Source: Gammaproteobacteria bacterium
GTDB lineage: Bacteria > Pseudomonadota > Gammaproteobacteria > Enterobacterales > Psychrobiaceae
Assembly: GCA_013214945.1 (NCBI GenBank)
Contig: JABSRT010000003.1
Location: 1-64,000, forward strand
DNA length: 64,000 bases
Direction: 5' to 3'
Position numbers and translations under genes: made by a program. Below, in pieces: positions 1-64,000 of this stretch. Below the pieces are notes generated by a model. It saw only the letters and a list, made by a program, of their open reading frames with translations. It was not told where the DNA came from and did no database searches. How positions within the stretch are numbered: position 1 is the stretch's first letter; every line of letters begins with the position of its first letter.

Positions 1-1683
1 TGGCTGAGCTAGCACTTGTGCTTCAAAACGCTGCTGAATACTTAATTTAGCTGCTACATCTGGATAAGCAGGGTTTCTGTGAAAAATAAGCTGCTGGCTT
101 TCTTCTTTACTTAGCATGCTTAACTCACCCAAAGCTGTAGTTGGGTTATTACATAACTCGCTAAGAAGCGTTAACCAATGTTTCGTCATTGATTCAATAG
201 TATTAGTTTTAAATAGATCAGTGCTAAAAGTAAAACAAGCACTAATTCCTTGTTCATGTTCAGTTGTGTCAAGTGCAAGATCAAATTTTGCCGTTGCTGT
301 TGAAGACTCCATTTGCTCGATGGCTAATCCGGATATTTCTGACAGGATGTTGTCATTAGCCTCTGTTTTCGCCTGATGATTAAACATTACTTGAAATATA
401 GGACTACAGCTTAAATTACGTTCTGGTTGCAAAACTTCAACTAATTCTTCAAAAGGTAAGTCTTGATGTGCTTGTGCAGCAAAAACTTTATTTTTAACTT
501 GCTTTAGTAAATATCTGCCATCTTTATCTGCATTAAGTTCGGTACGTAAAACTAACGTGTTAACAAAAAAACCAATCAAGTTTTCTACTTCTGTACGATC
601 ACGATTAGCTGAAGGGACACCAACACAAATATCCTTTTGTCCACTATAGCGTTGTAGCAATAATTGAAATGATGCCAACAACAACATAAACAAAGTACAA
701 CCTTCCCTTTTAGCTAATTGATTTAGTGTTACGACTAAATCGGCAGCCAACTCAAGATTGATTGATTGTCCATTTTGGCTAGGAATAGCTGAGCGAGTAT
801 GATCTGTAGGTAGCTCTAAGACTGGTAATGCGTCACTCAACTCACCTAGCCAATAATCTTTCTGTCGTTGACGTTCGCCGGAATCCATCCATTGCCGTTG
901 CCAAGCCGCATAATCTTTATATTGTATGACTAAGTCTGGTAAGTTTTTCGAATTCGGAGCATCAAATTGATCCTCTTCATTTTTAATAGAAGCGGTATAG
1001 TTATGAATTAGTTCATTAACCATAATTTGCATTGACCAACCATCAGAAACTATATGGTGTTGCGTAATGATTAAGATCCACTCAGCATTAGGTTTCTGAT
1101 CTTTGCTATTAGTTTTATTGTCTAATCTTAATAAACTTACCCGCAATAATGGCCCATGTTCTAAATCAAACTGCTGCTGGATTTCTCTATTAATAATGCA
1201 AGTAACGGCTTCATCATCGGTAGAACTTTCCACCTTTAATTCTTTTATAGATAATTCCATCGCCTCATGAATACATTGCTGGAGTACACCATCTTGCATT
1301 ACAAAAGTAGTGCGTAATGTTTCATGGCGGATAATGAGCTGATTAAAACTGCGCTGTAAAGCGTCAACACTTAGATTGCCCGTAAGTCGTAACACCACCG
1401 GCATATTATAAGCAGTGGTGTCAGGATCTAATTGCCATAATATCCATTGTCGCTGCTGTGCATAAGACGTTATCGGAACCGTTTCTTTAGGCATTGGGAC
1501 AACAGGTAAACTAGCAGGGTCTATGCCTTTAGCAGATAATAGTTCAAATAAGGCTTGACGTTTAGCTGCATTAAGCGGCTTTAAACGTTCAACTAACATT
1601 TGTTGATTGGGTTTATTTTTATTGACCATAGATTTAGTATTCTTTGATTTAGCGAGTTCGTTTTCATTCGATATTATTGACAT
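1..1683 (-). CDS. Nonribosomal peptide synthetase, N-terminal condensation domain (gene runs off the left edge)
   Basis: The ATG is at 1683 and the frame stays open to base 1, so only the first 561 residues are visible. After a leader of about 60 residues comes an LCL-type condensation domain: SYAQQRQWILWQLDP at its start, RHETLRTTF, the catalytic HHIVSDGWSMQ with the intact HHxxxDG core, then IGFFVNTLVLRTEL, AHQDLPFEELVE and [10 protein letters not shown]. The visible end lies just before an adenylation domain would begin. The start is supported by a GAGG ribosome binding site inside the end of the upstream NRPS, whose stop codon lies 5 bases away, so the two are translationally coupled. By gene order it should extend the peptide after the Gly-Ser synthetase. 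Its substrates and release domain are outside the window. Confidence 0.93.
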   Translation of the reverse strand, partial: MSIISNENELAKSKNTKSMVNKNKPNQQMLVERLKPLNAAKRQALFELLSAKGIDPASLPVVPMPKETVPITSYAQQRQWILWQLDPDTTAYNMPVVLRLTGNLSVDALQRSFNQLIIRHETLRTTFVMQDGVLQQCIHEAMELSIKELKVESSTDDEAVTCIINREIQQQFDLEHGPLLRVSLLRLDNKTNSKDQKPNAEWILIITQHHIVSDGWSMQIMVNELIHNYTASIKNEEDQFDAPNSKNLPDLVIQYKDYAAWQRQWMDSGERQRQKDYWLGELSDALPVLELPTDHTRSAIPSQNGQSINLELAADLVVTLNQLAKREGCTLFMLLLASFQLLLQRYSGQKDICVGVPSANRDRTEVENLIGFFVNTLVLRTELNADKDGRYLLKQVKNKVFAAQAHQDLPFEELVEVLQPERNLSCSPIFQVMFNHQAKTEANDNILSEISGLAIEQMESSTATAKFDLALDTTEHEQGISACFTFSTDLFKTNTIESMTKHWLTLLSELCNNPTTALGELSMLSKEESQQLIFHRNPAYPDVAAKLSIQQRFEAQVLAQP

Positions 1684-1688
1684 GACGA

Positions 1689-4600
1689 TTAATCCTCTTC
1701 GATTGCTGCAAGTTCGTCTAATGCTTCGAAAATCAAATCCAAGCCGCCTTCGTTTTGTTCTTGTTGTGTTTCGATCAATAACGTAATATTTTCTATTGTC
1801 ACGTTAGTGGCATAGAAGTCTTTTACTGCTAATTCAACATTGAAATTGTGCTTGATCTGACTGACTAGTTGGATCATTAACAACGAATGTCCACCCAAGG
1901 CAAAGAAGTTATCGCTTAAACCAACTTGTTCAACACCCAGCACGTCTTGCCAAATTTGCGCTAATTGCTTTTCTAGCTCAGTAGTTGGCGCAACATAGGT
2001 TTGTTGCAGTTGGCTGGCATCAGCTTTGGGCAATGCTTTGCGGTCTAACTTGCCATTGGGCGTTAACGGGAATTGCTCAAGCAACAACATATGCGCTGGT
2101 ACCATGTATTCAGGCAAGGCTTGTTGTAGTTGATTTTTAATATCGGCTCTAAAGCTGTTTTGTACTTCATTACCCGCTTCAATTAGTCCGCTATCATTGG
2201 GGATAACATAGGCGACTAACTGCTGACCCGCATTGCCTTCTTGGGCTAAGACCACCGCATCGCGGATAGCGTCATTACCTTGCAACTGTGATTCAATCTC
2301 ACCCAGCTCAATACGGAAACCACGGATTTTAACTTGATGGTCAATTCGGCCAACATATTCGATGGTGCCGTCAATTCGGTAGCGTGCCAAATCGCCAGTG
2401 CGGTATAAGCGCCCGCCTGATTTATTGAATGGGTCGGCGATAAAGCGCTCGGCTGTTAATTCTGGACGACCGTAATAACCGCGAGCTAAACCAACTCCGC
2501 CAAGATATAACTCCCCAGCAACACCAACAGGAACAGGCAGTAAATCATCAGCTAGGATATACGTTTGCATATTGGCAATAGGATGCCCAATAGGCACACT
2601 ATCAAGGCCTTCTTCAACACATGTCCAATGAGTAACATCGATTGCAGCCTCAGTTGGGCCATAAAGATTGTATAAATTAGCGTGCGGTAACGTTGTTAAC
2701 GCTTGTGTTTGTAGCTCTGCAGATAACGCTTCTCCACTGCAAATAACACGTTGTAAACTTGTACAACCAACAACTGATTCATGCTGTATAAACACTTGCA
2801 GCATTGATGGCACAAAATGTAGCGTCGTTATATTTTCTTGTTTAATTAACGCAACGAGTCGCTCAGGGTCTTTTTGGTCATTCGGTAAAGCAACAACCAA
2901 ACGAGCACCTGTCAATAATGGCCAGAAGAACTCCCAAACGGATACATCAAAGCTAAAGGGTGTTTTTTGTAATATGCGGTCTTCATCGGTTAGTTGATAC
3001 GCTTGTTGCATCCAATTTAAACGATTATGTAATGCTTGATGCGTATTTCCCACCCCCTTTGGTTTCCCCGTCGAGCCCGAGGTATAAATCACGTAGGCTA
3101 AATTACTTGAATTATTGTGATTTAATACGTTGTCTATGCTGTAATCGCTTAAGGCGTCTTCAGTTAGAATGTTATCAAGCAGGACAACTTCAATACTATT
3201 CGCTATGGCTAGTTGTTGTTCGATATGGCTTTGCGATAACAGTAGCTTAATTCCACTCGCTTCAACCATATACGCCAAACGCTCTTGCGGGTAATCAGGG
3301 TCTAGCGGCACATAAGCACCGCCCGCTTTAAGAATAGCCAAAAGGCCAACAATCATTTCTAACGAACGTTCAACCGCGATACCCACTAACACATCAGGGC
3401 CAACACCTTGCGCGCGTAGTTTATGTGCTAGCTGATTAGCCTTTTGATTTAGTGTTTGATAACTCAGTTGCGTATCGTCAAAAACAAGCGCGGTGTTATC
3501 TGGATTGATTTTCGCTTGTTGCTCGAACAACTGATGAATACAAATCTCAGTATCGTAACTAACCGCTGTATCATTCCAGTCTTCAATAATGTGTTTTTTC
3601 TCAGCCTGGTCAAGCAAAGGTAATTCAGCAATGCGCTCATTCGGCTTAGCTACTATCCCCTGTAAAAGCTGCAGCCAATGTTTGGCTAATCGCTCAATCG
3701 TGGATGGCTCAAATAAGTCCGTCGCATAGTTGAATGATGCTGAAATACCGCCTTCGTACTCACTAATATCCAGCGTTAAATCAAATTTCGCCGTATGGCT
3801 GTCCCAGCTTACGCCTTCTACTTCTAGGCCTTCTACACTGGCCAGTTGGGACTCTTTATTTGAGCCTTTCTCACTCAGGTAGTTAAACATGGCTTGGAAT
3901 AACGGCGTATGACTTAAACTACGTTCAACTTGTAACGCTTCAACCAATTGCTCAAAAGGTAAGTCTTGGTTGTCTTGCGCGTCTAACGTCGTTTGTTTAA
4001 CTTGTTGTAAGAATTCATTAAAAGTTAAGTCATCTGAAAAGTCAGCACGTAACACTTGGGTATTAACAAAGAAACCAATTAAGTTTTCAGTTTCTAGTCG
4101 ATTACGGTTTGCTATCGGTGTGCCTACCCGTATTTCTTCTTGACCACTGTAACGATGTAAAAGCGTTTGGAATGACGCAAGCAACAAGGTAAACAAGGTT
4201 GTGCTTTCTTGGTTTGCTAGCTGTGTCAGGTTATTGATGAGTTCGCTGTCTAGCGCTACGCTTTGACTTGCTCCGGCATAACTTGCTTGCATTGGACGTG
4301 CATGGTCTGTCGGTAATTCCAGTACCGGATGCTCTGTCCCTAATTTTTCACGCCAATACGTTAACTGACGTTCTCCTTCCTCGCCTTCTAAACGCTCACG
4401 TTGCCATACGGCATAATCGGCATATTGAATCGGTAAACTTGGTAGCTCTGGTGTTTGATGTTGGCTAAACGCACTATACGCTTGCACTAATTCACTCACC
4501 ATTAACTGCATTGACCAAGCATCAGACACCACATGGTGCTGCACAAGTGCAAGTACATGCGCTTGCGCTGATAAACTAATGAGCTTAACCCGCAGTAGTG

Positions 4601-7600
4601 GCCCCTCGGCCAAGTCGAATACTTCATCACCTAACTGTTGCAATACTTGTTGTAACGCAGCGTCTTGTAATTGCTCTTTACTATCACCGTCAATAGTCTC
4701 TTGAGTAAACGATAACGCTTCTGCGTTCAACGTAATCGATACTGTATCTTTAATGACTTGGTGTAACTGACCTTCATCACCTTGGGCAAAGTGAGTACGC
4801 AACACTTCATGACGCGCAAACAGATAATCAAAACTGTCACGTAGTGCTTCAATATCCAGTTCACCCGTTAATCGAAGCGCTGAACTCATGTGATAAGCCG
4901 TGCTTTGTGGCTCTATCTGCCACAAGACCCACTGGCGCTGTTGCGCGTAAGAAAGAGGTAACTCTTGCTCACGTGATACAGGCAAGATAACTTCAGACAC
5001 AACCCCTTCGCTTTGCGCGACGCGTACAGCAAAGTCACGCAAATCGCTCGCTTCAAACATCACTCGCATTGGAATTTCCGCTGACAATGCTTGCCTAACC
5101 CGAGAAACAACCTGAGTCAGTAATAGTGAATGTCCACCCAAGGCAAAGAAGTTATCACTTAAACCTACTTGCTCAACACCCAGCACGTCTTGCCAGATTT
5201 GCGCTAATTGCTTTTCTAGCTCGGTATTTGGCGCAACATACGTTTGTTGTAGTTGACTGGCATCAGCTTTGGGCAATGCTTTGCGGTCTAACTTGCCATT
5301 AGGGGTTAACGGGAATTGTTCAAGCAACAACATATGCGCCGGTACCATGTACTCAGGCAAGGCTTGTTGGAGTTGGTTTTTAATATCAGCTCTAAAGCTG
5401 TTTTGTGCTTCATTATCGGTTTGAATCAGACCGCTATCGTTAGGAATAACATAAGCGACTAACTGCTGACCGCCATTGCCTTCTTGGGCTAAGACCACCG
5501 CATCGCGGATAGCGTCATTGCCTTGCAACTGTGATTCAATCTCACCCAGTTCAATACGGAAACCACGGATTTTAACTTGGTGGTCAATCCGGCCAACATA
5601 CTCGATGGTGCCATCCGCTTGGTAGCGTGCTAAGTCACCAGTGCGATATAAGCGGCCGCCTGATTTATTGAATGGGTCGGCGATAAATCGCTCGGCCGTT
5701 AATTCTGGACGACCGTAATAGCCGCGAGTTACTCCCTCACCACCAATAAAAAGTTCACCTATTACACCTGTTGGTTGTGGTGCAAACTCATCGTTCAGTA
5801 TATGAATAACAGTATTGTCTATCGGCGCTCCTAAATAAGGTTTTTTATTGGCTTTATCAAGGCGGTAACTTGCTGACCAAACCGTTGTTTCGGTCGGCCC
5901 ATAAACATTCCAAATACAGTCAGTGTGTTTAAGCATATCATTGGCTAATGAATCAGAAAGTGCTTCACCGCCTGATAATAATTTACAACGCTTAAGTAAG
6001 TCACAAGCGTCTGCCTCCATTAACATTTTCCATGTCGATGGCGTCGCTTGAACAACCGTAACACCTGCACGCTCGACAATTTCGCTTATTTCGTGTGGGT
6101 CTTTACTGGTTTTAGAACCCAATAAAACAATGCTCGCACCAGTATATAAAGGGAGGTAAAGCTCCAGTACTGCAATATCAAACGACAGTGAGGTTAAAGC
6201 CAGCACCCTGTCATTAGCATTAATGCCAGGCTGCTTTGCCATGCTCGATAAGAAGTTAATAACGCTTTGATGAGGAACTGCCACCCCCTTTGGTTTCCCC
6301 GTCGAGCCAGAGGTATAAATCACGTAGGCTAAATTACTTGAATTATTGTGATTTAATACGTTGCCTGTGCTGTAATCGCTTAAGGCACCTTCAGTTAGAA
6401 TGTTATCAAGCAGGACTACTTCAATACTATTCGCTATGGCTAGTTGTTGTTCGATATGACTTTGCGATAACAGTAGCTTAATCCCACTGGCTTCAACCAT
6501 ATACGCCAAACGCTCTTGCGGATAATCAGGGTCTAGCGGCACATAAGCACCGCCCGCTTTAAGAATCGCTAAAAGACCAACAACCATTTCTAACGAACGT
6601 TCAACCGCGATACCCACTAACACATCAGGGCCAACACCTTGCGCGCGTAGTTTATGTGCTAGCTGATTAGCCTTTTGATTTAGTGTTTGATAACTCAGTT
6701 GCGTATCGTCAAAAACAAGCGCGGTGTTATCTGGATTGATTTTCGCTTGTTGCTCGAACAACTGATGAATACAAATCTCAGTATCGTAACTAACCGCTGT
6801 ATCATTCCAGTCTTCAGTAATGTGTTTTTTCTCTGCCTGGTCAAGCAAAGGCAACTCGGCAATGCGCTCATTAGGCTTGGCTACAATCCCCTGTAAAAGC
6901 TGTTGCCAATGTTTGGCTAATCGCTCAATCGTTGATGGCTCAAATAAGTCAGTCGCATAAGTAAAAGCAGCATAGAGTTGACCGCCCTTTTCCCAAGTAT
7001 CCAATTTCAAATCAAACTGTGTTACTTTTTTATCCCACTCAAGTGGCTGTAACCGTAAGCCTGAATCTGTCACGATTTCTTCAATATCGGTTATTTCAGC
7101 TTGATGATTTATCATCACCTGAAATAAGGCGTTATGGTTAAGGCTGCGCTCTAATTTAAGTGCGTCAACTAACTTTTCGTAAGGTAAATCTTGATGTGCT
7201 TGAGCATCTAGCGCCGTTTCTCGAACATCTTGTAGTAGCTCGCTCACCGTTTTTTGACCATCGATAACGGTACGTAATACTTGGGTATTAATGAAACAAC
7301 CGATCAAGCCTTCAATTTCGCTACGATTCCGATTAGCAATAGGGGTGCCCACGCGAATATCTGCTTGGTTGCTATAACGATAAAGAAGAATTTTAAACGC
7401 GGTTAACAACACAACAAATAAAGTTGTATTGTTTTGTTGGGCAAATGTTTTTAAATTTGCGAACAAGGTCGCATCGATACCAAACTCACGCCGTGATCCA
7501 GCGTAACTCGGTGTTAATGGTCGCGGATAATCAGTGGGCAGTTCAAGGATCGGATGTTCGTTACCTAGCTTTTGTTGCCAGTAACTTAACTGTCGGTCTA

Positions 7601-8309
7601 ATTCCCCAGCTTCAAGCCAGCTGCGTTGCCATAATGCATAATCACGATATTGAATAGGCAAAGGCGTTAACTGGGGTTTATCACCACGACTATATGCGTC
7701 ATAAAAATGAATAAACTCTTCAATCATGACATTCATTGACCAGCCATCAGCAATAATATGATGCATCGTTAACAGCAATACATGCTGTTGGTCTGCTAAT
7801 TTTAATAATTTAACCCTTAACAATGGCCCTTGGCTTAAATCAAAAGGCAGTAAAGATTCGTTAACGGCTTCGTCTTTAGCCATTTGTTCACGCGCTGCTA
7901 CTGGAAAATCAATGAGATCTTGTTGAATAATTACCAGTGATTGTTCTTGAGCAATCTGTTGAGTGGGCTGTTCGTCTGCCGATAAACAAAAACGTGTTCT
8001 TAATGATTCATGACGTTCAATTAAGCTATTAAAGGCTTGGTTCAGTATGGATAAGTCTAAATGACCATTAAGACGAACAGCACTTGGTAAATTATACGTT
8101 GCACCTTGTGGCTCAAGTTGCCACAGAAACCACATTCGCTGCTGCGCATATGATAATGAAAACCGTTCTTCGACATCTGCATTAGCGATGATAGGGAAAA
8201 GGCTAAAATCTAAGCCCTGCTTTTGCAGCGCCGTCAAAAAGACCTTTCTTTTATCTTGCGGTAAACTTATAAAACGACTCGCTAACTTTTGGGTATCGCT
8301 AAGATTCAT
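1689..8309 (-). CDS. Two-module nonribosomal peptide synthetase (C-A-T-C-A-T), predicted Gly then Ser
   Basis: 2206 residues. Domains: C1 (about 50-480, [11 protein letters not shown] near 184), A1 (about 500-1010, [11 protein letters not shown] near 667, NVYGPTETTVW), T1 (GGHSLLL near 1060), C2 (HHVVSDAWSMQ near 1260, Ala replacing the usual Gly), A2 (core near 1743, NLYGPTEAAIDV), T2 (near 2140). There is no epimerase or thioesterase, so the chain must pass to the next enzyme. Reading the ten pocket residues by eye against GrsA numbering gives DILQLGVVWK for A1, close to the published glycine code DILQLGLIWK, and DVWHISLIDK for A2, close to the serine code DVWHLSLIDK. The flanks of the two A domains are nearly identical at DNA level. 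A TAAAT-N16-CGT promoter lies 56 bases upstream of the ATG. Confidence 0.95.
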   Translation of the reverse strand: MNLSDTQKLASRFISLPQDKRKVFLTALQKQGLDFSLFPIIANADVEERFSLSYAQQRMWFLWQLEPQGATYNLPSAVRLNGHLDLSILNQAFNSLIERHESLRTRFCLSADEQPTQQIAQEQSLVIIQQDLIDFPVAAREQMAKDEAVNESLLPFDLSQGPLLRVKLLKLADQQHVLLLTMHHIIADGWSMNVMIEEFIHFYDAYSRGDKPQLTPLPIQYRDYALWQRSWLEAGELDRQLSYWQQKLGNEHPILELPTDYPRPLTPSYAGSRREFGIDATLFANLKTFAQQNNTTLFVVLLTAFKILLYRYSNQADIRVGTPIANRNRSEIEGLIGCFINTQVLRTVIDGQKTVSELLQDVRETALDAQAHQDLPYEKLVDALKLERSLNHNALFQVMINHQAEITDIEEIVTDSGLRLQPLEWDKKVTQFDLKLDTWEKGGQLYAAFTYATDLFEPSTIERLAKHWQQLLQGIVAKPNERIAELPLLDQAEKKHITEDWNDTAVSYDTEICIHQLFEQQAKINPDNTALVFDDTQLSYQTLNQKANQLAHKLRAQGVGPDVLVGIAVERSLEMVVGLLAILKAGGAYVPLDPDYPQERLAYMVEASGIKLLLSQSHIEQQLAIANSIEVVLLDNILTEGALSDYSTGNVLNHNNSSNLAYVIYTSGSTGKPKGVAVPHQSVINFLSSMAKQPGINANDRVLALTSLSFDIAVLELYLPLYTGASIVLLGSKTSKDPHEISEIVERAGVTVVQATPSTWKMLMEADACDLLKRCKLLSGGEALSDSLANDMLKHTDCIWNVYGPTETTVWSASYRLDKANKKPYLGAPIDNTVIHILNDEFAPQPTGVIGELFIGGEGVTRGYYGRPELTAERFIADPFNKSGGRLYRTGDLARYQADGTIEYVGRIDHQVKIRGFRIELGEIESQLQGNDAIRDAVVLAQEGNGGQQLVAYVIPNDSGLIQTDNEAQNSFRADIKNQLQQALPEYMVPAHMLLLEQFPLTPNGKLDRKALPKADASQLQQTYVAPNTELEKQLAQIWQDVLGVEQVGLSDNFFALGGHSLLLTQVVSRVRQALSAEIPMRVMFEASDLRDFAVRVAQSEGVVSEVILPVSREQELPLSYAQQRQWVLWQIEPQSTAYHMSSALRLTGELDIEALRDSFDYLFARHEVLRTHFAQGDEGQLHQVIKDTVSITLNAEALSFTQETIDGDSKEQLQDAALQQVLQQLGDEVFDLAEGPLLRVKLISLSAQAHVLALVQHHVVSDAWSMQLMVSELVQAYSAFSQHQTPELPSLPIQYADYAVWQRERLEGEEGERQLTYWREKLGTEHPVLELPTDHARPMQASYAGASQSVALDSELINNLTQLANQESTTLFTLLLASFQTLLHRYSGQEEIRVGTPIANRNRLETENLIGFFVNTQVLRADFSDDLTFNEFLQQVKQTTLDAQDNQDLPFEQLVEALQVERSLSHTPLFQAMFNYLSEKGSNKESQLASVEGLEVEGVSWDSHTAKFDLTLDISEYEGGISASFNYATDLFEPSTIERLAKHWLQLLQGIVAKPNERIAELPLLDQAEKKHIIEDWNDTAVSYDTEICIHQLFEQQAKINPDNTALVFDDTQLSYQTLNQKANQLAHKLRAQGVGPDVLVGIAVERSLEMIVGLLAILKAGGAYVPLDPDYPQERLAYMVEASGIKLLLSQSHIEQQLAIANSIEVVLLDNILTEDALSDYSIDNVLNHNNSSNLAYVIYTSGSTGKPKGVGNTHQALHNRLNWMQQAYQLTDEDRILQKTPFSFDVSVWEFFWPLLTGARLVVALPNDQKDPERLVALIKQENITTLHFVPSMLQVFIQHESVVGCTSLQRVICSGEALSAELQTQALTTLPHANLYNLYGPTEAAIDVTHWTCVEEGLDSVPIGHPIANMQTYILADDLLPVPVGVAGELYLGGVGLARGYYGRPELTAERFIADPFNKSGGRLYRTGDLARYRIDGTIEYVGRIDHQVKIRGFRIELGEIESQLQGNDAIRDAVVLAQEGNAGQQLVAYVIPNDSGLIEAGNEVQNSFRADIKNQLQQALPEYMVPAHMLLLEQFPLTPNGKLDRKALPKADASQLQQTYVAPTTELEKQLAQIWQDVLGVEQVGLSDNFFALGGHSLLMIQLVSQIKHNFNVELAVKDFYATNVTIENITLLIETQQEQNEGGLDLIFEALDELAAIEED

Positions 8310-8364
8310 ATCGACTATTGCATCCGGTTAAATAATAAAAAACTGAAGAATTAACCTCTATAAA

Positions 8365-8388
8365 ACGAATGTAAACACGGATAATTTA
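8365..8388 (-). promoter_or_regulatory. PvdS-type iron-starvation promoter of the two-module NRPS
   Basis: On the minus strand TAAAT (8388-8384), 16 bases, CGT (8367-8365), followed by TT. This is the form known for promoters of the Pseudomonas sigma factor PvdS. It sits 56 bases before the NRPS start, so the NRPS has its own promoter although it lies downstream of the mbtH-thioesterase pair. The same motif occurs before other genes of the locus. Confidence 0.7.
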
Positions 8389-8588
8389 AGAAAATTAAAA
8401 TCTATTTTAAATACACAATTGTTGGTCGGATCTTTTTTGTACTAATTGTAATTTAAGAATTTTTTACTGGATAAATGAGCTGTAAATATACGGGAAGTGA
8501 CTAAAAATACTTTAATGAAAGCTCAGTCGATTAGGCTGAGCATTTGAAACGAGATTAGTATTAGAAATTAAGTGCGTGGCATAAACTA
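8389..8588. other. Intergenic stretch between thioesterase and NRPS
   Basis: Together with the promoter box this makes a 279-base gap. It is A/T-rich and contains one perfect 6-bp inverted repeat (GCTCAG 8521-8526, CTGAGC 8536-8541) just after the thioesterase stop as read on the minus strand. It could be a weak terminator, but the following T-run is only three bases. No small gene is evident. Confidence 0.4.
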
Positions 8589-9335
8589 TCACGCATATTT
8601 GTAAGCACGTACATTAGGTAACGTGGTTAAAACAAGCTTAATGTGAGCCAGTACTTTGTCTTCATGCTGCTGGATAAAAAAGTGCCCGCCATCAAATTTG
8701 GTTAGGCTAAATTCAGCACTGGTTTCTTGCTGCCAAGCATTTAGCTGCTCATCCGTTGCTTTATCGGTACTGCCAGCCAAAACATGCAATGGGCAAACAA
8801 GCCTATCACTATGATGATAACGATAGCCGCCACAAAGAAGATAATCAGCGCGCATAACCGGTAAAATCAATGCCATTAATTCTTTATTGGCCAAAGCATC
8901 TTCTGATGTACCCTCTAGCGTACGAAGATCATCAATTAATTGCTCATCACTTTTCGGTTCGCTTAACTTTTCTTCATACTCTTCACGTCGAGTAGGGGCC
9001 GCTGTTCCTGATGCAAACAATACAACAGGCGCTGAACAGCCCTTTTTGACTAACGCATGTGCCAATTCAAATGCCAATAATGCGCCTAAACTATGGCCTA
9101 AAAATGCATAAGGTTGGCTTGGGTTTAAACTTATATCATGGCTAATTTCTGTTGCTAATTGCGCAACTAAAGCCGACATATCTTGCTGCAAGGGCTCAGC
9201 CATGCGCAGCCCGCGTCCTGGTAACTCAACCGGATGAATCGCTAACCATGCCGGTAATTTTCGACGCCAGCGACTATACACCATGGCGCTAGCGCCAGAA
9301 TGGGGTAAACAATATAATTTTAAACCTAGCATCAT
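8589..9335 (-). CDS. Type II thioesterase of the NRPS cluster
   Basis: 248 residues, the normal length for stand-alone alpha/beta-hydrolase thioesterases (GrsT, PvdG, RifR family) that clear misprimed or stalled intermediates from carrier proteins. Visible features: LYCLPHSGASA (the oxyanion-region PhaG motif), VELPGRGLR, the nucleophile elbow GHSLGALLAFELA near residue 78, and the catalytic His in FDGGHFFIQQ near the C-terminus. The start overlaps the MbtH stop as TAATG (9337-9333), which indicates translational coupling and justifies the start. It is a housekeeping partner, not the chain-release domain. Confidence 0.93.
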   Translation of the reverse strand: MMLGLKLYCLPHSGASAMVYSRWRRKLPAWLAIHPVELPGRGLRMAEPLQQDMSALVAQLATEISHDISLNPSQPYAFLGHSLGALLAFELAHALVKKGCSAPVVLFASGTAAPTRREEYEEKLSEPKSDEQLIDDLRTLEGTSEDALANKELMALILPVMRADYLLCGGYRYHHSDRLVCPLHVLAGSTDKATDEQLNAWQQETSAEFSLTKFDGGHFFIQQHEDKVLAHIKLVLTTLPNVRAYKYA

Positions 9336-9595
9336 TAACCTGCTACAAGCTGAGCGTCTTCAACTTCTTGCTCTGCTTTTTTCTCTTGTGCTGCCATATG
9401 TTTACGTAAACTTAGCGGGCGCATATCGGTCCATACTTCTTCAACGAATTCCAAACAGTCTTTTTTTAAGCCGCGTTTGCCCGCCTTGGTCCAACCTTTA
9501 GGAATTTCTTTATAAGCTGGCCAAATAGAATATTGCTCTTCATGGTTTAAAACCACCTCAAAATCAATGTCTTCACGATCAAATACTGATGTCAT
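9335..9595 (-). CDS. mbtH: MbtH-like protein (adenylation-domain chaperone)
   Basis: 86 residues with the family signature in order: [39 protein letters not shown] and LSLRKHM. MbtH proteins bind NRPS adenylation domains and are often needed for their folding or activity. The family core ends near residue 70; the remaining 16 residues are an Ala/Glu-rich tail. It lies 111 bases after the aminotransferase and is coupled to the thioesterase. The promoter motif found elsewhere in the locus was not seen directly upstream, so it is probably co-transcribed with the aminotransferase. Confidence 0.96.
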
Positions 9596-9706
9596 TTTTA
9601 TCTCCTAAATTAGCGTCAATACGCTAATATAATTTTGTTATCAAAAATCAAAGTTATTTGCTACTTACAATAACGTTTGAAGCAGCAAAAAAGTTAAGCT
9701 AACTTA

Positions 9707-11137
9707 TCAATTTGTTATGGCTACCGCCGCAGCAACTGCCCGAGCAAAAATTTCCGCCACGTCGTCTACTTGTTCAGCAGTAATAATTAACGGTGGCAGA
9801 AAACGAGCCACGCTGCCATAACGACCACCTAGCTCAACAATTAAGCCACGTTTGAGAGATTCTCGTTGCACTAAGCTGGCGAATTCGCCACAAGCTGGTG
9901 AGTGGCCAAGTTTGTCCGGCTGGCCATTAGGATCAACCAGCTCAATTCCTATCATTAGTCCACGACCACGCACATCACCTAGTTGCGGATACACACGTTG
10001 CAATGTATAAAAGTGCTCAAGTAATCGCTGGCCCATGTTGGCGGCATGATTTGCTAAGTCATTCTCTTTAATGTAATTAATTACCGCTGAACCGGCGGCC
10101 ATCGCCATTTGATTGCCGCGGAATGTTCCTGCATGAGCCCCTGGCTGCCATGTATCTAACCAGTCTTGGTACAACATTACTGCCAACGGTAAACCGCCAC
10201 CAAGTGCTTTAGACAACACCACCACATCAGGTATTATGCCGGCTTCTTCAAACGCAAACATTTTGCCACTACGGGCGAAACCACTTTGAATTTCATCAAC
10301 AATTAAAGGCACTTTGGCTTTCTTGGTAATTTCACGTAAACCTTGCAACCATTTTATATCAGCGGGTATAACCCCACCCTCACCCTGAATAACTTCAACA
10401 ATCACTGCGGCAGGTAACAACACGCCACTTTCAGGATCAGTTAATAGATTTTCTAAATAATTTAAATTAGCTTGTACACCTTGCTCTCCGCTTAAACCAA
10501 ACGGACAACGATAATCATAAGGGTATGGTAAAAAGTGTACACCGCTATTTAGCAAGGCATCTAATGGCTCTTTCGGTGAATGGCTGCCCATCAGGCTAAG
10601 TGCCCCTTGGCTCATGCCATGATACGCGCCCTGAAAAGAAAGTATCGTGTTGCGACCAGTTGCCGTACGCACCAATTTTAATGCGGCTTCGACCGCATCA
10701 GTGCCAGTAGGACCGCAAAATTGTATTTTGGCTTGCTCTGAAAATTCACGAGGGAATATCGAGAATAAGTCTTGAACAAATTGATCTCGGGTTGGCGTGT
10801 TAATGTCTAGTGTTAATAGCGGCGCTTCGTCGGTTAACAGTTGTTGAATAACATTCGTTATCACCGGATGATTATGACCCAACACTAAGGCACCAGCCCC
10901 TGCTAAACAATCAATAAATTGTCGACCTTCAACATCTTCTACGTACACGCCTGACGCTTTTTTTAATACTAACGGCAAGCGACGCGAATAACTGCGAGCA
11001 TTAGACTCTTGCTGTTTTTGTCTAGTCAATAAAGCACACTCGTTAAATTTGTAAAGTACTTCATTTTCAGAAATATGACTTTCAGAAACATCATTTCTGA
11101 TCACCGATTGTTCTTTAACGTTTGCAATAGCTTCCAC
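9707..11137 (-). CDS. dat: Diaminobutyrate-2-oxoglutarate aminotransferase (PvdH/Dat-like)
   Basis: Class III PLP aminotransferase, 476 residues from the chosen GTG. It makes L-2,4-diaminobutyrate from aspartate semialdehyde and glutamate. Seen: GAGALVLGHNHP, FCGPTGTDAVEAALK, GAYHGMSQGALSLMG, DEIQSGFARSG and the PLP lysine in LSKALGGGLPLAVM. An in-frame ATG lies further out at 11224, but it falls inside the promoter box at 11215-11238, and a strong GAGGAAG site lies six bases before the GTG at 11137; that start is therefore preferred. The product fits the last adenylation domain of the neighbouring large synthetase, whose pocket code looks like a Dab code. The ectoine EctB paralogue is the main alternative, but no ectoine genes are nearby. 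Confidence 0.88.
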   Translation of the reverse strand: MEAIANVKEQSVIRNDVSESHISENEVLYKFNECALLTRQKQQESNARSYSRRLPLVLKKASGVYVEDVEGRQFIDCLAGAGALVLGHNHPVITNVIQQLLTDEAPLLTLDINTPTRDQFVQDLFSIFPREFSEQAKIQFCGPTGTDAVEAALKLVRTATGRNTILSFQGAYHGMSQGALSLMGSHSPKEPLDALLNSGVHFLPYPYDYRCPFGLSGEQGVQANLNYLENLLTDPESGVLLPAAVIVEVIQGEGGVIPADIKWLQGLREITKKAKVPLIVDEIQSGFARSGKMFAFEEAGIIPDVVVLSKALGGGLPLAVMLYQDWLDTWQPGAHAGTFRGNQMAMAAGSAVINYIKENDLANHAANMGQRLLEHFYTLQRVYPQLGDVRGRGLMIGIELVDPNGQPDKLGHSPACGEFASLVQRESLKRGLIVELGGRYGSVARFLPPLIITAEQVDDVAEIFARAVAAAVAITN

Positions 11138-11214
11138 TTTAATCTTCCTCGAAAAAATATACAGTTTAGTCAATTTAAAGGTTAGGTTTTTAACCTCTAA
11201 AGTTATTATTAATA

Positions 11215-11238
11215 ACGAAACCAATGCCGTTAAATTTA
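11215..11238 (-). promoter_or_regulatory. PvdS-type iron-starvation promoter of the aminotransferase
   Basis: On the minus strand TAAAT (11238-11234), 16 bases, CGT (11217-11215). It lies 78 bases before the GTG start of dat and 62 bases beyond the end of the large NRPS. A perfect 15-base palindrome (GTTATTATTAATAAC, 11202-11216) abuts the -10 element and could be an operator, though it does not match the Fur consensus. Confidence 0.7.
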
Positions 11239-11299
11239 AGCCTTTAGAGATAAAAAATACCTTTTGTAGCGATTCCTTTCGCTACTTGTTAACAGCGTG

Positions 11300-14200
11300 C
11301 TAAGAATCCTCAAGCTCGGTCATAAAGTCATTTAGCCAAGCCGTTTTTTCTTCATCGATGGCAATGCTATTTAACGAATCAATTTGGATTGCTAATTGAG
11401 CTACGGTGCTACTTTCAAACATCGCGCGTAACGGAATATTACGTTGTAAGACTTGTTGTAAACGAGATGCTATTTGGGTAGCAAGTAATGAATGGCCGCC
11501 AAGCTCGAAGAAATTATCATTAACCCCAACCTGCTCAACTTTTAGAATGTCGATCCAGATGTTTGCAATCGTCTGCTCTAGCTCACTGCTTGGCGCAACA
11601 TAAAGGGTACTTTGTTGCTGGCCTAGTTCAATATCAGGTAAGGCTTTACGATCAATTTTACCGTTAGCGTTACGTGGCATTTGTTCTAATATTTGCCAAT
11701 GCAGCGGCACCATATAGTCTGGTAAGGCTTGCGCCAAACCTTGCTTTAATTGTGCAATCAAATCGGCTGAACTTGCCTGTGCGCTAGGGCCACAAGCTGT
11801 GATATAACCGACCAGGAAAAGACCGTTAGCGCCTTTTTTAGCCAGTACAACCGCTTCGAGCACTTCAGGTAATTGATGCAGTTGTGCTTCAATTTCGCCA
11901 AGTTCGATACGGTATCCGCGTATTTTAACTTGTTGATCAATTCGGCCCACGTACTCAAGCAAGCCATCGCTGCGTCGGCGCGCTAAATCACCACTGCGAT
12001 ACAAACGCTCGCCTTTATCACTAAATACATCGGGAATAAATGTTTGTGCGGTCCGTTTTGGATCAAAGCTATAACCTCGACCAACCCCCATACCTGCGAC
12101 GCACAATTCGGCAATTGCACCGCTTGGTACCAGATCAAGACCGTCATCAAGCAGGTATAAGCGGTTATTGTCGGTCGGGCTACCAATCGGTAAATAATCG
12201 CTGGCTGTTGATGCTAAATCGATATTGAAAAACGCCACATCGTCAGAACATTCAGCAGGGCCATACGCATTAATTAAGCCGATATTCGGATAACTCTTTA
12301 ACCATTGCGCTGCCAATACTGGAGGCATCGCTTCACCTGTTGGTAATAACCAACGTAAATTCGGCTGCAAGCTTAGCGCTTGATCTTGCGCTGCTTCATC
12401 TAATATTCCTTGGATTAATGACGGCACACTTTCTAATACGGTAATGCCTTGGTCTTGAATATGTTTAAGTAGTGCTTGTGGGTTCTGAGATATTTCATTG
12501 GGCACGATATCGACTCTGCCGCCAAATAGAGGCGCAGTTAAAAACTGCCATACTGAAATGTCAAAGCACTGTGAAGCGGTTTGTGCGATAACGTCATTTT
12601 CACCCAATTGCATGTAAGGTATTTTACTCAATTGATTATTAAGCATGCCTTGCTGCTCAACCATCACACCTTTTGGCACACCAGTAGAGCCTGATGTATA
12701 AATGACATAAGCAAGGCTATTGGCGTGGTTAAACCGATTAAGATGATTCAAGCTCGGGTTGAGAACATTCTGACTAGCATCAACAGGAAACTGATGATTG
12801 TCTTGTTGCACATCTTCCCATAACAACAATACTGGGCGATTATCACTCGACAATTGCGGCAGTAATGTCTGAGCTTGCTCATAACAAACCTTGTCGCAGA
12901 CCAGTATCGAAATACGACTACTATTCATCATTTGCAGTAAGCGTTGTTCGGGATGGCTTGGATCAAGTGGTAAATAAGCGCTGCCCGATTTAAAGCACCC
13001 GATCATCATTGCTAATAAATTGAGCCCACGCTCTGCTAATAACGCGACTGGCTGATCAGTATTGTCGCCTTGTGCCAAGATGCGATGGCTTAAACGGTTA
13101 GCATATTGATTTAAATCGTGATAATTCCACTGCTGACTTAAACAACTTGCTGCAATGCGCTGTGGGGTAGCTGCAACTTGCCCCTCGAACAATTGCACAT
13201 AACTTTGATATTCGGTATCGGGTGTTTGCTCGGTAACAGCAGCCTGGTTGCAATCTTTAACCAGAAACTGATGTTCACGATCACTCAATAATGGCAGCGC
13301 TGCAAAGGGTTGATCAATATTATCAACCAGTGCAATCAATAGTCGTTTAAATTCGCCGAGCATATGGTCAATGCTGGTTTTATCAAAATAACGTTGATCG
13401 TAAGAAATATGTAAACCTAAGCTATCGCCTGGATAACACACCGCCGTTAACGGGAAGTTCGTGTGGGTACGACCTGAATCTGAGCTGGCATTAAAATGGC
13501 GAGCACTGTCTAAAACTGAAGAGTCGACTGGCGCATTTTCAAAAACAAATAAACTGTCAAACAATGGCGCGCCCTTGGGCAATTCACTGCAATTTTGAAT
13601 ATCGACCAACGATAAATACTCGTGCTCACGTAAATCAAGATTGTGGGCCAGTAACTGCTGCAACCAATCTTTAACACTCGCATTTTCATCGAGTAATGGC
13701 GTAGGCACTCGCAAAGGAATACTGTTGATAAACAGTCCGACTGTGCGTTGCATTTCTGGTTTTTCAATCGGACGTCCCGCAACGGTTACGCCAAATAATA
13801 CTTCCCTGTCACCACTTAGACGGCGTAACACCAATGACCAAGCCGCTTGGGCAAATGTATTTGCCGTGAGTTGATAACGTTGTGCCAACTCCTGCAAGCG
13901 AGTGCTGTCATTGCTATCTAGATTAGTATAGCTATCACCAACAACCATACCGCCACTGTCACCGGCATGCTCGCGTAGCAAGGGTCTATCACTGGCAATT
14001 GATGTTGCTTGCTCAAACCCTTGTAAATTATCTTGCCACCACTGACGCGAACCATCGGCATTTTGTTGTTGTAACCAAACTATATAATCGCGATAACTTG
14101 GCGGCACAGCCAACTGTGCCTCACGTTTTTCACTTAACGCGGTATAAATTTCAAAAAAATCATTCATTAATATCGAACGACACCAAGCATCAATAAGAAT

Positions 14201-17200
14201 ATGGTGATTGCTCATCATAAACCAGTATTCTTCATCGCCAAGGCAAATCAAACGCAGCTGAAAAGGTGGCGTATTTAACAAATCAAAGCCAGCTTCACGC
14301 TCTTCTTTAAGCATGGCTTGCAAGCGTTGCTCGTGCTGACTTGGATCTTCTTGTCGCCAATCTAGAAAATCTACTTCAATTAAGCTTGGTTTATGGATCA
14401 CCTGCAACATCGCTTCACCAGCATTCCAATTAAAGGAAGCTCGCAATGCTTCATGGCGTGCAACAACACCTTGCCACGCTGTAGCAAAACGTTGTGGATC
14501 AATCGCACTATGAATACGATAACGATCTTGCATGTAATAAAGCCCGGTGCCCGGCTCTAATAACGTATGCAGTAATAGCCCTTCTTGCATTGACGTTAAT
14601 GGGTAAATATCCGCTATATTTTGTGCCGGTACCGTTAGCGCATCAAGTTGCGTTTGTGCCAATTGTGCTAACGGAAAGTCTGACGGCGTTAGCCTGCTGA
14701 TCTCACTAGCCGCTAATTCATCGCTTATGCAATGTTCAATTAAGCTTTCTAATTGCTGCAAGTAATCAGTGGCCAACGTATTAATTGTTTGCTCGTTATA
14801 GCGCTTAGTGCTGTAAGTCCAACGTAAAACCAACTCATTGTTATACACTTGGCTATCAACACTCAGTACATTTGGCAATGCTGCTTGTTCATCACGGCTA
14901 ACGCCTGTTGGATCATTTGATGGCTGGAACAAAGCATCGTTACCAAAGCTTTGATCAAATTGACCAAGATAGTTAAAGGTAATTTGTGCTTGTGGTAGCT
15001 GTGCCATTGCCGCTTGGCAATTATCATCTGCAAGATAACGCAACACCCCGTAACTGATCCCTTTATGTGGCACGGCACGTAGTTGCTCTTTGATCGTTTT
15101 GATATCATCGGCCAAACATTCGATGGTGCTTTTGCTGTCACCTTGTTCATTTTTCAATGAAGACGGGGTTAATCGCAATGGATACGCACTGGTGAACCAA
15201 CCTACGGTACGCGTGAGGTCAATATCATCAAATATTTCTTCGCGACCATGGCCTTCTAATTGCACAAGTACCGATAACTGCTCAGACCAACGACACAGCG
15301 TTCGTGTTAATGCCGTTAATAATAAATCGTTTACTTGGGTGCGATAAGCCGCAGGCGCTTGCTGTAATAATTGCTCCGTGTGTTTGCTGCTTAACCGCAA
15401 AGTGATGGTGTTGGCGTCACATTCTTTAGAATTATCACTCGCGCTACTCACAGGGTAATCACTCGGTAATTGCTCTGTTAGCTGCTGCTCAGGGCGAGTT
15501 AACTGCTGCTGCCACCAAGTTAAGTTGTCTGTCAGTGATTCACTATTTGCATAACGCTGCAAACGTTCAGTCCAATCTCTAAATGCCGATGTTTTTGGCG
15601 CAAACTGTGCTTTTTTACCACTCGCTAGCTGCTGATAACTCCGTTGTAAGTCTTCTAGAATTATCCGCCAAGAGACTCCGTCGACCACCAAGTGATGAAT
15701 CACTAACAATAAACGCTGTTTACCCTGTTGCTCGTTACTGTCAGCTTCAGTCACTAACATCGCGCGCAGTAATGGTCCATCTTGTAAGTTTAAACTGCGT
15801 TGCATCGCGTCGAATAAATCCGAGCACTGTGATGTTGACTGGGCAATATCATTAACAGTCGCCGTTTGTAATATTGCGCCGCTGTGTCCGTCTAACGTCT
15901 GGTGCTGTGCTTGCGAAGCTGATTTTTGGTTAAAGACTAATCGCAAAGCATCATGGTGTTGCAAAATTTGCTGTAGTACTTGCTCTAATAACTCAGGATC
16001 TAAATGCTGAGTTGGCTGTAATAACACCGCTTGATTCCAATGATCTCGATTAGGCACTGGCAGAGAGTAGAACCAATGTTGGATCGGGGTTAAGGCAGAT
16101 TCCCCCGCTATTAGCCCTTGCTCAGCAACATATTGAACAGCGGTGTTGTCATCTCCTTGCTGTTCGCATAGCGCTGCCAGTGCTTGAATACTTTGATGTT
16201 GAAATAAATCACGCGGGCTAAAATTCAAGCCTACTTGACGCGCACGACTCACTACCTGAATAGATAAAATAGAGTCACCACCGAGCTCGAAGAAGTTATC
16301 ATTGATACCGATGTTTTCTACTGCCAGTATTTCAGCCCAAATTACCGCTAATAACTGCTCCTGTTCGGTCGAAGGCGCAATATACTCTTGTTTGTTTTGT
16401 TCAATATCTGGTAAAGGTAACGCCTTACGATCAAGCTTGCCATTGGGACCAAGTGGTAAAGCAGGTAAAACAACCCAGTGTGCGGGTACCATATAGTCTG
16501 GCAATTGCTGTTTAAGACTAAGCTTTAACTGATTGATTAACAGTTCATTATCTTGGCTTTTTGTGTTTTTCTCACTCGAATTAGAGCTAGAAACATAGGC
16601 CACCAGCTGTTTATTACCCGCTAAATCTATTGCTAAAACTACTGTTTCATCAACCGATTGATGCGCTAATATTTTCGCTTCAATTTCGCCAAGCTCAATC
16701 CTAAAACCACGAATTTTAACTTGATAATCGGCACGCCCCACATATTCGACAAGGCCATCGATGCCTTGGCGTACTAAGTCGCCCGTTCGATATAAGCGCC
16801 CCGCTAGCTCGTCTGGGTGCTGATCAACGGTGAAAGGATTAGGAATAAAGCGCTCAGCAGTTAAGCCTTTACGGGCATGATATCCACGGGCTAAGCCTTT
16901 ACCGCCAACATATAACTCACCAACACTGCCTTGCGGTACCAGTGCTAAATCGGTATCAAGAATATAGGCAAGCCGATCGCCAACAAGTCGGCCAATAGGC
17001 ACACTCGCTACCTGATCGCCTAATTGCTGCGGCGCTAAACTGGCTAGCGGCATAACCACGGTTTCAGTCGGGCCATAAGCATTAAAGAAATATTCTGGTT
17101 GAAATGCGCCGCGAATTCGCTGTAAATGTTCGGCGGTTAAGACTTCGCCTCCGGTAATACACAAGCGAATAGGCAACGTCTCTTGACGACTTGTTAACCA

Positions 17201-20200
17201 CTGCGCTAATTGACTGCCATAACTCGGTGTTAAACCTAAGGTGTTGACATTGTATTGACGAATTAGCTGGCAGATCTCCTCTACACCCCATTGGTTTTGT
17301 CCACGTAACACAAGGTGTGAACCACACAGTAGCGGAGCTAATAATCGTTCTGTTGCGGCATCAAAGTTGATTGAATAAAAATGTAATTCGCAATCATCAC
17401 TGCGCATATCAAAACGTTCAATCACCGCTTGGCAATGCATACTTATTTCGCCATGAGCAACCATTACACCTTTAGGCTTACCTGTAGAGCCTGAGGTATA
17501 AATTAAATAGGCTTGGTGCATCGGTTGGTTAATTGAAGGTAATGCTGCCGTTGAATAATTCGCTAGCGCAGGGCCATCTTGTTCTAAACACCACGATTTA
17601 ACGTGTTTTGGTAACTCACCAAGCGCCTCGAATAACGCACCATGGCTCAGTAATAGACAAATACCACTGTCGGTAATCATGTCTTGCAATCGTTCTATCG
17701 GATATTCAGGATCTAATGGCACATACGCACCACCAGCTTTAAGGATAGCTAATAAGCCAATCACCATGTCTAACGAACGCTCTAACGCCAAACCGACATA
17801 GTCTTCGGCACCAATGCCTTGCTCGCGTAAATACCAAGCTAGCTGATTAGATTTTTCGTCTAATTGGGCATAAGTAAGGGTGTTACCTGCAAAACTTAAT
17901 GCTGGTGCATTCGGGGTTGCTTGAACCTGCTGGCTAAATAAATCATGTAAACAAAATTGCTTAGCGTCAGCTTCAGTTTGGGTTAAATTAAAATGAGACA
18001 GGCATAAATTGTTCGCTTCATCCGTTAAGGCACCGTCAGCCTGATCTTCATTATTAAAAAGCGCCAACTCGGCAATGCGTTGGCCTGGGTTATTAACCAT
18101 GGCCGTGAGTAAGTTATTCCAATGACGCGCCATATTAGCAATTCGCGCTTGATCAAATAAATCGCAACTGTACGTTAAACAGCAAGCTAATTGGTCATTA
18201 AGATCGGTAACTTCTAGGTTAAGGTCAAACTTAGTTGCTTTAGCATCGTTGACAATGTAATCAACTGTCATGCCCGCTAGCTCTCGGCTTTGTTGGAAAT
18301 TCCAACGCTGCACATTACACATTACTTGGAATAATGGATTATACGCAGTGCTACGAGGTGGCTGCAGCGCATCCACAAGTTGCTCAAAAGGTAAATCTTG
18401 ATGTGACTGCCCTTCAATGACGGTATCACGTAACTGGCTTAATAATGTCTCAACACTCATTTGCCCATCAAGCTGACAGCGTAATACTTGAGTATTTAAA
18501 AAGGCGCCGATCAAACCTTCACTTTCTGGCCTGATCCGGTTCGCGATAGGCGCGCCAATACGCAGGTCATTTTGACCACTGTAGCGGTAAAGTAATACCG
18601 ACAACGCTGCTGTCATGGTCATAAACAAGGTTAAGCCATGCTCCGCATTAAAATGTCGTACTTTCTCGGCTAATTCGTCGGTTACAGCAAAGCGATACAA
18701 ACCGCCATTGTAGCTTTGTACAGCTGGACGCGGCCGATCACTAGGTAACGCTAATACCGGATGTTCATTACCGAGCTTATTGGTCCAGTAATCAAGTTGA
18801 CGCTGACCTTCGCCTGACGCTAACCACTGACGTTGCCAGACACTGTAATCAAGATATTGCACTGCTAACGGTTTTAGTGGTGAGGGTTTATTATCGATAA
18901 ATGATTGATAAAGTTCGCCAATTTCACGAGCAAAAATATCCATCGCCCAACCTTCGGTAACGATGTGGTGCAATGTTAATGATAAAACATGTTCTTGCTC
19001 AGACACTTTGACCAAACTGGCTCGCAATAATGGCCCTTGTTCTAAGTCGAACGGTTGGTGTGCTTCATCATCGGCCAGTTGCTGTAAACGCTGCTGGCAC
19101 TCGTCATCGTCAAGGTTAGAAAAGTCCTGTTGCTGTAATTGGACACTTGAAGTCGCTGCGACTTGTTGTACAGGTACCCCATCAATACTTGGAAAAGTTG
19201 TACGTAGCGTTTCATGTCGCTGGATCAATGCTTGTAACGCCGCGGCAAAATGTTCGACATAAAATGGCCCCGTTAATCGCGCCATACCACTGACATTATA
19301 GGCCGGGCTATTCGGATCTATCTGCCAAAGAAACCATAACCGCTGTTGCGAAGAAGATAACGCGACCGGCTTGCTGCGATCAATAAGCTCAATAGCAGGC
19401 ATTTTATTAAAGCGACCTGCTTGTTGCGCCTGTAAAATCTGCGCAACAAATGCACTTAATTGGCTATGTTCAAACAAGACTTTTAACGGTAATTCAACGT
19501 TACACTGTAAGCGAATACGAGAAACAATTTGTGTCGCGAGCAAGGAATGACCACCACATTGGAAGAAATCATCCGCCAGGCTAAAACGAGCAACTCCCAT
19601 CACTTCTTGCCAAATAGCAGCCACTTGCTTTTCTAAAGCGGTTTTAGGGGCAATATAAACACTATGCTCGGTAAGTGTTGTATTTGGCTCTGGCAACGCG
19701 CGGTGATCCACTTTGCCGTTCACTGTTAATGGTAAACTTGTCAGTGCAATAAATTGCGCGGGTATCATGTAGCTTGGCAGAATTTTTTCGAGTGTAAGTT
19801 TTAATTCATCAGCGTGTTCACTACTATTAACCGTTGCCTGATTATTTTCCTGTTCAAGTACGTAATAAGCAATGAGTTGCGCATTGGCCTTAGCTGGTAC
19901 ATTCTTAGACTCATGCACGACAACAACCGCTTGTTTAATTATTGTTTGAGCTAATAACTGCGCTTCAATTTCTTGTGGATCAATACGAAAGCCACGTAAT
20001 TTAATTTGTTGGTCAACGCGGCCAAGGTAGTCTAATGAACCATTAATACCCCAACGTGATTTGTCACCACTGCGATATAAACGCGCACCACGTTTAGCGC
20101 CCCGTTGCGTAGAACAAGGATCTGGTACAAAACGTTCAGCGGTCAGCGCTGCTCGGCCCAAGCCATGATTAATCGTTTTACGGTCAGATTCTTCGTTAAT

Positions 20201-23200
20201 AGCGTTAGCATTGGTGCCGTTAACATTGGTGTCGTTAGCACTTAAATAACCTCGTGCTAAACCAGCGCCACCAATATATAACTCACCGGGCACCCCAATA
20301 GGTGCGAGCATAAGATCTTCATCAAGCACTCGGCAAATAACATTATTTAACGGCTTACCAATCGGAGAACGATGCTCATCACTTGCCTTAGTGTGCCAAT
20401 GAGTAACATTAATAGCGGTTTCGGTGGGCCCATAACGGTTATGTAATTCAACATTTGGCAGTTGGTTTAAGATCTCGTTCCGTAAATTCACCGACAAAGC
20501 TTCACCGCCTGAGAACAGGTAACGTAAACTCGTGCAGTTTGTTACTTGCACCTCTTCGATAAATAACTGCAACATCGGCGGCACAAAATGTAACACTGTT
20601 ACACCGTATTCCTGCACTAATGCCACTAACCGCTGCGGATCTCGCTGCTCTCCAGGTGCTGCTAGAATTAAGCGACAACCGGTTATTAAAGGTAAGAAAC
20701 ATTCCCACACCGAAACATCGAAACTAATCGCGGCTTTTTGTAAAAAGACCGCTTGGTGATCAAATTGATACTCTTCTTTCATCCATTGCAGACGGTCTCG
20801 CAACGCCGCATGGCTAATACCTACGCCTTTAGGCAAGCCTGTAGAACCCGAGGTATAAATGATGTAAGCGATATTATCGCCATGGACATTAACTGTCGGC
20901 GCACTGCTAGGCAGAGGGTCAATGTCGAGTTTATCCATCGCTATCAGCTTGCGGTTTACTGATAACTCAGCCAATAGCTCACTGTCAAAACAACTGTCTT
21001 GTGTCAGTAATATTTGAGCCCCACTATCTGAAAGCATATAAGACAATCGTTCGGTCGGGTAATTTGGATCTAAGGGTAAATAAGCGCCGCCCGCTTTTAT
21101 AATCGCCAGCAGTCCTATCATTAACAGTGGTGAACGCTGAGCCAAAATCGCCACTCGAACTTCGGGTTTCACTCCTTGCGCTTGTAAATAATGGGCCAGT
21201 TTATTGGCTTGGGTATTTAGTTGTTCATAAGTAAAACTACCACCCTGCCATTGCAAGGCGGTTTCATGTGGAGTCAGTAGTGCTTGCTTATTAAGACTAA
21301 CCGCTAGGCATTCTATCGTTTGTGGCTTGTTTGCTTTAACTGCCACTTCGCCCCACCGCGTTAACCGCTTTTGTTCACTAGCTGCGAGTAATTGGATATC
21401 GCCAATGCAAAGGTCTGGTTGCTGAACAACATGCTGTAATAAGTTAGAGAAATGAGTCGACAAGCGTTCGATGGTGTCAGGTTTAAATAGCTCAGTGTTA
21501 TAATCAAAACTAAGTAGCAACTGCCCTTGGTCATTTTCTTCACTGTGCAATTGCAGATCACATTTCGCTGTTCGGCTATGCCAAGACAATTCCTCAGCAG
21601 TCAAGCCAGGTAAGCATTGGGCGTTCAAACCACGTTGTTGATGGTTAAACATCACCTGAAATAGCGGCGACTCATCTTGGTTACGTCTATTTGACTGTTG
21701 CTCATTGTTAGATAACAGCGCTTCTAGCACTTCGTTGATGGGAATGTCTTGATGCATTTGCGCATCTAAGGTTGTCGATTTTACCTGCTGTAATAACTGT
21801 GAAAAGGGTAATCGCGTTGTTACATCGGCACGTAAAACTAAGGTATTAATAAAAAATCCGACGATATTTTGAATATCGGCACGTTGACGGTTAGCACTTG
21901 GCACACCAACACGAATATCATGCTGGCCTGTATAACGGTGTAACAAGCTTTGAAAGCCCGCCAGCAATAACATAAATAATGTACTGTCTTGGGTTTGTGA
22001 AAAGCTGCGTAATTTTTCAGTTAATTGATGATCTAACGAAAAACTAAAACGTGCGGCGTTACTTTGCCTTTGCTCTTTGCTTGTTAATTGCGGCGACGTG
22101 TCTGCGGTTTCATTGATAAGTGTGCGTGGATAATCAGTCGCTAATTGCAATATTGGCAATTCACCTGCTAGTTGTTTTGTCCAATAATTTAACTGCTGGT
22201 TCGCGTTATCTTCAGCTAACCACTGACGTTGCCAACTCGCATAATCAGCATACTGCAAGGTCATTGGCGCAAGCGCTAAACTAAGATTCTGACCTTGGCA
22301 CGCGGCGGCATATAATTGCGTAAATTCAGCCATTAGGAGGTCTAACGACCAACCATCAGCAATGATATGATGCAAAGTGATCAGTAACAGATGCTCAGTT
22401 TTAGCAAGTCGAATCAATTTTACTTGCAATAGTTCGCCGGCGGCTAAATCAAATATTTGTTGCGCTTCTTGCTCGCGCAAAATTTCAGCCTGAGCCTTAC
22501 GTTCGCCTGCCTTAAGCAGACTAATATCACGGTGTTGTATAACAAGTTCAAGTGACGGTTCAATAACTTGCAACGCTACGCCATCTTTCTCAACAAAACG
22601 AGTACGCAATGATTCATGACGTTTAACCAACTGTTGAAAACTCGCATTTAATGCGGTTTGATTTATTTCACCTTTTAAGTGCAAACCAGCAGGAATATTA
22701 TAAGCAGTACTTTGTGGTTCAAGCTGCCACAGGAACCATAATCGGCTTTGCGCAGAAGATAAAGGCAAGCCTTGCTCTCTTGACTGCACCACCATTGACA
22801 GCGTGTTGTCGGTCGCAACGCTTGGGTTAGCAATGATTTTTTCTATCGCCGCCACAAATGCAGCCAACACTGGCGCGTCAAAGATCACGCGCAAATCAAT
22901 GGCCGTATTAAAACATTCCCGACATTTAGCAATAACTTGCACCGCTAAGACCGAATTACCACCAGCGAGGAAAAAATGATCTGCTGGCGTTATCTGATCT
23001 ATTTGTAAAGCTTCGCGCCAAATTTCACTAATATCGTCGGTTATCGTCGAAGTTAGTTCCGGTGTTAGTTCTGATACTTGCTCGGTGTTGCCAGCAGCTG
23101 TTATGTCTTGCGCCGGAAACATCGCATAAGCTTCAATACTGCCATCGTCAATCCCTTGGCGACAGGCCGAACGCTGTAATTTCCCACTCGATGTTTTAGG

Positions 23201-24844
23201 TAACGAACCAGGGTTTAATAAGGCAACTTGTTGAGGTGCTTCCTGAAAAATGTCAGCAACCACTTCGCGAATGCTTTTGATCAATAACTCTGCCGGTACC
23301 AACTTTTGTAATTTTTTTCCTACTTCAGCAGCAATACCAATCCGGTCTTTACCATCAACATTTATCGTATACGCGGCGACTCGGCCTTTACGTACAACTT
23401 CTACTTCATCTTCAACAACACGTTCAATATCTTGCGGGTATAGGTTCTGCCCTCGTATAATGAGCATGTCTTTGAGGCGTCCGGTGACAAACAACTCCTG
23501 ATCGCGTACAAAACCTAAATCACCGGTACGTAACCAAGTACAACCATCTGACTCAACAAACGATTGTGCTGTCGCTTGTGGGTTACGCCAATATCCCCGT
23601 GCAATACTAGGGCCTGTCGCCCAAATTTCCCCAATGGCATTATCATTCAATACTTGCGCACTATTAGGTTCAACAATACGAATAGCATGGCCAGGTTGGC
23701 TAAAGCCACAGCTCATGACCGTGCTTTTAACCGTACTGTCCTGGGTAACCAGTTGGGCTTTATTTTTCGATAAAGCCTCACCATCGAGATGTAATGCTTT
23801 AATTCCTTGATTTCGAACACTACCAGTAACAAACAGTGTTGCTTCGGCCAAACCATAACAAGAAAAGATCTGGCTTTGGTTAAAACCACAGTCTGAAAAC
23901 TTAGCGCTAAAGATATCTAAACTATCTTGTCTAATCGGCTCTGAGCCAGAAAATGCTATTTTCCAACTACTCAAATCTAAACTTTCTAGTTTAGATTCTG
24001 CTATTCGCTCGCTACATAAACGATAGGCAAAATCAGGACCACCACTAATCGTCCCTTTATATTTACTAATAGCTTCTAACCAACGCACTGGGCGCTCAAG
24101 AAAATAACGCGATGACATCAGTACACATAAAACACCACTATAGATCGATTGTAATAAGCAACCAATCAAGCCCATGTCATGATAAAGCGGCAACCAACTA
24201 ACAATAACGTCGTTAGCGCCAATGCCGAAACCTTTACGAATTAACTCTGAATTAACAGTTAAATTATGATGACTAACTTGCACCCCTTTAGGGGTAGAAG
24301 TAGAGCCCGATGTATATTGTAAAAAAGCAATATCGCTGAGCTGTATTTCAGGTGCTTGCCAATTTTCAATATCATTGTTGTCTAACGCGTCCACACATAA
24401 CAATTGGGGGAATACCCCCAGACCTTCACCAAAAGACAATTGCTTGATGACCTGTGAGAGAGGTTCATATAAAAATGTACAGGTGAGTAATACACGAGGT
24501 TTAGCATCAGCAATAATAGACAACAATCGTTCTTGATGTTGTTGGCGAGTTGACTCAGGTGGATATGCGGGTACCGCAATAACCCCAGCATACAAGCAAC
24601 CATAAAAGGCAGCCACATAATCTAAGCCACTTGGAAATAGTAGAATAGCTCTATCACCAGGGTCTGTTTGTTGTTGTAATTTAACCGCTATCGCACGGGC
24701 GCGACGGTCCAATTCGCCATAACTAATCGTTTCATTGTTATGTTCTTCTTTACTGAGAAAACGTAATGCTAATTTATCAGGTTCCGCCATTGCACGTTGT
24801 TGCAATAAATGGACTAAGGTACTTGAGCGTTCAGATTCATTCAT
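11300..24844 (-). CDS. PvdL-like initiation synthetase: FAAL-T-C-A-T-C-A-T-E-C-A-T
   Basis: 4514 residues. Domains: fatty acyl-AMP ligase (1-590; [32 protein letters not shown]), T1 near 631, C1 ([11 protein letters not shown] near 831), A1 (core near 1335), T2 near 1766, C2 ([11 protein letters not shown] near 1960, Glu for the motif Asp), A2 (near 2452), T3 (GGDSILSIQ near 2855), epimerase ([11 protein letters not shown] near 3051, NYLGQFDQS), a DCL-like C3 ([14 protein letters not shown] near 3415), A3 (near 4051, [12 protein letters not shown]), T4 near 4452. This is the domain order of Pseudomonas PvdL. Pocket codes read by eye: A1 DVWHFGRINK (unassigned), A2 DAEGIGAVMK (unassigned, perhaps basic), A3 DIWELTADDK (resembles Dab codes). 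It should start the peptide with a fatty acid and give acyl-X-D-Y-Dab. Confidence 0.95.
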
Positions 24845-24998
24845 TATATATACTCGCTTACATTCATCACTATTTTGAAGTATTCAACATCATTGAAGTA
24901 AATAAAAATCCATCAGATTCAAGTGTTCGTTATGTCACGCAACTCATAAACTGAAGGGCAAATAAAATTGCTTAATTATTAATACCGATACAGTAGAA

Positions 24999-25022
24999 AC
25001 GGATGAGCTGGATAAATAATTA
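24999..25022 (-). promoter_or_regulatory. Variant iron-starvation promoter of the large NRPS
   Basis: On the minus strand TAATT (25022-25018), 16 bases, CGT (25001-24999), followed by TT as in the other copies. One mismatch to TAAAT. It is 155 bases before the NRPS start, a longer leader than at the other sites. Confidence 0.45.
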
Positions 25023-25187
25023 ATCAATTAGGAAACAAAAAAATGACGAGTATTAAACGGGCTAACAAATGAAATAAAACGCCCTAATAACCATATTTCA
25101 AACGGCATGAGATGGGGTAAATTAAACAAATATAAACAAATATTTTATATCTCATTGATTAATCTGAGATATACAAAATTCGTTGTT

Positions 25188-25206
25188 GATAATAGTTATC
25201 ATTGGT
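25188..25206. promoter_or_regulatory. Fur box upstream of the ECF sigma gene
   Basis: GATAATAGTTATCATTGGT matches the 19-base Fur consensus GATAATGATAATCATTATC at 13 positions, including both inner half-site blocks (GATAAT and ATCATT). It ends 54 bases before the sigma ATG, a usual place for Fur repression. This fits iron control of pvdS-type sigma factors in known siderophore systems. Confidence 0.75.
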
Positions 25207-25260
25207 ATTAGTATACGCGACAGATTCAAGGCATTCATTATTTGAAAAAGGAAGACGCAC

Positions 25261-25776
25261 ATGTTGGAAACGGACACTACTTGCACCTATGAAACCCCTT
25301 TATTACAAGTATATGAGAAGAATATTCTTAATCTCACTAGGTTCGCTGTTCGTCTCACCGGGTGTTACTCATACGCCGAAGATATAGTTCAAGAAACATT
25401 CTTTAGATTGCCTTCTACGCCAAAAGCGACCTCTTCACCGAAGGCACAACTTAGCTATATTTTCCAAATCGTGCGTAATTTATCGATCGATCATCATCGC
25501 AAGCAGACTCTGATCAATAAAACTTTCGTGTTTAAAGAAGCTGATGTCGCAATCGATAAATCATCTCCTGAAGTAATACATAATGACAGCCAAGCGTTGA
25601 GTCAACTAGATGTTGCATTGGCACAATTACCCGCAAGAACCCGTTATGTATTTGAACAACATAGAATCTACGGCGTTGCACAAAAAGATATTGCCCTGGA
25701 ACTTGGCGTTTCCAAGACCTTAGTTAATTTTATGGTGCGTGATGCATTGAGTCATTGTTGTAAATCGATGGGATAA
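25261..25776 (+). CDS. ECF sigma factor, PvdS/FecI iron-starvation type
   Basis: 171 residues, normal for this group. Region 2 is visible around residues 15-75 (AVRLTGCYSYAEDIVQETFF, then LSYIFQIVRNLSIDHHRK), and region 4 around 115-165 (LPARTRYVFEQHRIYGVAQ, KDIALELGVSKTLVNFMVRDA helix-turn-helix). It is transcribed away from the NRPS genes, lies behind a Fur box, and no FecR-like anti-sigma gene follows; a strong terminator comes directly after it. The TAAAT-N16-CGT motifs in the locus are the sequence PvdS recognises, so this is the likely activator of the biosynthesis genes. The assignment to PvdS rather than another FecI-type sigma rests on context. Confidence 0.88.
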   Translation: MLETDTTCTYETPLLQVYEKNILNLTRFAVRLTGCYSYAEDIVQETFFRLPSTPKATSSPKAQLSYIFQIVRNLSIDHHRKQTLINKTFVFKEADVAIDKSSPEVIHNDSQALSQLDVALAQLPARTRYVFEQHRIYGVAQKDIALELGVSKTLVNFMVRDALSHCCKSMG

Positions 25777-25847
25777 CTCCCCATTGGTCTAATTCCCCTT
25801 TGCCCTGGTATAACCAATAAAAATAACAGCAAAGGTCAGACTATAAA

Positions 25848-25880
25848 GCGTATCAGTTAAGAGCTGATGCGCCTTTTTTG
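25848..25880 (+). terminator. Rho-independent terminator of the ECF sigma gene
   Basis: GCGTATCAG pairs with CTGATGCGC across a short loop (one G-T pair), followed by a run of six T. It lies 72 bases after the stop codon. Confidence 0.75.
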
Positions 25881-25960
25881 GTTGCCGCTAAGTCTTTATT
25901 TCAGAATTTAAAACCATTTTATCGATTTGAAAATCGTATTAAATCATCGCTAAAAGGCAT

Positions 25961-25992
25961 AAAAAACCGATGATTGCAATCATCGGTTTTTT
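25961..25992. terminator. Bidirectional terminator between converging genes
   Basis: Perfect stem CCGATGAT / ATCATCGG with A6 on the left and T6 on the right, so it can stop transcription from both the sigma gene and the converging formyltransferase gene. Confidence 0.85.
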
Positions 25993-26009
25993 ATCTCATT
26001 TGCTAAAAA

Positions 26010-26867
26010 TTAGGCTATTTCAGTTTCAAGTTGTTTATTTTTCTCTTTGTTAGCAAGAAATAACAAGCCCTGCTCAATAGCAGGAAATAAACTGAGATTA
26101 AAATTATTCCATCGTAATTCTAAGATAGTATCTTCTGGTTCAATGTCAGTTTTGAGTACATCAACGATCACTTCGCCTGAATCAATCCCATTATCGACAT
26201 AATGGAACGACGCTCCGGTTTTTAATAGAGTGTCCACTGGCGTTGTTTCCATGGTATTCCAATTGATAACTTTTTTACCGCGAGCACCATACAACGAGTC
26301 TAATGTTCCATAGGCGCCACGACGTTCATAAGGCGACTCTAATCTGGTGATCCCGGGATGAATATTGACAACTTTTCGACAAAATAGGCTGCCAGGGCGG
26401 ATCAGCTCATCAAGTATAATAAGCAGGCCATCCAACAGCACGACATCGGCCTTTAATTCAATGAGTTTATCTTGCAAACGCATTTCAAAATCACTTTTCC
26501 CACTAATACGCTGCGGCGCATCCATCGGAAAACGTCGATACGACGACGGCACTGAGTAGGTTATTTCTGCAAGTAGTTTTCCTTGAACCTTTAAATCGAG
26601 AGGATAAAACCAGTTTTTGTCTTGTTGAGGAGAAAATCCATAATCTTGGATCTTTTCACAATCGGTAGCTAAGTTTTCATCGTCGTCAAAAATGATACCT
26701 TCTAAAGAATACTCGTCTCCTAACGACGTTTGATTTAGCGATTCCACTAAATACTCAAGTGGCGACTTCATGTACCGTTGCTGTCCCTTGTAATCAATAT
26801 GCTGCCCTGCTTTGTCTGCAGCAGCATTGCGTAAAGAGCCAATATAAACTAGTTTTCTTTTCGTCAT
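26010..26867 (-). CDS. N5-hydroxyornithine formyltransferase (PvdF-like)
   Basis: 285 residues from the ATG at 26867; a TTG start six codons upstream is possible but unneeded. PvdF uses 10-formyl-tetrahydrofolate to formylate N5-hydroxyornithine for hydroxamate siderophores. Seen: the MTKRKLVYIGS opening, DVVLLDGLLIIL, the formyltransferase core NIHPGITR.ESPYERRGAYG near 170-190 with the catalytic His, and FHYVDNGIDSGEVIVDV, equivalent to the H...D.G motif of GART-type enzymes. Length matches PvdF (about 275). It implies that the peptide contains formyl-hydroxyornithine, although an ornithine hydroxylase is not in this window. An iron-starvation promoter lies 84 bases upstream. Its 5' end is duplicated at 35970-36247. 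Confidence 0.85.
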   Translation of the reverse strand: MTKRKLVYIGSLRNAAADKAGQHIDYKGQQRYMKSPLEYLVESLNQTSLGDEYSLEGIIFDDDENLATDCEKIQDYGFSPQQDKNWFYPLDLKVQGKLLAEITYSVPSSYRRFPMDAPQRISGKSDFEMRLQDKLIELKADVVLLDGLLIILDELIRPGSLFCRKVVNIHPGITRLESPYERRGAYGTLDSLYGARGKKVINWNTMETTPVDTLLKTGASFHYVDNGIDSGEVIVDVLKTDIEPEDTILELRWNNFNLSLFPAIEQGLLFLANKEKNKQLETEIA

Positions 26868-26998
26868 GTCGAATCTACCTATCAATCAATATCGCTGAAA
26901 TCGTACCCCATTTGACGCCTCGGTCATTTATAGGGCTGTTAAAGAAATAAACGAGTTCAAGCGACAATTATTTAGTCTGTATTATCAATTGATAGTAA
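26718..26998. repeat. Direct repeat, left copy (formyltransferase 5' end plus promoter)
   Basis: About 280 bases covering codons 1 to about 50 of the formyltransferase and about 130 bases of its upstream region. The same stretch recurs at 35970-36247 in the same orientation with an estimated 85-90 % identity by eye. The two copies bracket the whole amine-type locus. Confidence 0.9.
26951..26974 (-). promoter_or_regulatory. PvdS-type iron-starvation promoter of the formyltransferase
   Basis: On the minus strand TAAAT (26974-26970), 16 bases, CGT (26953-26951) followed by TT, 84 bases before the ATG. It lies within the duplicated segment and is also intact in the right copy. Confidence 0.72.
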
Positions 26999-27131
26999 AG
27001 TACCAGTGAAAGGCTGGCATCAAGTTATCAGTAATCCAACCCTTACCGATGCCTTAATCATATCGACTAAATGTTTAAATTCAGTAGTATGGCTAATGCA
27101 GCTAACACGATAGTGTATTTAGCGTTGATCA

Positions 27132-27926
27132 TTAACGTGCTCTTTTTAGTGCGTTACGACTAAAATCGCTGTTTTTCAAACCAGTTTTAAAGGCATAGTT
27201 TGTCCATTTCAATTCTGTACTTTTTCCGGTTTGGTGGTTAACCATTACCATGCTATCAGCGCGCCAGAATTTCGATAAATACTGTTTATAACCTACGTAA
27301 CTTAGGTTTTTTAACAGGCTATTTTTTCGATCGTAAAATTCTATTTTCTGGATGCGATGCGCTTGCTTGTCAATCCAGACGATGCGTTTGGTATAACCCG
27401 AATTTTCACCCCGCGGATATTGCTCCACTTTAAATGTCGCCACACTATTAAGCGACTCGTCGCCAACATATTTATAGCTATATTTTTCAACTTCAAAAGA
27501 GCTTAGATCTTCAAAGGCAAACTCTGATCCCATAAATGGGCCTGATTTGTTACGCGAAGATATGCGTTTTACGCGTTTTAAAGCGGGTAAGTATAACCAT
27601 TGATCGTCGTTGGCCTTGGGGTGGGAAAAAGTCAAAAAAGTGGTTCCCTTAACATCTTTTGGTTTGTTGAAAATGATTAGACTTTTATCACCATCGTTAA
27701 GCTGTTCTAATGACTTCATCTTAATTTTCCGAATGCTTTTTTGACCTTGATTATTTCGTAAAATCATTAGCATGTCGGCGGTAGAATCAATCCAGCCTAA
27801 GTCGTTTAGCTTTACTTGTTGCGATATTTCCAGCCCTTTTTCTTCAGCTGTTTGTGCCGCAACAACCTGACTGACTAAGGTCAGTGCAGCGGTGAGAACT
27901 AGGGTCGTTATAGACCTGTTTAACAT
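27132..27926 (-). CDS. LolA-like outer-membrane lipoprotein-sorting protein
   Basis: 264 residues with an N-terminal signal peptide (LVLTAALTLVSQVVAAQTA, cleavage near residue 24). The rest matches the LolA-like family often paired with RND/MMPL exporters: MLMILRNNQGQKSIRKIKMK, FNKPKDVKGTTFLTFSHP, QWLYLPALKRVKRISSRNK, GSEFAFEDLSSFEVEKYSY and FWRADSMVMVNHQTGKST. Such proteins are thought to carry hydrophobic molecules across the periplasm from an inner-membrane RND pump. It is the last gene of the leftward locus, 31 bases after the acetyltransferase, and would be the periplasmic carrier for its lipid product. The specific cargo is inference. Confidence 0.82.
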   Translation of the reverse strand: MLNRSITTLVLTAALTLVSQVVAAQTAEEKGLEISQQVKLNDLGWIDSTADMLMILRNNQGQKSIRKIKMKSLEQLNDGDKSLIIFNKPKDVKGTTFLTFSHPKANDDQWLYLPALKRVKRISSRNKSGPFMGSEFAFEDLSSFEVEKYSYKYVGDESLNSVATFKVEQYPRGENSGYTKRIVWIDKQAHRIQKIEFYDRKNSLLKNLSYVGYKQYLSKFWRADSMVMVNHQTGKSTELKWTNYAFKTGLKNSDFSRNALKRAR

Positions 27927-27957
27927 GTATTTTCTCCATTATTTTGGCTGACCAAAT

Positions 27958-28584
27958 TTATAGGCCACTGCTAACATTCATTATTTTTCGGTTATTTGGT
28001 TCTCTAACCATAGCTGTCAATCGTGGGGCATTTCTACCAAGTTTAATCTCATGAATTATCACAAATCCAAAACGTTGATAAAATAATTCGTTATCCGGAT
28101 TACTATTCTCTAGATATATAGGTAAACCCTGTTGGTCGCATTCTTCAATCATATTAGAAAGCAAGTTACTGCCAACTCCTTTTCCTTGTGCGTTCGGGTT
28201 AACACCAATAAATAACAGGTACATATGTGGTCTTGTGATATGTACTTTATTCATTTGATATAACCCGTTAATCACTTTAGGTAATTGCTTTATTCCTGAA
28301 ACTCTGCAAATAGAGCTAAAAAACCTCAATTGCTTGAAAAGCCCTATGGCCCAGCTTTCTGATGGTACAGGAAGCACTACTCCCTCATATTCAGTTATGT
28401 GATGAACTTTTTTGTATGGTAAAGCCATTACTAGTAATGATTTTTCAAAAAACTCCCGAATAGCATCATCCCTATATAAATCTTGTCTAATAAACCAATT
28501 TACAACAGGATCATCATTGAATGATTTGCATAGTGTTTTAATGATAAATTCACAATCTGATTGTTTAGAGTTTATAATTTCCAT
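27958..28584 (-). CDS. GNAT-family N-acetyltransferase
   Basis: 208 residues. The acetyl-CoA site is visible as LFIGVNPNAQGKGVGSNLL near residues 122-140 (Q-x-x-G-x-G type), followed by LENSNPDNELFYQRFGFVI, the usual beta6-beta7 region of GNAT enzymes. It begins with CEFIIKTLCKSFNDDPVVNW, a common start for the acetyltransferase class found with lipid and antibiotic loci. Lying between an RND pump and its periplasmic partner, it could acylate the amine expected from the aminotransferase-reductase protein. The substrate cannot be read from the sequence. Confidence 0.8.
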   Translation of the reverse strand: MEIINSKQSDCEFIIKTLCKSFNDDPVVNWFIRQDLYRDDAIREFFEKSLLVMALPYKKVHHITEYEGVVLPVPSESWAIGLFKQLRFFSSICRVSGIKQLPKVINGLYQMNKVHITRPHMYLLFIGVNPNAQGKGVGSNLLSNMIEECDQQGLPIYLENSNPDNELFYQRFGFVIIHEIKLGRNAPRLTAMVREPNNRKIMNVSSGL

Positions 28585-28686
28585 TTATTACCTTAAATTT
28601 AATGCATGAGTTGTATTAAAAAAATCAACGTAAGCTGAATAAAAAGTTATCTTATTGAAGATAAATAATAACAAACCAAATATATA

Positions 28687-30975
28687 TTATTTTTCTGTAA
28701 CAATATTTCTCTTATCAAAGTACAGTAAAAATGCGGGCAGCAATAAGAAGTCAACAACCAGCGCGAAAATTATAATGAGTGCAGTTAACAAGCCCATATC
28801 TGAACTTAATCGAAATGACGATGAAAATAGCACCATAAATCCAGAAGATAATACAACAGTAGTAGTCAATAGAGCCTGACCAACTTGTTCGAAGGCAAAC
28901 TTTATTGATGCTTCCGGCAACAAATTCATTGAGTTACGCGCATAGTTATACTTCAATAAAAAATGTACAGTATCGTCAACAATAATGCCTAGAGTCATTG
29001 TGGAAACAACGGATAATGCGAGGTTTATTTCACCTGAATACAGCCCCCATACTCCAAAGCCCATCATGACAGGCAAAAGATTAGGTAATATACTAATACA
29101 TCCCATCTTCCATGACTTCAATGCAAAAACAAGTAACATAGATATTAATAGTAATGCTAAAGGGGTGTTTTTTAACATACTTTTCATATTTAGCTCGCCA
29201 ATATGAGCAAACATTAATGCGGGACTGGCGGCAGTCAACCTTAACCCTTTAGTGTGCTTATTTACCCAACTAATTGCCCTTCCTTCAAATTCGGTAAACT
29301 CTTTACTACCCAAGTTTTTTAATGTAGCAACAATTTTAACGGTCGAACGATCCATATCTATCTGGTTAGTCAGGCCTAATCCGTAAGGTAATGACATTTC
29401 ATATAACAACATATATTGAGCAATTAATTCCTTACTGTCAGGCAGTTGATAGTGGTTTATGTCATCTCCATTCATATTCATATTCAGCTTTTTAAGAATA
29501 TCCGAAATAGTCGAAACACTGTCCACCTCGGGTTGCTCTCTTAACCAAGCACTGAACTTTTCAATTTTACCTAATACTTCAGGATTATTAATACCGTTTG
29601 AAATCCCACTATCAAGAGCAAAATCAATTTGTGACATTCCTGAAATATTGTTCTGTATAAAGTCTGTTGCTTCTCTAAATTCATGGCCTTTTGAAAAGTA
29701 CTTTGTTGTTTGATCGTTTATTTTGTTAAACGACAGTAGGTAGCAAGAAATAACGATGATTACGAGTGTAAGCGGTAATAACTTTCTATGATTTTTAATT
29801 ACCCAAGTTGCAATTCCATTGAAGGTGTTAGGCTGAGTATTAACGGTCTTAATAGGTAGGATAAATAATAATGTAGGGAGTAATGTTATCGAAAAAATGA
29901 AAGCTAACATAACACCTATAGCCGTAATATTCCCTAAATCTTGAAGAACAGGGACCTCAGAAAAGTTTAACGTCAAAAAACCAACTGCCGTTGTCAAACT
30001 TGTAATAAGTATTGGTAAAATATTTAACTTTAAAGAATAGGTAATGGCATCTTTTTTATTACTCCCTTTATTTAGTGCAAACATCATTGACGAGATTAAA
30101 TGAACACAATCAGCGACGACTACAGTCATAATTATTACAGGTGCATTCACTGATGCTGTACTTAAGAAATATCCTAACCAACCCGCTATTCCCATTGTCG
30201 AAACTAGCACGGAAGCAACAATACATGAGGTTGAAAATGTGGCGAATACCGACTTTAAAAGTATGATTAAAAACACCACTATGACAAATGACATTATCGG
30301 TATTAATGTAAAAGTATCTTTTTTAGTTTCTGTTAGAACATAATAATCCATTGCAACAATACCGGCGTGATAAAATTGGGTATCTGGATATTTCAGTTTT
30401 AAATTATCAGTAATAGATCGTACAAAGTTTATCACTTCAAATATTTTATTACTTTTATCTTCATTAGGTATATCAACGGTTATATTGACTAGTGCGACAT
30501 GTCCTTCTTTAGAAACTAACCGGTTTAACAAAATCGGATCGTTGATAGCTATTGCCTTAACGTCTTTCAAAAATTGAGCATTAATATTTGAAAGAGAATA
30601 GACTAAATCACCAACAATCAGATCTTCACCATCAGACTTGGAGTGTTGATAATTAGTGATCGAATCTACTCGATACGAATAAGGTATTTGCCAAGATTCA
30701 TCTGTTAATTCCTTGATAATACCAAGATTATCTTTAGTGAAAATATTTTTATCTTTGGGGGCAAAAACGATAATGATGTTATCATTTACTCCAAAATCCG
30801 TTTGCATTTTTTCATGCTCAATTAGTTTTTGAAAATCATCTTCAAAAAACACTTTATAGTCCCCTCTAAAATACAGATTATTAGCCCCTATTCCTGATAT
30901 CGCTACAAATAGTATTCCTACGAGCAAAACAGAGAAAGGGCGGGAAAATAGCATGTTAGTCCAGTTAATGTTCAA
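28687..30975 (-). CDS. RND/MMPL-family lipid exporter
   Basis: 762 residues with the two-fold layout of MMPL-type RND transporters: TM1 at residues 10-30, a large periplasmic loop, a five-helix bundle at about 225-375 (FTLIPIMSFVIVVFLIILL; VVVADCVHLISSMMFALNK; ITSLTTAVGFLTLNFSEVPV), TM near 395-412, a second loop, and a second bundle at about 615-755 (GIIVDDTVHFLLKYNYA; LTTTVVLSSGFMVLFSSSF). The membrane Asp residues in VVADCVHL and GIIVDDTVH fit proton coupling. HpnN-like and other lipid exporters belong here. It stands 93 bases after the fusion enzyme and is followed by the acetyltransferase and LolA-like genes. It most likely exports the product of this locus. Confidence 0.88.
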   Translation of the reverse strand: MNINWTNMLFSRPFSVLLVGILFVAISGIGANNLYFRGDYKVFFEDDFQKLIEHEKMQTDFGVNDNIIIVFAPKDKNIFTKDNLGIIKELTDESWQIPYSYRVDSITNYQHSKSDGEDLIVGDLVYSLSNINAQFLKDVKAIAINDPILLNRLVSKEGHVALVNITVDIPNEDKSNKIFEVINFVRSITDNLKLKYPDTQFYHAGIVAMDYYVLTETKKDTFTLIPIMSFVIVVFLIILLKSVFATFSTSCIVASVLVSTMGIAGWLGYFLSTASVNAPVIIMTVVVADCVHLISSMMFALNKGSNKKDAITYSLKLNILPILITSLTTAVGFLTLNFSEVPVLQDLGNITAIGVMLAFIFSITLLPTLLFILPIKTVNTQPNTFNGIATWVIKNHRKLLPLTLVIIVISCYLLSFNKINDQTTKYFSKGHEFREATDFIQNNISGMSQIDFALDSGISNGINNPEVLGKIEKFSAWLREQPEVDSVSTISDILKKLNMNMNGDDINHYQLPDSKELIAQYMLLYEMSLPYGLGLTNQIDMDRSTVKIVATLKNLGSKEFTEFEGRAISWVNKHTKGLRLTAASPALMFAHIGELNMKSMLKNTPLALLLISMLLVFALKSWKMGCISILPNLLPVMMGFGVWGLYSGEINLALSVVSTMTLGIIVDDTVHFLLKYNYARNSMNLLPEASIKFAFEQVGQALLTTTVVLSSGFMVLFSSSFRLSSDMGLLTALIIIFALVVDFLLLPAFLLYFDKRNIVTEK

Positions 30976-31068
30976 TGTTCTTGTCCTAAAATAAACACAT
31001 AAAAAGTCGTTGATAAAAACAGCCGTTATTGTCTGATTTTATCAACGATATTTACTCGATAATAATTG

Positions 31069-33768
31069 TTAATTGCTGTTTATAACATCGTTCGCTAGCA
31101 CACTGCTGGAACAACAATCAGGTAAATTAAAGCCAAATTCACAAGCTGTTTTGTAGATTTCTCTTGCTTGAATAATGCTAAGTTGCTTTCCTAAACTAAA
31201 ATCACCTTCAGCTTTACTCATTGCAAGTACAATGGTTTCAGATAAGCAAGCTAAATTTACCGTTGAATCAAACCCTAATATGTTTGGCTTCCCAAATGCT
31301 ATTGGGTGTGGCAACTTGACCAAACCTCCTTCAAATGAATGAATATCAGGCCTATCAATTGATAATGAACTGGAAAAATCAGGAGGTCTTGCAGCATCGC
31401 ACACGACTGAGTTAAGCGCGATAAACTCACTTTCAATGAAGTTCTTACCATTAGAAGTCGCTGAAATAATCGTGTCACATTTAGGAAGGTCGTTCTCAAG
31501 AGAAACCGATATTGCAATCACGCTTTCAAGTGCCAATGAATGCTTTGATTGAATATAATCAGCTAAGTCGATATAGTTTTTTTCGCAGGCGTGCTGCAAA
31601 AATTGTCTAATAGTGGTGTCTAATACCGATCCGATTTCTTCAATTAACCGATCATAAATGGCATTATTAATACCGTTTGCTTTATCATCTAAAGCTCGCC
31701 AGAGTATTTCACCTCTAACTTCTTGTAAGCCATCTAATGCAGTAGGATTACTTGGATTCCCAAATAAAATAATACAACCAAAATATCTCGATGCTTCAAT
31801 AACGGAAACTCGTCCAACAGCGCCAGCAGCACCAACAACAGCTAAGCATTTATCATCACAAGAACCCCAACGGTTAAATGTTGCGGCAATGGCACCTTTA
31901 GCACTTACCATACCCGTTAGACTATTCCCGGTTGTAACGGGTGTAGTATGCTCAGGTAATCGTGTTCCGCCATAAGTAATTATTGATGTAAAAGCCCCTA
32001 AACCAACTCTATCTACCCCTATTGATTCTGCTATAGCGAAATATTTTCTAATCAATTCTTCTCTGTCTTTTTTTCTAAGACGCATCATTTTTTCTGGTGT
32101 TAATGGGCAACTAATTAACCAGCCTTCAACATAGTCTCCTTGAGCATTAATAACCGCTGGAATCTTTAGCACTGGAGCCGGATCGTAATGTTTACTCGTC
32201 CATGAGTTCATCCAGCTCTCCCACTTGACTATATGTTCTGGAGAAAGGTTTCGTATTGCTTGAGGCATTATATCAATGCAATCTTCATTGGTGGTGGGGT
32301 GAATAAAAAAAGCAAATCGTCCTAAACACTGACCATCTAATGGCTTAGAAGGTAAAATGGGATCTTGCGGTATATTTTTTTCTGCATAACTAACGTCTAC
32401 ATTATTAAGACCAACCATTGATGAACACAATGTCGCGAATTTTTTATTAGTTATAATTTCTCCGACATCTTCTAAAGAAAAAATAAATTTGTCTATCTGC
32501 TTCTTAGATACAGTCAAATTCGGCTCAATTCTTAGAACACTTGCATGATTGAAAACTGGTGCTGTAATAATATGGTGTTTGTTCATCAAATAACTACACA
32601 CAATAGGGACAACTAAGCCATGAAAATTTGTAACACCAAAAAAATAGCTATGTTCTTCAGGCCATGCTTTAAGCTTCAGTCCTAGCATTAAACCTGTTCC
32701 ATTAACGCATTCAAACACTTCACTATAGTTATAAACGATGCGTTCAAGTTCATTTGATAAATAAGAACTCATGGCGTTAACATTATTGATAATTCTTAGC
32801 TCATCAGATAGAAGTTCTGTTAAAACGCTATTTCCGATGGCACAACTAAAATTATTGTTTGCAAAAGTAGAGCTATGGTACATTCCAAAGTCATCAGTCC
32901 ATACTTCGCTTTTCGATAAAATTGCGCCTAAGGACACAAGTCCTCCTCCCAAAGCTTTAGCTAAACAAATAATGTCTGCGTTTACTTCAGGGTATAAACT
33001 TAGTCCGAAAAGGCTGCCTAAACGTCCTATTCCCGTTTGAACTTCGTCAATAATTAATAAAGTACCGAACGTTTTACACAGTAATGAAACATTATTTAGG
33101 TAGTTATTACTCAACACTTGCATTCCACCCTCTCCCTGAACTAATTCAAGAATGACGGCTGCCGTTTTTTGTTCGCTTAAAACAGTTCGGATTTGTTCTA
33201 GATTATCTATTTCAACATGAGAAAATTCACTTGTATCAATATGAAATGGTTCACTATATTGTTTATTCCCAGTGGCTGAGGATGCCCCTAGAGTTTTACC
33301 ATGAAAGCCAGTAGTTGTAGCGACGATATGCTTTCTACCAGTAAAAGAACGTGCTAGCTTTATTGCAGCTTCTACGGCTTCAGCACCACTATTACAAAAA
33401 GTACAGAAACCATCATCTAGGGGAGATAATTGTATAAGTCGACGGCCCAACTCCTCAGCTTCAGGAGCGATTAATGGTTGTACTAAACTGGGTTCATTTT
33501 CACTAAAAAATGTGGAGATTCTTTTTATCAGAAAATTTGGATTATGCCCAAACGGTAATGCGCCGTATTGAGAAATAAAGTCTGTGTATTCAATGCCATT
33601 TTCATCAGTCAAAGTAGATCCATTAGCTTGACAAATCAAATGATCGTAACCTAAATGACTTAACATAAATTGACGTGTAGGGTTTATTTTCGAGCTCTGT
33701 CTTTGTTTAATATTATTTAGTTGACCTTTGACTGGGGCGAAGTCAATATTACCTGAACGGTTTGCCAT
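31069..33768 (-). CDS. Fusion of class III aminotransferase and acyl-ACP-reductase-like domain (predicted fatty amine synthase)
   Basis: 899 residues. Residues about 30-440 are a PLP class III aminotransferase: FISQYGALPFGHNP, FCNSGAEAVEAAIKLARS, TTGFHGKTLGASSATGN, LLIIDEVQTGIGRLG and the PLP lysine in CLAKALGGGLVS. Residues about 490-890 resemble cyanobacterial acyl-ACP reductase: EGWLISCPLTPEKMMRLRKK, VGLGAFTSIITYGGTRLP, TTGNSLTG, a Rossmann loop VVGAAGAVGRVSV, and NLACLSETIVLAM near 844, which lines up with the active-site Cys region (ACFAEAMLLEF) of that enzyme. The reductase would release an ACP-bound acyl chain as aldehyde and the aminotransferase would turn it into a primary amine. Fusions of these two activities in the reverse order exist in prodiginine (PigE) and tambjamine (TamH) pathways. 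Function here is inferred. Confidence 0.8.
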   Translation of the reverse strand: MANRSGNIDFAPVKGQLNNIKQRQSSKINPTRQFMLSHLGYDHLICQANGSTLTDENGIEYTDFISQYGALPFGHNPNFLIKRISTFFSENEPSLVQPLIAPEAEELGRRLIQLSPLDDGFCTFCNSGAEAVEAAIKLARSFTGRKHIVATTTGFHGKTLGASSATGNKQYSEPFHIDTSEFSHVEIDNLEQIRTVLSEQKTAAVILELVQGEGGMQVLSNNYLNNVSLLCKTFGTLLIIDEVQTGIGRLGSLFGLSLYPEVNADIICLAKALGGGLVSLGAILSKSEVWTDDFGMYHSSTFANNNFSCAIGNSVLTELLSDELRIINNVNAMSSYLSNELERIVYNYSEVFECVNGTGLMLGLKLKAWPEEHSYFFGVTNFHGLVVPIVCSYLMNKHHIITAPVFNHASVLRIEPNLTVSKKQIDKFIFSLEDVGEIITNKKFATLCSSMVGLNNVDVSYAEKNIPQDPILPSKPLDGQCLGRFAFFIHPTTNEDCIDIMPQAIRNLSPEHIVKWESWMNSWTSKHYDPAPVLKIPAVINAQGDYVEGWLISCPLTPEKMMRLRKKDREELIRKYFAIAESIGVDRVGLGAFTSIITYGGTRLPEHTTPVTTGNSLTGMVSAKGAIAATFNRWGSCDDKCLAVVGAAGAVGRVSVIEASRYFGCIILFGNPSNPTALDGLQEVRGEILWRALDDKANGINNAIYDRLIEEIGSVLDTTIRQFLQHACEKNYIDLADYIQSKHSLALESVIAISVSLENDLPKCDTIISATSNGKNFIESEFIALNSVVCDAARPPDFSSSLSIDRPDIHSFEGGLVKLPHPIAFGKPNILGFDSTVNLACLSETIVLAMSKAEGDFSLGKQLSIIQAREIYKTACEFGFNLPDCCSSSVLANDVINSN

Positions 33769-33864
33769 TCAATAAATTCCTTTAATGGTAAATTGGGGTT
33801 ACAAATTCTAATGTAACTAAATTGTGTATTGTCGTTTTCAGTTTTCTTTTCTGTAAAGACTAAA

Positions 33865-34305
33865 CAACCACCGACTCAATGCCGTGGGATATTTGGGGTC
33901 TGCCCGCAAGTCCGGTACTTACACATAAATAACCTTCTGCTCAAAAATATTGGCCCTAGTATCTTTTGTTGAAACTCGGGAGCTATTGAAGTAATTTGGT
34001 CGTAGTCCTTTGATTCATTTATTATCACTGACACGAATCAATTGGGTGGTACCAAGACCAAAGGTGACCATAATGGTTGCTTACAGCTCTTCGTTAAATT
34101 TCAACTTCCAGATACTCAAAAGTTTGCCTGATTAACTTACGTGTTTTCAGTCCAAGATCACCAGTAAGGGCCTAATAACCATACTTAGTTACCCAAACAA
34201 AGTGATATTAATTTTGTGTTTTATATGCGATCCATGACGACATTTCATTCAAACACGTAAAAGGCAACGCCAATTTAAGCTCCCCCCTAATGATGGGGCT
34301 TTAAA
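33865..34305 (-). mobile_element. Decayed IS200/IS605-type element (tnpA remnant)
   Basis: The 625-base gap between the ketosynthase and the fusion enzyme holds a broken Y1 transposase on the minus strand. Fragments read VTKYGY (stop) ALTGDLGLKTRKLIRQTFEY then LEVEI (34192 to about 34094), and after a frame break IAPEFQQKILGPIFLSRRLF then MCKYRTC, matching the WVTKYR.VLTGD..LR.RELIRQ and FP.LKK.YWG.HFWARGYF blocks of IS200-family TnpA. A hairpin (CCCCCTAATGATGGGG, 34284-34299) and a second end segment (near 33870-33890) mark likely element ends. It is not functional. It splits the ACP-KS pair from the fusion gene. Confidence 0.72.
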
Positions 34306-34393
34306 CTTAGAGTCAGGAAAATACAATAACCTTTCGATAAGTTAAGTGCTTTATTGATAAGCAGGACCGAATCATTAAGTTTGTTGTCTTTCG

Positions 34394-35602
34394 TTATGTT
34401 GTTTTTCTAAAAATTAAACTGGCATTTAATCCGCCAAATGCGAAAGAATTGCTCATAACATACTCAATAGGCATGCTTCTAGAAACATTGGCAACATAAT
34501 CGAGATCACACAAAGGATCTCCAGGCACAAAATTAATTGTTGGTGGAGCAACTTGATTCTTAAGTGCTACGATACAAGCCGCTGCCTCAACAGCACTTCC
34601 TGCGCCCAAAACATGACCATGCATTGATTTGGTTGAAGATACAGCGAGCTTATTCGCATGATCTCCAAATACACTGCGAATTGCCGCTGTTTCAACAGAA
34701 TCATTCTGCAATGTGCCTGAGCCATGAGCATTAATGTATTGGATATCTTCAGGTGTGATTTTTGCACTAAGCAATGCACTCGTCATCGCTTTTTCCATAC
34801 CATTTATACAAGGAGCAACTATATGATAAGCATCAGAACTCATTCCAAACCCAACAAGTTCAGCGTGTATTTTTGCGCCTCGATTAATGGCATGATCAAA
34901 GTCTTCTAACACAAGAGCCCCACTTCCTTCCCCTAAAATAACCCCCCCTCTTCCTGCAGAAAAAGGTTGGCATTTCTCTTTAGACAAAACACGTAAAGCT
35001 TCCCATACTTTTATGCCTCCTAATGTAAGCGAAGCTTCTGAACCACCACATAAAGCAATTTTCGTTTGCCCTGTTTGCAATAGCATTGCACCAATGATCA
35101 TGGCATGGCTCGAAGACGCACAAGCACTATTAGTACCAATAGTTGGGCCCTTTATGCCGAGTTCAAGACTAATTTGACTTGCAGCAGCACTGCCCAACCC
35201 TTTAGGTAAGGTAAAAGGTGGAAAGCGTGCTTCTTCTTTTTGAAACAAAAATTTATACGATTCCTCCATAGTGGTTAAACCACCAACTCCAGTACCAAAG
35301 CAGATGGATGCATCTTTGAGACACGGGTCTCCAGTTAGACCTGCATCTTTAACAGCTTCACGTGCACTAACAACTGAAAATTCCGCAAACCGATCCATAT
35401 ATGGTAATTGTTTTTTTACGTGAAAATGATCTTCTGAATGGTAGTTTTTAACTTCTGCTGCAAATTTTCGGCTGACAGTTTCTGTATCAAAATGGGTAAT
35501 CGCTGCAATACCATCCACACCTTCGATTAGGTTATTACTAAACTCTTCAAAATTCAGCCCAATAGAAGTAATACAACCTACTCCTGTAATTGCAATTCTC
35601 AT
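34394..35602 (-). CDS. Beta-ketoacyl-ACP synthase (FabF-like)
   Basis: 402 residues, normal for KAS I/II. It condenses acyl chains with malonyl-ACP. The full catalytic set is visible: nucleophile Cys in GTNSACASSSHAMIIGA near 163, His in INAHGSGTLQND near 300, Lys and His in STKSMHGHVLGAGSAVEAA near 335-345, and the C-terminal NSFAFGGLNASLIF. The active-site context SACASS differs slightly from the usual TACAS. The ATG overlaps the ACP stop as ATGA. A dedicated ketosynthase next to its own ACP suggests that chains for this locus are extended or diverted outside the main FAS set, feeding the fusion enzyme downstream. Confidence 0.93.
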   Translation of the reverse strand: MRIAITGVGCITSIGLNFEEFSNNLIEGVDGIAAITHFDTETVSRKFAAEVKNYHSEDHFHVKKQLPYMDRFAEFSVVSAREAVKDAGLTGDPCLKDASICFGTGVGGLTTMEESYKFLFQKEEARFPPFTLPKGLGSAAASQISLELGIKGPTIGTNSACASSSHAMIIGAMLLQTGQTKIALCGGSEASLTLGGIKVWEALRVLSKEKCQPFSAGRGGVILGEGSGALVLEDFDHAINRGAKIHAELVGFGMSSDAYHIVAPCINGMEKAMTSALLSAKITPEDIQYINAHGSGTLQNDSVETAAIRSVFGDHANKLAVSSTKSMHGHVLGAGSAVEAAACIVALKNQVAPPTINFVPGDPLCDLDYVANVSRSMPIEYVMSNSFAFGGLNASLIFRKTT

Positions 35603-35889
35603 ACTGGGGTACCTATGTTTTCTGTTTGAAGCTCTATTTCTTCTAAAATTCTGGTAGACAAATCACCAATAGTACCCAAATTCATACGCTCATTAAGATC
35701 ATCTGAATCTTCTAACTTTATATTAAAAAAGTCCTCTATCTCAAAAAGTAAGGTTACTACATCTAATGAGTCAAGCTTAATATCCTTGATTAGCGTTCCT
35801 GACTCGATTGAAGATATATCATACCCTCCATCTAATTCTTCTATTATCTCAGATAACTTAACCTCTACATCTGTTTTTTCTAATGCCAT
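35599..35889 (-). CDS. Acyl carrier protein
   Basis: 96 residues, acidic and helical, with the phosphopantetheine Ser in IKDIKLDSLDVVTLLFEIED near residue 39 (DSLD in place of the common DSLE/DSMD). It belongs to the FAS/PKS carrier family and is coupled to the ketosynthase by an ATGA overlap. AAGGGG stands before the ATG. It is likely to present the acyl chain to the reductase half of the fusion protein. It is the first gene of the leftward amine-type locus, and the duplicated iron-starvation promoter lies 314 bases upstream. Confidence 0.92.
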   Translation of the reverse strand: MALEKTDVEVKLSEIIEELDGGYDISSIESGTLIKDIKLDSLDVVTLLFEIEDFFNIKLEDSDDLNERMNLGTIGDLSTRILEEIELQTENIGTPV

Positions 35890-35969
35890 CCTTTTTCCCC
35901 TTCCCTATAATGTAAATTACCTAAGATAAACTCGAAGGCTCGTTATGCTACTTCAAAAAAAATCTTATT

Positions 35970-36119
35970 CCCTAACGACGTTTGATTTAGCGACTCTATT
36001 AAGTACTCAAGTGGCGACTTCATGTAACGTTGTTACCCCTTGTAATCAATATGCTGCCCTGCGTTGTCTGCAGATGCATAACGTAAAGAACCAAGATAAA
36101 TTAGTTTTCTTTTCGTCAT
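35970..36119 (-). pseudogene. 5' fragment of the formyltransferase gene, with a premature stop
   Basis: From an ATG at 36119 the frame reads MTKRKLIYLGSLRYASADNA and on to HIDYKG, then a TAA replaces the Gln codon of the intact gene. Beyond it the frame continues in step with the intact gene (RYMKSPLEYLIESLNQTSLG) to about codon 50, where similarity ends at about 35970. It is a dead duplicate of the first sixth of the gene at 26010-26867. Residual translation of 28 codons upstream of the ACP gene is possible. Confidence 0.88.
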
Positions 36120-36202
36120 GTCGAATTGACCTATGAATCAATACCGCTGAAATCGTACCCTATTTGACGCCTAGCTCATTTATAGGGCTGTTGAAAATAT
36201 AA

Positions 36203-36226
36203 ACGTTTGCAATCGACAATTATTTA
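36203..36226 (-). promoter_or_regulatory. Duplicated iron-starvation promoter facing the ACP-ketosynthase operon
   Basis: On the minus strand TAAAT (36226-36222), 16 bases, CGT (36205-36203) followed by TT. The -35, spacing and -10 are kept exactly even though the gene fragment behind it is dead. No gene or clear terminator separates it from the ACP start at 35889. Confidence 0.55.
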
Positions 36227-36247
36227 GTCTGTATTATCAATTCATAG

Positions 36248-36655
36248 CTAATGCTTAAGCTAATTTACCGCACGAAACTAGCTTATTAGTGCTCAAATAA
36301 AGCCCAGTTAATAAAGCCTTTCCCTGAAAACAACTCTCTGCTGAAACCGTAACTAAGCCAACTGATCGCTAAAAATAAGCCCAGCAGTAAATGAAGGCTT
36401 TAGGTTCTGCTGTCTGCTATTGAGGATAAAACCTATTTTTTGATGCTCTCGTTAACCTGAAATATAATCACAATATAATTGCACGGACTTCCCGAGCATT
36501 TATTCATCCGATAAGCGATTTTTAATATAATAGGCGAGAATAAATATGAGATGTTGATCTACGTCATCTTAAAATATCATAAGTTGTTGATTTAATTTAC
36601 AACTGTTACAGTATGTAATGTAAGTTAAATTAATATAATGTAATAAAGGATTATA
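36248..36655. other. Intergenic region before the lipoprotein gene, with a short dispersed repeat
   Basis: A/T-rich stretch of 408 bases. The part at 36344-36420 recurs beyond the lipoprotein gene at 39115-39190. The last 100 bases before the lipoprotein ATG are very A/T-rich and probably hold its promoter; a purine-rich AAAGGA lies just before the ATG. Confidence 0.6.
36344..36420. repeat. Short direct repeat flanking the lipoprotein gene, left copy
   Basis: Shares AAACCGTAACTAAGCCAA, then a variable stretch, CGCTAAAA, CCCAGCAGTAAATG and GGCTTTAG with 39115-39190. About 75 % identity by eye. Confidence 0.7.
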
Positions 36656-38980
36656 ATGCCAAGACTAAGTTATTTAAGTATGTTGCTCATGGGCACGCTC
36701 GTTGGCTGTGGGAGTTCAGATACTGAAGTTGGAAATAACGTTGAAATTACAGCTTTTGATGGGTATTTAAAAAATGCGCTTGTTTTTCATGATGTGAATA
36801 AAGATGGTAGTTTTAATGTCAATGACGATACCATTTTCGGCTTAACCAATGAACAAGGTAAGATCTTAATTGGTAAGCCGACAGAAGGCTTTATTTCTGT
36901 TGCAACGATTACGCAAAATGGTCCATTAAGTGATGCCCTAACCCTGTATGATTCAACCTTGTATAGCGGTATTTATACGGTGGACCAAGATTTCCCAAAC
37001 CAGTCTGTTGCTGCTGATGTTGTTTACAGTGCACCTGTTTCATCGTCGGTGATCTCTCCTATTACTGATTTAGTTGTCCTTGAAATGGCTAACGGATCTA
37101 AAACTGAAATCGAGGCTATTGCAGCGGTTAAAGTATCACTAAATGATGATTCGTTAGAGTTGTATCGCGATTTCGTTGCTCAATCCCTCACCAATGATTC
37201 TGATGCGAGATTGCACAAAACAGCACAAATCCTTGCCGCATCAAAAGCGAAAAATTTAACACAGTATAAAAACAAACCAATGCAGATGGCTAAAGAAGCC
37301 GCCGACTTAGTTACCGCTATTGTTAACGATACAGCGCTCGACATTAGGGATAATGATGTCGTGGCTATAGTAGATGGAGATGACACGACAGTAAGCGTCA
37401 TAAACAATAAGCTAAAAATAGATCCTAGCATTTATGCCATGATCGTCAAAAGTCTACCTCAAAACCTCACATCTGATGCTGCTGGTATGATCGTAATCCC
37501 AACAAACCAATTATTTACTGATAAAGATAACGACCAACACAACATAGTAACCCGTTTAACGAGTGAGACATTAAAGCAATTAACTGAGTTTGGGTTTACT
37601 GCTGATATATCGGATGCAGAGAGTTTATTCAATAGCAATGAAATCTTAAAATCTGGCGTTCTTACTATTGCAGTCGAGGGCGTAGATGTTGATGCCAATG
37701 ATAGTGAGGTAGGTCAGGTAGTTGCAACATTTACTCTTGAAATAAACAATGCAGTAATTAATCAAAAACCACTGGTTAATAGCGCTAAACTTGCAGAGAT
37801 TCAAGCTCAGGCTAATGAATGGAAGATTCAAGCAGGCGTAGATTTTAATTTCACCATTGATCTAAGCGAGTTGTTCACTGATCCCGAAGGCGATAGTCTG
37901 AGCGTTACATCGCGAGTGCTTTACTCTGATGGCGTAAAAGTTGTTATTGATGATTACATCGCATATTTTGGTGGCTCTGCCCATAATACTTATAATGATA
38001 AAACAGGTCGCTTATACTTCTCTGCCATTGATGATAAACATGGTGACGATAATGATGCTTGGGTTGATGCATGGATAGACTTACCCATCATTGAAGCTGG
38101 CGTATCAGTAGAACCATCAACCAATGTTCTTGTTGGTCCAACTCTCTTTATCTCAGATGTTGAGTTCATTGCTAGTTTTTACGGACCAACGGAGGCTCTT
38201 GCTCAATGCCATAGCTGGCAGTTTATCGACGGCCAGGCTTTTTATGGTGATTACTCTGACGCTAATACAGCCCGTTGTTACCCTGGCGATGCTGAACGAA
38301 CGTATTTAGGCACCTACGTAGAAGACGGTGATGATGTCGTTGTGGTTACGCTAGATGACGGTGGTAGTATGACATTTTCTCATCTAAAGACATTATCTGA
38401 ATCCTTTAGCAATGAAGACAAGTTATTAGTCAAAATAGACAGTTCAAAAGTTAACGATCAAATAAGAACGGTCGAAATGTACACGGCCCATGAAGATATT
38501 AAAGGACTAGATCTCTATTCAGATGCTCCGTGTTCAAACGATGTTGAGCAATGTTTTGGCAATATTTCCCAACATGTTACTAGAGTGATTACGGCATCTG
38601 GTTCAAATGAACAAGTGAGTGAGCCATTAAATATTAAAGTAGGTTATTCAATTAGCCAATTAACGGCTCAAAGTGGCTATCATGTCGAATTAAATTTATT
38701 TGATTATCCTGCAGATTACGCGGTTACTTGTGAGGATATTACAGCAGTTTATGGCGGCCAGAGGTTTGTACGCATTAAGAGTGAATTTAATCAAGGAGCG
38801 TTAGCGCCTCCTCACATGTCAAACAATTGTCAAGTTGATAATAATGGTGTTATTTTAGCGTTTGATATTGGTGCCACAGTTATCCTTGACGATGTTGTGG
38901 GGATTACGCTAGTGCCAAGCAATCTATACGCTGATAAAATTCCAAAAATTTCATTAAACATGACATATGTTGGTGATTAA
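36656..38980 (+). CDS. Large surface lipoprotein of unknown function
   Basis: 774 residues. The N-terminus MPRLSYLSMLLMGTLVGCGS is a lipoprotein signal peptide with lipobox LVGC, so it is anchored in a membrane. A calcium-loop-like segment VNKDGSFNVNDD lies near residues 47-58 in a region typical of carboxypeptidase-regulatory-like or EF-loop surface proteins, and a cadherin-like segment (FTDPEGDSLSV) lies near 407. Acidic throughout. The C-terminal third contains several Cys residues. I do not recognise a specific family. It stands alone, transcribed rightward against its neighbours, between two copies of a short repeat, which suggests separate acquisition. No enzyme motif is visible. Confidence 0.85.
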   Translation: MPRLSYLSMLLMGTLVGCGSSDTEVGNNVEITAFDGYLKNALVFHDVNKDGSFNVNDDTIFGLTNEQGKILIGKPTEGFISVATITQNGPLSDALTLYDSTLYSGIYTVDQDFPNQSVAADVVYSAPVSSSVISPITDLVVLEMANGSKTEIEAIAAVKVSLNDDSLELYRDFVAQSLTNDSDARLHKTAQILAASKAKNLTQYKNKPMQMAKEAADLVTAIVNDTALDIRDNDVVAIVDGDDTTVSVINNKLKIDPSIYAMIVKSLPQNLTSDAAGMIVIPTNQLFTDKDNDQHNIVTRLTSETLKQLTEFGFTADISDAESLFNSNEILKSGVLTIAVEGVDVDANDSEVGQVVATFTLEINNAVINQKPLVNSAKLAEIQAQANEWKIQAGVDFNFTIDLSELFTDPEGDSLSVTSRVLYSDGVKVVIDDYIAYFGGSAHNTYNDKTGRLYFSAIDDKHGDDNDAWVDAWIDLPIIEAGVSVEPSTNVLVGPTLFISDVEFIASFYGPTEALAQCHSWQFIDGQAFYGDYSDANTARCYPGDAERTYLGTYVEDGDDVVVVTLDDGGSMTFSHLKTLSESFSNEDKLLVKIDSSKVNDQIRTVEMYTAHEDIKGLDLYSDAPCSNDVEQCFGNISQHVTRVITASGSNEQVSEPLNIKVGYSISQLTAQSGYHVELNLFDYPADYAVTCEDITAVYGGQRFVRIKSEFNQGALAPPHMSNNCQVDNNGVILAFDIGATVILDDVVGITLVPSNLYADKIPKISLNMTYVGD

Positions 38981-39114
38981 TAAAGCACAGTAAATCGAAT
39001 GATGTAATGTAGCCCTATTAATGATCACTTCGCCTTGAAGTGATCATTACTTTTTGAAAATAGAACACTCATAACAATCCACTTGATATTTATACGGATA
39101 TTAGCGCCCATCTC

Positions 39115-39190
39115 AAACCGTAACTAAGCCAATTACCCGCTAAAATATAAACCCAGCAGTAAATGCCGGGCTTTAGTTACTGTTGTCAGT
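39115..39190. repeat. Short direct repeat flanking the lipoprotein gene, right copy
   Basis: Same orientation as 36344-36420, starting AAACCGTAACTAAGCCAA and ending in a GGCTTTAG segment. It lies about 135 bases after the lipoprotein stop codon. Confidence 0.7.
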
Positions 39191-39243
39191 TACTAACAAC
39201 AAGCGTGGGTAAAAATCTAACTAATTCATTAACGCGTTATTTA

Positions 39244-39549
39244 TTACTTAGTCATTTGTTGATGCATTGCTTTAACTAAAGCCACTAGTGCATCTTTTGA
39301 TAACTTATCAGCTTTTTCAACGGTATCAGCAAGACTCTTTGTGTCAGCAACAATTGGCGTGAAATCAATAGTCGGTTTAAGTACCTTCTTGATTAATTTC
39401 TTAGCCGTTTCTGGGTCGTTATTGGCAATAATCTCTAACACTTGTGCTTTCATGGCTGCATTTTTATCGAGCAGTAACTTAGAAATATGCGTAAAACCAA
39501 CTATTTCACATTGCTCTAATGTGTCAAATTTAGCCAGCATACGCCTGCA
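39244..39549 (-). pseudogene. 3' part of a small protein gene interrupted by the IS21 element
   Basis: Reads on the minus strand from the element edge: CRRMLAKFDTLEQCEIVGF and on to FTPIVADTKSLADTVEKADK near the C-terminus, ending in MTK and a stop at 39244. Removing the element and one copy of the near-duplicated target (TGCA / CGCA) joins it in frame to the fragment at 42147-42362, giving a protein of about 173 residues. Amphipathic and Lys-rich; family not recognised. Confidence 0.8.
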
Positions 39550-39754
39550 TATTCCGGCCTAACATGAACACCCAATCCGGCGCATCGTGAACACCCATTC
39601 TGGTTTATCGTGAACAGTGATTCTGGTTTTATCGTGAACACTTTTACCCTAATTTCCGGAATCAGTGTTCACCATGAACCGGAATCATTTCAATGCATTG
39701 ATTATTAATATCTTTCAATGCCATATTTACCCTTTTAACGATTAAGGAAGGGTT

Positions 39755-41299
39755 ATGGCTACAAAGAGGATCACAATGCGTAAAATCAGAGATGTTTTAA
39801 GGCTGCGTTTAGATGCACAACTCAGTGTTCGCCAAATCAATGCCAGTACAAAAGTTAGTGTTGGTGCCATCCAAAAATTACTCACCAAGGCTAGCCAGCT
39901 AAGCCTTTCTTGGCCGTTACCTAAAGAACTAGACGACACCGAGTTAGCTCGGCTCTTTTATCCCAAAGCTGATACTCGAGCATCCAAGCGTTTTCAGATA
40001 CCCGACTGGCCCACGTTGAGCCAGGAGCTAAAAGGGAAAGGGATGACTAAGCGATTGCTCTGGGAAGAATACTGTCAGCAGTATCCAAATCGTTGTTTAA
40101 GCTACTCACAGTTCTGCGATCGCTACCTCAGTTGGGCTAAGAAGAAAAAGCGCTCGATGCGCCAGACACATAAAGCAGGCGACAAGTTATTCGTCGATTA
40201 TGCTGGTCAAACGATGCCAGTGGTGTCGCCATCAACGGGTGAAATCCGGTTTGCTCAGATCTTTGTTGCCGTGCTTGGTGCCTCAAATTATACCTATGCC
40301 GAGGCTACATGGAGCCAGAGTCTACCGGATTGGTTGGCCAGTCATGTCCGCACCTTTGAGTTTTTAGGCGGCACGCCTATCATGGTGGTTCCTGACAACC
40401 TTCGCAGTGCCGTTAGCCGATCTTGTCGTTATGAGCCTGAGTTAAACCCAAGTTATCAGCAACTTGCTGAGCACTACAGTGTTGCTGTTGTGCCTGCTAG
40501 ACCCTACAAGCCCAAGGATAAATCCAAAGCTGAAGTCGGCGTTCAAATCATTGAACGTTGGATATTAGCTCGGTTGCGTCACCACACCTTCTTCTCGCTA
40601 GCGGAGCTTAATAGGTGCATCGCGTCGTTACTCACCGAGGTTAACTCAAAGCCATTTAAGCAGTTACCCGGTAATCGGCAGCAGTGGTTCAAGCAACTCG
40701 ATCAACCCTTATTAAAAGCACTGCCTGTAAATCCCTATCAGTACGTCGATATTAAAATGGCCAAGGTCAACATCGATTATCACATCCAATACGATCAGCA
40801 TCTATACTCGGTGCCGCATCATCTAGTTGGCGAGAAAATTGAGTGTCATGCCAGTGATAAGTTAATACAGATTTACTTCAAAACACACCTGCTGGCGACC
40901 CACGTTAGAAAGCATTATCCAGGCACGACCACCGAACCTGGGCATATGCCGACAAAACACGCCAAACATCTGCAATGGAGCCCCGGCAGGCTAAAGAACT
41001 GGGCGAAAGATATTGGTCCAGATACATTAATCTGGGTTGCCGATCAGCTCGACAGAAAGCCTCATCCAGAACTCGCCTACCGTGTGTGCTTAGGGCTGCT
41101 GAACTTAACCAAATCCTATCCAACAAGCCGGCTCAATGCCGCTTGTGCCATCGCGAATGAACAATCACTCGTTAAATTGAAGAACATCAAATCGATCTTA
41201 CTGAGTAACCAAGACAAATTACCACGAGATAAGCAATGTGTTGACTCAACACTTCCACAATTCCATGAAAATATCCGCGGCCCTAAAAGCTTCCATTAA
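39755..41299 (+). CDS. istA: IS21-family transposase IstA
   Basis: 514 residues. An N-terminal helix-turn-helix (MRKIRDVLRLRLDAQLSVRQ, then IQKLLTKASQLS) is followed by an rve/DDE integrase core: LFVDYAGQTMPV near 145 (first Asp), VVPDNLRSAVS near 210 (second Asp) and YKPKDKSKAEVGVQ near 252 with the Glu. The C-terminal region (YSVPHHLVGEKIECHASD) is the usual IstA beta-barrel part. It catalyses strand transfer together with IstB. Its stop lies 11 bases before istB. Length is normal, with no frameshift. Confidence 0.95.
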   Translation: MATKRITMRKIRDVLRLRLDAQLSVRQINASTKVSVGAIQKLLTKASQLSLSWPLPKELDDTELARLFYPKADTRASKRFQIPDWPTLSQELKGKGMTKRLLWEEYCQQYPNRCLSYSQFCDRYLSWAKKKKRSMRQTHKAGDKLFVDYAGQTMPVVSPSTGEIRFAQIFVAVLGASNYTYAEATWSQSLPDWLASHVRTFEFLGGTPIMVVPDNLRSAVSRSCRYEPELNPSYQQLAEHYSVAVVPARPYKPKDKSKAEVGVQIIERWILARLRHHTFFSLAELNRCIASLLTEVNSKPFKQLPGNRQQWFKQLDQPLLKALPVNPYQYVDIKMAKVNIDYHIQYDQHLYSVPHHLVGEKIECHASDKLIQIYFKTHLLATHVRKHYPGTTTEPGHMPTKHAKHLQWSPGRLKNWAKDIGPDTLIWVADQLDRKPHPELAYRVCLGLLNLTKSYPTSRLNAACAIANEQSLVKLKNIKSILLSNQDKLPRDKQCVDSTLPQFHENIRGPKSFH

Positions 41300-41310
41300 G
41301 GAGAGTAAAG

Positions 41311-42066
41311 ATGATCGACCAGACATTATCACAGCTTCGCCAGCTGAAACTTAGCGGCATGGCGATGGCGCTACAAACTCAATCAGAACAGCCAGGAACC
41401 TATGAGGGCCTATCTTTTAACGAGCGATTACATTTGCTCGTCGACAGCGAAAAGTTAGAGCGCGATAACCGAAAACAACAACGTCTGATCCGCAGTGCAA
41501 AGTTCAAGCTAGGCGCAAACCTTAGAGACATAGACTACCAGCACCCGAGAGGCTTGCAGCAATCTCAAGTGGCTTCTCTGGCACAATGTGACTGGCTTAC
41601 CAAAGCGCAAAATCTACTGCTAACGGGACCTTGTGGCACGGGTAAAACTTATATCGCCTGCGCCTTTGGCCACACGGCCTGCTTAAAGGGCTTTAGCACA
41701 CGATACTACCGAATATCTCGCTTGATGCTTGAATTAGCACAATCTAAAGCAGACGGCACGTATCAGAAGGTGCTTAAGATGCTAGCAAAAACTGATCTGC
41801 TGATATTAGATGATTGGGGGCTAGAGCCACTAAACACAGCCCAACGTAATGATCTGATGGAAATAATGGATGACCGTCACGGATGTGCCTCGGTTATCAT
41901 TATCAGCCAATTACCCACCGAACAATGGTATGAAACGATAGGAGATAACACGTTAGCAGATGCCATATTAGATCGAATAATGCATAACTCTCATCGGATA
42001 AAACTACGGGGAGAATCGATGCGAAAAATACTAAACAACTTGACCCATGGTGAACACTTAAGTTAA
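41311..42066 (+). CDS. istB: IS21-family helper ATPase IstB
   Basis: 251 residues, AAA+ protein related to DnaC. Walker A GPCGTGKTYIACAFG near 108, Walker B LLILDDWGLEPL near 170, the sensor segment VIIISQLP, and the C-terminal DRIMHNSHRIKLRGESMRK typical of IstB. It selects target DNA and activates IstA. AGGAG stands before the ATG. Confidence 0.96.
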   Translation: MIDQTLSQLRQLKLSGMAMALQTQSEQPGTYEGLSFNERLHLLVDSEKLERDNRKQQRLIRSAKFKLGANLRDIDYQHPRGLQQSQVASLAQCDWLTKAQNLLLTGPCGTGKTYIACAFGHTACLKGFSTRYYRISRLMLELAQSKADGTYQKVLKMLAKTDLLILDDWGLEPLNTAQRNDLMEIMDDRHGCASVIIISQLPTEQWYETIGDNTLADAILDRIMHNSHRIKLRGESMRKILNNLTHGEHLS

Positions 42067-42146
42067 AAAAGAGGTCGGGCAATGCATTGAATGATTAGGT
42101 GTTCACGATGAACCGGAATCAGTGTTCACGTTCGCCGGAATACGCA

Positions 42147-42362
42147 ACGCCAAGAAATTAACGTATTAGGCGTCACCTCTTCAATATCAGCTGAACATTC
42201 AGCGATAACGTTTGACCATACCCAATCAAGAAAAGCTTCATCGCTACAAAGGATCTCTCTGGCTTTATTGCATGCTTTACCAATCTCATACTTAGCTTCT
42301 AACTTGTCTTCTGCTTTTGGCGCATTAGCAATGACGCTATTGACTAAACACATAAAAGTCAT
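42147..42362 (-). pseudogene. 5' part of the gene interrupted by the IS21 element
   Basis: Starts MTFMCLVNSVIANAPKAEDK, with a short hydrophobic start that may be a signal peptide cut after ANA, and continues with three Cys (KACNKAREILCSDEAF, IAECSAD) to LISWR at the element edge. It joins in frame to 39244-39549. The short N-terminus may mean that the true start was lost. No family recognised. Confidence 0.78.
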
Positions 42363-42412
42363 CGCTATCTATAAGGCAATCAGTCTCTATCTGAGCACTA
42401 GCGATATGCGAG

Positions 42413-42664
42413 TTGATTAGATTAGTCTCTGATGAACGCCCAACCCCGGTCATGGAGACTTTAGAAAAGACTCCCCTAATCATCAAAAATAAAGGAAAAG
42501 GGCCAATAACAAGTACTAGGAACATTAGAAGGATTGTTCAAACATGTTTTGATAATTATTATCAAAACATGAAAAATGATGGCCTTGGAGACGATGCAGG
42601 TCATTCATCTATGGCAACAACATACCGACACATTGATTCTGATTCAAAAGATAGGCATCAATAA
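42413..42664 (+). pseudogene. Tyrosine-recombinase (integrase) remnant with the catalytic core deleted
   Basis: 83 codons. The pieces NKGKGPITSTRNIRRIVQTC and GLGDDAGHSSMATTYRHID, followed by KDRH, match two blocks of a phage/island integrase family. In intact relatives about 40 residues containing the W-LRHT (Arg-His-x-x-Arg) core lie between them; here they are missing, so GLGD is joined directly to DAGHSS. The start of the protein is also absent. It cannot be active and marks an old island end. Confidence 0.68.
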
Positions 42665-42805
42665 GGAAAACACAAAAAAGTAAAAATACTATTAGAAAAT
42701 AGAATATTGCTTCACTGGGTTAGCCGAGCATTAAGAGTGCTATACCCGTGACCATTGATTATGGGTATGTATGACAATGCCCTTGCACAGACTAGACTTC
42801 CTATC

Positions 42806-43726
42806 TTATGGAGTGTCAGGTTTTAAATAAGCCATATCATTCAGATCATCATCATGAAAGTCGTAGCCACCCTCAAAATCATCATTCAACTCATTGGCAA
42901 CGGTTATAGGAAGTTCTAATATTTCTGGGATAAAAATAGAAATATCAACTTGTTGATTAATAATTACCTTTAACTCATTGAAATCTAATAAACCTACGTC
43001 TTGCAGGTACTCTCTAGTAAATAGCGGTAGTTGTTTGGTGAAGTTCGCAATACAGATTTCTACCTTAGCAAGCAGGTGGTCTTTCTTTGTATTAGTCAGG
43101 TAAGTGGTCAACTGCTGATATAGAACATTTGTAAATATCTTTTTGTCACAATCAATGAGAAGCAATGCAATTGCAGTATTAAGAAATTTTTGCAATTCAA
43201 AACTCAACACTTCTTCATCATCATCAATAAGCAGGGTGTTTGCACAATAGTTCGCGGCAATACTTTTATAACTTTGCAAAAGCATCGCACTTTGATAGCC
43301 TTCACTCATTAATGAAGCATGCATAAGCTTTATATCAGAAGTGTCATTAATTGCTAAAGCATAACTACTAATAGAAATGCTATTAAAGTATGAGGGTGAT
43401 ATTTTCTTTAATTGAGTATATTTCGCCCAACCTGCTCTAAAGCAATAAACGATACCTTCATTTTTTAGAATGTTTTTTGCTTTCTCTGTATCGTTATCGC
43501 AAAGATTTAATAAACCTAAGTTGCACAGTCCAAGTACAATTTCACACCCTTTTCTTATCTGATCAGCGTAAATTATTGATAGGTTGTCAGAGGCTATCCT
43601 CAAAGACATATCTGATAATTGTTGTTTCGTTTTATGAATAAATTCTGGCGAAAAAAAGCCATCACTTTCTCCATCTTTTAAGATCAAAAGTAAAAACGGA
43701 TGATTTCTTAACTTTGCAATTTTCAT
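42806..43726 (-). CDS. Protein of unknown function
   Basis: 306 residues, apparently soluble, mostly helical by composition, with no signal peptide or membrane segment. The C-terminal 40 residues are strongly acidic (ELNDDFEGGYDFHDDDLNDM), a feature shared with the tail of the protein at 44515-44976 (DEHDQFDDYESHDYDENY). A central segment is rich in Leu and Cys (GLCNLGLLNLCDND). Last of four leftward genes. I do not recognise a family. An A/T-rich and somewhat isolated gene in accessory DNA. Confidence 0.75.
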   Translation of the reverse strand: MKIAKLRNHPFLLLILKDGESDGFFSPEFIHKTKQQLSDMSLRIASDNLSIIYADQIRKGCEIVLGLCNLGLLNLCDNDTEKAKNILKNEGIVYCFRAGWAKYTQLKKISPSYFNSISISSYALAINDTSDIKLMHASLMSEGYQSAMLLQSYKSIAANYCANTLLIDDDEEVLSFELQKFLNTAIALLLIDCDKKIFTNVLYQQLTTYLTNTKKDHLLAKVEICIANFTKQLPLFTREYLQDVGLLDFNELKVIINQQVDISIFIPEILELPITVANELNDDFEGGYDFHDDDLNDMAYLKPDTP

Positions 43727-43791
43727 TGATGAATCCCAATCAATTAAAGCTGTTCATATCGGTTATATAAATATGGGCTGGTCTTTGTAAA

Positions 43792-44445
43792 CTAAAGTGG
43801 CGCAAACATATCGTCGGTATCCATTTCAACAGCGGTCACTCGTTGTTTATTGGCATTTTGTTTTAACGCACTTTCAATGTTATCCAGTGTGCCATTAGTA
43901 CTAACCGCCATCACTTCACGATAAGCTTCTTCGCTTAACGTTTTGATTTTAATTAACAACTCTTCAATGCTGCCAGATATTTGTTCTTCATCTTCATTTT
44001 CTTCTAATTCCGAAAAATCGTGACCAACAAACGGCAAAGATAAATATAAAAGACCAAAATCGTCTTCAACAATGGCTTTTAATACTTCTAATTGTTTTTC
44101 TTCATCATCATAAGAGAGAAAAATTTGTGTTAATAAACTGTGTGCTTCAGATTGCGCACAAAACACCTGATCTTCATCCATATTTTGCCAATATGACGGT
44201 TCAACATTTAACAACTGCTTAATTGAATCCGCGTCCATTAGCCATGTGGCTATTGAAGGAATGGTGGCGTCGTGTTCTCGAACAATTTTAGCGACGGTTA
44301 AAATATCCATTTCTGTTAACACAGCAAGCATCGTCTCATCACCTTGTTCAGAGGCAATTGCCTCTAATGAGGTACCCGCGCGTCTACCGCTATGCTGTGC
44401 TTGTTCAATAATATTGCTAGCAAGAATTAATGCGTTTTTTGTCAA
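43792..44445 (-). CDS. Acidic protein of unknown function
   Basis: 217 residues, no signal peptide or membrane helix. It begins MTKNALILASNIIEQAQHSG and contains ATWLMDADSIKQLLNVEPSY, a repetitive acidic loop (ELEENEDEEQISGSIEELL) and a C-terminus ending DTDDMFAPL. The helical segments near 55-75 look HEAT- or armadillo-like, but this is a weak impression. It lies 65 bases after the next upstream gene's region and reads with its neighbours, so a shared transcript is likely. Family not recognised. Confidence 0.75.
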   Translation of the reverse strand: MTKNALILASNIIEQAQHSGRRAGTSLEAIASEQGDETMLAVLTEMDILTVAKIVREHDATIPSIATWLMDADSIKQLLNVEPSYWQNMDEDQVFCAQSEAHSLLTQIFLSYDDEEKQLEVLKAIVEDDFGLLYLSLPFVGHDFSELEENEDEEQISGSIEELLIKIKTLSEEAYREVMAVSTNGTLDNIESALKQNANKQRVTAVEMDTDDMFAPL

Positions 44446-44514
44446 GGTGATTCCTTAAAACTTATACTTTTAATAATTAGATTGATTAATGAGTAAATCC
44501 AGAGTTTATAAAAT

Positions 44515-44976
44515 CTAGTAGTTCTCATCATAGTCATGAGATTCATAATCATCGAACTGATCATGTTCATCTTCTATAGCTTTTAAAGGTGTAGCATCAT
44601 AGCCGTTATAAAAATGAATGAGCAAAATGGCTATTTTAAATTCCCGTTCTGTGTGAGTCATTATTTCAGTAATACAGCCTCTAGCATCTGCATGCACTCC
44701 CACAAAAGGTTTGATCTCGGCCCAACTAGGTTCTTCTGTCAGCTCGATTTTTGCCAAGTTTTTGCTATCGATTCTTATTTTGGTTGATATAGCCATTGCT
44801 AATTGATCAACCATGCCATTAAATAATAAAGGCATTTGCTTTAATTGTTCGAATAAATTAGATAAATAATTTGATAATAAATCAGGGTTTTCAGGTTCAT
44901 CTAATGAGGTCATATTCTCTAAATACATAGAGAAATCACTGGTTAAATAATCAGGTAAGTTTGTTGCATGTTGCAT
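44515..44976 (-). CDS. Small acidic protein of unknown function
   Basis: 153 residues, soluble. It starts MQHATNLPDYLTSDFSMYLE, has a central region KIELTEEPSWAEIKPFVGVH and AILLIHFYNGYDATPLKAIE, and ends in an Asp/Tyr-rich tail like that of the 42806-43726 protein. Second in the run behind the J-domain gene. No family recognised. Confidence 0.72.
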   Translation of the reverse strand: MQHATNLPDYLTSDFSMYLENMTSLDEPENPDLLSNYLSNLFEQLKQMPLLFNGMVDQLAMAISTKIRIDSKNLAKIELTEEPSWAEIKPFVGVHADARGCITEIMTHTEREFKIAILLIHFYNGYDATPLKAIEDEHDQFDDYESHDYDENY

Positions 44977-45060
44977 TCATTGTTTCCAAATGGAGGGCCT
45001 AAGGAAAGGTCTAATTGATAGTGTCAGGCAAAGCCTCGTTAAAAGCGCTAATTCAAAGCA

Positions 45061-45321
45061 CTAATTCAAAGCGCTATGCCAAAAAGAATCAGCAACTTCT
45101 CGGGGATCAGTTATTAAGGTATAGTTACTTTTTAAATATAAAGAGCGCTTTTTCGGATCAGAAATAACATCATAAGCCTGTTGAATTAGTTGAAATTTTT
45201 CTATGGCATCCTTACTGTCATTTCTATCGGGGTGATACTTATTAGCGAGTTTTCGATAGGCTTTTTTAATCTCGATGGTCGTCGATACTCTACTTACACC
45301 TAACTGTTCAAAAAAATCCAT
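45061..45321 (-). CDS. Short J-domain (DnaJ-like) protein
   Basis: 86 residues, nearly all J domain: [20 protein letters not shown], helix [17 protein letters not shown] with the invariant HPD that stimulates Hsp70 ATPase, then [19 protein letters not shown]. There is no G/F region, zinc finger or membrane anchor, and the tail is only about 20 residues. It heads a leftward run of three unknown genes. A J protein this short usually recruits DnaK to a specific partner. No dedicated Hsp70 is in the window. Confidence 0.9.
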
Positions 45322-45702
45322 AAACTTACTATTACCTTTTGCTAGACAACTTAAAAATGACTGTTGACATGATTTACGCGATTCTACCTACGAAAGGACA
45401 TTATTCACATCATTATTTTCACTTATTTATCGATTAATCAGGGCAGGATCATAGATTGAATAATTTAAATTTTATTGAGCTTATTTGTGATTCTCAGATC
45501 TGATCAAGAAAATTCCTAAACGATACAATACCGATGACCTTTTTGACCACCTTGAAACGATTGAATATACCCGAAGTGACATTAATTTTAATCGTCTCAT
45601 CTGCCTCTCCTGTTGCCTTGTAATCAGTTAATTGTTCGACACTAGGCATTGGCATGGTTTAATGGACTCGACCAACCCTGTTAAGAGATACTCTCTGAAC
45701 AG
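45322..45702. other. Gene-free region upstream of the J-domain gene
   Basis: About 380 bases of low coding potential on both strands. It should hold the leftward promoter of the J-domain run. Nothing else could be assigned. Confidence 0.4.
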
Positions 45703-45816
45703 GAGAAAAAACACTCGAAAGAATTCAAGCTTGATGCAATTAACTTGGTGCTTGAACAAAATTATACCCGCGTAGCCGCTTCTAAGAGTTTAGGAAGACC
45801 CGAATTCATGTTCTAG
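45703..45816 (+). pseudogene. IS3-type OrfA transposase fragment
   Basis: 38 codons reading EKKHSKEFKLDAINLVLEQN and on to RVAASKSLG, which matches the N-terminal helix-turn-helix of IS3/IS911 OrfA (EFK-DA--LV-E--Y-V--A---LG), then breaks off at a stop. The segment before it (45670-45702) may be part of the element end. Non-functional. Confidence 0.6.
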
Positions 45817-45889
45817 AAAAAGATGGGACACACATAAAAATACAATTGAAAATCAATAATTTTTTCGTCCTATTGATAAATTAATCTCC

Positions 45890-46191
45890 AAACAGCAAAA
45901 AGCCCGTTAAATCTTTCAATTTAACGGGCTCTTCTAAATGTCGCGGTGCCAGATAAAGAGTGGATTTCAACCCTGCTTTAAAATTAGTGTTATTAATCGA
46001 AAGTTTAATCTCTAAAAAGCAAAAAGCCGCTTATTCTTTCGAATAAGCGGCCTTTCTAAATGTGGCGGTGCCAGATAAAGAGCGGATTTGAACCCTAACT
46101 TAGGAGCTGTGCTATTAACCCGCAGTCTTGATAGACACCCAAACAGCAAAAAGCCCGTTGATAAATTAATATCAACGGGCTTTTCTAAATG
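45890..46191. repeat. Tandem units of terminator hairpin plus decayed tRNA-like 3' end
   Basis: Three units of about 120 bases share AGCAAAAAGCC, a strong hairpin, TTCTAAATGT-GCGG and (in two decayed units) a remnant of a T-arm, GGATTTGAACCCT or GGATTTCAACCCT. Hairpins: 45901-45930, 46025-46051 and 46152-46181. The third unit leads into the intact tRNA-Ser. The first two end in degenerate sequence with no complete cloverleaf. Confidence 0.75.
46152..46181 (-). terminator. Terminator of tRNA-Ser
   Basis: AGCCCGTTGAT / ATCAACGGGCT stem. On the minus strand it follows the tRNA 3' end by about 10 bases and is followed by TTTTGCTG. Confidence 0.8.
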
Positions 46192-46282
46192 TGGCGGAGA
46201 GATAGGGATTTGAACCCTAGATGGGCTATAAACCCATGCCGGTTTTCAAGACCGGTGCATTCGACCACTCTGCCATCTCTCC
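46192..46282 (-). tRNA. tRNA-Ser (anticodon UGA)
   Basis: On the minus strand the acceptor stem GGAGAGA pairs with TCTCTCC, CCA is encoded, the anticodon arm CCGGTCTTGAAAACCGG carries TGA, the long variable arm is typical of serine tRNAs (CATGGGTTTATAGCCCAT), and the T-arm is AGGGTTCAAATCCCT. 91 bases including CCA. Confidence 0.97.
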
Positions 46283-46388
46283 ACTGAAGTCGAAGCGAAT
46301 AATAGGGACTTATGTACCGATTGTAAAGCATGCTTTATAAATTAATTATCGTTTGCTTTAAGATTAACCAACATGGGTATATTGTCGG

Positions 46389-46823
46389 CTATTTTGCAAA
46401 TAACTCTTGCTCAATATCTTTAAAACCTTTGAATTCTAGTGCGTTGCCTGAGGGATCGCAAAAAAACATTGTGCCCTGCTCTCCGACCTCGCCTTCGAAG
46501 CGTACATAAGGTTCAATCACAAATTGCTCAATAATTTTTTTAGCGGTAACAGCAAATGCTTGCCATGTTGCATAGTCCATAACGACCCCAAAGTGAGGTA
46601 CTGGTACACCATGACCATCGACACCATTACAAATAGTCGCGACTTGGCCTGTTTTGCCTAATGCACGATTGACATGAACCACCAGTTGATGGCCAAACAT
46701 ATTAAAATCAATCCAGTCATCGCTGCTTCGGCCTTCTTCAAAGCCGAGCTTAACACCATAAAATTCGCGAGCTTCGGTTATATCACGCACTTGAATCGCT
46801 AAATGAAAAGGTGTTAAAGCCAT
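46389..46823 (-). CDS. VOC-superfamily protein (glyoxalase/dioxygenase fold)
   Basis: 144 residues, one paired beta-alpha-beta-beta-beta unit. A metal site is suggested by His in PFHLAIQVRD near 7, His in VPHFGVVM, and Glu in DPSGNALEFKGF near 130. Members range from glyoxalases to ring-cleavage enzymes and antibiotic-resistance proteins, so the reaction cannot be fixed. It is followed by the LysE-type gene. Its stop lies 107 bases from the tRNA-Ser gene. Confidence 0.9.
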   Translation of the reverse strand: MALTPFHLAIQVRDITEAREFYGVKLGFEEGRSSDDWIDFNMFGHQLVVHVNRALGKTGQVATICNGVDGHGVPVPHFGVVMDYATWQAFAVTAKKIIEQFVIEPYVRFEGEVGEQGTMFFCDPSGNALEFKGFKDIEQELFAK

Positions 46824-46865
46824 AATTGTAACTCCTGAAATTTGAGTTGTGTAATTAGCGATAAA

Positions 46866-47504
46866 TTAGAGTTCGGCAATCGCTACTTTAATGCCCAACA
46901 GCACTAATACGGTACCCATGGTACGGTTAAAATATTGACCTAGTTGAACAAATTTGGTCCGCACTGCTTCTTTACTAAAAATAAACGATACCATGCAAAA
47001 CCATAGTGCCGTTGCTATCGATAAATATACCGCGTAAAAAACCAACCATATCAATGGGGTATTTGCATCGACTATTACCGAAAATATTGATAAGAAAAAC
47101 AAGGTCGCTTTCGGATTAAGCACATTAGTCAAAAAACCCAACATAAATGACTTATTAACACTTTGCGCGGTTTTGTTAGTGCTACTAGCGAGATCTAACT
47201 TAGCTGGAGGTGGTGCTCTAAAAGCACTAATACCCAAATAAATTAAATAACCAGCACATAGGTACTTTAATGCACTAAATAAAGCAACCGATTGCGAAAT
47301 GATTAAGCCGATACCCAGGGCACTATAGAGCACGTGAATAAGGATAGCGCTGCCAATACCCAAACTGGTGTATATGGCATGGCGCTTACCGCTACTGATA
47401 CTTTGCTTAATTACCACCGCAAAATCGGGCCCTGGGCTGATAACAGCTAATAAATGCGCCCCTGCTAACAATAAAAATTGATTAAGATAAAGTGAGTCCA
47501 ACAT
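46866..47504 (-). CDS. LysE/RhtB-family amino-acid exporter
   Basis: 212 residues with six predicted membrane helices. The N-terminal signature LLAGAHLLAVISPGPDFAVV and the GSGKRHA-like loop ISSGKRHAIYTSLGIGSA identify the RhtB group, with FLTNVLNPKATLFFLSIF in the third quarter. These proteins export amino acids or related small molecules from the cytoplasm. The substrate is not predictable. Lies 23 bases from nlpI. Confidence 0.92.
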   Translation of the reverse strand: MLDSLYLNQFLLLAGAHLLAVISPGPDFAVVIKQSISSGKRHAIYTSLGIGSAILIHVLYSALGIGLIISQSVALFSALKYLCAGYLIYLGISAFRAPPPAKLDLASSTNKTAQSVNKSFMLGFLTNVLNPKATLFFLSIFSVIVDANTPLIWLVFYAVYLSIATALWFCMVSFIFSKEAVRTKFVQLGQYFNRTMGTVLVLLGIKVAIAEL

Positions 47505-47527
47505 ATCCTCCTTGCCTATAAATTAAA

Positions 47528-48472
47528 TTATTGTGTTTTGGCTGCTGATTTTTTAAGTGCTTGTTTTTGTAATTTTTGTTGATGGATCACAAAGCGATTT
47601 TCCAATAGCTCTCGCCGTGCGTATCTGTGCTCAACAAATTCAAAAACATTGGTTGCCAATGATAATTTGAAATAGTTAATCGCGCGCTCAGGCTGCTGAT
47701 AAATGCTGGCGTATACTCCGAGATAAAAATACGCTTCACATAACCGCTCTGCAAGTTGTTTTGGTGTTTCAATATTTTTGGTTAATCCGGCGACAAACTG
47801 GGCTTGTGACAAATTCATTAAAAACAGTTCACCAATTTGTTTGGCCCAGCTTTCGTTGTCAATTTGTTTTTGGTGACGCTTAAGGTTTTTTAGTGCCATG
47901 GTTTTATCAAGCCGTTGTTCAGCAATATAACGCCAGATCACGCGATACGGATCGCTTAAATCAAGTTGATGAAAGGTCACTAGATCTTCAACCGCCAATT
48001 TGGTCAAACCACCATAATACAACGCTATACCACGATTTAAATACACATACTGATGTTTAGGTGCTAATTCAAGCGTGGCGTCAAAGGCTTCATACGCTCT
48101 AGTAAACTGCCCGGCCATGGTTAAATGAATACCTAAAAAATTATAAACATCAGGCATTTTTGGATTAATACGCAAGGCGCGATTAAAATCTATTCGGGCT
48201 AAATTAACCAAGCCAAAACTGTCAAATAAAACCCCTCGCTCAAAAAAAGTCTGAGCACGCTGTCGAGGTGTTAATTCTGGGTGATATAGTAGTTCACTGA
48301 ACCGAGCTAACCGGATCTCACTTTGCAAACTGACCGCCAGTGGCTCTGCAATAACTAATCTCCCCAAATCCACTTGAGGATCTTGCCGTGAATTATTCGT
48401 CGTTTGACACCCAGCTAACAGCAATAATAATATCGCGCCAAACAGACTGCGTTCAAGTTCAAGCTTAAACAT
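47528..48472 (-). CDS. nlpI: Lipoprotein NlpI (TPR protein)
   Basis: 314 residues. Signal peptide with lipobox LLAGC near residue 22 (LLLLLAGCQTT), then TPR repeats: AQTFFERGVLFDSFGLVNLA, PDVYNFLGIHLTMAGQFTRA and YVYLNRGIALYYGGLTKLAV. NlpI is an outer-membrane adaptor for peptidoglycan endopeptidases and the Prc protease. Position directly downstream of pnp is the same as in enterobacteria and supports the name. Ends in a Lys-rich tail. Confidence 0.93.
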   Translation of the reverse strand: MFKLELERSLFGAILLLLLAGCQTTNNSRQDPQVDLGRLVIAEPLAVSLQSEIRLARFSELLYHPELTPRQRAQTFFERGVLFDSFGLVNLARIDFNRALRINPKMPDVYNFLGIHLTMAGQFTRAYEAFDATLELAPKHQYVYLNRGIALYYGGLTKLAVEDLVTFHQLDLSDPYRVIWRYIAEQRLDKTMALKNLKRHQKQIDNESWAKQIGELFLMNLSQAQFVAGLTKNIETPKQLAERLCEAYFYLGVYASIYQQPERAINYFKLSLATNVFEFVEHRYARRELLENRFVIHQQKLQKQALKKSAAKTQ

Positions 48473-48653
48473 TGATAATATCCCGTAATAATATTGTTAG
48501 TAATAATGCCACAGCGTTTTCTTTTAGGCTATAACTATCAAACGTTAGCCTTCATATCAGTCTAAGCCTAAAACCAAAACTATGCTAAATAAAGTATAGC
48601 TAAAATCCCTTAATTTTGGATCGTAATTAGCGCTAAAAATAATAATTCTCGCA

Positions 48654-48680
48654 TAAAAAAAGCCTGCATAATGCAGGCTT
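48654..48680 (-). terminator. Terminator after pnp
   Basis: Stem AGCCTGCA / TGCAGGCT. On the minus strand it comes 26 bases after the pnp stop and is followed by a run of seven T. Confidence 0.88.
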
Positions 48681-48705
48681 GATACAACAAGATTAACGAG
48701 AAAAA

Positions 48706-50814
48706 TTAATCTTCAGATTTTGGCGCTTCAGCGGCTGGCTTAGCATCTTTAATGCTTAAACGAACACGGCCTTGACGGTCAATTTCTAGTACTTTAATGT
48801 CAACCATCTGACCTTCTTTAAGGTAGTCGGTAACTTTCTCAACACGCTCTTCAGCGATTTGAGAGATATGAACTAGACCATCTTTACCAGGTAGCACTTC
48901 AACGAATGCACCAAAGTCAACGATACGCTTAACCGCACCGTGGTAGATTTTACCCACTTCAACTTCAGCAGTAATCGCTAGAATACGCTCAACGGCATGT
49001 TGTGCTTTATCGTTATCAGTAGAAGCGATTTTAACCGTACCATCGTCTGCGATTTCGATTACACAACCAGTCTCTTCAGTAAGGGCACGAATTGTAGCGC
49101 CGCCTTTACCGATGATGTCGCGAATTTTGTCTTGAGCAACTTTGATCGTAGTGATACGAGGAGCGAACTCAGAAACGTCATCACGAGCAACAGAGATTGC
49201 TTCGTCCATTACACTTAAGATATGAATACGAGCAGCTTTTGCTTGATTCAGTGCAATTTCCATGATGTTGCGTGTGATGCCTTCAATTTTGATATCCATC
49301 TGCAATGCAGTAATACCATTAGTTGAACCAGCAACTTTAAAGTCCATGTCACCTAGGTGATCTTCATCGCCTAAGATGTCAGAAAGAACAACGAACTCTT
49401 CGCCTTTCTTAACTAGACCCATCGCGATACCAGCAACAGATGCTTTGATTGGAACACCAGCATCCATAAGCGCTAGTGAAGTACCACACACAGAAGCCAT
49501 TGAGCTTGAACCGTTAGATTCTGTAATTTCAGATACAACACGGATTGAATACGGGAATTCTTCAATCGTTGGCATAATAGCCAATACGCCACGCTTAGCA
49601 AGACGACCGTGACCAATTTCACGACGCTTAGGTGAGCCAACCATACCAGTCTCACCAACACATGAAGGTGGGAAGTTATAGTGCATCATGAAAGTATCAG
49701 AGATTTCGCCCATGATTGAATCAATGCGCTGTGCGTCACGTTCAGTACCAAGAGTTGCAGTCACTAATGCTTGAGTTTCACCACGAGTAAACACAGCAGA
49801 ACCGTGAGTACGTGGTAATACGCCTGTCATTACGTCAAGAGCACGGATCATTTCAGGATCACGGCCATCGATACGTGGCTGACCTGCAAGGATACGTGAA
49901 CGTACCACTTCTTTTTCAACATCGTGAGCAATTTCAGAAACAAGCTTAGTATTCACATCAGCATCGTCTGCTACTAGTGCAGCAGTAACATCGCTAGTGA
50001 TTACGTCGATTGCGTCTTTACGTGCCATCTTATCGGTGATTTGATAAGCTTCAACGAAACGCGCTTCACTTAGCTCAGTGATTTTAGCCACTAATGTAGC
50101 GTCAACTTCTGCCGGTGACCAATTCCAAGCTGGCTTGCCCGCTTCGGCTTTAAGTTCTTTGATAGCTTGGATAACAACTTGCTGTTGTTCGTGACCAAAA
50201 GTAACCGCGCCTAGCATTACGTCTTCGCTAAGAATGTCAGCTTCTGACTCAACCATTAATACTGCATTTTCAGTACCAGCAACCACAAGATCTAGCTTGC
50301 TTGTTGCTAGTTCTGTTTTAGTTGGGTTAAGTACGTATTGACCATCGATGTAACCAACACGAGCACAACCGATAGGACCATTAAATGGTACACCAGCAAG
50401 TGAGATAGCCGCAGAAGTACCGATCATAGCTACAACATCAGGGTTTACTTCAGGGTTTACTGAAACAACAGTGGCAATAATTTGCACTTCGTTTAAGAAA
50501 CCAGCTGGGAATAGAGGACGAATTGGACGGTCAATAAGACGACAAATCAGGGTCTCATTTTCACTAGGACGCCCTTCACGCTTGAAGAAACCACCAGGGA
50601 TTTTACCAGCAGCGTAAGTACGCTCTTGATAGTTAACTGTTAGCGGGAAAAAATCACGACCAGGGATCGCTTTCTTTTTCGCTACACAAGTAACCATTAC
50701 TACTGTGTCGTCCATGTTTACAAGTACTGCGCCGTCAGCTTGACGGGCAATTGCGCCAGTTTCAATGGTCACATTATGTTGACCATACTTAAATGTTTTA
50801 ATTGTAGGATTCAC
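48706..50814 (-). CDS. pnp: Polyribonucleotide nucleotidyltransferase (PNPase)
   Basis: 702 residues, usual length. A trimeric phosphorolytic 3'-5' exoribonuclease of the degradosome. Two RNase PH domains ([37 protein letters not shown]), then a KH domain ([20 protein letters not shown]) and an S1 domain ([20 protein letters not shown]). The usual partner rpsO is not next to it here: the nos operon and a chemoreceptor lie between. The 226-base gap upstream should hold its own promoter and the leader used for autoregulation. Confidence 0.99.
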
Positions 50815-51040
50815 TGATTGAATTTCCTTTATCTTTTAGTCGTCTTTGAATTTTCAGAGCACAGTATACGGCTAGAACTACTGATTTAAAAGACACGATT
50901 GATGAAAGGTTAAAATTACTCAACTCGTTCACCATCAAGTCAACTGCTTTGCCTATTTAATGGGAGTTTTTATTGAAAAACGCCATTTATACCTATTTTA
51001 TCAGAGCTCATCACTGGCAAAGACTCTTGATTGGATTCGC

Positions 51041-51553
51041 TTAAAGCGACTGTAAATTAATGGCGTTAAAATCTAACGTTTCGCCACCAAACTCTACCGC
51101 GAACGCCTGTGCATCTTGTTTGCGCGAGAAGCTGGCCAGAGTTTTGCCCATCGCGCCTTTTTTCGATGAATTAATCACAAACCAAGCCGTGCGTGCATCA
51201 ATAAAGTGCTGATCGTTTAAGCTGCCCCACGGCATCTTGCTCATGTCGTGCACTAAAATTGAGGTGACATTGCGTTTATTTTCAGGGTCAAGATAATAAC
51301 TAAGCAGGTCACGGGTCGAGCAGAACTTTTTCACCACATTGCCATCGGCTTGGGTAATGCCTTTGCGAAACAATTCACCTTTGGGGCCGGCAAAGTTGCT
51401 GATAAGCATACCACACAGATGACATTCATCAGACGTTTCGATAGCAACGGCCTGATGCAACATCCGTTGCTGTTCTGTTTCTTGCGAGCAAGCACTTAGG
51501 CCAATAATCGCGGCAAATAAGACCGTGGATAACAATTTATGACGACAGAACAT
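51041..51553 (-). CDS. nosL: Copper chaperone lipoprotein NosL
   Basis: 170 residues from the ATG at 51553, which has AAGG eight bases upstream; a longer in-frame start at 51589 would overlap nosY. Lipoprotein signal ending LSAC near residue 22. The copper-binding motif DECHLCGMLI (Cys-x2-Cys-x-Met) and FRKGITQADGNVVKKFCSTR are diagnostic. It delivers Cu(I) for the CuZ cluster of nitrous oxide reductase at the outer face of the membrane. Last gene of the nos operon. Confidence 0.96.
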   Translation of the reverse strand: MFCRHKLLSTVLFAAIIGLSACSQETEQQRMLHQAVAIETSDECHLCGMLISNFAGPKGELFRKGITQADGNVVKKFCSTRDLLSYYLDPENKRNVTSILVHDMSKMPWGSLNDQHFIDARTAWFVINSSKKGAMGKTLASFSRKQDAQAFAVEFGGETLDFNAINLQSL

Positions 51554-51563
51554 AATAATAACC

Positions 51564-52382
51564 TTATATTTTTTTATATTTGAATACAAATGAAGTAATC
51601 ATCAGCGGAATAACAATCCAGCTGATTAATAACGCAAAGAGTTGGCCTTGGCTCATATGAGCCTTAATCGCAATAGCCAGCGCGCCGTTAACATCACTGG
51701 GGTCTAAGCCGGCAAGGTTAACCAAGCGAAAGATATCGGCCGGATTAAGCATCATTAATTGGGTCAGCATGGTTTGACTTAAACTTGCCTCGGTACCCAC
51801 TAATAGTGCCAATAAACCAAGGTCAAAAACCAACGCGAAGAAGAACCACGTGATTAAGGCCAAACCGGCCGCTTTTGATTTTTCATTCGACGACAAGCTA
51901 ATGAGATAAGCAATGGCAGTAAAACTTAAACCGAGCAACGTCGCGCTAACAATAAAACTGCCAAAGGTCTGCAAAATGGCTAAATCGGCATGTTTGACAT
52001 AAAGCAGCAACGCCGATGAGCCAAAGCCCAGAGTAGTCGCTAGCGCTATAATGCCGCCTTGACCGACAAACTTGCCAAGCAGTAATTGATTTTTACTGAG
52101 CGGATAAGTCAGCAGCAATAACAAGGTGCCGCCCTCTTGCTCGCCGACAAAACTGTCGTAGCTTAATAACAAGGCAATCAGCGGAATTAAGAACACCGCC
52201 AAACTGGCTAAGCTCGCGACTGTGGTTGACAGCGATGTCATGCCAACCGAGCCCGACGCCGCCGCGCCAAAATAAGTAAGCCCGACCGACAATACGGAAA
52301 AAATCAGAGTGATCGACACTAACCATCGGTTACGCAGGCCATCATGAAATTCTTTGCTGGCCACCGTCATTATTTGTCTCAT
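51564..52382 (-). CDS. nosY: NosY, membrane subunit of the Nos ABC transporter
   Basis: 272 residues with six predicted membrane helices (LSVGLTYFGAAASG; SLAVFLIPLIALLLSYDSFV; LLGLSFTAIAYLISL; LLISWIVIPLMITSFVF). The GEQEGGTLLLLLTYPLSKNQ stretch is typical of ABC-2-type permeases such as NosY. It works with NosF and NosD in building the CuZ site. Its start shares bases with the nosF stop, indicating tight coupling. Confidence 0.95.
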   Translation of the reverse strand: MRQIMTVASKEFHDGLRNRWLVSITLIFSVLSVGLTYFGAAASGSVGMTSLSTTVASLASLAVFLIPLIALLLSYDSFVGEQEGGTLLLLLTYPLSKNQLLLGKFVGQGGIIALATTLGFGSSALLLYVKHADLAILQTFGSFIVSATLLGLSFTAIAYLISLSSNEKSKAAGLALITWFFFALVFDLGLLALLVGTEASLSQTMLTQLMMLNPADIFRLVNLAGLDPSDVNGALAIAIKAHMSQGQLFALLISWIVIPLMITSFVFKYKKI

Positions 52383-53302
52383 TACGCTACTTCCTTCGAT
52401 TGATCAGGCTGATTTGCTGGCTTTTTCGCTAAATAAAACTGATAAATCTGTTCTAAGTTCGCCGGTTCTACCGCCACGTCCACCAGCGATGGCTCGGCTA
52501 ATAGCTGACGTAATACCGACAACTTATGCTGCTCTGGCACCGTTAAATGTCCAAGGGCATCGCTATACTGTTGCCATTGCTGGCTTTGCTCTGCAACCAA
52601 GCCTTTAGGCGTAATTTTAATCGGTAAATTAGCCTTGGCGCGCAACTGCGATATCGTGCCAAGTGCTAGGGTATTGCCGCCAGAAATAATCATCGCGCGA
52701 TCAATATGCTGCTCAACACCGGGCAAAACATGAGAACACAAGATAACACTGGTACCTTGGGCCTTTAACTGGTCAACGCTGCGATAAAAATCGCTCGTAG
52801 CATTAGGGTCAAGCCCTACTGTTGGTTCATCGAGCAGCAATAATTTAGGTTCGCCAATAAAGGCTTGTGCCAGACCCAACCGTTGACGCATGCCTTTAGA
52901 ATAGGTTTTTACCGCGCGGTGCATGGCATGCGCTATGCCGACTTGTTCAAGCAATGCTTTGGCGTGCTTTTTATTTTGTCCTTTAAGGCGCGCAAAATAC
53001 GTTAATACTTCAAGGCCAGTTAACTGTTCATAAAACATCACGTTTTCTGGTAAATAACCCATCTTGGCTCGCATGTGCCACGCTGACTTACTGTCTGGCG
53101 CCATGCCCATCACCGAGACTTGGCCGGCGGTTGGTGAAATGATGCCTAAGATAAGTTTCATCATCGTGGTTTTTCCTGCGCCATTATGACCAAACAACCC
53201 AAGCACTTCGCCTTGCGCCAAGTTTAGATTGATGCCGGACAACGCGTTAACCTCGTCATAATGTTTATCGACATTCGCTAAAGAAACTAATGGTGTGTTC
53301 AT
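52382..53302 (-). CDS. nosF: NosF, ATPase of the Nos ABC transporter
   Basis: 306 residues. Walker A GLFGHNGAGKTTMMK near 36-50, Q-loop region, signature YSKGMRQRLGLAQA near 134-147, Walker B LLLLDEPTVGLDP near 153-165 and the switch His in VILCSHVLPG. The NosDFY complex moves a sulfur species or otherwise energises CuZ assembly. It overlaps nosD by four bases (ATGA). Confidence 0.96.
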   Translation of the reverse strand: MNTPLVSLANVDKHYDEVNALSGINLNLAQGEVLGLFGHNGAGKTTMMKLILGIISPTAGQVSVMGMAPDSKSAWHMRAKMGYLPENVMFYEQLTGLEVLTYFARLKGQNKKHAKALLEQVGIAHAMHRAVKTYSKGMRQRLGLAQAFIGEPKLLLLDEPTVGLDPNATSDFYRSVDQLKAQGTSVILCSHVLPGVEQHIDRAMIISGGNTLALGTISQLRAKANLPIKITPKGLVAEQSQQWQQYSDALGHLTVPEQHKLSVLRQLLAEPSLVDVAVEPANLEQIYQFYLAKKPANQPDQSKEVA

Positions 53303-54702
53303 GGGTGTTGGCTATCCTTGTTCGTCTGTGCGACTAAATGGGGCTCGTTACTATTTTTCAATAATGGCTGCGATGAGGGTGATGCTTGCGATGATGCGTG
53401 TTGAACCGTGCTAATGGCTGGTGTGGGGGCGCGCATCAATGGATGGCTGTCTTTAACACCAGGGGGTTTTAACACCGGAAACTCCTTTTGCACCCAGCGT
53501 AAAATGATCACCACAGGGCTGTCCATAATCATTTTCATTTCTGGATATTGCCACGTCAGTTTGTCAATGCCGTCGTTGGGCTCAAACGCGACATCGCCGA
53601 TGTCATCGCCATTGATATCCCAACCCAAATAATTGCTCCAGTAATTGCCCTTTCCTTCAAAGCTCCATTCTTGCTTTTTGTTCGACACATATTTGACCTG
53701 CACCGGATTATTGATAAAACTATTACCATAGACCTTGGTTTGTTCAGAACCTGCCGTTAAATGAATACCAATTTCGGTGGTATCGATACGGTTACCTTTA
53801 ATGGTGTTATACGCTGAGTTATAAACGAACAACCCCTTGCCATCACGCCCTAACACTTTGTTTTCAGGCTTGGTCCAGACATTTTTAATCTGATTATTAC
53901 TAATAACAGACGAGGTAATAAAATTCATTAAAAAGCCATAATCTTCACTGCCGTCAGTCGAATTACCATCGACAATGAGGTTGCGAGAGCTCATTAACGC
54001 GTAACCAGCGCGAGTCTTGTAGGCGATATTGTTAATCACTTTGTTGTTGTGAGAATACATATAATGCACGCCATAACGCAGGTCGTGGATTATATTACCG
54101 TCGATGACATTGTGCTCACTTGAAATAATGTACAGGCCATCGCGGGTATTAAATATGCGGTTATTTTTGACCTCAACATGCTTAACTATCGACAGTTGAA
54201 TACCATTGCCGCGATCCGATGATCGCAAGCTTGGGTTACCCTGCACCACATTGTCGAGCACTTGAATATGCTGGCCTTTTTGCAGCCAAATACCAAAGCC
54301 ATCACCGCGTAAATGGTTACCGCTAATAAGCAGGTTATTGGCGTTTTTAACGGCATAAATGCCTGAGTCTTGCGCGGTTAAATCATCGCCCCAATTAATG
54401 ATATTAAGATTTTTTATCGTGATATCACTTTGCGTGAGGGTAATAGCATGATGCTGGCCATTGGCGTCGATAATCGCTCGATTACTACTATCTTCGCTGA
54501 TTAGGGTGATTTGATGGTTGAGAACAAAGTTACCGAGATAGGTGCCAGCCTTGAGTATGACGACATCGCCGTCACGGCTGCTATCTAATTGTTGTTGTAA
54601 GTTATCACTGGGCGATACGACAATTGTTTGAGCGATGGCAGCGCTTAGCCCGCCAATTAGCACAAAAACAGCAATAACAAATTTTAATATAATAGGTTTC
54701 AA
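53299..54702 (-). CDS. nosD: NosD, periplasmic right-handed beta-helix protein
   Basis: 467 residues with a signal peptide (FVIAVFVLIGGLSAAIA) and a long series of parallel beta-helix rungs of the carbohydrate-binding/CASH type (NNLLISGNHLRG, GIWLQKGQHIQVLDNVVQGN, GLYIISSEHNVIDGNIIHD). NosD docks on NosFY and presents NosZ and NosL during CuZ maturation. The C-terminal 50 residues (SSQASPSSQPLL) are a low-complexity extension not needed by the family core. Confidence 0.95.
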   Translation of the reverse strand: MKPIILKFVIAVFVLIGGLSAAIAQTIVVSPSDNLQQQLDSSRDGDVVILKAGTYLGNFVLNHQITLISEDSSNRAIIDANGQHHAITLTQSDITIKNLNIINWGDDLTAQDSGIYAVKNANNLLISGNHLRGDGFGIWLQKGQHIQVLDNVVQGNPSLRSSDRGNGIQLSIVKHVEVKNNRIFNTRDGLYIISSEHNVIDGNIIHDLRYGVHYMYSHNNKVINNIAYKTRAGYALMSSRNLIVDGNSTDGSEDYGFLMNFITSSVISNNQIKNVWTKPENKVLGRDGKGLFVYNSAYNTIKGNRIDTTEIGIHLTAGSEQTKVYGNSFINNPVQVKYVSNKKQEWSFEGKGNYWSNYLGWDINGDDIGDVAFEPNDGIDKLTWQYPEMKMIMDSPVVIILRWVQKEFPVLKPPGVKDSHPLMRAPTPAISTVQHASSQASPSSQPLLKNSNEPHLVAQTNKDSQHP

Positions 54703-54835
54703 AAACTTAACCTTTACTAACCAAAATGCGGTAATAGCATGATTACCGCGTTATCTTACTAAATACGCTAAACACCACACCGGTGGGGTTTAGCTATTGG
54801 TTTGGTACCTAACGCTTAATGTTTAAGCGCAGCAA

Positions 54836-56725
54836 TTACGCTTCAACCAACATCCGGCCACGCATTTCCATGTGCAGCGCGTGACAGAACCAGTTACAGT
54901 AATACCATTGCACGCCAGGTCTGTTCGCGATAAAGGTAATTGATGCCGTTGCTTGTGGCCCAATTTCCATTTGCACGCCGTGGTTAGTCATACAGAAACC
55001 GTGCGTTACATCTTCAACCTGATCAAGGTTGGTCACGATCATGGTTACTTCATCGCCTAGCTTGACCTTGAACTCGTTCATGCCATAGGTAGGCGCGACC
55101 GATGTCATGTAAACACGTACTTTTTTGCCGTCGCGGATAACTTTGTTTTCTGAATAAACATCAACGCCATCTCTTTTAGCTTGCGCGAACGTTTCAGCGG
55201 CAAAGGGGTCATTACGCGGCCATAGTTTTAGTGGCTTTATTTTACTGCGATGCACCATCATGCAATCGTGCGGTTCAGCAAAAGTTGGGCCATCATGTAC
55301 CAGTATCATTTCATCGCCAGAAATATCAATCAGCTGATCGTTTTCTGGGCGCAGTGGTCCTACTGGTAAGAAACGGTCTTTTGAAAACTTACACAATGAG
55401 ACTAACCATTTGCCATCGACATCACGGGTCTCACCTTGCGACGTATGGTTGTGGCCAGGCTGGTAATGAACATCAAGTTTTTGACGAATGTAATTTACTT
55501 TTTTGCCGTTATGCGCCGCAATGGCTTCCTCGACATTCCATTTAACAATCTGGCTATCAAGGAACAAGGTAGTGTAAGCGTTGCCTTTGTTATCGAACGC
55601 GGTATGCAATGGCCCTAAGCCAAGTTCTGGCTCGGCAATTACGGTGTCGCGCGGCTTGATTTTGTCGGCAAATAAGTCATCGAGCTTGTCAATTTCGATA
55701 ATAGATACAGTTGGTGATAACTTACCGTTAGCGATAAAATATTTACCATTGGGTGACGTATTTAAACCGTGCGGAGATTTTGGTACCGGAATGTAGCGCG
55801 TTAATTCAGAACCTTTACGGCCATCTAATACCGGAACATTGTTACCGTTGTATGTCTTAAACTTACCGGCTTTTAACGCCGCTTCACAACGCGCAAGGCT
55901 AAATACGACGACGTGATCGCGTTCAGACGTGATCATCTCACCCAAGTTCATGCCCATTTCTGAGTTGTAACACGTTGAAGCAAAGTACTTGCCGTCATAA
56001 TCGGCGTCGGTATTGTCCAAGTTACCATCGACCATCACTTGGAATACCACTTCCATTTTTTCAGCGTCAATGACGTTATACAGCGAACGATAAGTGCTGA
56101 CATCTTCCATGCCTTCTTTACCGTCGTTGTTCATTGGAATTTCAAACTCACCATTACACACAACGTATTTAGTGTACGGGGCTTTTTGAACACGCAAACC
56201 GTGAATAGCTTGCACGTTAGGCACGGTGATCATCTTGTCTGTTTTCATGACATCACAACGAATACGTGCAACACGTGAGTTGGCTTTATCATTAATGAAA
56301 ACATATTTACCGTTATAACGGCCGTCGGTCATGCTCATGTGCGGGTGATGCGAGTCACCCGCTAGTAAATGGGCGCTTTCGCCCTTAATGTGCTTACTTT
56401 CGTTGGTTAAACCCCAACCCGTCGCGGCGTCGATATTAAATACCGGAATACGCATTAATTCACGCATAGACGGAATGCCCATAATGCGCACTTCACCTGA
56501 GTGACCGCCACTCCAAAAACCGTAATACTCATCTAACTCACCCGGGTGAACGAATGGGCTATTACCTGCTTCTGCTGATTTTGCCTTGGCCATCGATGCG
56601 AACATGGCCGCAGACATCGGCGCTGCAACAGCGCCCGCAGCGACTAATGCCGTTTTACCAAAAAACTTACGACGGCCTGAGTTTTCTAACTCATTGTGGT
56701 TTGTTTTGTCATCATTGTTACTCAT
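54836..56725 (-). CDS. nosZ: Nitrous oxide reductase NosZ, Tat-exported (clade I type)
   Basis: 629 residues. A twin-arginine signal ([20 protein letters not shown]) sends the folded enzyme through Tat, which is typical of clade I NosZ. A seven-bladed beta-propeller follows with CuZ-ligand histidines in [14 protein letters not shown]-type blades, [12 protein letters not shown] and [12 protein letters not shown]. The C-terminal cupredoxin CuA site is complete: [18 protein letters not shown] (Cys-x3-Cys-x3-His-x2-Met). It reduces N2O to N2 in the periplasm as a terminal electron acceptor. No nir or nor genes are in this window, so the cell may use external N2O or carry them elsewhere. Confidence 0.98.
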
Positions 56726-56765
56726 AACTTACTCCCTAAATTACACATAGATATTTGGTGCGAAG

Positions 56766-58895
56766 TTAATCGACATTAACTGCTTCAATATTTCGCTCTT
56801 TGAATTTATTTTTCTTGTACACCTGTTTTTTAAGTGGCGGACATTTTTTGTCATTAAAATAAGTGACCTGACAATCGAGACAGTAATGACACTCACGCAT
56901 ATTGATTTCACCGTCAGGATTAATCGCTTGAATTTCACATTCAACGGCACATGTTTTACATGGCTTGCCACATTCAGGGCGGCGTTTAAGCCAGCTAAAC
57001 AAACGCACGCTGTTACTGGTCGATAATGCCGCGCCTAGTGGGCATAAATAGCGACAAAAGAATTTGCGATTAAAGATATTAATGGTCAGTAACACAATGA
57101 CGTAGAGTACAAACGGCCACTCACGGTCAAATTTCAGTAGAAAAGTCGTTTTAAAAGGTTCGATATCGGCAAATTGCTCAGCCAAGGCTAATGAGTCAAG
57201 CGACAACCCAAACAGTGCAAGCAGTATCAGATATTTAATCGCCCATAAACGTTCATGCACCGCCCACGGCAATTCAAATTGCGGAATTTTTATATAACGG
57301 GCAAACACGTTCATTAGCTCTTGCAATGCGCCAAACGGGCATAACCAACCGCAATACACGGCGCGCCCCCACAGCAACATGGTGACCGCTGCGGTGCCCC
57401 ACAAAATGAAGATCACCGGGTCGAGCAAAAATAAATCCCATGAAAAATCGCCCATAAAGGCATGCAAGAATGTGAAGACATTAACCACCGACAGTTGTCC
57501 GCCCCACTGCCAGCCAATAAAGACGACAGTGACCACCAAGAAGCTATGACGAAAATGGTGCATAAAGGTTGGGTGGCGTACCAGAATGTCTTGCAAAAAT
57601 AGCGAGGCGAGCAATAACACCATTAACACGCCTAATATCACCACTTCCATCTGCTTGTCTTGCCATACCTGCTCGGTCAGTGTCAGCTCAGGTTCAGGTA
57701 TAATGACCGGTGGACGGTATATATATTGTTCCAAGCCGTGGTAACCCCCTTTAAAGCTGGTAAAAACACTGTCGACCGCGCCAATTTGTCGGCGAACAAG
57801 CAATTCAAACTGCCAATCAACCCCAGGATTAAACTCGTGCTGAGCCCGCACAATAAACAAGGACATTTCTTTAAAATGCGGCGCGCCGGCAATCATCAAA
57901 TCGGTCACGCGGTTATGATCTAAATCGCGAAAGGCAAAGGCTTCATTGTTTTGCAAAATTTGAATGCGATCGAAAATACCGCCACGGACATAACCCGAGC
58001 CTTTAAAGGAATAACCGTTACCGAACACCGCAATGGCATGCTCGTTCGGTTTAAGCGTTTTCATTAACCACTGGTATTCACTGTCACCAAGCAGGTTACG
58101 ACCAATGGTTGGGATATCGGCTTGGGCGTAATAAATATCGGCAAACATATCTTTTTTATTATCGATGCTCGCCTTATCAATATCTTCGGCTGGCGTACCA
58201 ACAAAGGCTTCGTCAACCGCACCGCGGTTTAAATAGAGTTTGCGAATTGAGCCATCGCCCAGCAGCGTTTGCCAGTCACTGGCCTGATAGACATCTGGTA
58301 ACACCGTCGACATTGGCTGAATAATTTGTTGGCCTTGTTCAATAATGCCCAAGGCTACAGCGACCTTAGTCGCCGATTTGGTAATACCGACATTCATCAC
58401 CATTACGGTCACTGTCGCACCGGACAGACCATCTAAGTGAATGACACCGTCTTGGCCGTTGCCGCCAACCTTTAAACGCTGCTTAACATCGAGGTTGATA
58501 TATTGATCGGTAAAGTCCCACAATTTTTTCTCAGGAATGCCCGCTAAGATAATCGGTTCGTGATGCTCAAGCACTTTAGCACCCAAGTAGATGCCTTCAG
58601 GGCTAATAGCGACCAGCATATTGACCGGTTCACCAGAATAGGCCGGGATTTTTTTAATATCGTTGGTTTCAAACGCATAACCAATAATATCTTGCTCTTG
58701 AAAGACGGTCCAAATAAGGGGCGTGCCAGTCTTGTCGGACACCTTAGTCGCCTGCGGGAAAATCTCATGAATCAGTGGCAATGGATCTCTAGGCTCACTA
58801 ACAAAAAGCGCATGGGCTGGCAATTGGATTAAGCACAGCAATAATAACGCAAAAAAATTGCGCAACTTTTGGCTGTGAAAACATAAAAATAACAT
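56766..58895 (-). CDS. nosR: NosR, membrane flavo-iron-sulfur protein for N2O respiration
   Basis: 709 residues. Signal peptide, then a periplasmic FMN-binding domain (the flavinylation Thr is expected in GLSGATVTVMVMNVG near 170), membrane helices from about residue 420, two CxxxCP motifs on the cytoplasmic side (CGWLCPFGALQE, CRYLCPLGAALS) and a C-terminal pair of 4Fe-4S clusters (CGKPCKTCAVECEIQAI; CHYCLDCQVTYF). It passes electrons from the quinol pool to NosZ and is needed for nosZ expression. First gene of the nos operon, with an FNR-type box 175 bases upstream. Confidence 0.97.
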   Translation of the reverse strand: MLFLCFHSQKLRNFFALLLLCLIQLPAHALFVSEPRDPLPLIHEIFPQATKVSDKTGTPLIWTVFQEQDIIGYAFETNDIKKIPAYSGEPVNMLVAISPEGIYLGAKVLEHHEPIILAGIPEKKLWDFTDQYINLDVKQRLKVGGNGQDGVIHLDGLSGATVTVMVMNVGITKSATKVAVALGIIEQGQQIIQPMSTVLPDVYQASDWQTLLGDGSIRKLYLNRGAVDEAFVGTPAEDIDKASIDNKKDMFADIYYAQADIPTIGRNLLGDSEYQWLMKTLKPNEHAIAVFGNGYSFKGSGYVRGGIFDRIQILQNNEAFAFRDLDHNRVTDLMIAGAPHFKEMSLFIVRAQHEFNPGVDWQFELLVRRQIGAVDSVFTSFKGGYHGLEQYIYRPPVIIPEPELTLTEQVWQDKQMEVVILGVLMVLLLASLFLQDILVRHPTFMHHFRHSFLVVTVVFIGWQWGGQLSVVNVFTFLHAFMGDFSWDLFLLDPVIFILWGTAAVTMLLWGRAVYCGWLCPFGALQELMNVFARYIKIPQFELPWAVHERLWAIKYLILLALFGLSLDSLALAEQFADIEPFKTTFLLKFDREWPFVLYVIVLLTINIFNRKFFCRYLCPLGAALSTSNSVRLFSWLKRRPECGKPCKTCAVECEIQAINPDGEINMRECHYCLDCQVTYFNDKKCPPLKKQVYKKNKFKERNIEAVNVD

Positions 58896-59069
58896 GGTTA
58901 GGCAACACCTTGATCTGAACGTTTTGTGTCAATCCAATCGCTGTAATTAAGGTTAAAAAGCGACCCCACTGGTGGGCGATTGGTATGAATTGAGCGGTAA
59001 TTCTCTCGTGCTAAACTTCACAACTGCGACAATATGTCGCACACAATACGCGCATTTAAATCGCCAGCC

Positions 59070-59083
59070 TTGACTTATATCAA
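59070..59083. promoter_or_regulatory. FNR/DNR-type box, nosR-proximal
   Basis: TTGACTTATATCAA, one base from the FNR palindrome TTGAT-N4-ATCAA and also like the TTGAC half-sites of DNR/NnrR regulators. If it acts at -41.5, transcription would begin near 59035, about 140 bases before nosR. Confidence 0.72.
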
Positions 59084-59140
59084 CAGACGGATCAGCGATA
59101 GTTGCTTAAAGTCGTTAATTATCTAAGCATTGCTATTGGT

Positions 59141-59154
59141 TTGATTTGAATCAA
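59141..59154. promoter_or_regulatory. FNR box, perfect palindrome
   Basis: TTGATTTGAATCAA, an exact TTGAT-N4-ATCAA FNR site. Its centre is 71 bases from the centre of the nosR-proximal box, close to seven helical turns, so both could act on one promoter. Confidence 0.78.
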
Positions 59155-59265
59155 TTTCAATTAATAATCACTGATAAAAAAGTCGGATAAACAGGTGGGA
59201 TCATGATTCAACGTTGCTGTTATTGGTGGTGGTATTGGTGTTAGCGTTGGTCAGCTTAATCGCCA

Positions 59266-59297
59266 CAAAAAAAAGCGCTAACTGGGCAGTTAGCGCT
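59266..59297 (-). terminator. Terminator of the chemoreceptor gene
   Basis: Stem AGCGCTAACT / AGTTAGCGCT. On the minus strand it lies about 25 bases after the stop and is followed by a run of eight or nine T. Confidence 0.9.
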
Positions 59298-59321
59298 TTA
59301 TCAATCTAAATCAACGGATAT

Positions 59322-61439
59322 TTAAACAGTAAACTGAGCCACAAGGTGCTTGAGGTTACTTGATAGGTCGATCATATTTTCACTACTGGCCGCCGCTTCT
59401 CTTGAGCCATTGGCCGTTTCCTCGGCAACCACGCCAATAGTACTTAAGCTCTTACTAAACTCTTCGGACACCGCATGTTGTTGTACCGCCGCGCTCGCCA
59501 CTTCGGTATTGAGGTCGCTAATATGATTTATCGCCGCTAAAATGCCCTCCAAAGACTCCGCAGCTTGATTAGCCTGTGAAATACTCATGTTGGCTTTTTC
59601 TTTGCTTTGCGCCATGACCTGAACCGCCCGCGAAGTACCCGTTTGAATATGCTCAATCATGGTTTGAATTTCACCGGTCGATTGTTGGGTGCGTTGCGCC
59701 AAGGTTCGAACCTCGTCAGCAACCACGGCAAAACCACGGCCCTGCTCGCCGGCTCTTGCCGCTTCAATCGCCGCGTTAAGCGCGAGCAAGTTTGTTTGGT
59801 CAGCGATGCCGCGAATAACATCTAGAATCGAATGAATATTCTGACTGTCGTTATCAAGTTGTGCAATAACCTTGCCCGCTTCTTGAATTTCATCGGACAA
59901 CATATTAATCGAACTTGATGTTTGACTAATAATATCTTGCCCTTTGTTGGCTTGCTGTTTAGCGTCAATCGTTGCTTTGGCGGCATTTTCAGCAATTTCT
60001 GACACCGACAGCGAGGTTGATGCCATTTCATCAGCAGCCGATGCCAGATTAACGGTTTCTTGCTGTTGTTTATCAACACCACTACGCGTTTGGGAAGCAA
60101 TCACTGAAGATTGTTCGGCATTGCTAGCAATTTCATTGGACGATAACACCACTTGTTTAATCAATGGCTGGGTTTTGTCTAATAACATATTACAGGCTCG
60201 GGCTAACGCCCCGGTTTCATCCACTGTGTTGACTTGTAATCGTGGGGTTAAATCCCCGCCTGCCGCTTGATTGAGAACAGTCACTGTATTAATAATTGGC
60301 TTAACGATGCCCTGCGAGACAATCCAGATCAGTGCTAGTGCCAACACAGCAACAATAATACCGACCACAGCTTGCCAAATTCTGTCTTGGGCAGCACTAG
60401 CGCTCATCACTTGTTCTAATTTAAGCGTTTGGGCAAGTACGACTGACTTTGGAATACTGACCATCATTGACCAAGGTGTTACTGTTTTACCCAGCTTAAT
60501 CGGCGCATAACCGTCAATATGATTACTCGCAGTATCAGCATCAACAACCGAAGCCGAGCTTGTCAAACGTTCAATCTTTGTTTGCCAGGTATCAGGAAAC
60601 AACTGGCGTAAATGTTGACCTATTTTTTTGCCACCAGAATGGGCAACCACCGTGCCGTTAGCACTAACAATAGTCACCTCAGCTTTACCATCGTACATTG
60701 ACTGGCTCATGTCCATGGCCAAATGCTGTATAAATGTCATCGCAAGATCAACACCGCTTATACCATGAAATTCGCCGTTAATTATTATTGGCACCACCAA
60801 TGAGGTAATTAATGTATCAACACCGCCAACATTGTAAATATACGGATCAATAATACATTCTTGTAAACTGTCGCGAGAACACAAATAATATTCCCCAGCG
60901 CGTACCCCACCACTATCACGCGTTTGATTATCATAATCGACGAGAGGTTCAGAGACCAATTCCCCCGAGGCACTACGACTCCAATAAGGAATAAATCGAC
61001 CTGAGGCGTCATAACCAGCCTGACCACTATAACTTGCGTCTAAGGTATCTAACTTGCCAGCTTCCCATAACGTATAGGTACCCAAATAATCAGCTTGAGA
61101 TTGGAGGTTATCGCGTAAGATGCTATTGAAGTTCTCGCGTAATGTTAGCGACTGGCTAATATCGTTGGCTATTTTTAAGGTCGCAAAGCTTTGAGCTAAG
61201 GTGCGAGCGCTGCTAAAACCACCGTTAATGACATTTTCTAATTGCGCTACGCTGTATTGAGTCTTTGCCAACACACTTTGTTTAACTTGAGCAATGACTA
61301 ATTTTTGAGTGCTGTCTTTGACAAAAACTTGCGTTTGGTTCGAGGCGTATAAAGAATAAAAAACTAGAATAGCGGCGACAAACAGAATGGCTCCGCCGGC
61401 CATTAGACTTATCCGCATTTGGATTGATTTTAGCTGCAC
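59322..61439 (-). CDS. Methyl-accepting chemotaxis protein with dCache sensor
   Basis: 705 residues from a GTG at 61439, preferred over an upstream ATG at 61505 because GGAGAG lies six bases before the GTG. Layout: TM1 ([20 protein letters not shown]), a large periplasmic double-Cache domain (about 35-350, with [20 protein letters not shown] and [15 protein letters not shown]), TM2 ([17 protein letters not shown]), HAMP (about 385-435), then the signalling domain with the conserved hairpin [20 protein letters not shown] near 560-580. It clusters with CheA/CheW to steer motility. No chemotaxis partner is adjacent. Its place beside nos suggests, but does not show, a role in seeking electron acceptors. 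Confidence 0.95.
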
Positions 61440-61680
61440 GCTAACTCTCCTATATAATAAAATCCATTTATTGAGATCATTAATCGTGAAAAATCCGTCA
61501 TTCACTTAAGATTAACAACCACACTTATAGTTAGTTTTGTTATTAAGTATTTTTCTTTTAATCGCTAAGTAAAATAAAAATAACAACAATAGATTATAGC
61601 CACTAAAATTCTTGATTAGCAACAGGTATTTTATAACGAGCATCGAGGAAAACACGGCGGGCATTGTTAAATTTTACGCA

Positions 61681-61708
61681 AAAAAAAGGAGCCCTAAGGC
61701 TCCTTTTT
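61681..61708 (-). terminator. Terminator after rpsO
   Basis: Stem AAGGAGCC / GGCTCCTT with a T-run on the minus strand, 28 bases after the rpsO stop. It ends the infB-rbfA-truB-rpsO unit at the point where pnp would normally follow. Confidence 0.88.
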
Positions 61709-61735
61709 GACGCTTACGCGTCCTTAGTCCATCGA

Positions 61736-62005
61736 TTAACGACGTAGACCAAGCTTAGCAATTGTTTCTTGGTACTTAGTAACGTCTTTACGCTTTAGGT
61801 AATCAAGAAGCTTACGACGGCTAGAAACCATGCGTAATAGACCACGACGTGAGTGATGATCATGAATGTGCTTTTTGAAGTGGCCTTGAAGGTGGTTGAT
61901 TTGTGCAGTTAACAAAGCAACTTGAACTTCTGAAGAACCAGTATCGTTTGCATCACGGCCGAAATCAGCGATGATTGCAGCAGTTTGAATAGCGTTTAGT
62001 GACAT
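61736..62005 (-). CDS. rpsO: Ribosomal protein S15
   Basis: 89 residues from the ATG at 62005, four codons inside the longest frame; GGAG lies six bases before it. Typical sequence: [40 protein letters not shown] and [12 protein letters not shown]. It binds the 16S central domain early in 30S assembly. It lies 130 bases after truB, which may hold its own promoter and leader. Confidence 0.98.
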
Positions 62006-62135
62006 AATAAACTCCAATGTTTATAAGATTTAAAAAAGTATGTAGCCGATCACTAATTCAGCTACATGTCGAGCGCGGTATACTACCAGCAAATTAACAA
62101 GATACAAGTAAAAAGTATCAGTAATGTGATTGGTA

Positions 62136-63092
62136 TTACTCGCTGTCGTTGCTTACCACAATGCGTTTTGGCTGAACCCGCAATTGGCTATCAACAAAAC
62201 CAACACCAATAAAGCGTTGACTATCACCAACGGTCATCCGCACTAACGTGCCTTCACTAAAACTAGCACCTGAACTAACAATAGTGACCGGGTTACCGTG
62301 CAGTGCGCCGACAGCCATTTCGTCTGTCATATTCGCCTCTGGAAAATCACTCACCGCGGTATCCATTGGCAATAATAACGGATCAAGGTAAACCGATGGT
62401 GCTATTTCTTCACTATTAGCTTGCGCTAGCAGAGCTTCAAGATGCTCAAGCGTGACCATTTTTTCTTGCGGGTAATTAGCCACTTCAAGTCGACGTAACA
62501 TCGTAATGTGAGCGCCACAGCCAAGCATTTCACCCAAGTCATCAATAATGGTACGAATATACGTACCCTTGCTGACATGGATTTCAAGCTCTAACTCATC
62601 ATTGTCATGACGAATAAACAACAACTCAAAAACATTAATTTCACGCGCTTGGCGTTCTACTTCAATGCCCTGACGGGCATACCAATATAATGGTTTGCCT
62701 TGATGCTTGAGTGCCGAAAACATCGATGGTACTTGCATGGTCTTGCCACGGAATGAATCAAGCTTGGCCATTAAATGGTCGTTACTAAATTCAATCGCGC
62801 GAGTTTGAACCACTTCACCGTCGCTGTCGCTCGTATCAGTACGCTGACCAAGTTTAGCGATAACTCGATATCTTTTGTCAGACTCTAATAGATATTGCGA
62901 AAATTTAGTCGCCTCGCCTAAACAAACGGGTAACATGCCGGTGGCCAAAGGATCTAGCGCGCCAGTGTGCCCTGCTTTTTGGGCAAAGAATATCCGCTTA
63001 ACTTTTTGCAAAATATCGTTTGAGCTATGACCAGTTGGCTTGTCAATTAAGATCACGCCATCAATCGCGCGGCCTTTACGTTTTCTAGCCAT
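62136..63092 (-). CDS. truB: tRNA pseudouridine-55 synthase TruB
   Basis: 318 residues. The catalytic Asp lies in [20 protein letters not shown] near 42-61; the N-terminus [15 protein letters not shown] and the [20 protein letters not shown] block are also typical. It makes pseudouridine 55 in the T-loop of tRNAs and acts as a tRNA chaperone. Starts two bases after the rbfA stop. Confidence 0.98.
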
Positions 63093-63094
63093 GC

Positions 63095-63484
63095 TTAGTC
63101 CTCTACAGGATCGTTATTGCTTTTTTCTTTGTCTTCACGTACGGCTTTAGTAACCATTGACGCCATGCGAATACCTTCGCTTAACGACTTGTCATAGTAA
63201 AAACGTAGCTCTGGAACAATACGTAACTGCATTTTACTACCCATTAAAGAACGGATATAAGGTGCAGATTCGTTAAGCAGTTCAACCGCTTTTTTAATCA
63301 GCTCAGGCTCGTCGTTAAGCAAAGTGAAATACACTTTTGCGTACGATAAGTCACGTGATAAATCTACTTCGTTGATGGTGATCATGCCAAACTCGGTGGC
63401 TTTGATTTCACGCATCACGATCATCGCTAATTCTTTTTGTAGCTGCTGTGCAACACGGCGGCTACGGCTAAATTCTCTAGCCAT
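63095..63484 (-). CDS. rbfA: Ribosome-binding factor A
   Basis: 129 residues, KH-fold protein: [56 protein letters not shown] and the [10 protein letters not shown] end. It matures the 5' end of 16S rRNA and assists cold adaptation. GGAG-like AGGAG precedes the ATG. Between infB and truB as in most gammaproteobacteria. Confidence 0.98.
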
Positions 63485-63573
63485 TTTTTATCTCCTAATG
63501 CCATTGATGGCACTAATATTTAGAAACAGAGATGGGGGCTAATGCCCCCATCTATTCTTTATGCTTTTAACAA

Positions 63574-64000
63574 TTATAAAGAACGTTGAATTTCAATGAT
63601 TTCGAATACTTCGATTTGATCGCCAACGCGAACATCGTTGTAATTCTTAACACCGATACCACATTCCATACCGTTACGAACGTCTTGAACATCGTCTTTA
63701 AAGCGACGTAATGACTCAAGTTCACCTTCGTAGATAACCACGTTGTCACGTAGTACACGAATAGGTTGAGTACGCTTAATAACACCTTCAGTAACCATAC
63801 AACCGGCAATTGCGCCAATTTTAGGTGACTTAAATACTTCACGAACTTCAGCAAGACCAATGATCTGTTGCTTAATTTCTGGTGAAAGCATACCGCTCAT
63901 CGCATCTTTGATTTCGTTAATCAAGTCATAGATTACGCTGTAGTAACGCATGTCCAAGTTTTCATTTTGGATAACTTTACGCGCCGTTGCATCAGCACGA
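63574..64000 (-). CDS. infB: Translation initiation factor IF-2, C-terminal part (gene enters from the right edge)
   Basis: 142 codons ending at 63574; the frame stays open to the right edge. It begins in [20 protein letters not shown] and covers the C2 domain, which binds the formylmethionyl end of the initiator t[43 protein letters not shown] and [17 protein letters not shown]. The GTPase domains are outside the window. Confidence 0.98.

Follow-up and report, generated by a model that had tools for sequence, protein, structure and literature searches.

Two adenylation domains alike outside the pocket block

How do two adenylation (A) domains of one synthetase come to have nearly identical DNA flanking their substrate pockets and unrelated DNA in the pockets themselves? 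The locus that raises this question lies in a 64,000-nucleotide stretch of a gammaproteobacterial genome (the window). Here, a minus-strand reading frame at 1689–8309, open throughout, encodes a C-A-T-C-A-T nonribosomal peptide synthetase (NRPS) of 2206 aa, in which a domain search finds Condensation, AMP-binding, PP-binding and AMP-binding_C twice each. As first proposed, the pocket sequences predict a Gly-like A1 and a Ser-like A2, giving the order C1-A1(Gly)-T1-C2-A2(Ser)-T2. The best solved chain for the A1 pocket is 5u89, and for the A2 pocket Txo1, FscH and Txo2 rank best, with EntF fifth of 11. A Ser code and a Thr code are in print; the presumed codes for Gly, Ala and basic residues, like the positions of the code in these A domains, were read by eye.

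The original prediction was that a module had been duplicated and one pocket then swapped, with gene conversion perhaps keeping the flanks alike. Self-blastn of the window bears out the likeness on both sides: 3050–3728 aligns with 6281–6959 (96.2%, 679 bp, E 0.0) and 1885–2485 with 5128–5728 (92.0%, 601 bp, E 0.0), and the intervening pocket blocks of ~555 bases have no match to each other. These blocks are unrelated only as DNA: each encodes an A-domain core, and the protein has two AMP-binding stretches. The edges are indeed sharp. In an identity plot (30-base windows, 15-base steps) the change is stepwise and not gradual, falling from 0.87 to 0.27 at the upstream edge and rising from 0.60 to 0.93 at the downstream edge, each within three steps and about as steep as such windows could display. 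Scanned by chi-square with two breakpoints, the 1887 aligned sites differ at 54% within the block versus 10% outside (chi2 422; maximum 19 in 200 shuffles at a coarser scan step). One edge falls just past motif A3, the other where A6 ends. The inner edges given earlier hold to within ~6 bases, but the outer ones lie 2 to 38 bases farther out. The shared unit comprises the A-domain flanks, as supposed, but extends beyond the A domain, from the last part of the C domain before it (6959 and 3728) to the T-domain motif GGHSLL (5128 and 1885).

A step-like loss of identity limited to the pocket-bearing part of the A domain is a feature of A-core subdomain exchange. Such recombination has been described in NRPSs, often with partners from the same cluster or genome (Baunach 2021 PMC8097286; Calcott 2020 PMC7486941; Booth 2022 PMC9205934). 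As in those accounts, the edges here flank the pocket, the A-sub domain is kept and the domains are mosaic. A search for gradual edges cannot separate a pocket swap from conversion of the flanks, because both yield steps. An orthologue can tell them apart.

The Gly pocket has an orthologue in Colwellia

Besides our genome, we found one with an orthologous cluster, a Colwellia metagenome-assembled genome (MAG), in which the counterpart gene has a single module, C-A(Gly)-T. The two genes correspond at both ends. The N-terminus and most of C1 (6960–8309, minus strand) are 61–83% identical to the Colwellia gene in 90-base windows, with one exception at 48%, and have no close copy in our genome (best own window 69%); by blastn, L033:9894–13095 of the MAG matches window positions 8411–5248 at 73.4%. 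At the other end, the second half of T2 and the C-terminal tail (1689–1884, minus strand) correspond by orthology to the terminal part of the one-module gene: the last two 90-base windows, the first of which spans the edge, are 67% and 79% identical to Colwellia (best own 62% and ≤27%). The match of L033:12670–15095 to 2418–2 (75.3%) continues into the next NRPS gene on the same strand (1–1683), which is truncated at the contig end and reads as a C domain and the start of an A domain.

The A1 pocket block (A4–A6, 5729–6282, minus strand) has its orthologue at the matching position of the Colwellia counterpart gene. The Gly pockets are 73–74% identical in amino acids (74% for this block), compared with 80% for the Thr-like pockets of the two genomes and 77% for the pocket on contig C25 and that of the Colwellia TE module. 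Orthologous pockets have dS 1.28–1.60 and dN 0.10–0.16, and the Gly pocket (1.28 and 0.16) falls within this range. Since its Gly pocket is orthologous in Colwellia, A1 inherited it with the gene and its flanks were overwritten. A swap at the Gly pocket, one of the two options in the original prediction, is thus not supported. Pocket recombination would make the pocket depart from its orthologue and leave the flanks matching; A1 has the reverse pattern.

A frame shared with four further A domains

Four further A domains of the same genome (contigs C49, C52 and C25) share this frame around pockets of their own, which by eye are Ala-like, Thr-like and basic. The C-flanks are 89–96% identical within our genome and 75–83% identical to Colwellia frame modules, among the best matches listed. 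The frame varies among modules, as C52 and C25 carry a different N tract and C49b has only the first part of the shared one.

Synonymous divergence was computed for 18 chosen pairs, the TE module contributing only 99 codons in segment N. Between own paralogues dS is 0.13, 0.37 and 0.52 in the N tract (the three computed pairs that share it) and 0.22–0.73 in the C-flank (computed for 8 of the 15 pairs), whereas orthologues reach 1.29–3.20 in the N tract and 1.31, 2.35 and saturation in the C-flank. For A1 against A2 the values are 0.13 and 0.39; the Gly orthologues stand at 3.20 and saturation. The T segments (40 codons) separate less, with own dS of 0.33–0.88 and orthologues from 0.95 to saturated. 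With shared flanks at 0.13–0.73 and orthologous flanks from 1.29 to saturation, we infer that gene conversion homogenised the frame, as the original prediction allowed, and that the Gly pocket was not swapped.

Phylogenies point the same way. From 64 A domains, two identical rows were dropped and 62 aligned (a Nau_16 module, L034, was missed by the motif filter), and 14 of the 62 entered the trees. These were the two genomes' frame modules together with A domains two and three of the cluster's upstream NRPS gene (11300–24844, minus strand). Set aside were the partial second C52 copy, A domain one of that upstream gene, the second gene in L035 and the rest of the domains, which belong to other clusters and genomes. 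In the C-flank tree sequences group by genome, and three orthologous pairings between the two genomes are rejected (p-AU 1.6e-61, 1.3e-7 and 2.3e-6). The four Colwellia C-flanks form one group (96/100); a single clade of own C-flanks is neither supported nor rejected (p-AU 0.385). In the pocket tree the Gly (100/99) and Thr-like (100/100) pockets pair by orthology. The upstream gene's two domains, our controls, pair by orthology in both trees. The C25 pocket joins C52 of its own genome (86/87) and not the Colwellia TE module, in a tree containing long branches that meet; pairing with the TE module is not rejected (p-AU 0.162). Colwellia has a homogenisation of its own, with dS 0.24 between the N tracts of its Gly and Thr modules.

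Three features of concerted evolution are present in this comparison of two genomes: paralogous segments group by genome, paralogue dS lies below orthologue dS (more weakly in the T segment), and the second lineage is homogenised as well. Cluster-specific branching of paralogous PKS/NRPS domains, with divergent domains escaping homogenisation in a model, is described by Medema 2014 (PMC4256081). That account, in the part drawn on here, deals with whole domains; at this locus a single A domain is split, its shell homogenised and its pocket block escaping. Conversely, in the A-core recombination described in the literature cited above the pocket departs from its orthologue, whereas here the Gly and Thr-like pockets agree and the flanks depart. 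Both processes are already known, and the locus displays them at subdomain resolution.

The homogenised tract upstream of the A1 pocket (C1 end, C-A linker and A domain to motif A3; 6283–6959) shares an exact run of 232 bases with its A2 counterpart (3050–3728), and the one downstream (A7–A10 and the first half of T1 to GGHSLL; 5128–5728) is homogenised likewise by self-blastn and tree. The second half of T1 with C2 (3729–5127) either was copied not long ago from the T-C stretch of C52 or has recently undergone conversion with it: the two are 94.7% identical in DNA, with an exact run of 281 bases and dS 0.21 over 456 codons (the Colwellia stretches compared with it are partial, 189–190 codons). 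The tract downstream of the A2 pocket (1885–2485), which ends at GGHSLL of T2, is also nearest to C52, with an exact run of 236 bases and 93/98 support in the C-flank tree. All these tracts are on the minus strand.

Origin of the second module

Taken as a whole, we consider it probable that recombination between modules keeps the frame alike, that pockets descend with their genes and that the second module was gained. Comparing the two genomes shows the homogenised flanks, the inherited Gly pocket and the young T1-C2; conversion as the mechanism, gain of a module rather than its loss and the route by which the Ser pocket came are inferred. In this scheme, one siderophore-type NRPS cluster has six or more A domains in a common frame, made up of the C end, the A-domain shell and the first half of T, which inter-module recombination would keep alike. 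The A4–A6 pocket blocks would descend with the genes, being either too divergent for conversion or kept by selection. A1 with its Gly pocket would be the gene's original module; the second module would most likely be a T-C-A unit copied from neighbouring modules, inserted in our lineage with a Ser pocket whose source lies outside the genomes sampled. A duplication followed by a swap therefore survives only in part, as a likely gain of a module, and the usual swapped-pocket reading of a sawtooth pattern appears only half right here.

Only the Ser pocket (2486–3049, minus strand) could be an import. Entry of a Ser block from another synthetase into the copied module, the original model restricted to A2, is a serious possibility, albeit one we would not favour, and can be combined with the probable scheme above. 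In line with it, T1-C2 and the module-2 shell were copied recently within our genome, yet the Ser pocket has no close copy in our genome (best other 50% aa) or among 16 matches in the Colwellia MAG (best 49%). Both edges of the block, at the motifs named above, are near hotspots reported in Calcott 2020 (PMC7486941). No recent donor emerged, however, from 394 genomes of the order, our own included (≤8 candidates scored per genome), where the best pocket outside our genome has 65% aa identity; the Colwellia and Nau_16 genomes hold nothing above 65%. The picture would be identical if a complete Ser module had been acquired or kept and only afterwards homogenised. The low GC3 of the Ser pocket (0.29, versus 0.40 and 0.46 in its flanks) fits an import, but the inherited Gly pocket differs similarly (0.34 versus 0.40 and 0.45). 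GC3 is higher in the C-flank than in the pocket in 6/6 own and 4/4 Colwellia frame modules and in only 20/46 other A domains, a contrast that stems from related tracts and not from independent observations.

Somewhat less likely still, the gene may be an old two-module gene whose second module Colwellia lost by recombination between repeated flanks, or whose modules were collapsed in the MAG assembly. If true, conversion touched only frames in our lineage, where no pocket need have moved. Direct repeats readily lose what lies between them, and in a MAG, from a collection without contigs below 3,000 bases, an orphan module could be missed. Against loss stand the lack of an A2-type Ser pocket among those 16 MAG matches and the youth of T1-C2 here. 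Collapse within the C-flank is weakened by the T domain of the Colwellia gene, which is unlike the other aligned Colwellia T domains (nearest listed 60%, TE module 57%). Gain here is more probable than loss.

A misjoining of cluster repeats during assembly is very improbable. Contigs do end within these repeats and have 77-base stretches in common with other contigs, and C52 holds an exact repeat of 3231 bases; but the A1 and A2 flanks differ at 4–8% of sites, the frame is open throughout and the C1-Gly order is the same as in Colwellia. Purifying selection on the enzyme frame alone, which carries catalytic motifs, can be dismissed, as silent sites are alike too (the A1–A2 and Gly-orthologue dS values above).

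Consequences for reading and engineering A domains

Sawtooth identity in A domains serves to infer pocket swaps and to pick engineering boundaries. At this locus the sawtooth can form with the pocket standing still, and an orthologue is needed to decide. We tentatively suggest, while giving it slightly less than even chances, that the cluster is a natural interchangeable chassis, in which recombination, separately in two lineages, keeps at least six shells near-identical and pockets are conversion-proof islands. If so, each shell would tolerate many pockets, new modules would be easily added and some of the sawtooth A domains taken for pocket swaps would be flank conversions. Calcott 2020 (PMC7486941) reports that partial A-domain exchange gave its authors no visible product and had been generally unsuccessful earlier, so a shell that, judging by its sequence, evidently works with several pockets would be of practical interest. 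For trials of subdomain exchange the cluster offers shells already matched by nature, whose pockets are Gly, Ser and, as read by eye, Ala-like, Thr-like and basic.

Occurrence and cluster context

Searches with the Gly pocket for a third orthologous cluster gave at best 47% in the 394 order genomes and 49% in 369 genomes of the class (own included in both, best other given); among the Colwellia MAG and 39 relatives only that MAG stood out (73%, next 46%). The gene's DNA has a best other match of 65% over ~0.8 kb in 58 genomes including our own (≤5 candidates scored per genome), and none of 150 matching plasmid records covers 80% of it. Two loci, G122 and G055, considered as a source of the Gly-Ser pair, were rejected as distant NRPSs (~24–49% aa in pieces). 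No sawtooth was seen within L033 or L035 themselves. A scan of 19 long loci, with the window, L009 and L010 outside it, found the pattern in one, L100.

The cluster encodes a large NRPS with an acyl-AMP-ligase start, a diaminobutyrate transaminase, a thioesterase, an ECF sigma factor and a marginal formyltransferase match. We take this gene content to resemble pyoverdine-type clusters with their Pvd genes; the pockets here are different, and by eye no tyrosine-type module was recognised. An Orn/Lys monooxygenase family match lies elsewhere in the genome.

Adenylation domains A1 and A2 form a clean mosaic

The NRPS gene at 1689-8309 (minus strand) encodes a C-A-T-C-A-T protein of 2206 aa. When the window was compared with itself, two stretches proved alike between the modules (679 bp at 96.2% and 601 bp at 92.0%), and the block separating them, 5729-6282 in A1 and 2486-3049 in A2, had no match between the modules. 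The near-identical flanks and unrelated middle block of the original prediction are borne out, as are its sharp edges: in a sliding identity plot they are steps, with 54% differing sites within the block vs 10% outside (aligned letters; chi2 422, where 200 shuffles never exceed 19). Upstream, the break falls one codon past [10 protein letters not shown], which we take to be motif A3; downstream, it falls at about GYY, presumably the end of motif A6, preceding GRPELTAERF. The unit common to both modules, hereafter the frame, begins in the closing portion of the C domain and reaches as far as GGHSLL in the T domain; around the pocket (A4-A6) we distinguish its N tract, C-flank and T segment. A1/A2 is a real, clean mosaic of a known kind. 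Its main lesson is that which part moved cannot be read from the sharp edges.

Gly (A1) and Ser (A2) are good predictions of specificity from sequence, not demonstrated ones. Searched alone, the A2 block best matched Txo1, FscH, Txo2, another peptide synthetase and then EntF (11 solved chains, E up to 1e-25), of which we take the four named entries to be Ser modules; the best match of the A1 block alone among 8 solved chains was 5u89, in our understanding the Gly-loading DhbF. With its flanks, the whole A2 domain has LgrA as best match. Read by eye at the assumed code positions, the pockets give D-V-W-H-I-S-L-I-D-K and D-I-L-Q-L-G-V-V-W-K. The turnerbactin paper gives a Ser code similar in type to A2's pocket.

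Further modules in the same frame

A search of the own assembly revealed four additional A domains in the A1/A2 frame, two on contig C49 and one each on C52 and C25. Their pockets differ and by eye look Ala-like, Thr-like and, in two cases, basic, assuming the codes as we know them. In 60-base profiles (15 pairs) all six modules resemble one another in the C-side tract, mostly at 80-100%; the N-side tract is common to four of the six, the second C49 domain having its first part only, and the pockets are unrelated except for C52 vs C25. A Thr code is published (Rounge 2008).

The cluster is broken at repeats, since C49 and C52 overlap end to end by 77 bases and 77 bases of other contig ends recur inside contigs. 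On C52 (L009 1-5721) a 3231-base module is repeated in tandem, at 100% over 2490 bases, which may reflect genuine tandem modules or an assembler loop; in the genome Nau_16, the end of locus L034 (3387 bases) repeats its own first 141 bases, resembling this case. At 1-1683 and the start of the own locus L010 a stretch of the cluster may be lacking: the next NRPS gene is truncated where the window's contig begins, own-assembly searches with other queries found no contig linking it to C49, and one or more additional modules may be hidden there.

The pocket follows orthology, the frame follows the genome

In one scan of the species-genome collection the synthetase protein matched 15 loci, of which one, L033 of a Colwellia MAG, has the cluster in colinear order: 9.76 kb match 18244-8593 at 74.3%, followed by the orthologue of the 1689-8309 gene. 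Of 14.6 kb taken from another part of the window, 2.06 kb match this MAG at 74% and an adjoining 0.44 kb at 69%; on this thin evidence the cluster and its surroundings seem to have diverged to a similar degree. The Colwellia product (1141 aa) is, by alignment, a single C-A(Gly)-T module with the same start and tail.

Identities by segment were computed on 62 aligned A domains. The Gly pocket shares 74% identity (aa) with its Colwellia counterpart, no more than 40% with any other of the 62, and up to 49% with other pockets in wider genome searches; the Thr-like and C25 pockets are 80% and 77% identical to theirs. Each own C-flank matches those of the five remaining own modules at 89-96%, and those of Colwellia frame modules at 75-83% among the best matches listed. 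Silent divergence agrees with this division into a frame sorted by genome and a pocket sorted by orthology. Between own modules dS is 0.13 for the Gly-Ser N tract and 0.22-0.73 for C-flanks (eight pairs computed), rising to 1.14-1.37 where the N tract is not common (C52 and C25 vs other own modules). Between orthologues it is 1.29-3.20 for N tracts, 1.31, 2.35 and saturated for C-flanks, and 1.28, 1.52 and 1.60 for pockets (dN 0.10-0.16). The short T segment is less discriminating, with dS of 0.33-0.88 in own pairs and from 0.95 up to saturation in orthologues.

In the C-flank tree the modules split by genome, and orthologous pairs are rejected (p-AU 1.6e-61 for Gly, 1.3e-7 for Thr-like, 2.3e-6 for C25 and its Colwellia counterpart, the TE module). 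The pocket tree recovers the Gly (100/99) and Thr-like (100/100) pairs. Against expectation it does not recover C25-TE, C25 grouping with own C52 (86/87); that pairing is not rejected (p 0.162), and the tree carries a warning of long branches meeting. The upstream gene (11300-24844) serves as a control: its A domains 2 and 3, which lack the frame, group with their orthologues in the C-flank tree as well as in the pocket tree. Within Colwellia, too, frames resemble one another: the Gly and Thr-like N tracts differ by dS 0.24 and four C-flanks form one group (96/100), though these C-flanks are less alike (dS 0.83-1.46, five Colwellia pairs computed) than the own-genome ones.

As far as two genomes show, the frame is what moved and the Gly pocket stayed in place, while the Ser pocket may have moved. 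A swap at the Gly pocket, one of the two directions originally envisaged, is not supported, given its 74% identity and its pairing in the pocket tree. Gene conversion keeping the flanks alike, an inferred process, gains support from the N-tract dS, the rejected C-flank pairs and the exact runs described below.

Both natural A-core exchange and concerted evolution among NRPS A and C domains have been described before (Baunach 2021 PMC8097286; Calcott 2020 PMC7486941; Booth 2022 PMC9205934; Medema 2014 PMC4256081; Shishido 2013). Baunach 2021 does not use six terms, among them gene conversion, concerted and duplicat. Among open-licence papers listed for NRPS adenylation together with conversion or concerted evolution we recognised no split into homogenised shell and inherited pocket; we claim no priority.

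Possible traces of conversion

Exact runs of 232 bases (A1-A2), 281 bases (C2-C52) and 236 bases (A2 C-flank-C52) speak for recent exchange. GC-biased conversion would leave higher third-position GC in converted tracts. The C-flank exceeds the pocket by 0.09-0.20 in 6/6 own frame modules and by 0.02-0.11 in 4/4 from Colwellia; in the upstream gene it does so in one of five A domains (both genomes), and 46 other A domains average a difference of 0.001 (sd 0.055, positive in 20). The excess in these related C-flanks may be plain descent from one GC-richer tract.

Origin of the second module and its Ser pocket

Along the protein, about aa 1-450 are native, the frame tracts are common, the stretch between the two A domains (T1-C2, 3729-5127) is C52-like, the Ser block is unmatched and the last ~65 aa are native again. 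T1-C2 is 94.7% identical to C52 (dS 0.21 over 456 codons), vs dS 1.36-2.03 to the Colwellia and Nau_16 stretches, those of Colwellia being partial. Because of this profile and the low dS to C52, we consider it probable that this lineage acquired a T-C-A-T unit. A module lost in Colwellia, or collapsed in the assembly of its MAG, would be another explanation of the one-module gene there: a Ser module could escape on contigs below 3,000 bases, which lie outside the search, but contigs of at least 3,000 bases yielded no A2-type Ser pocket (best 49%). The Ser pocket may have been swapped into a copied module or may have arrived inside an incoming module that was later homogenised; among 394 genomes of the order its best match is 65% (aa). 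Of the proposed duplication followed by a pocket swap, a likely module gain is upheld and a swap is possible for Ser; the Gly pocket was inherited.

Cluster context and other features

A pyoverdine-like gene set spans 8589-26885 and C25, which suggests a hydroxamate siderophore as candidate product. It comprises a large NRPS with an acyl-AMP-ligase start (NCBIfam PRK05691, 7149 bits, cut-off 4090), a diaminobutyrate transaminase (PRK06938, 803 bits, cut-off 671), a thioesterase, an ECF sigma factor and a marginal formyltransferase match (27.3 bits, cut-off about 26.3). C25 adds an ornithine/lysine monooxygenase family match and, behind the TE module, ORFs that by eye resemble TonB receptors with sigma/FecR genes.

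A second sawtooth is present in another NRPS cluster of the Colwellia MAG (L100, 9846-16472), where two modules share 1.86 kb at 99%, followed by ~680 unmatched bases and then 0.57 kb at 79%. Elsewhere in the window, 39755-42066 holds an IS21-type element with integrase-core transposase and IstB-like genes. A 281-base direct repeat (88.6%) lies at 26719-26998 and 35971-36251, about 9 kb apart, among LolA-like, MMPL, aminotransferase and ketosynthase genes.
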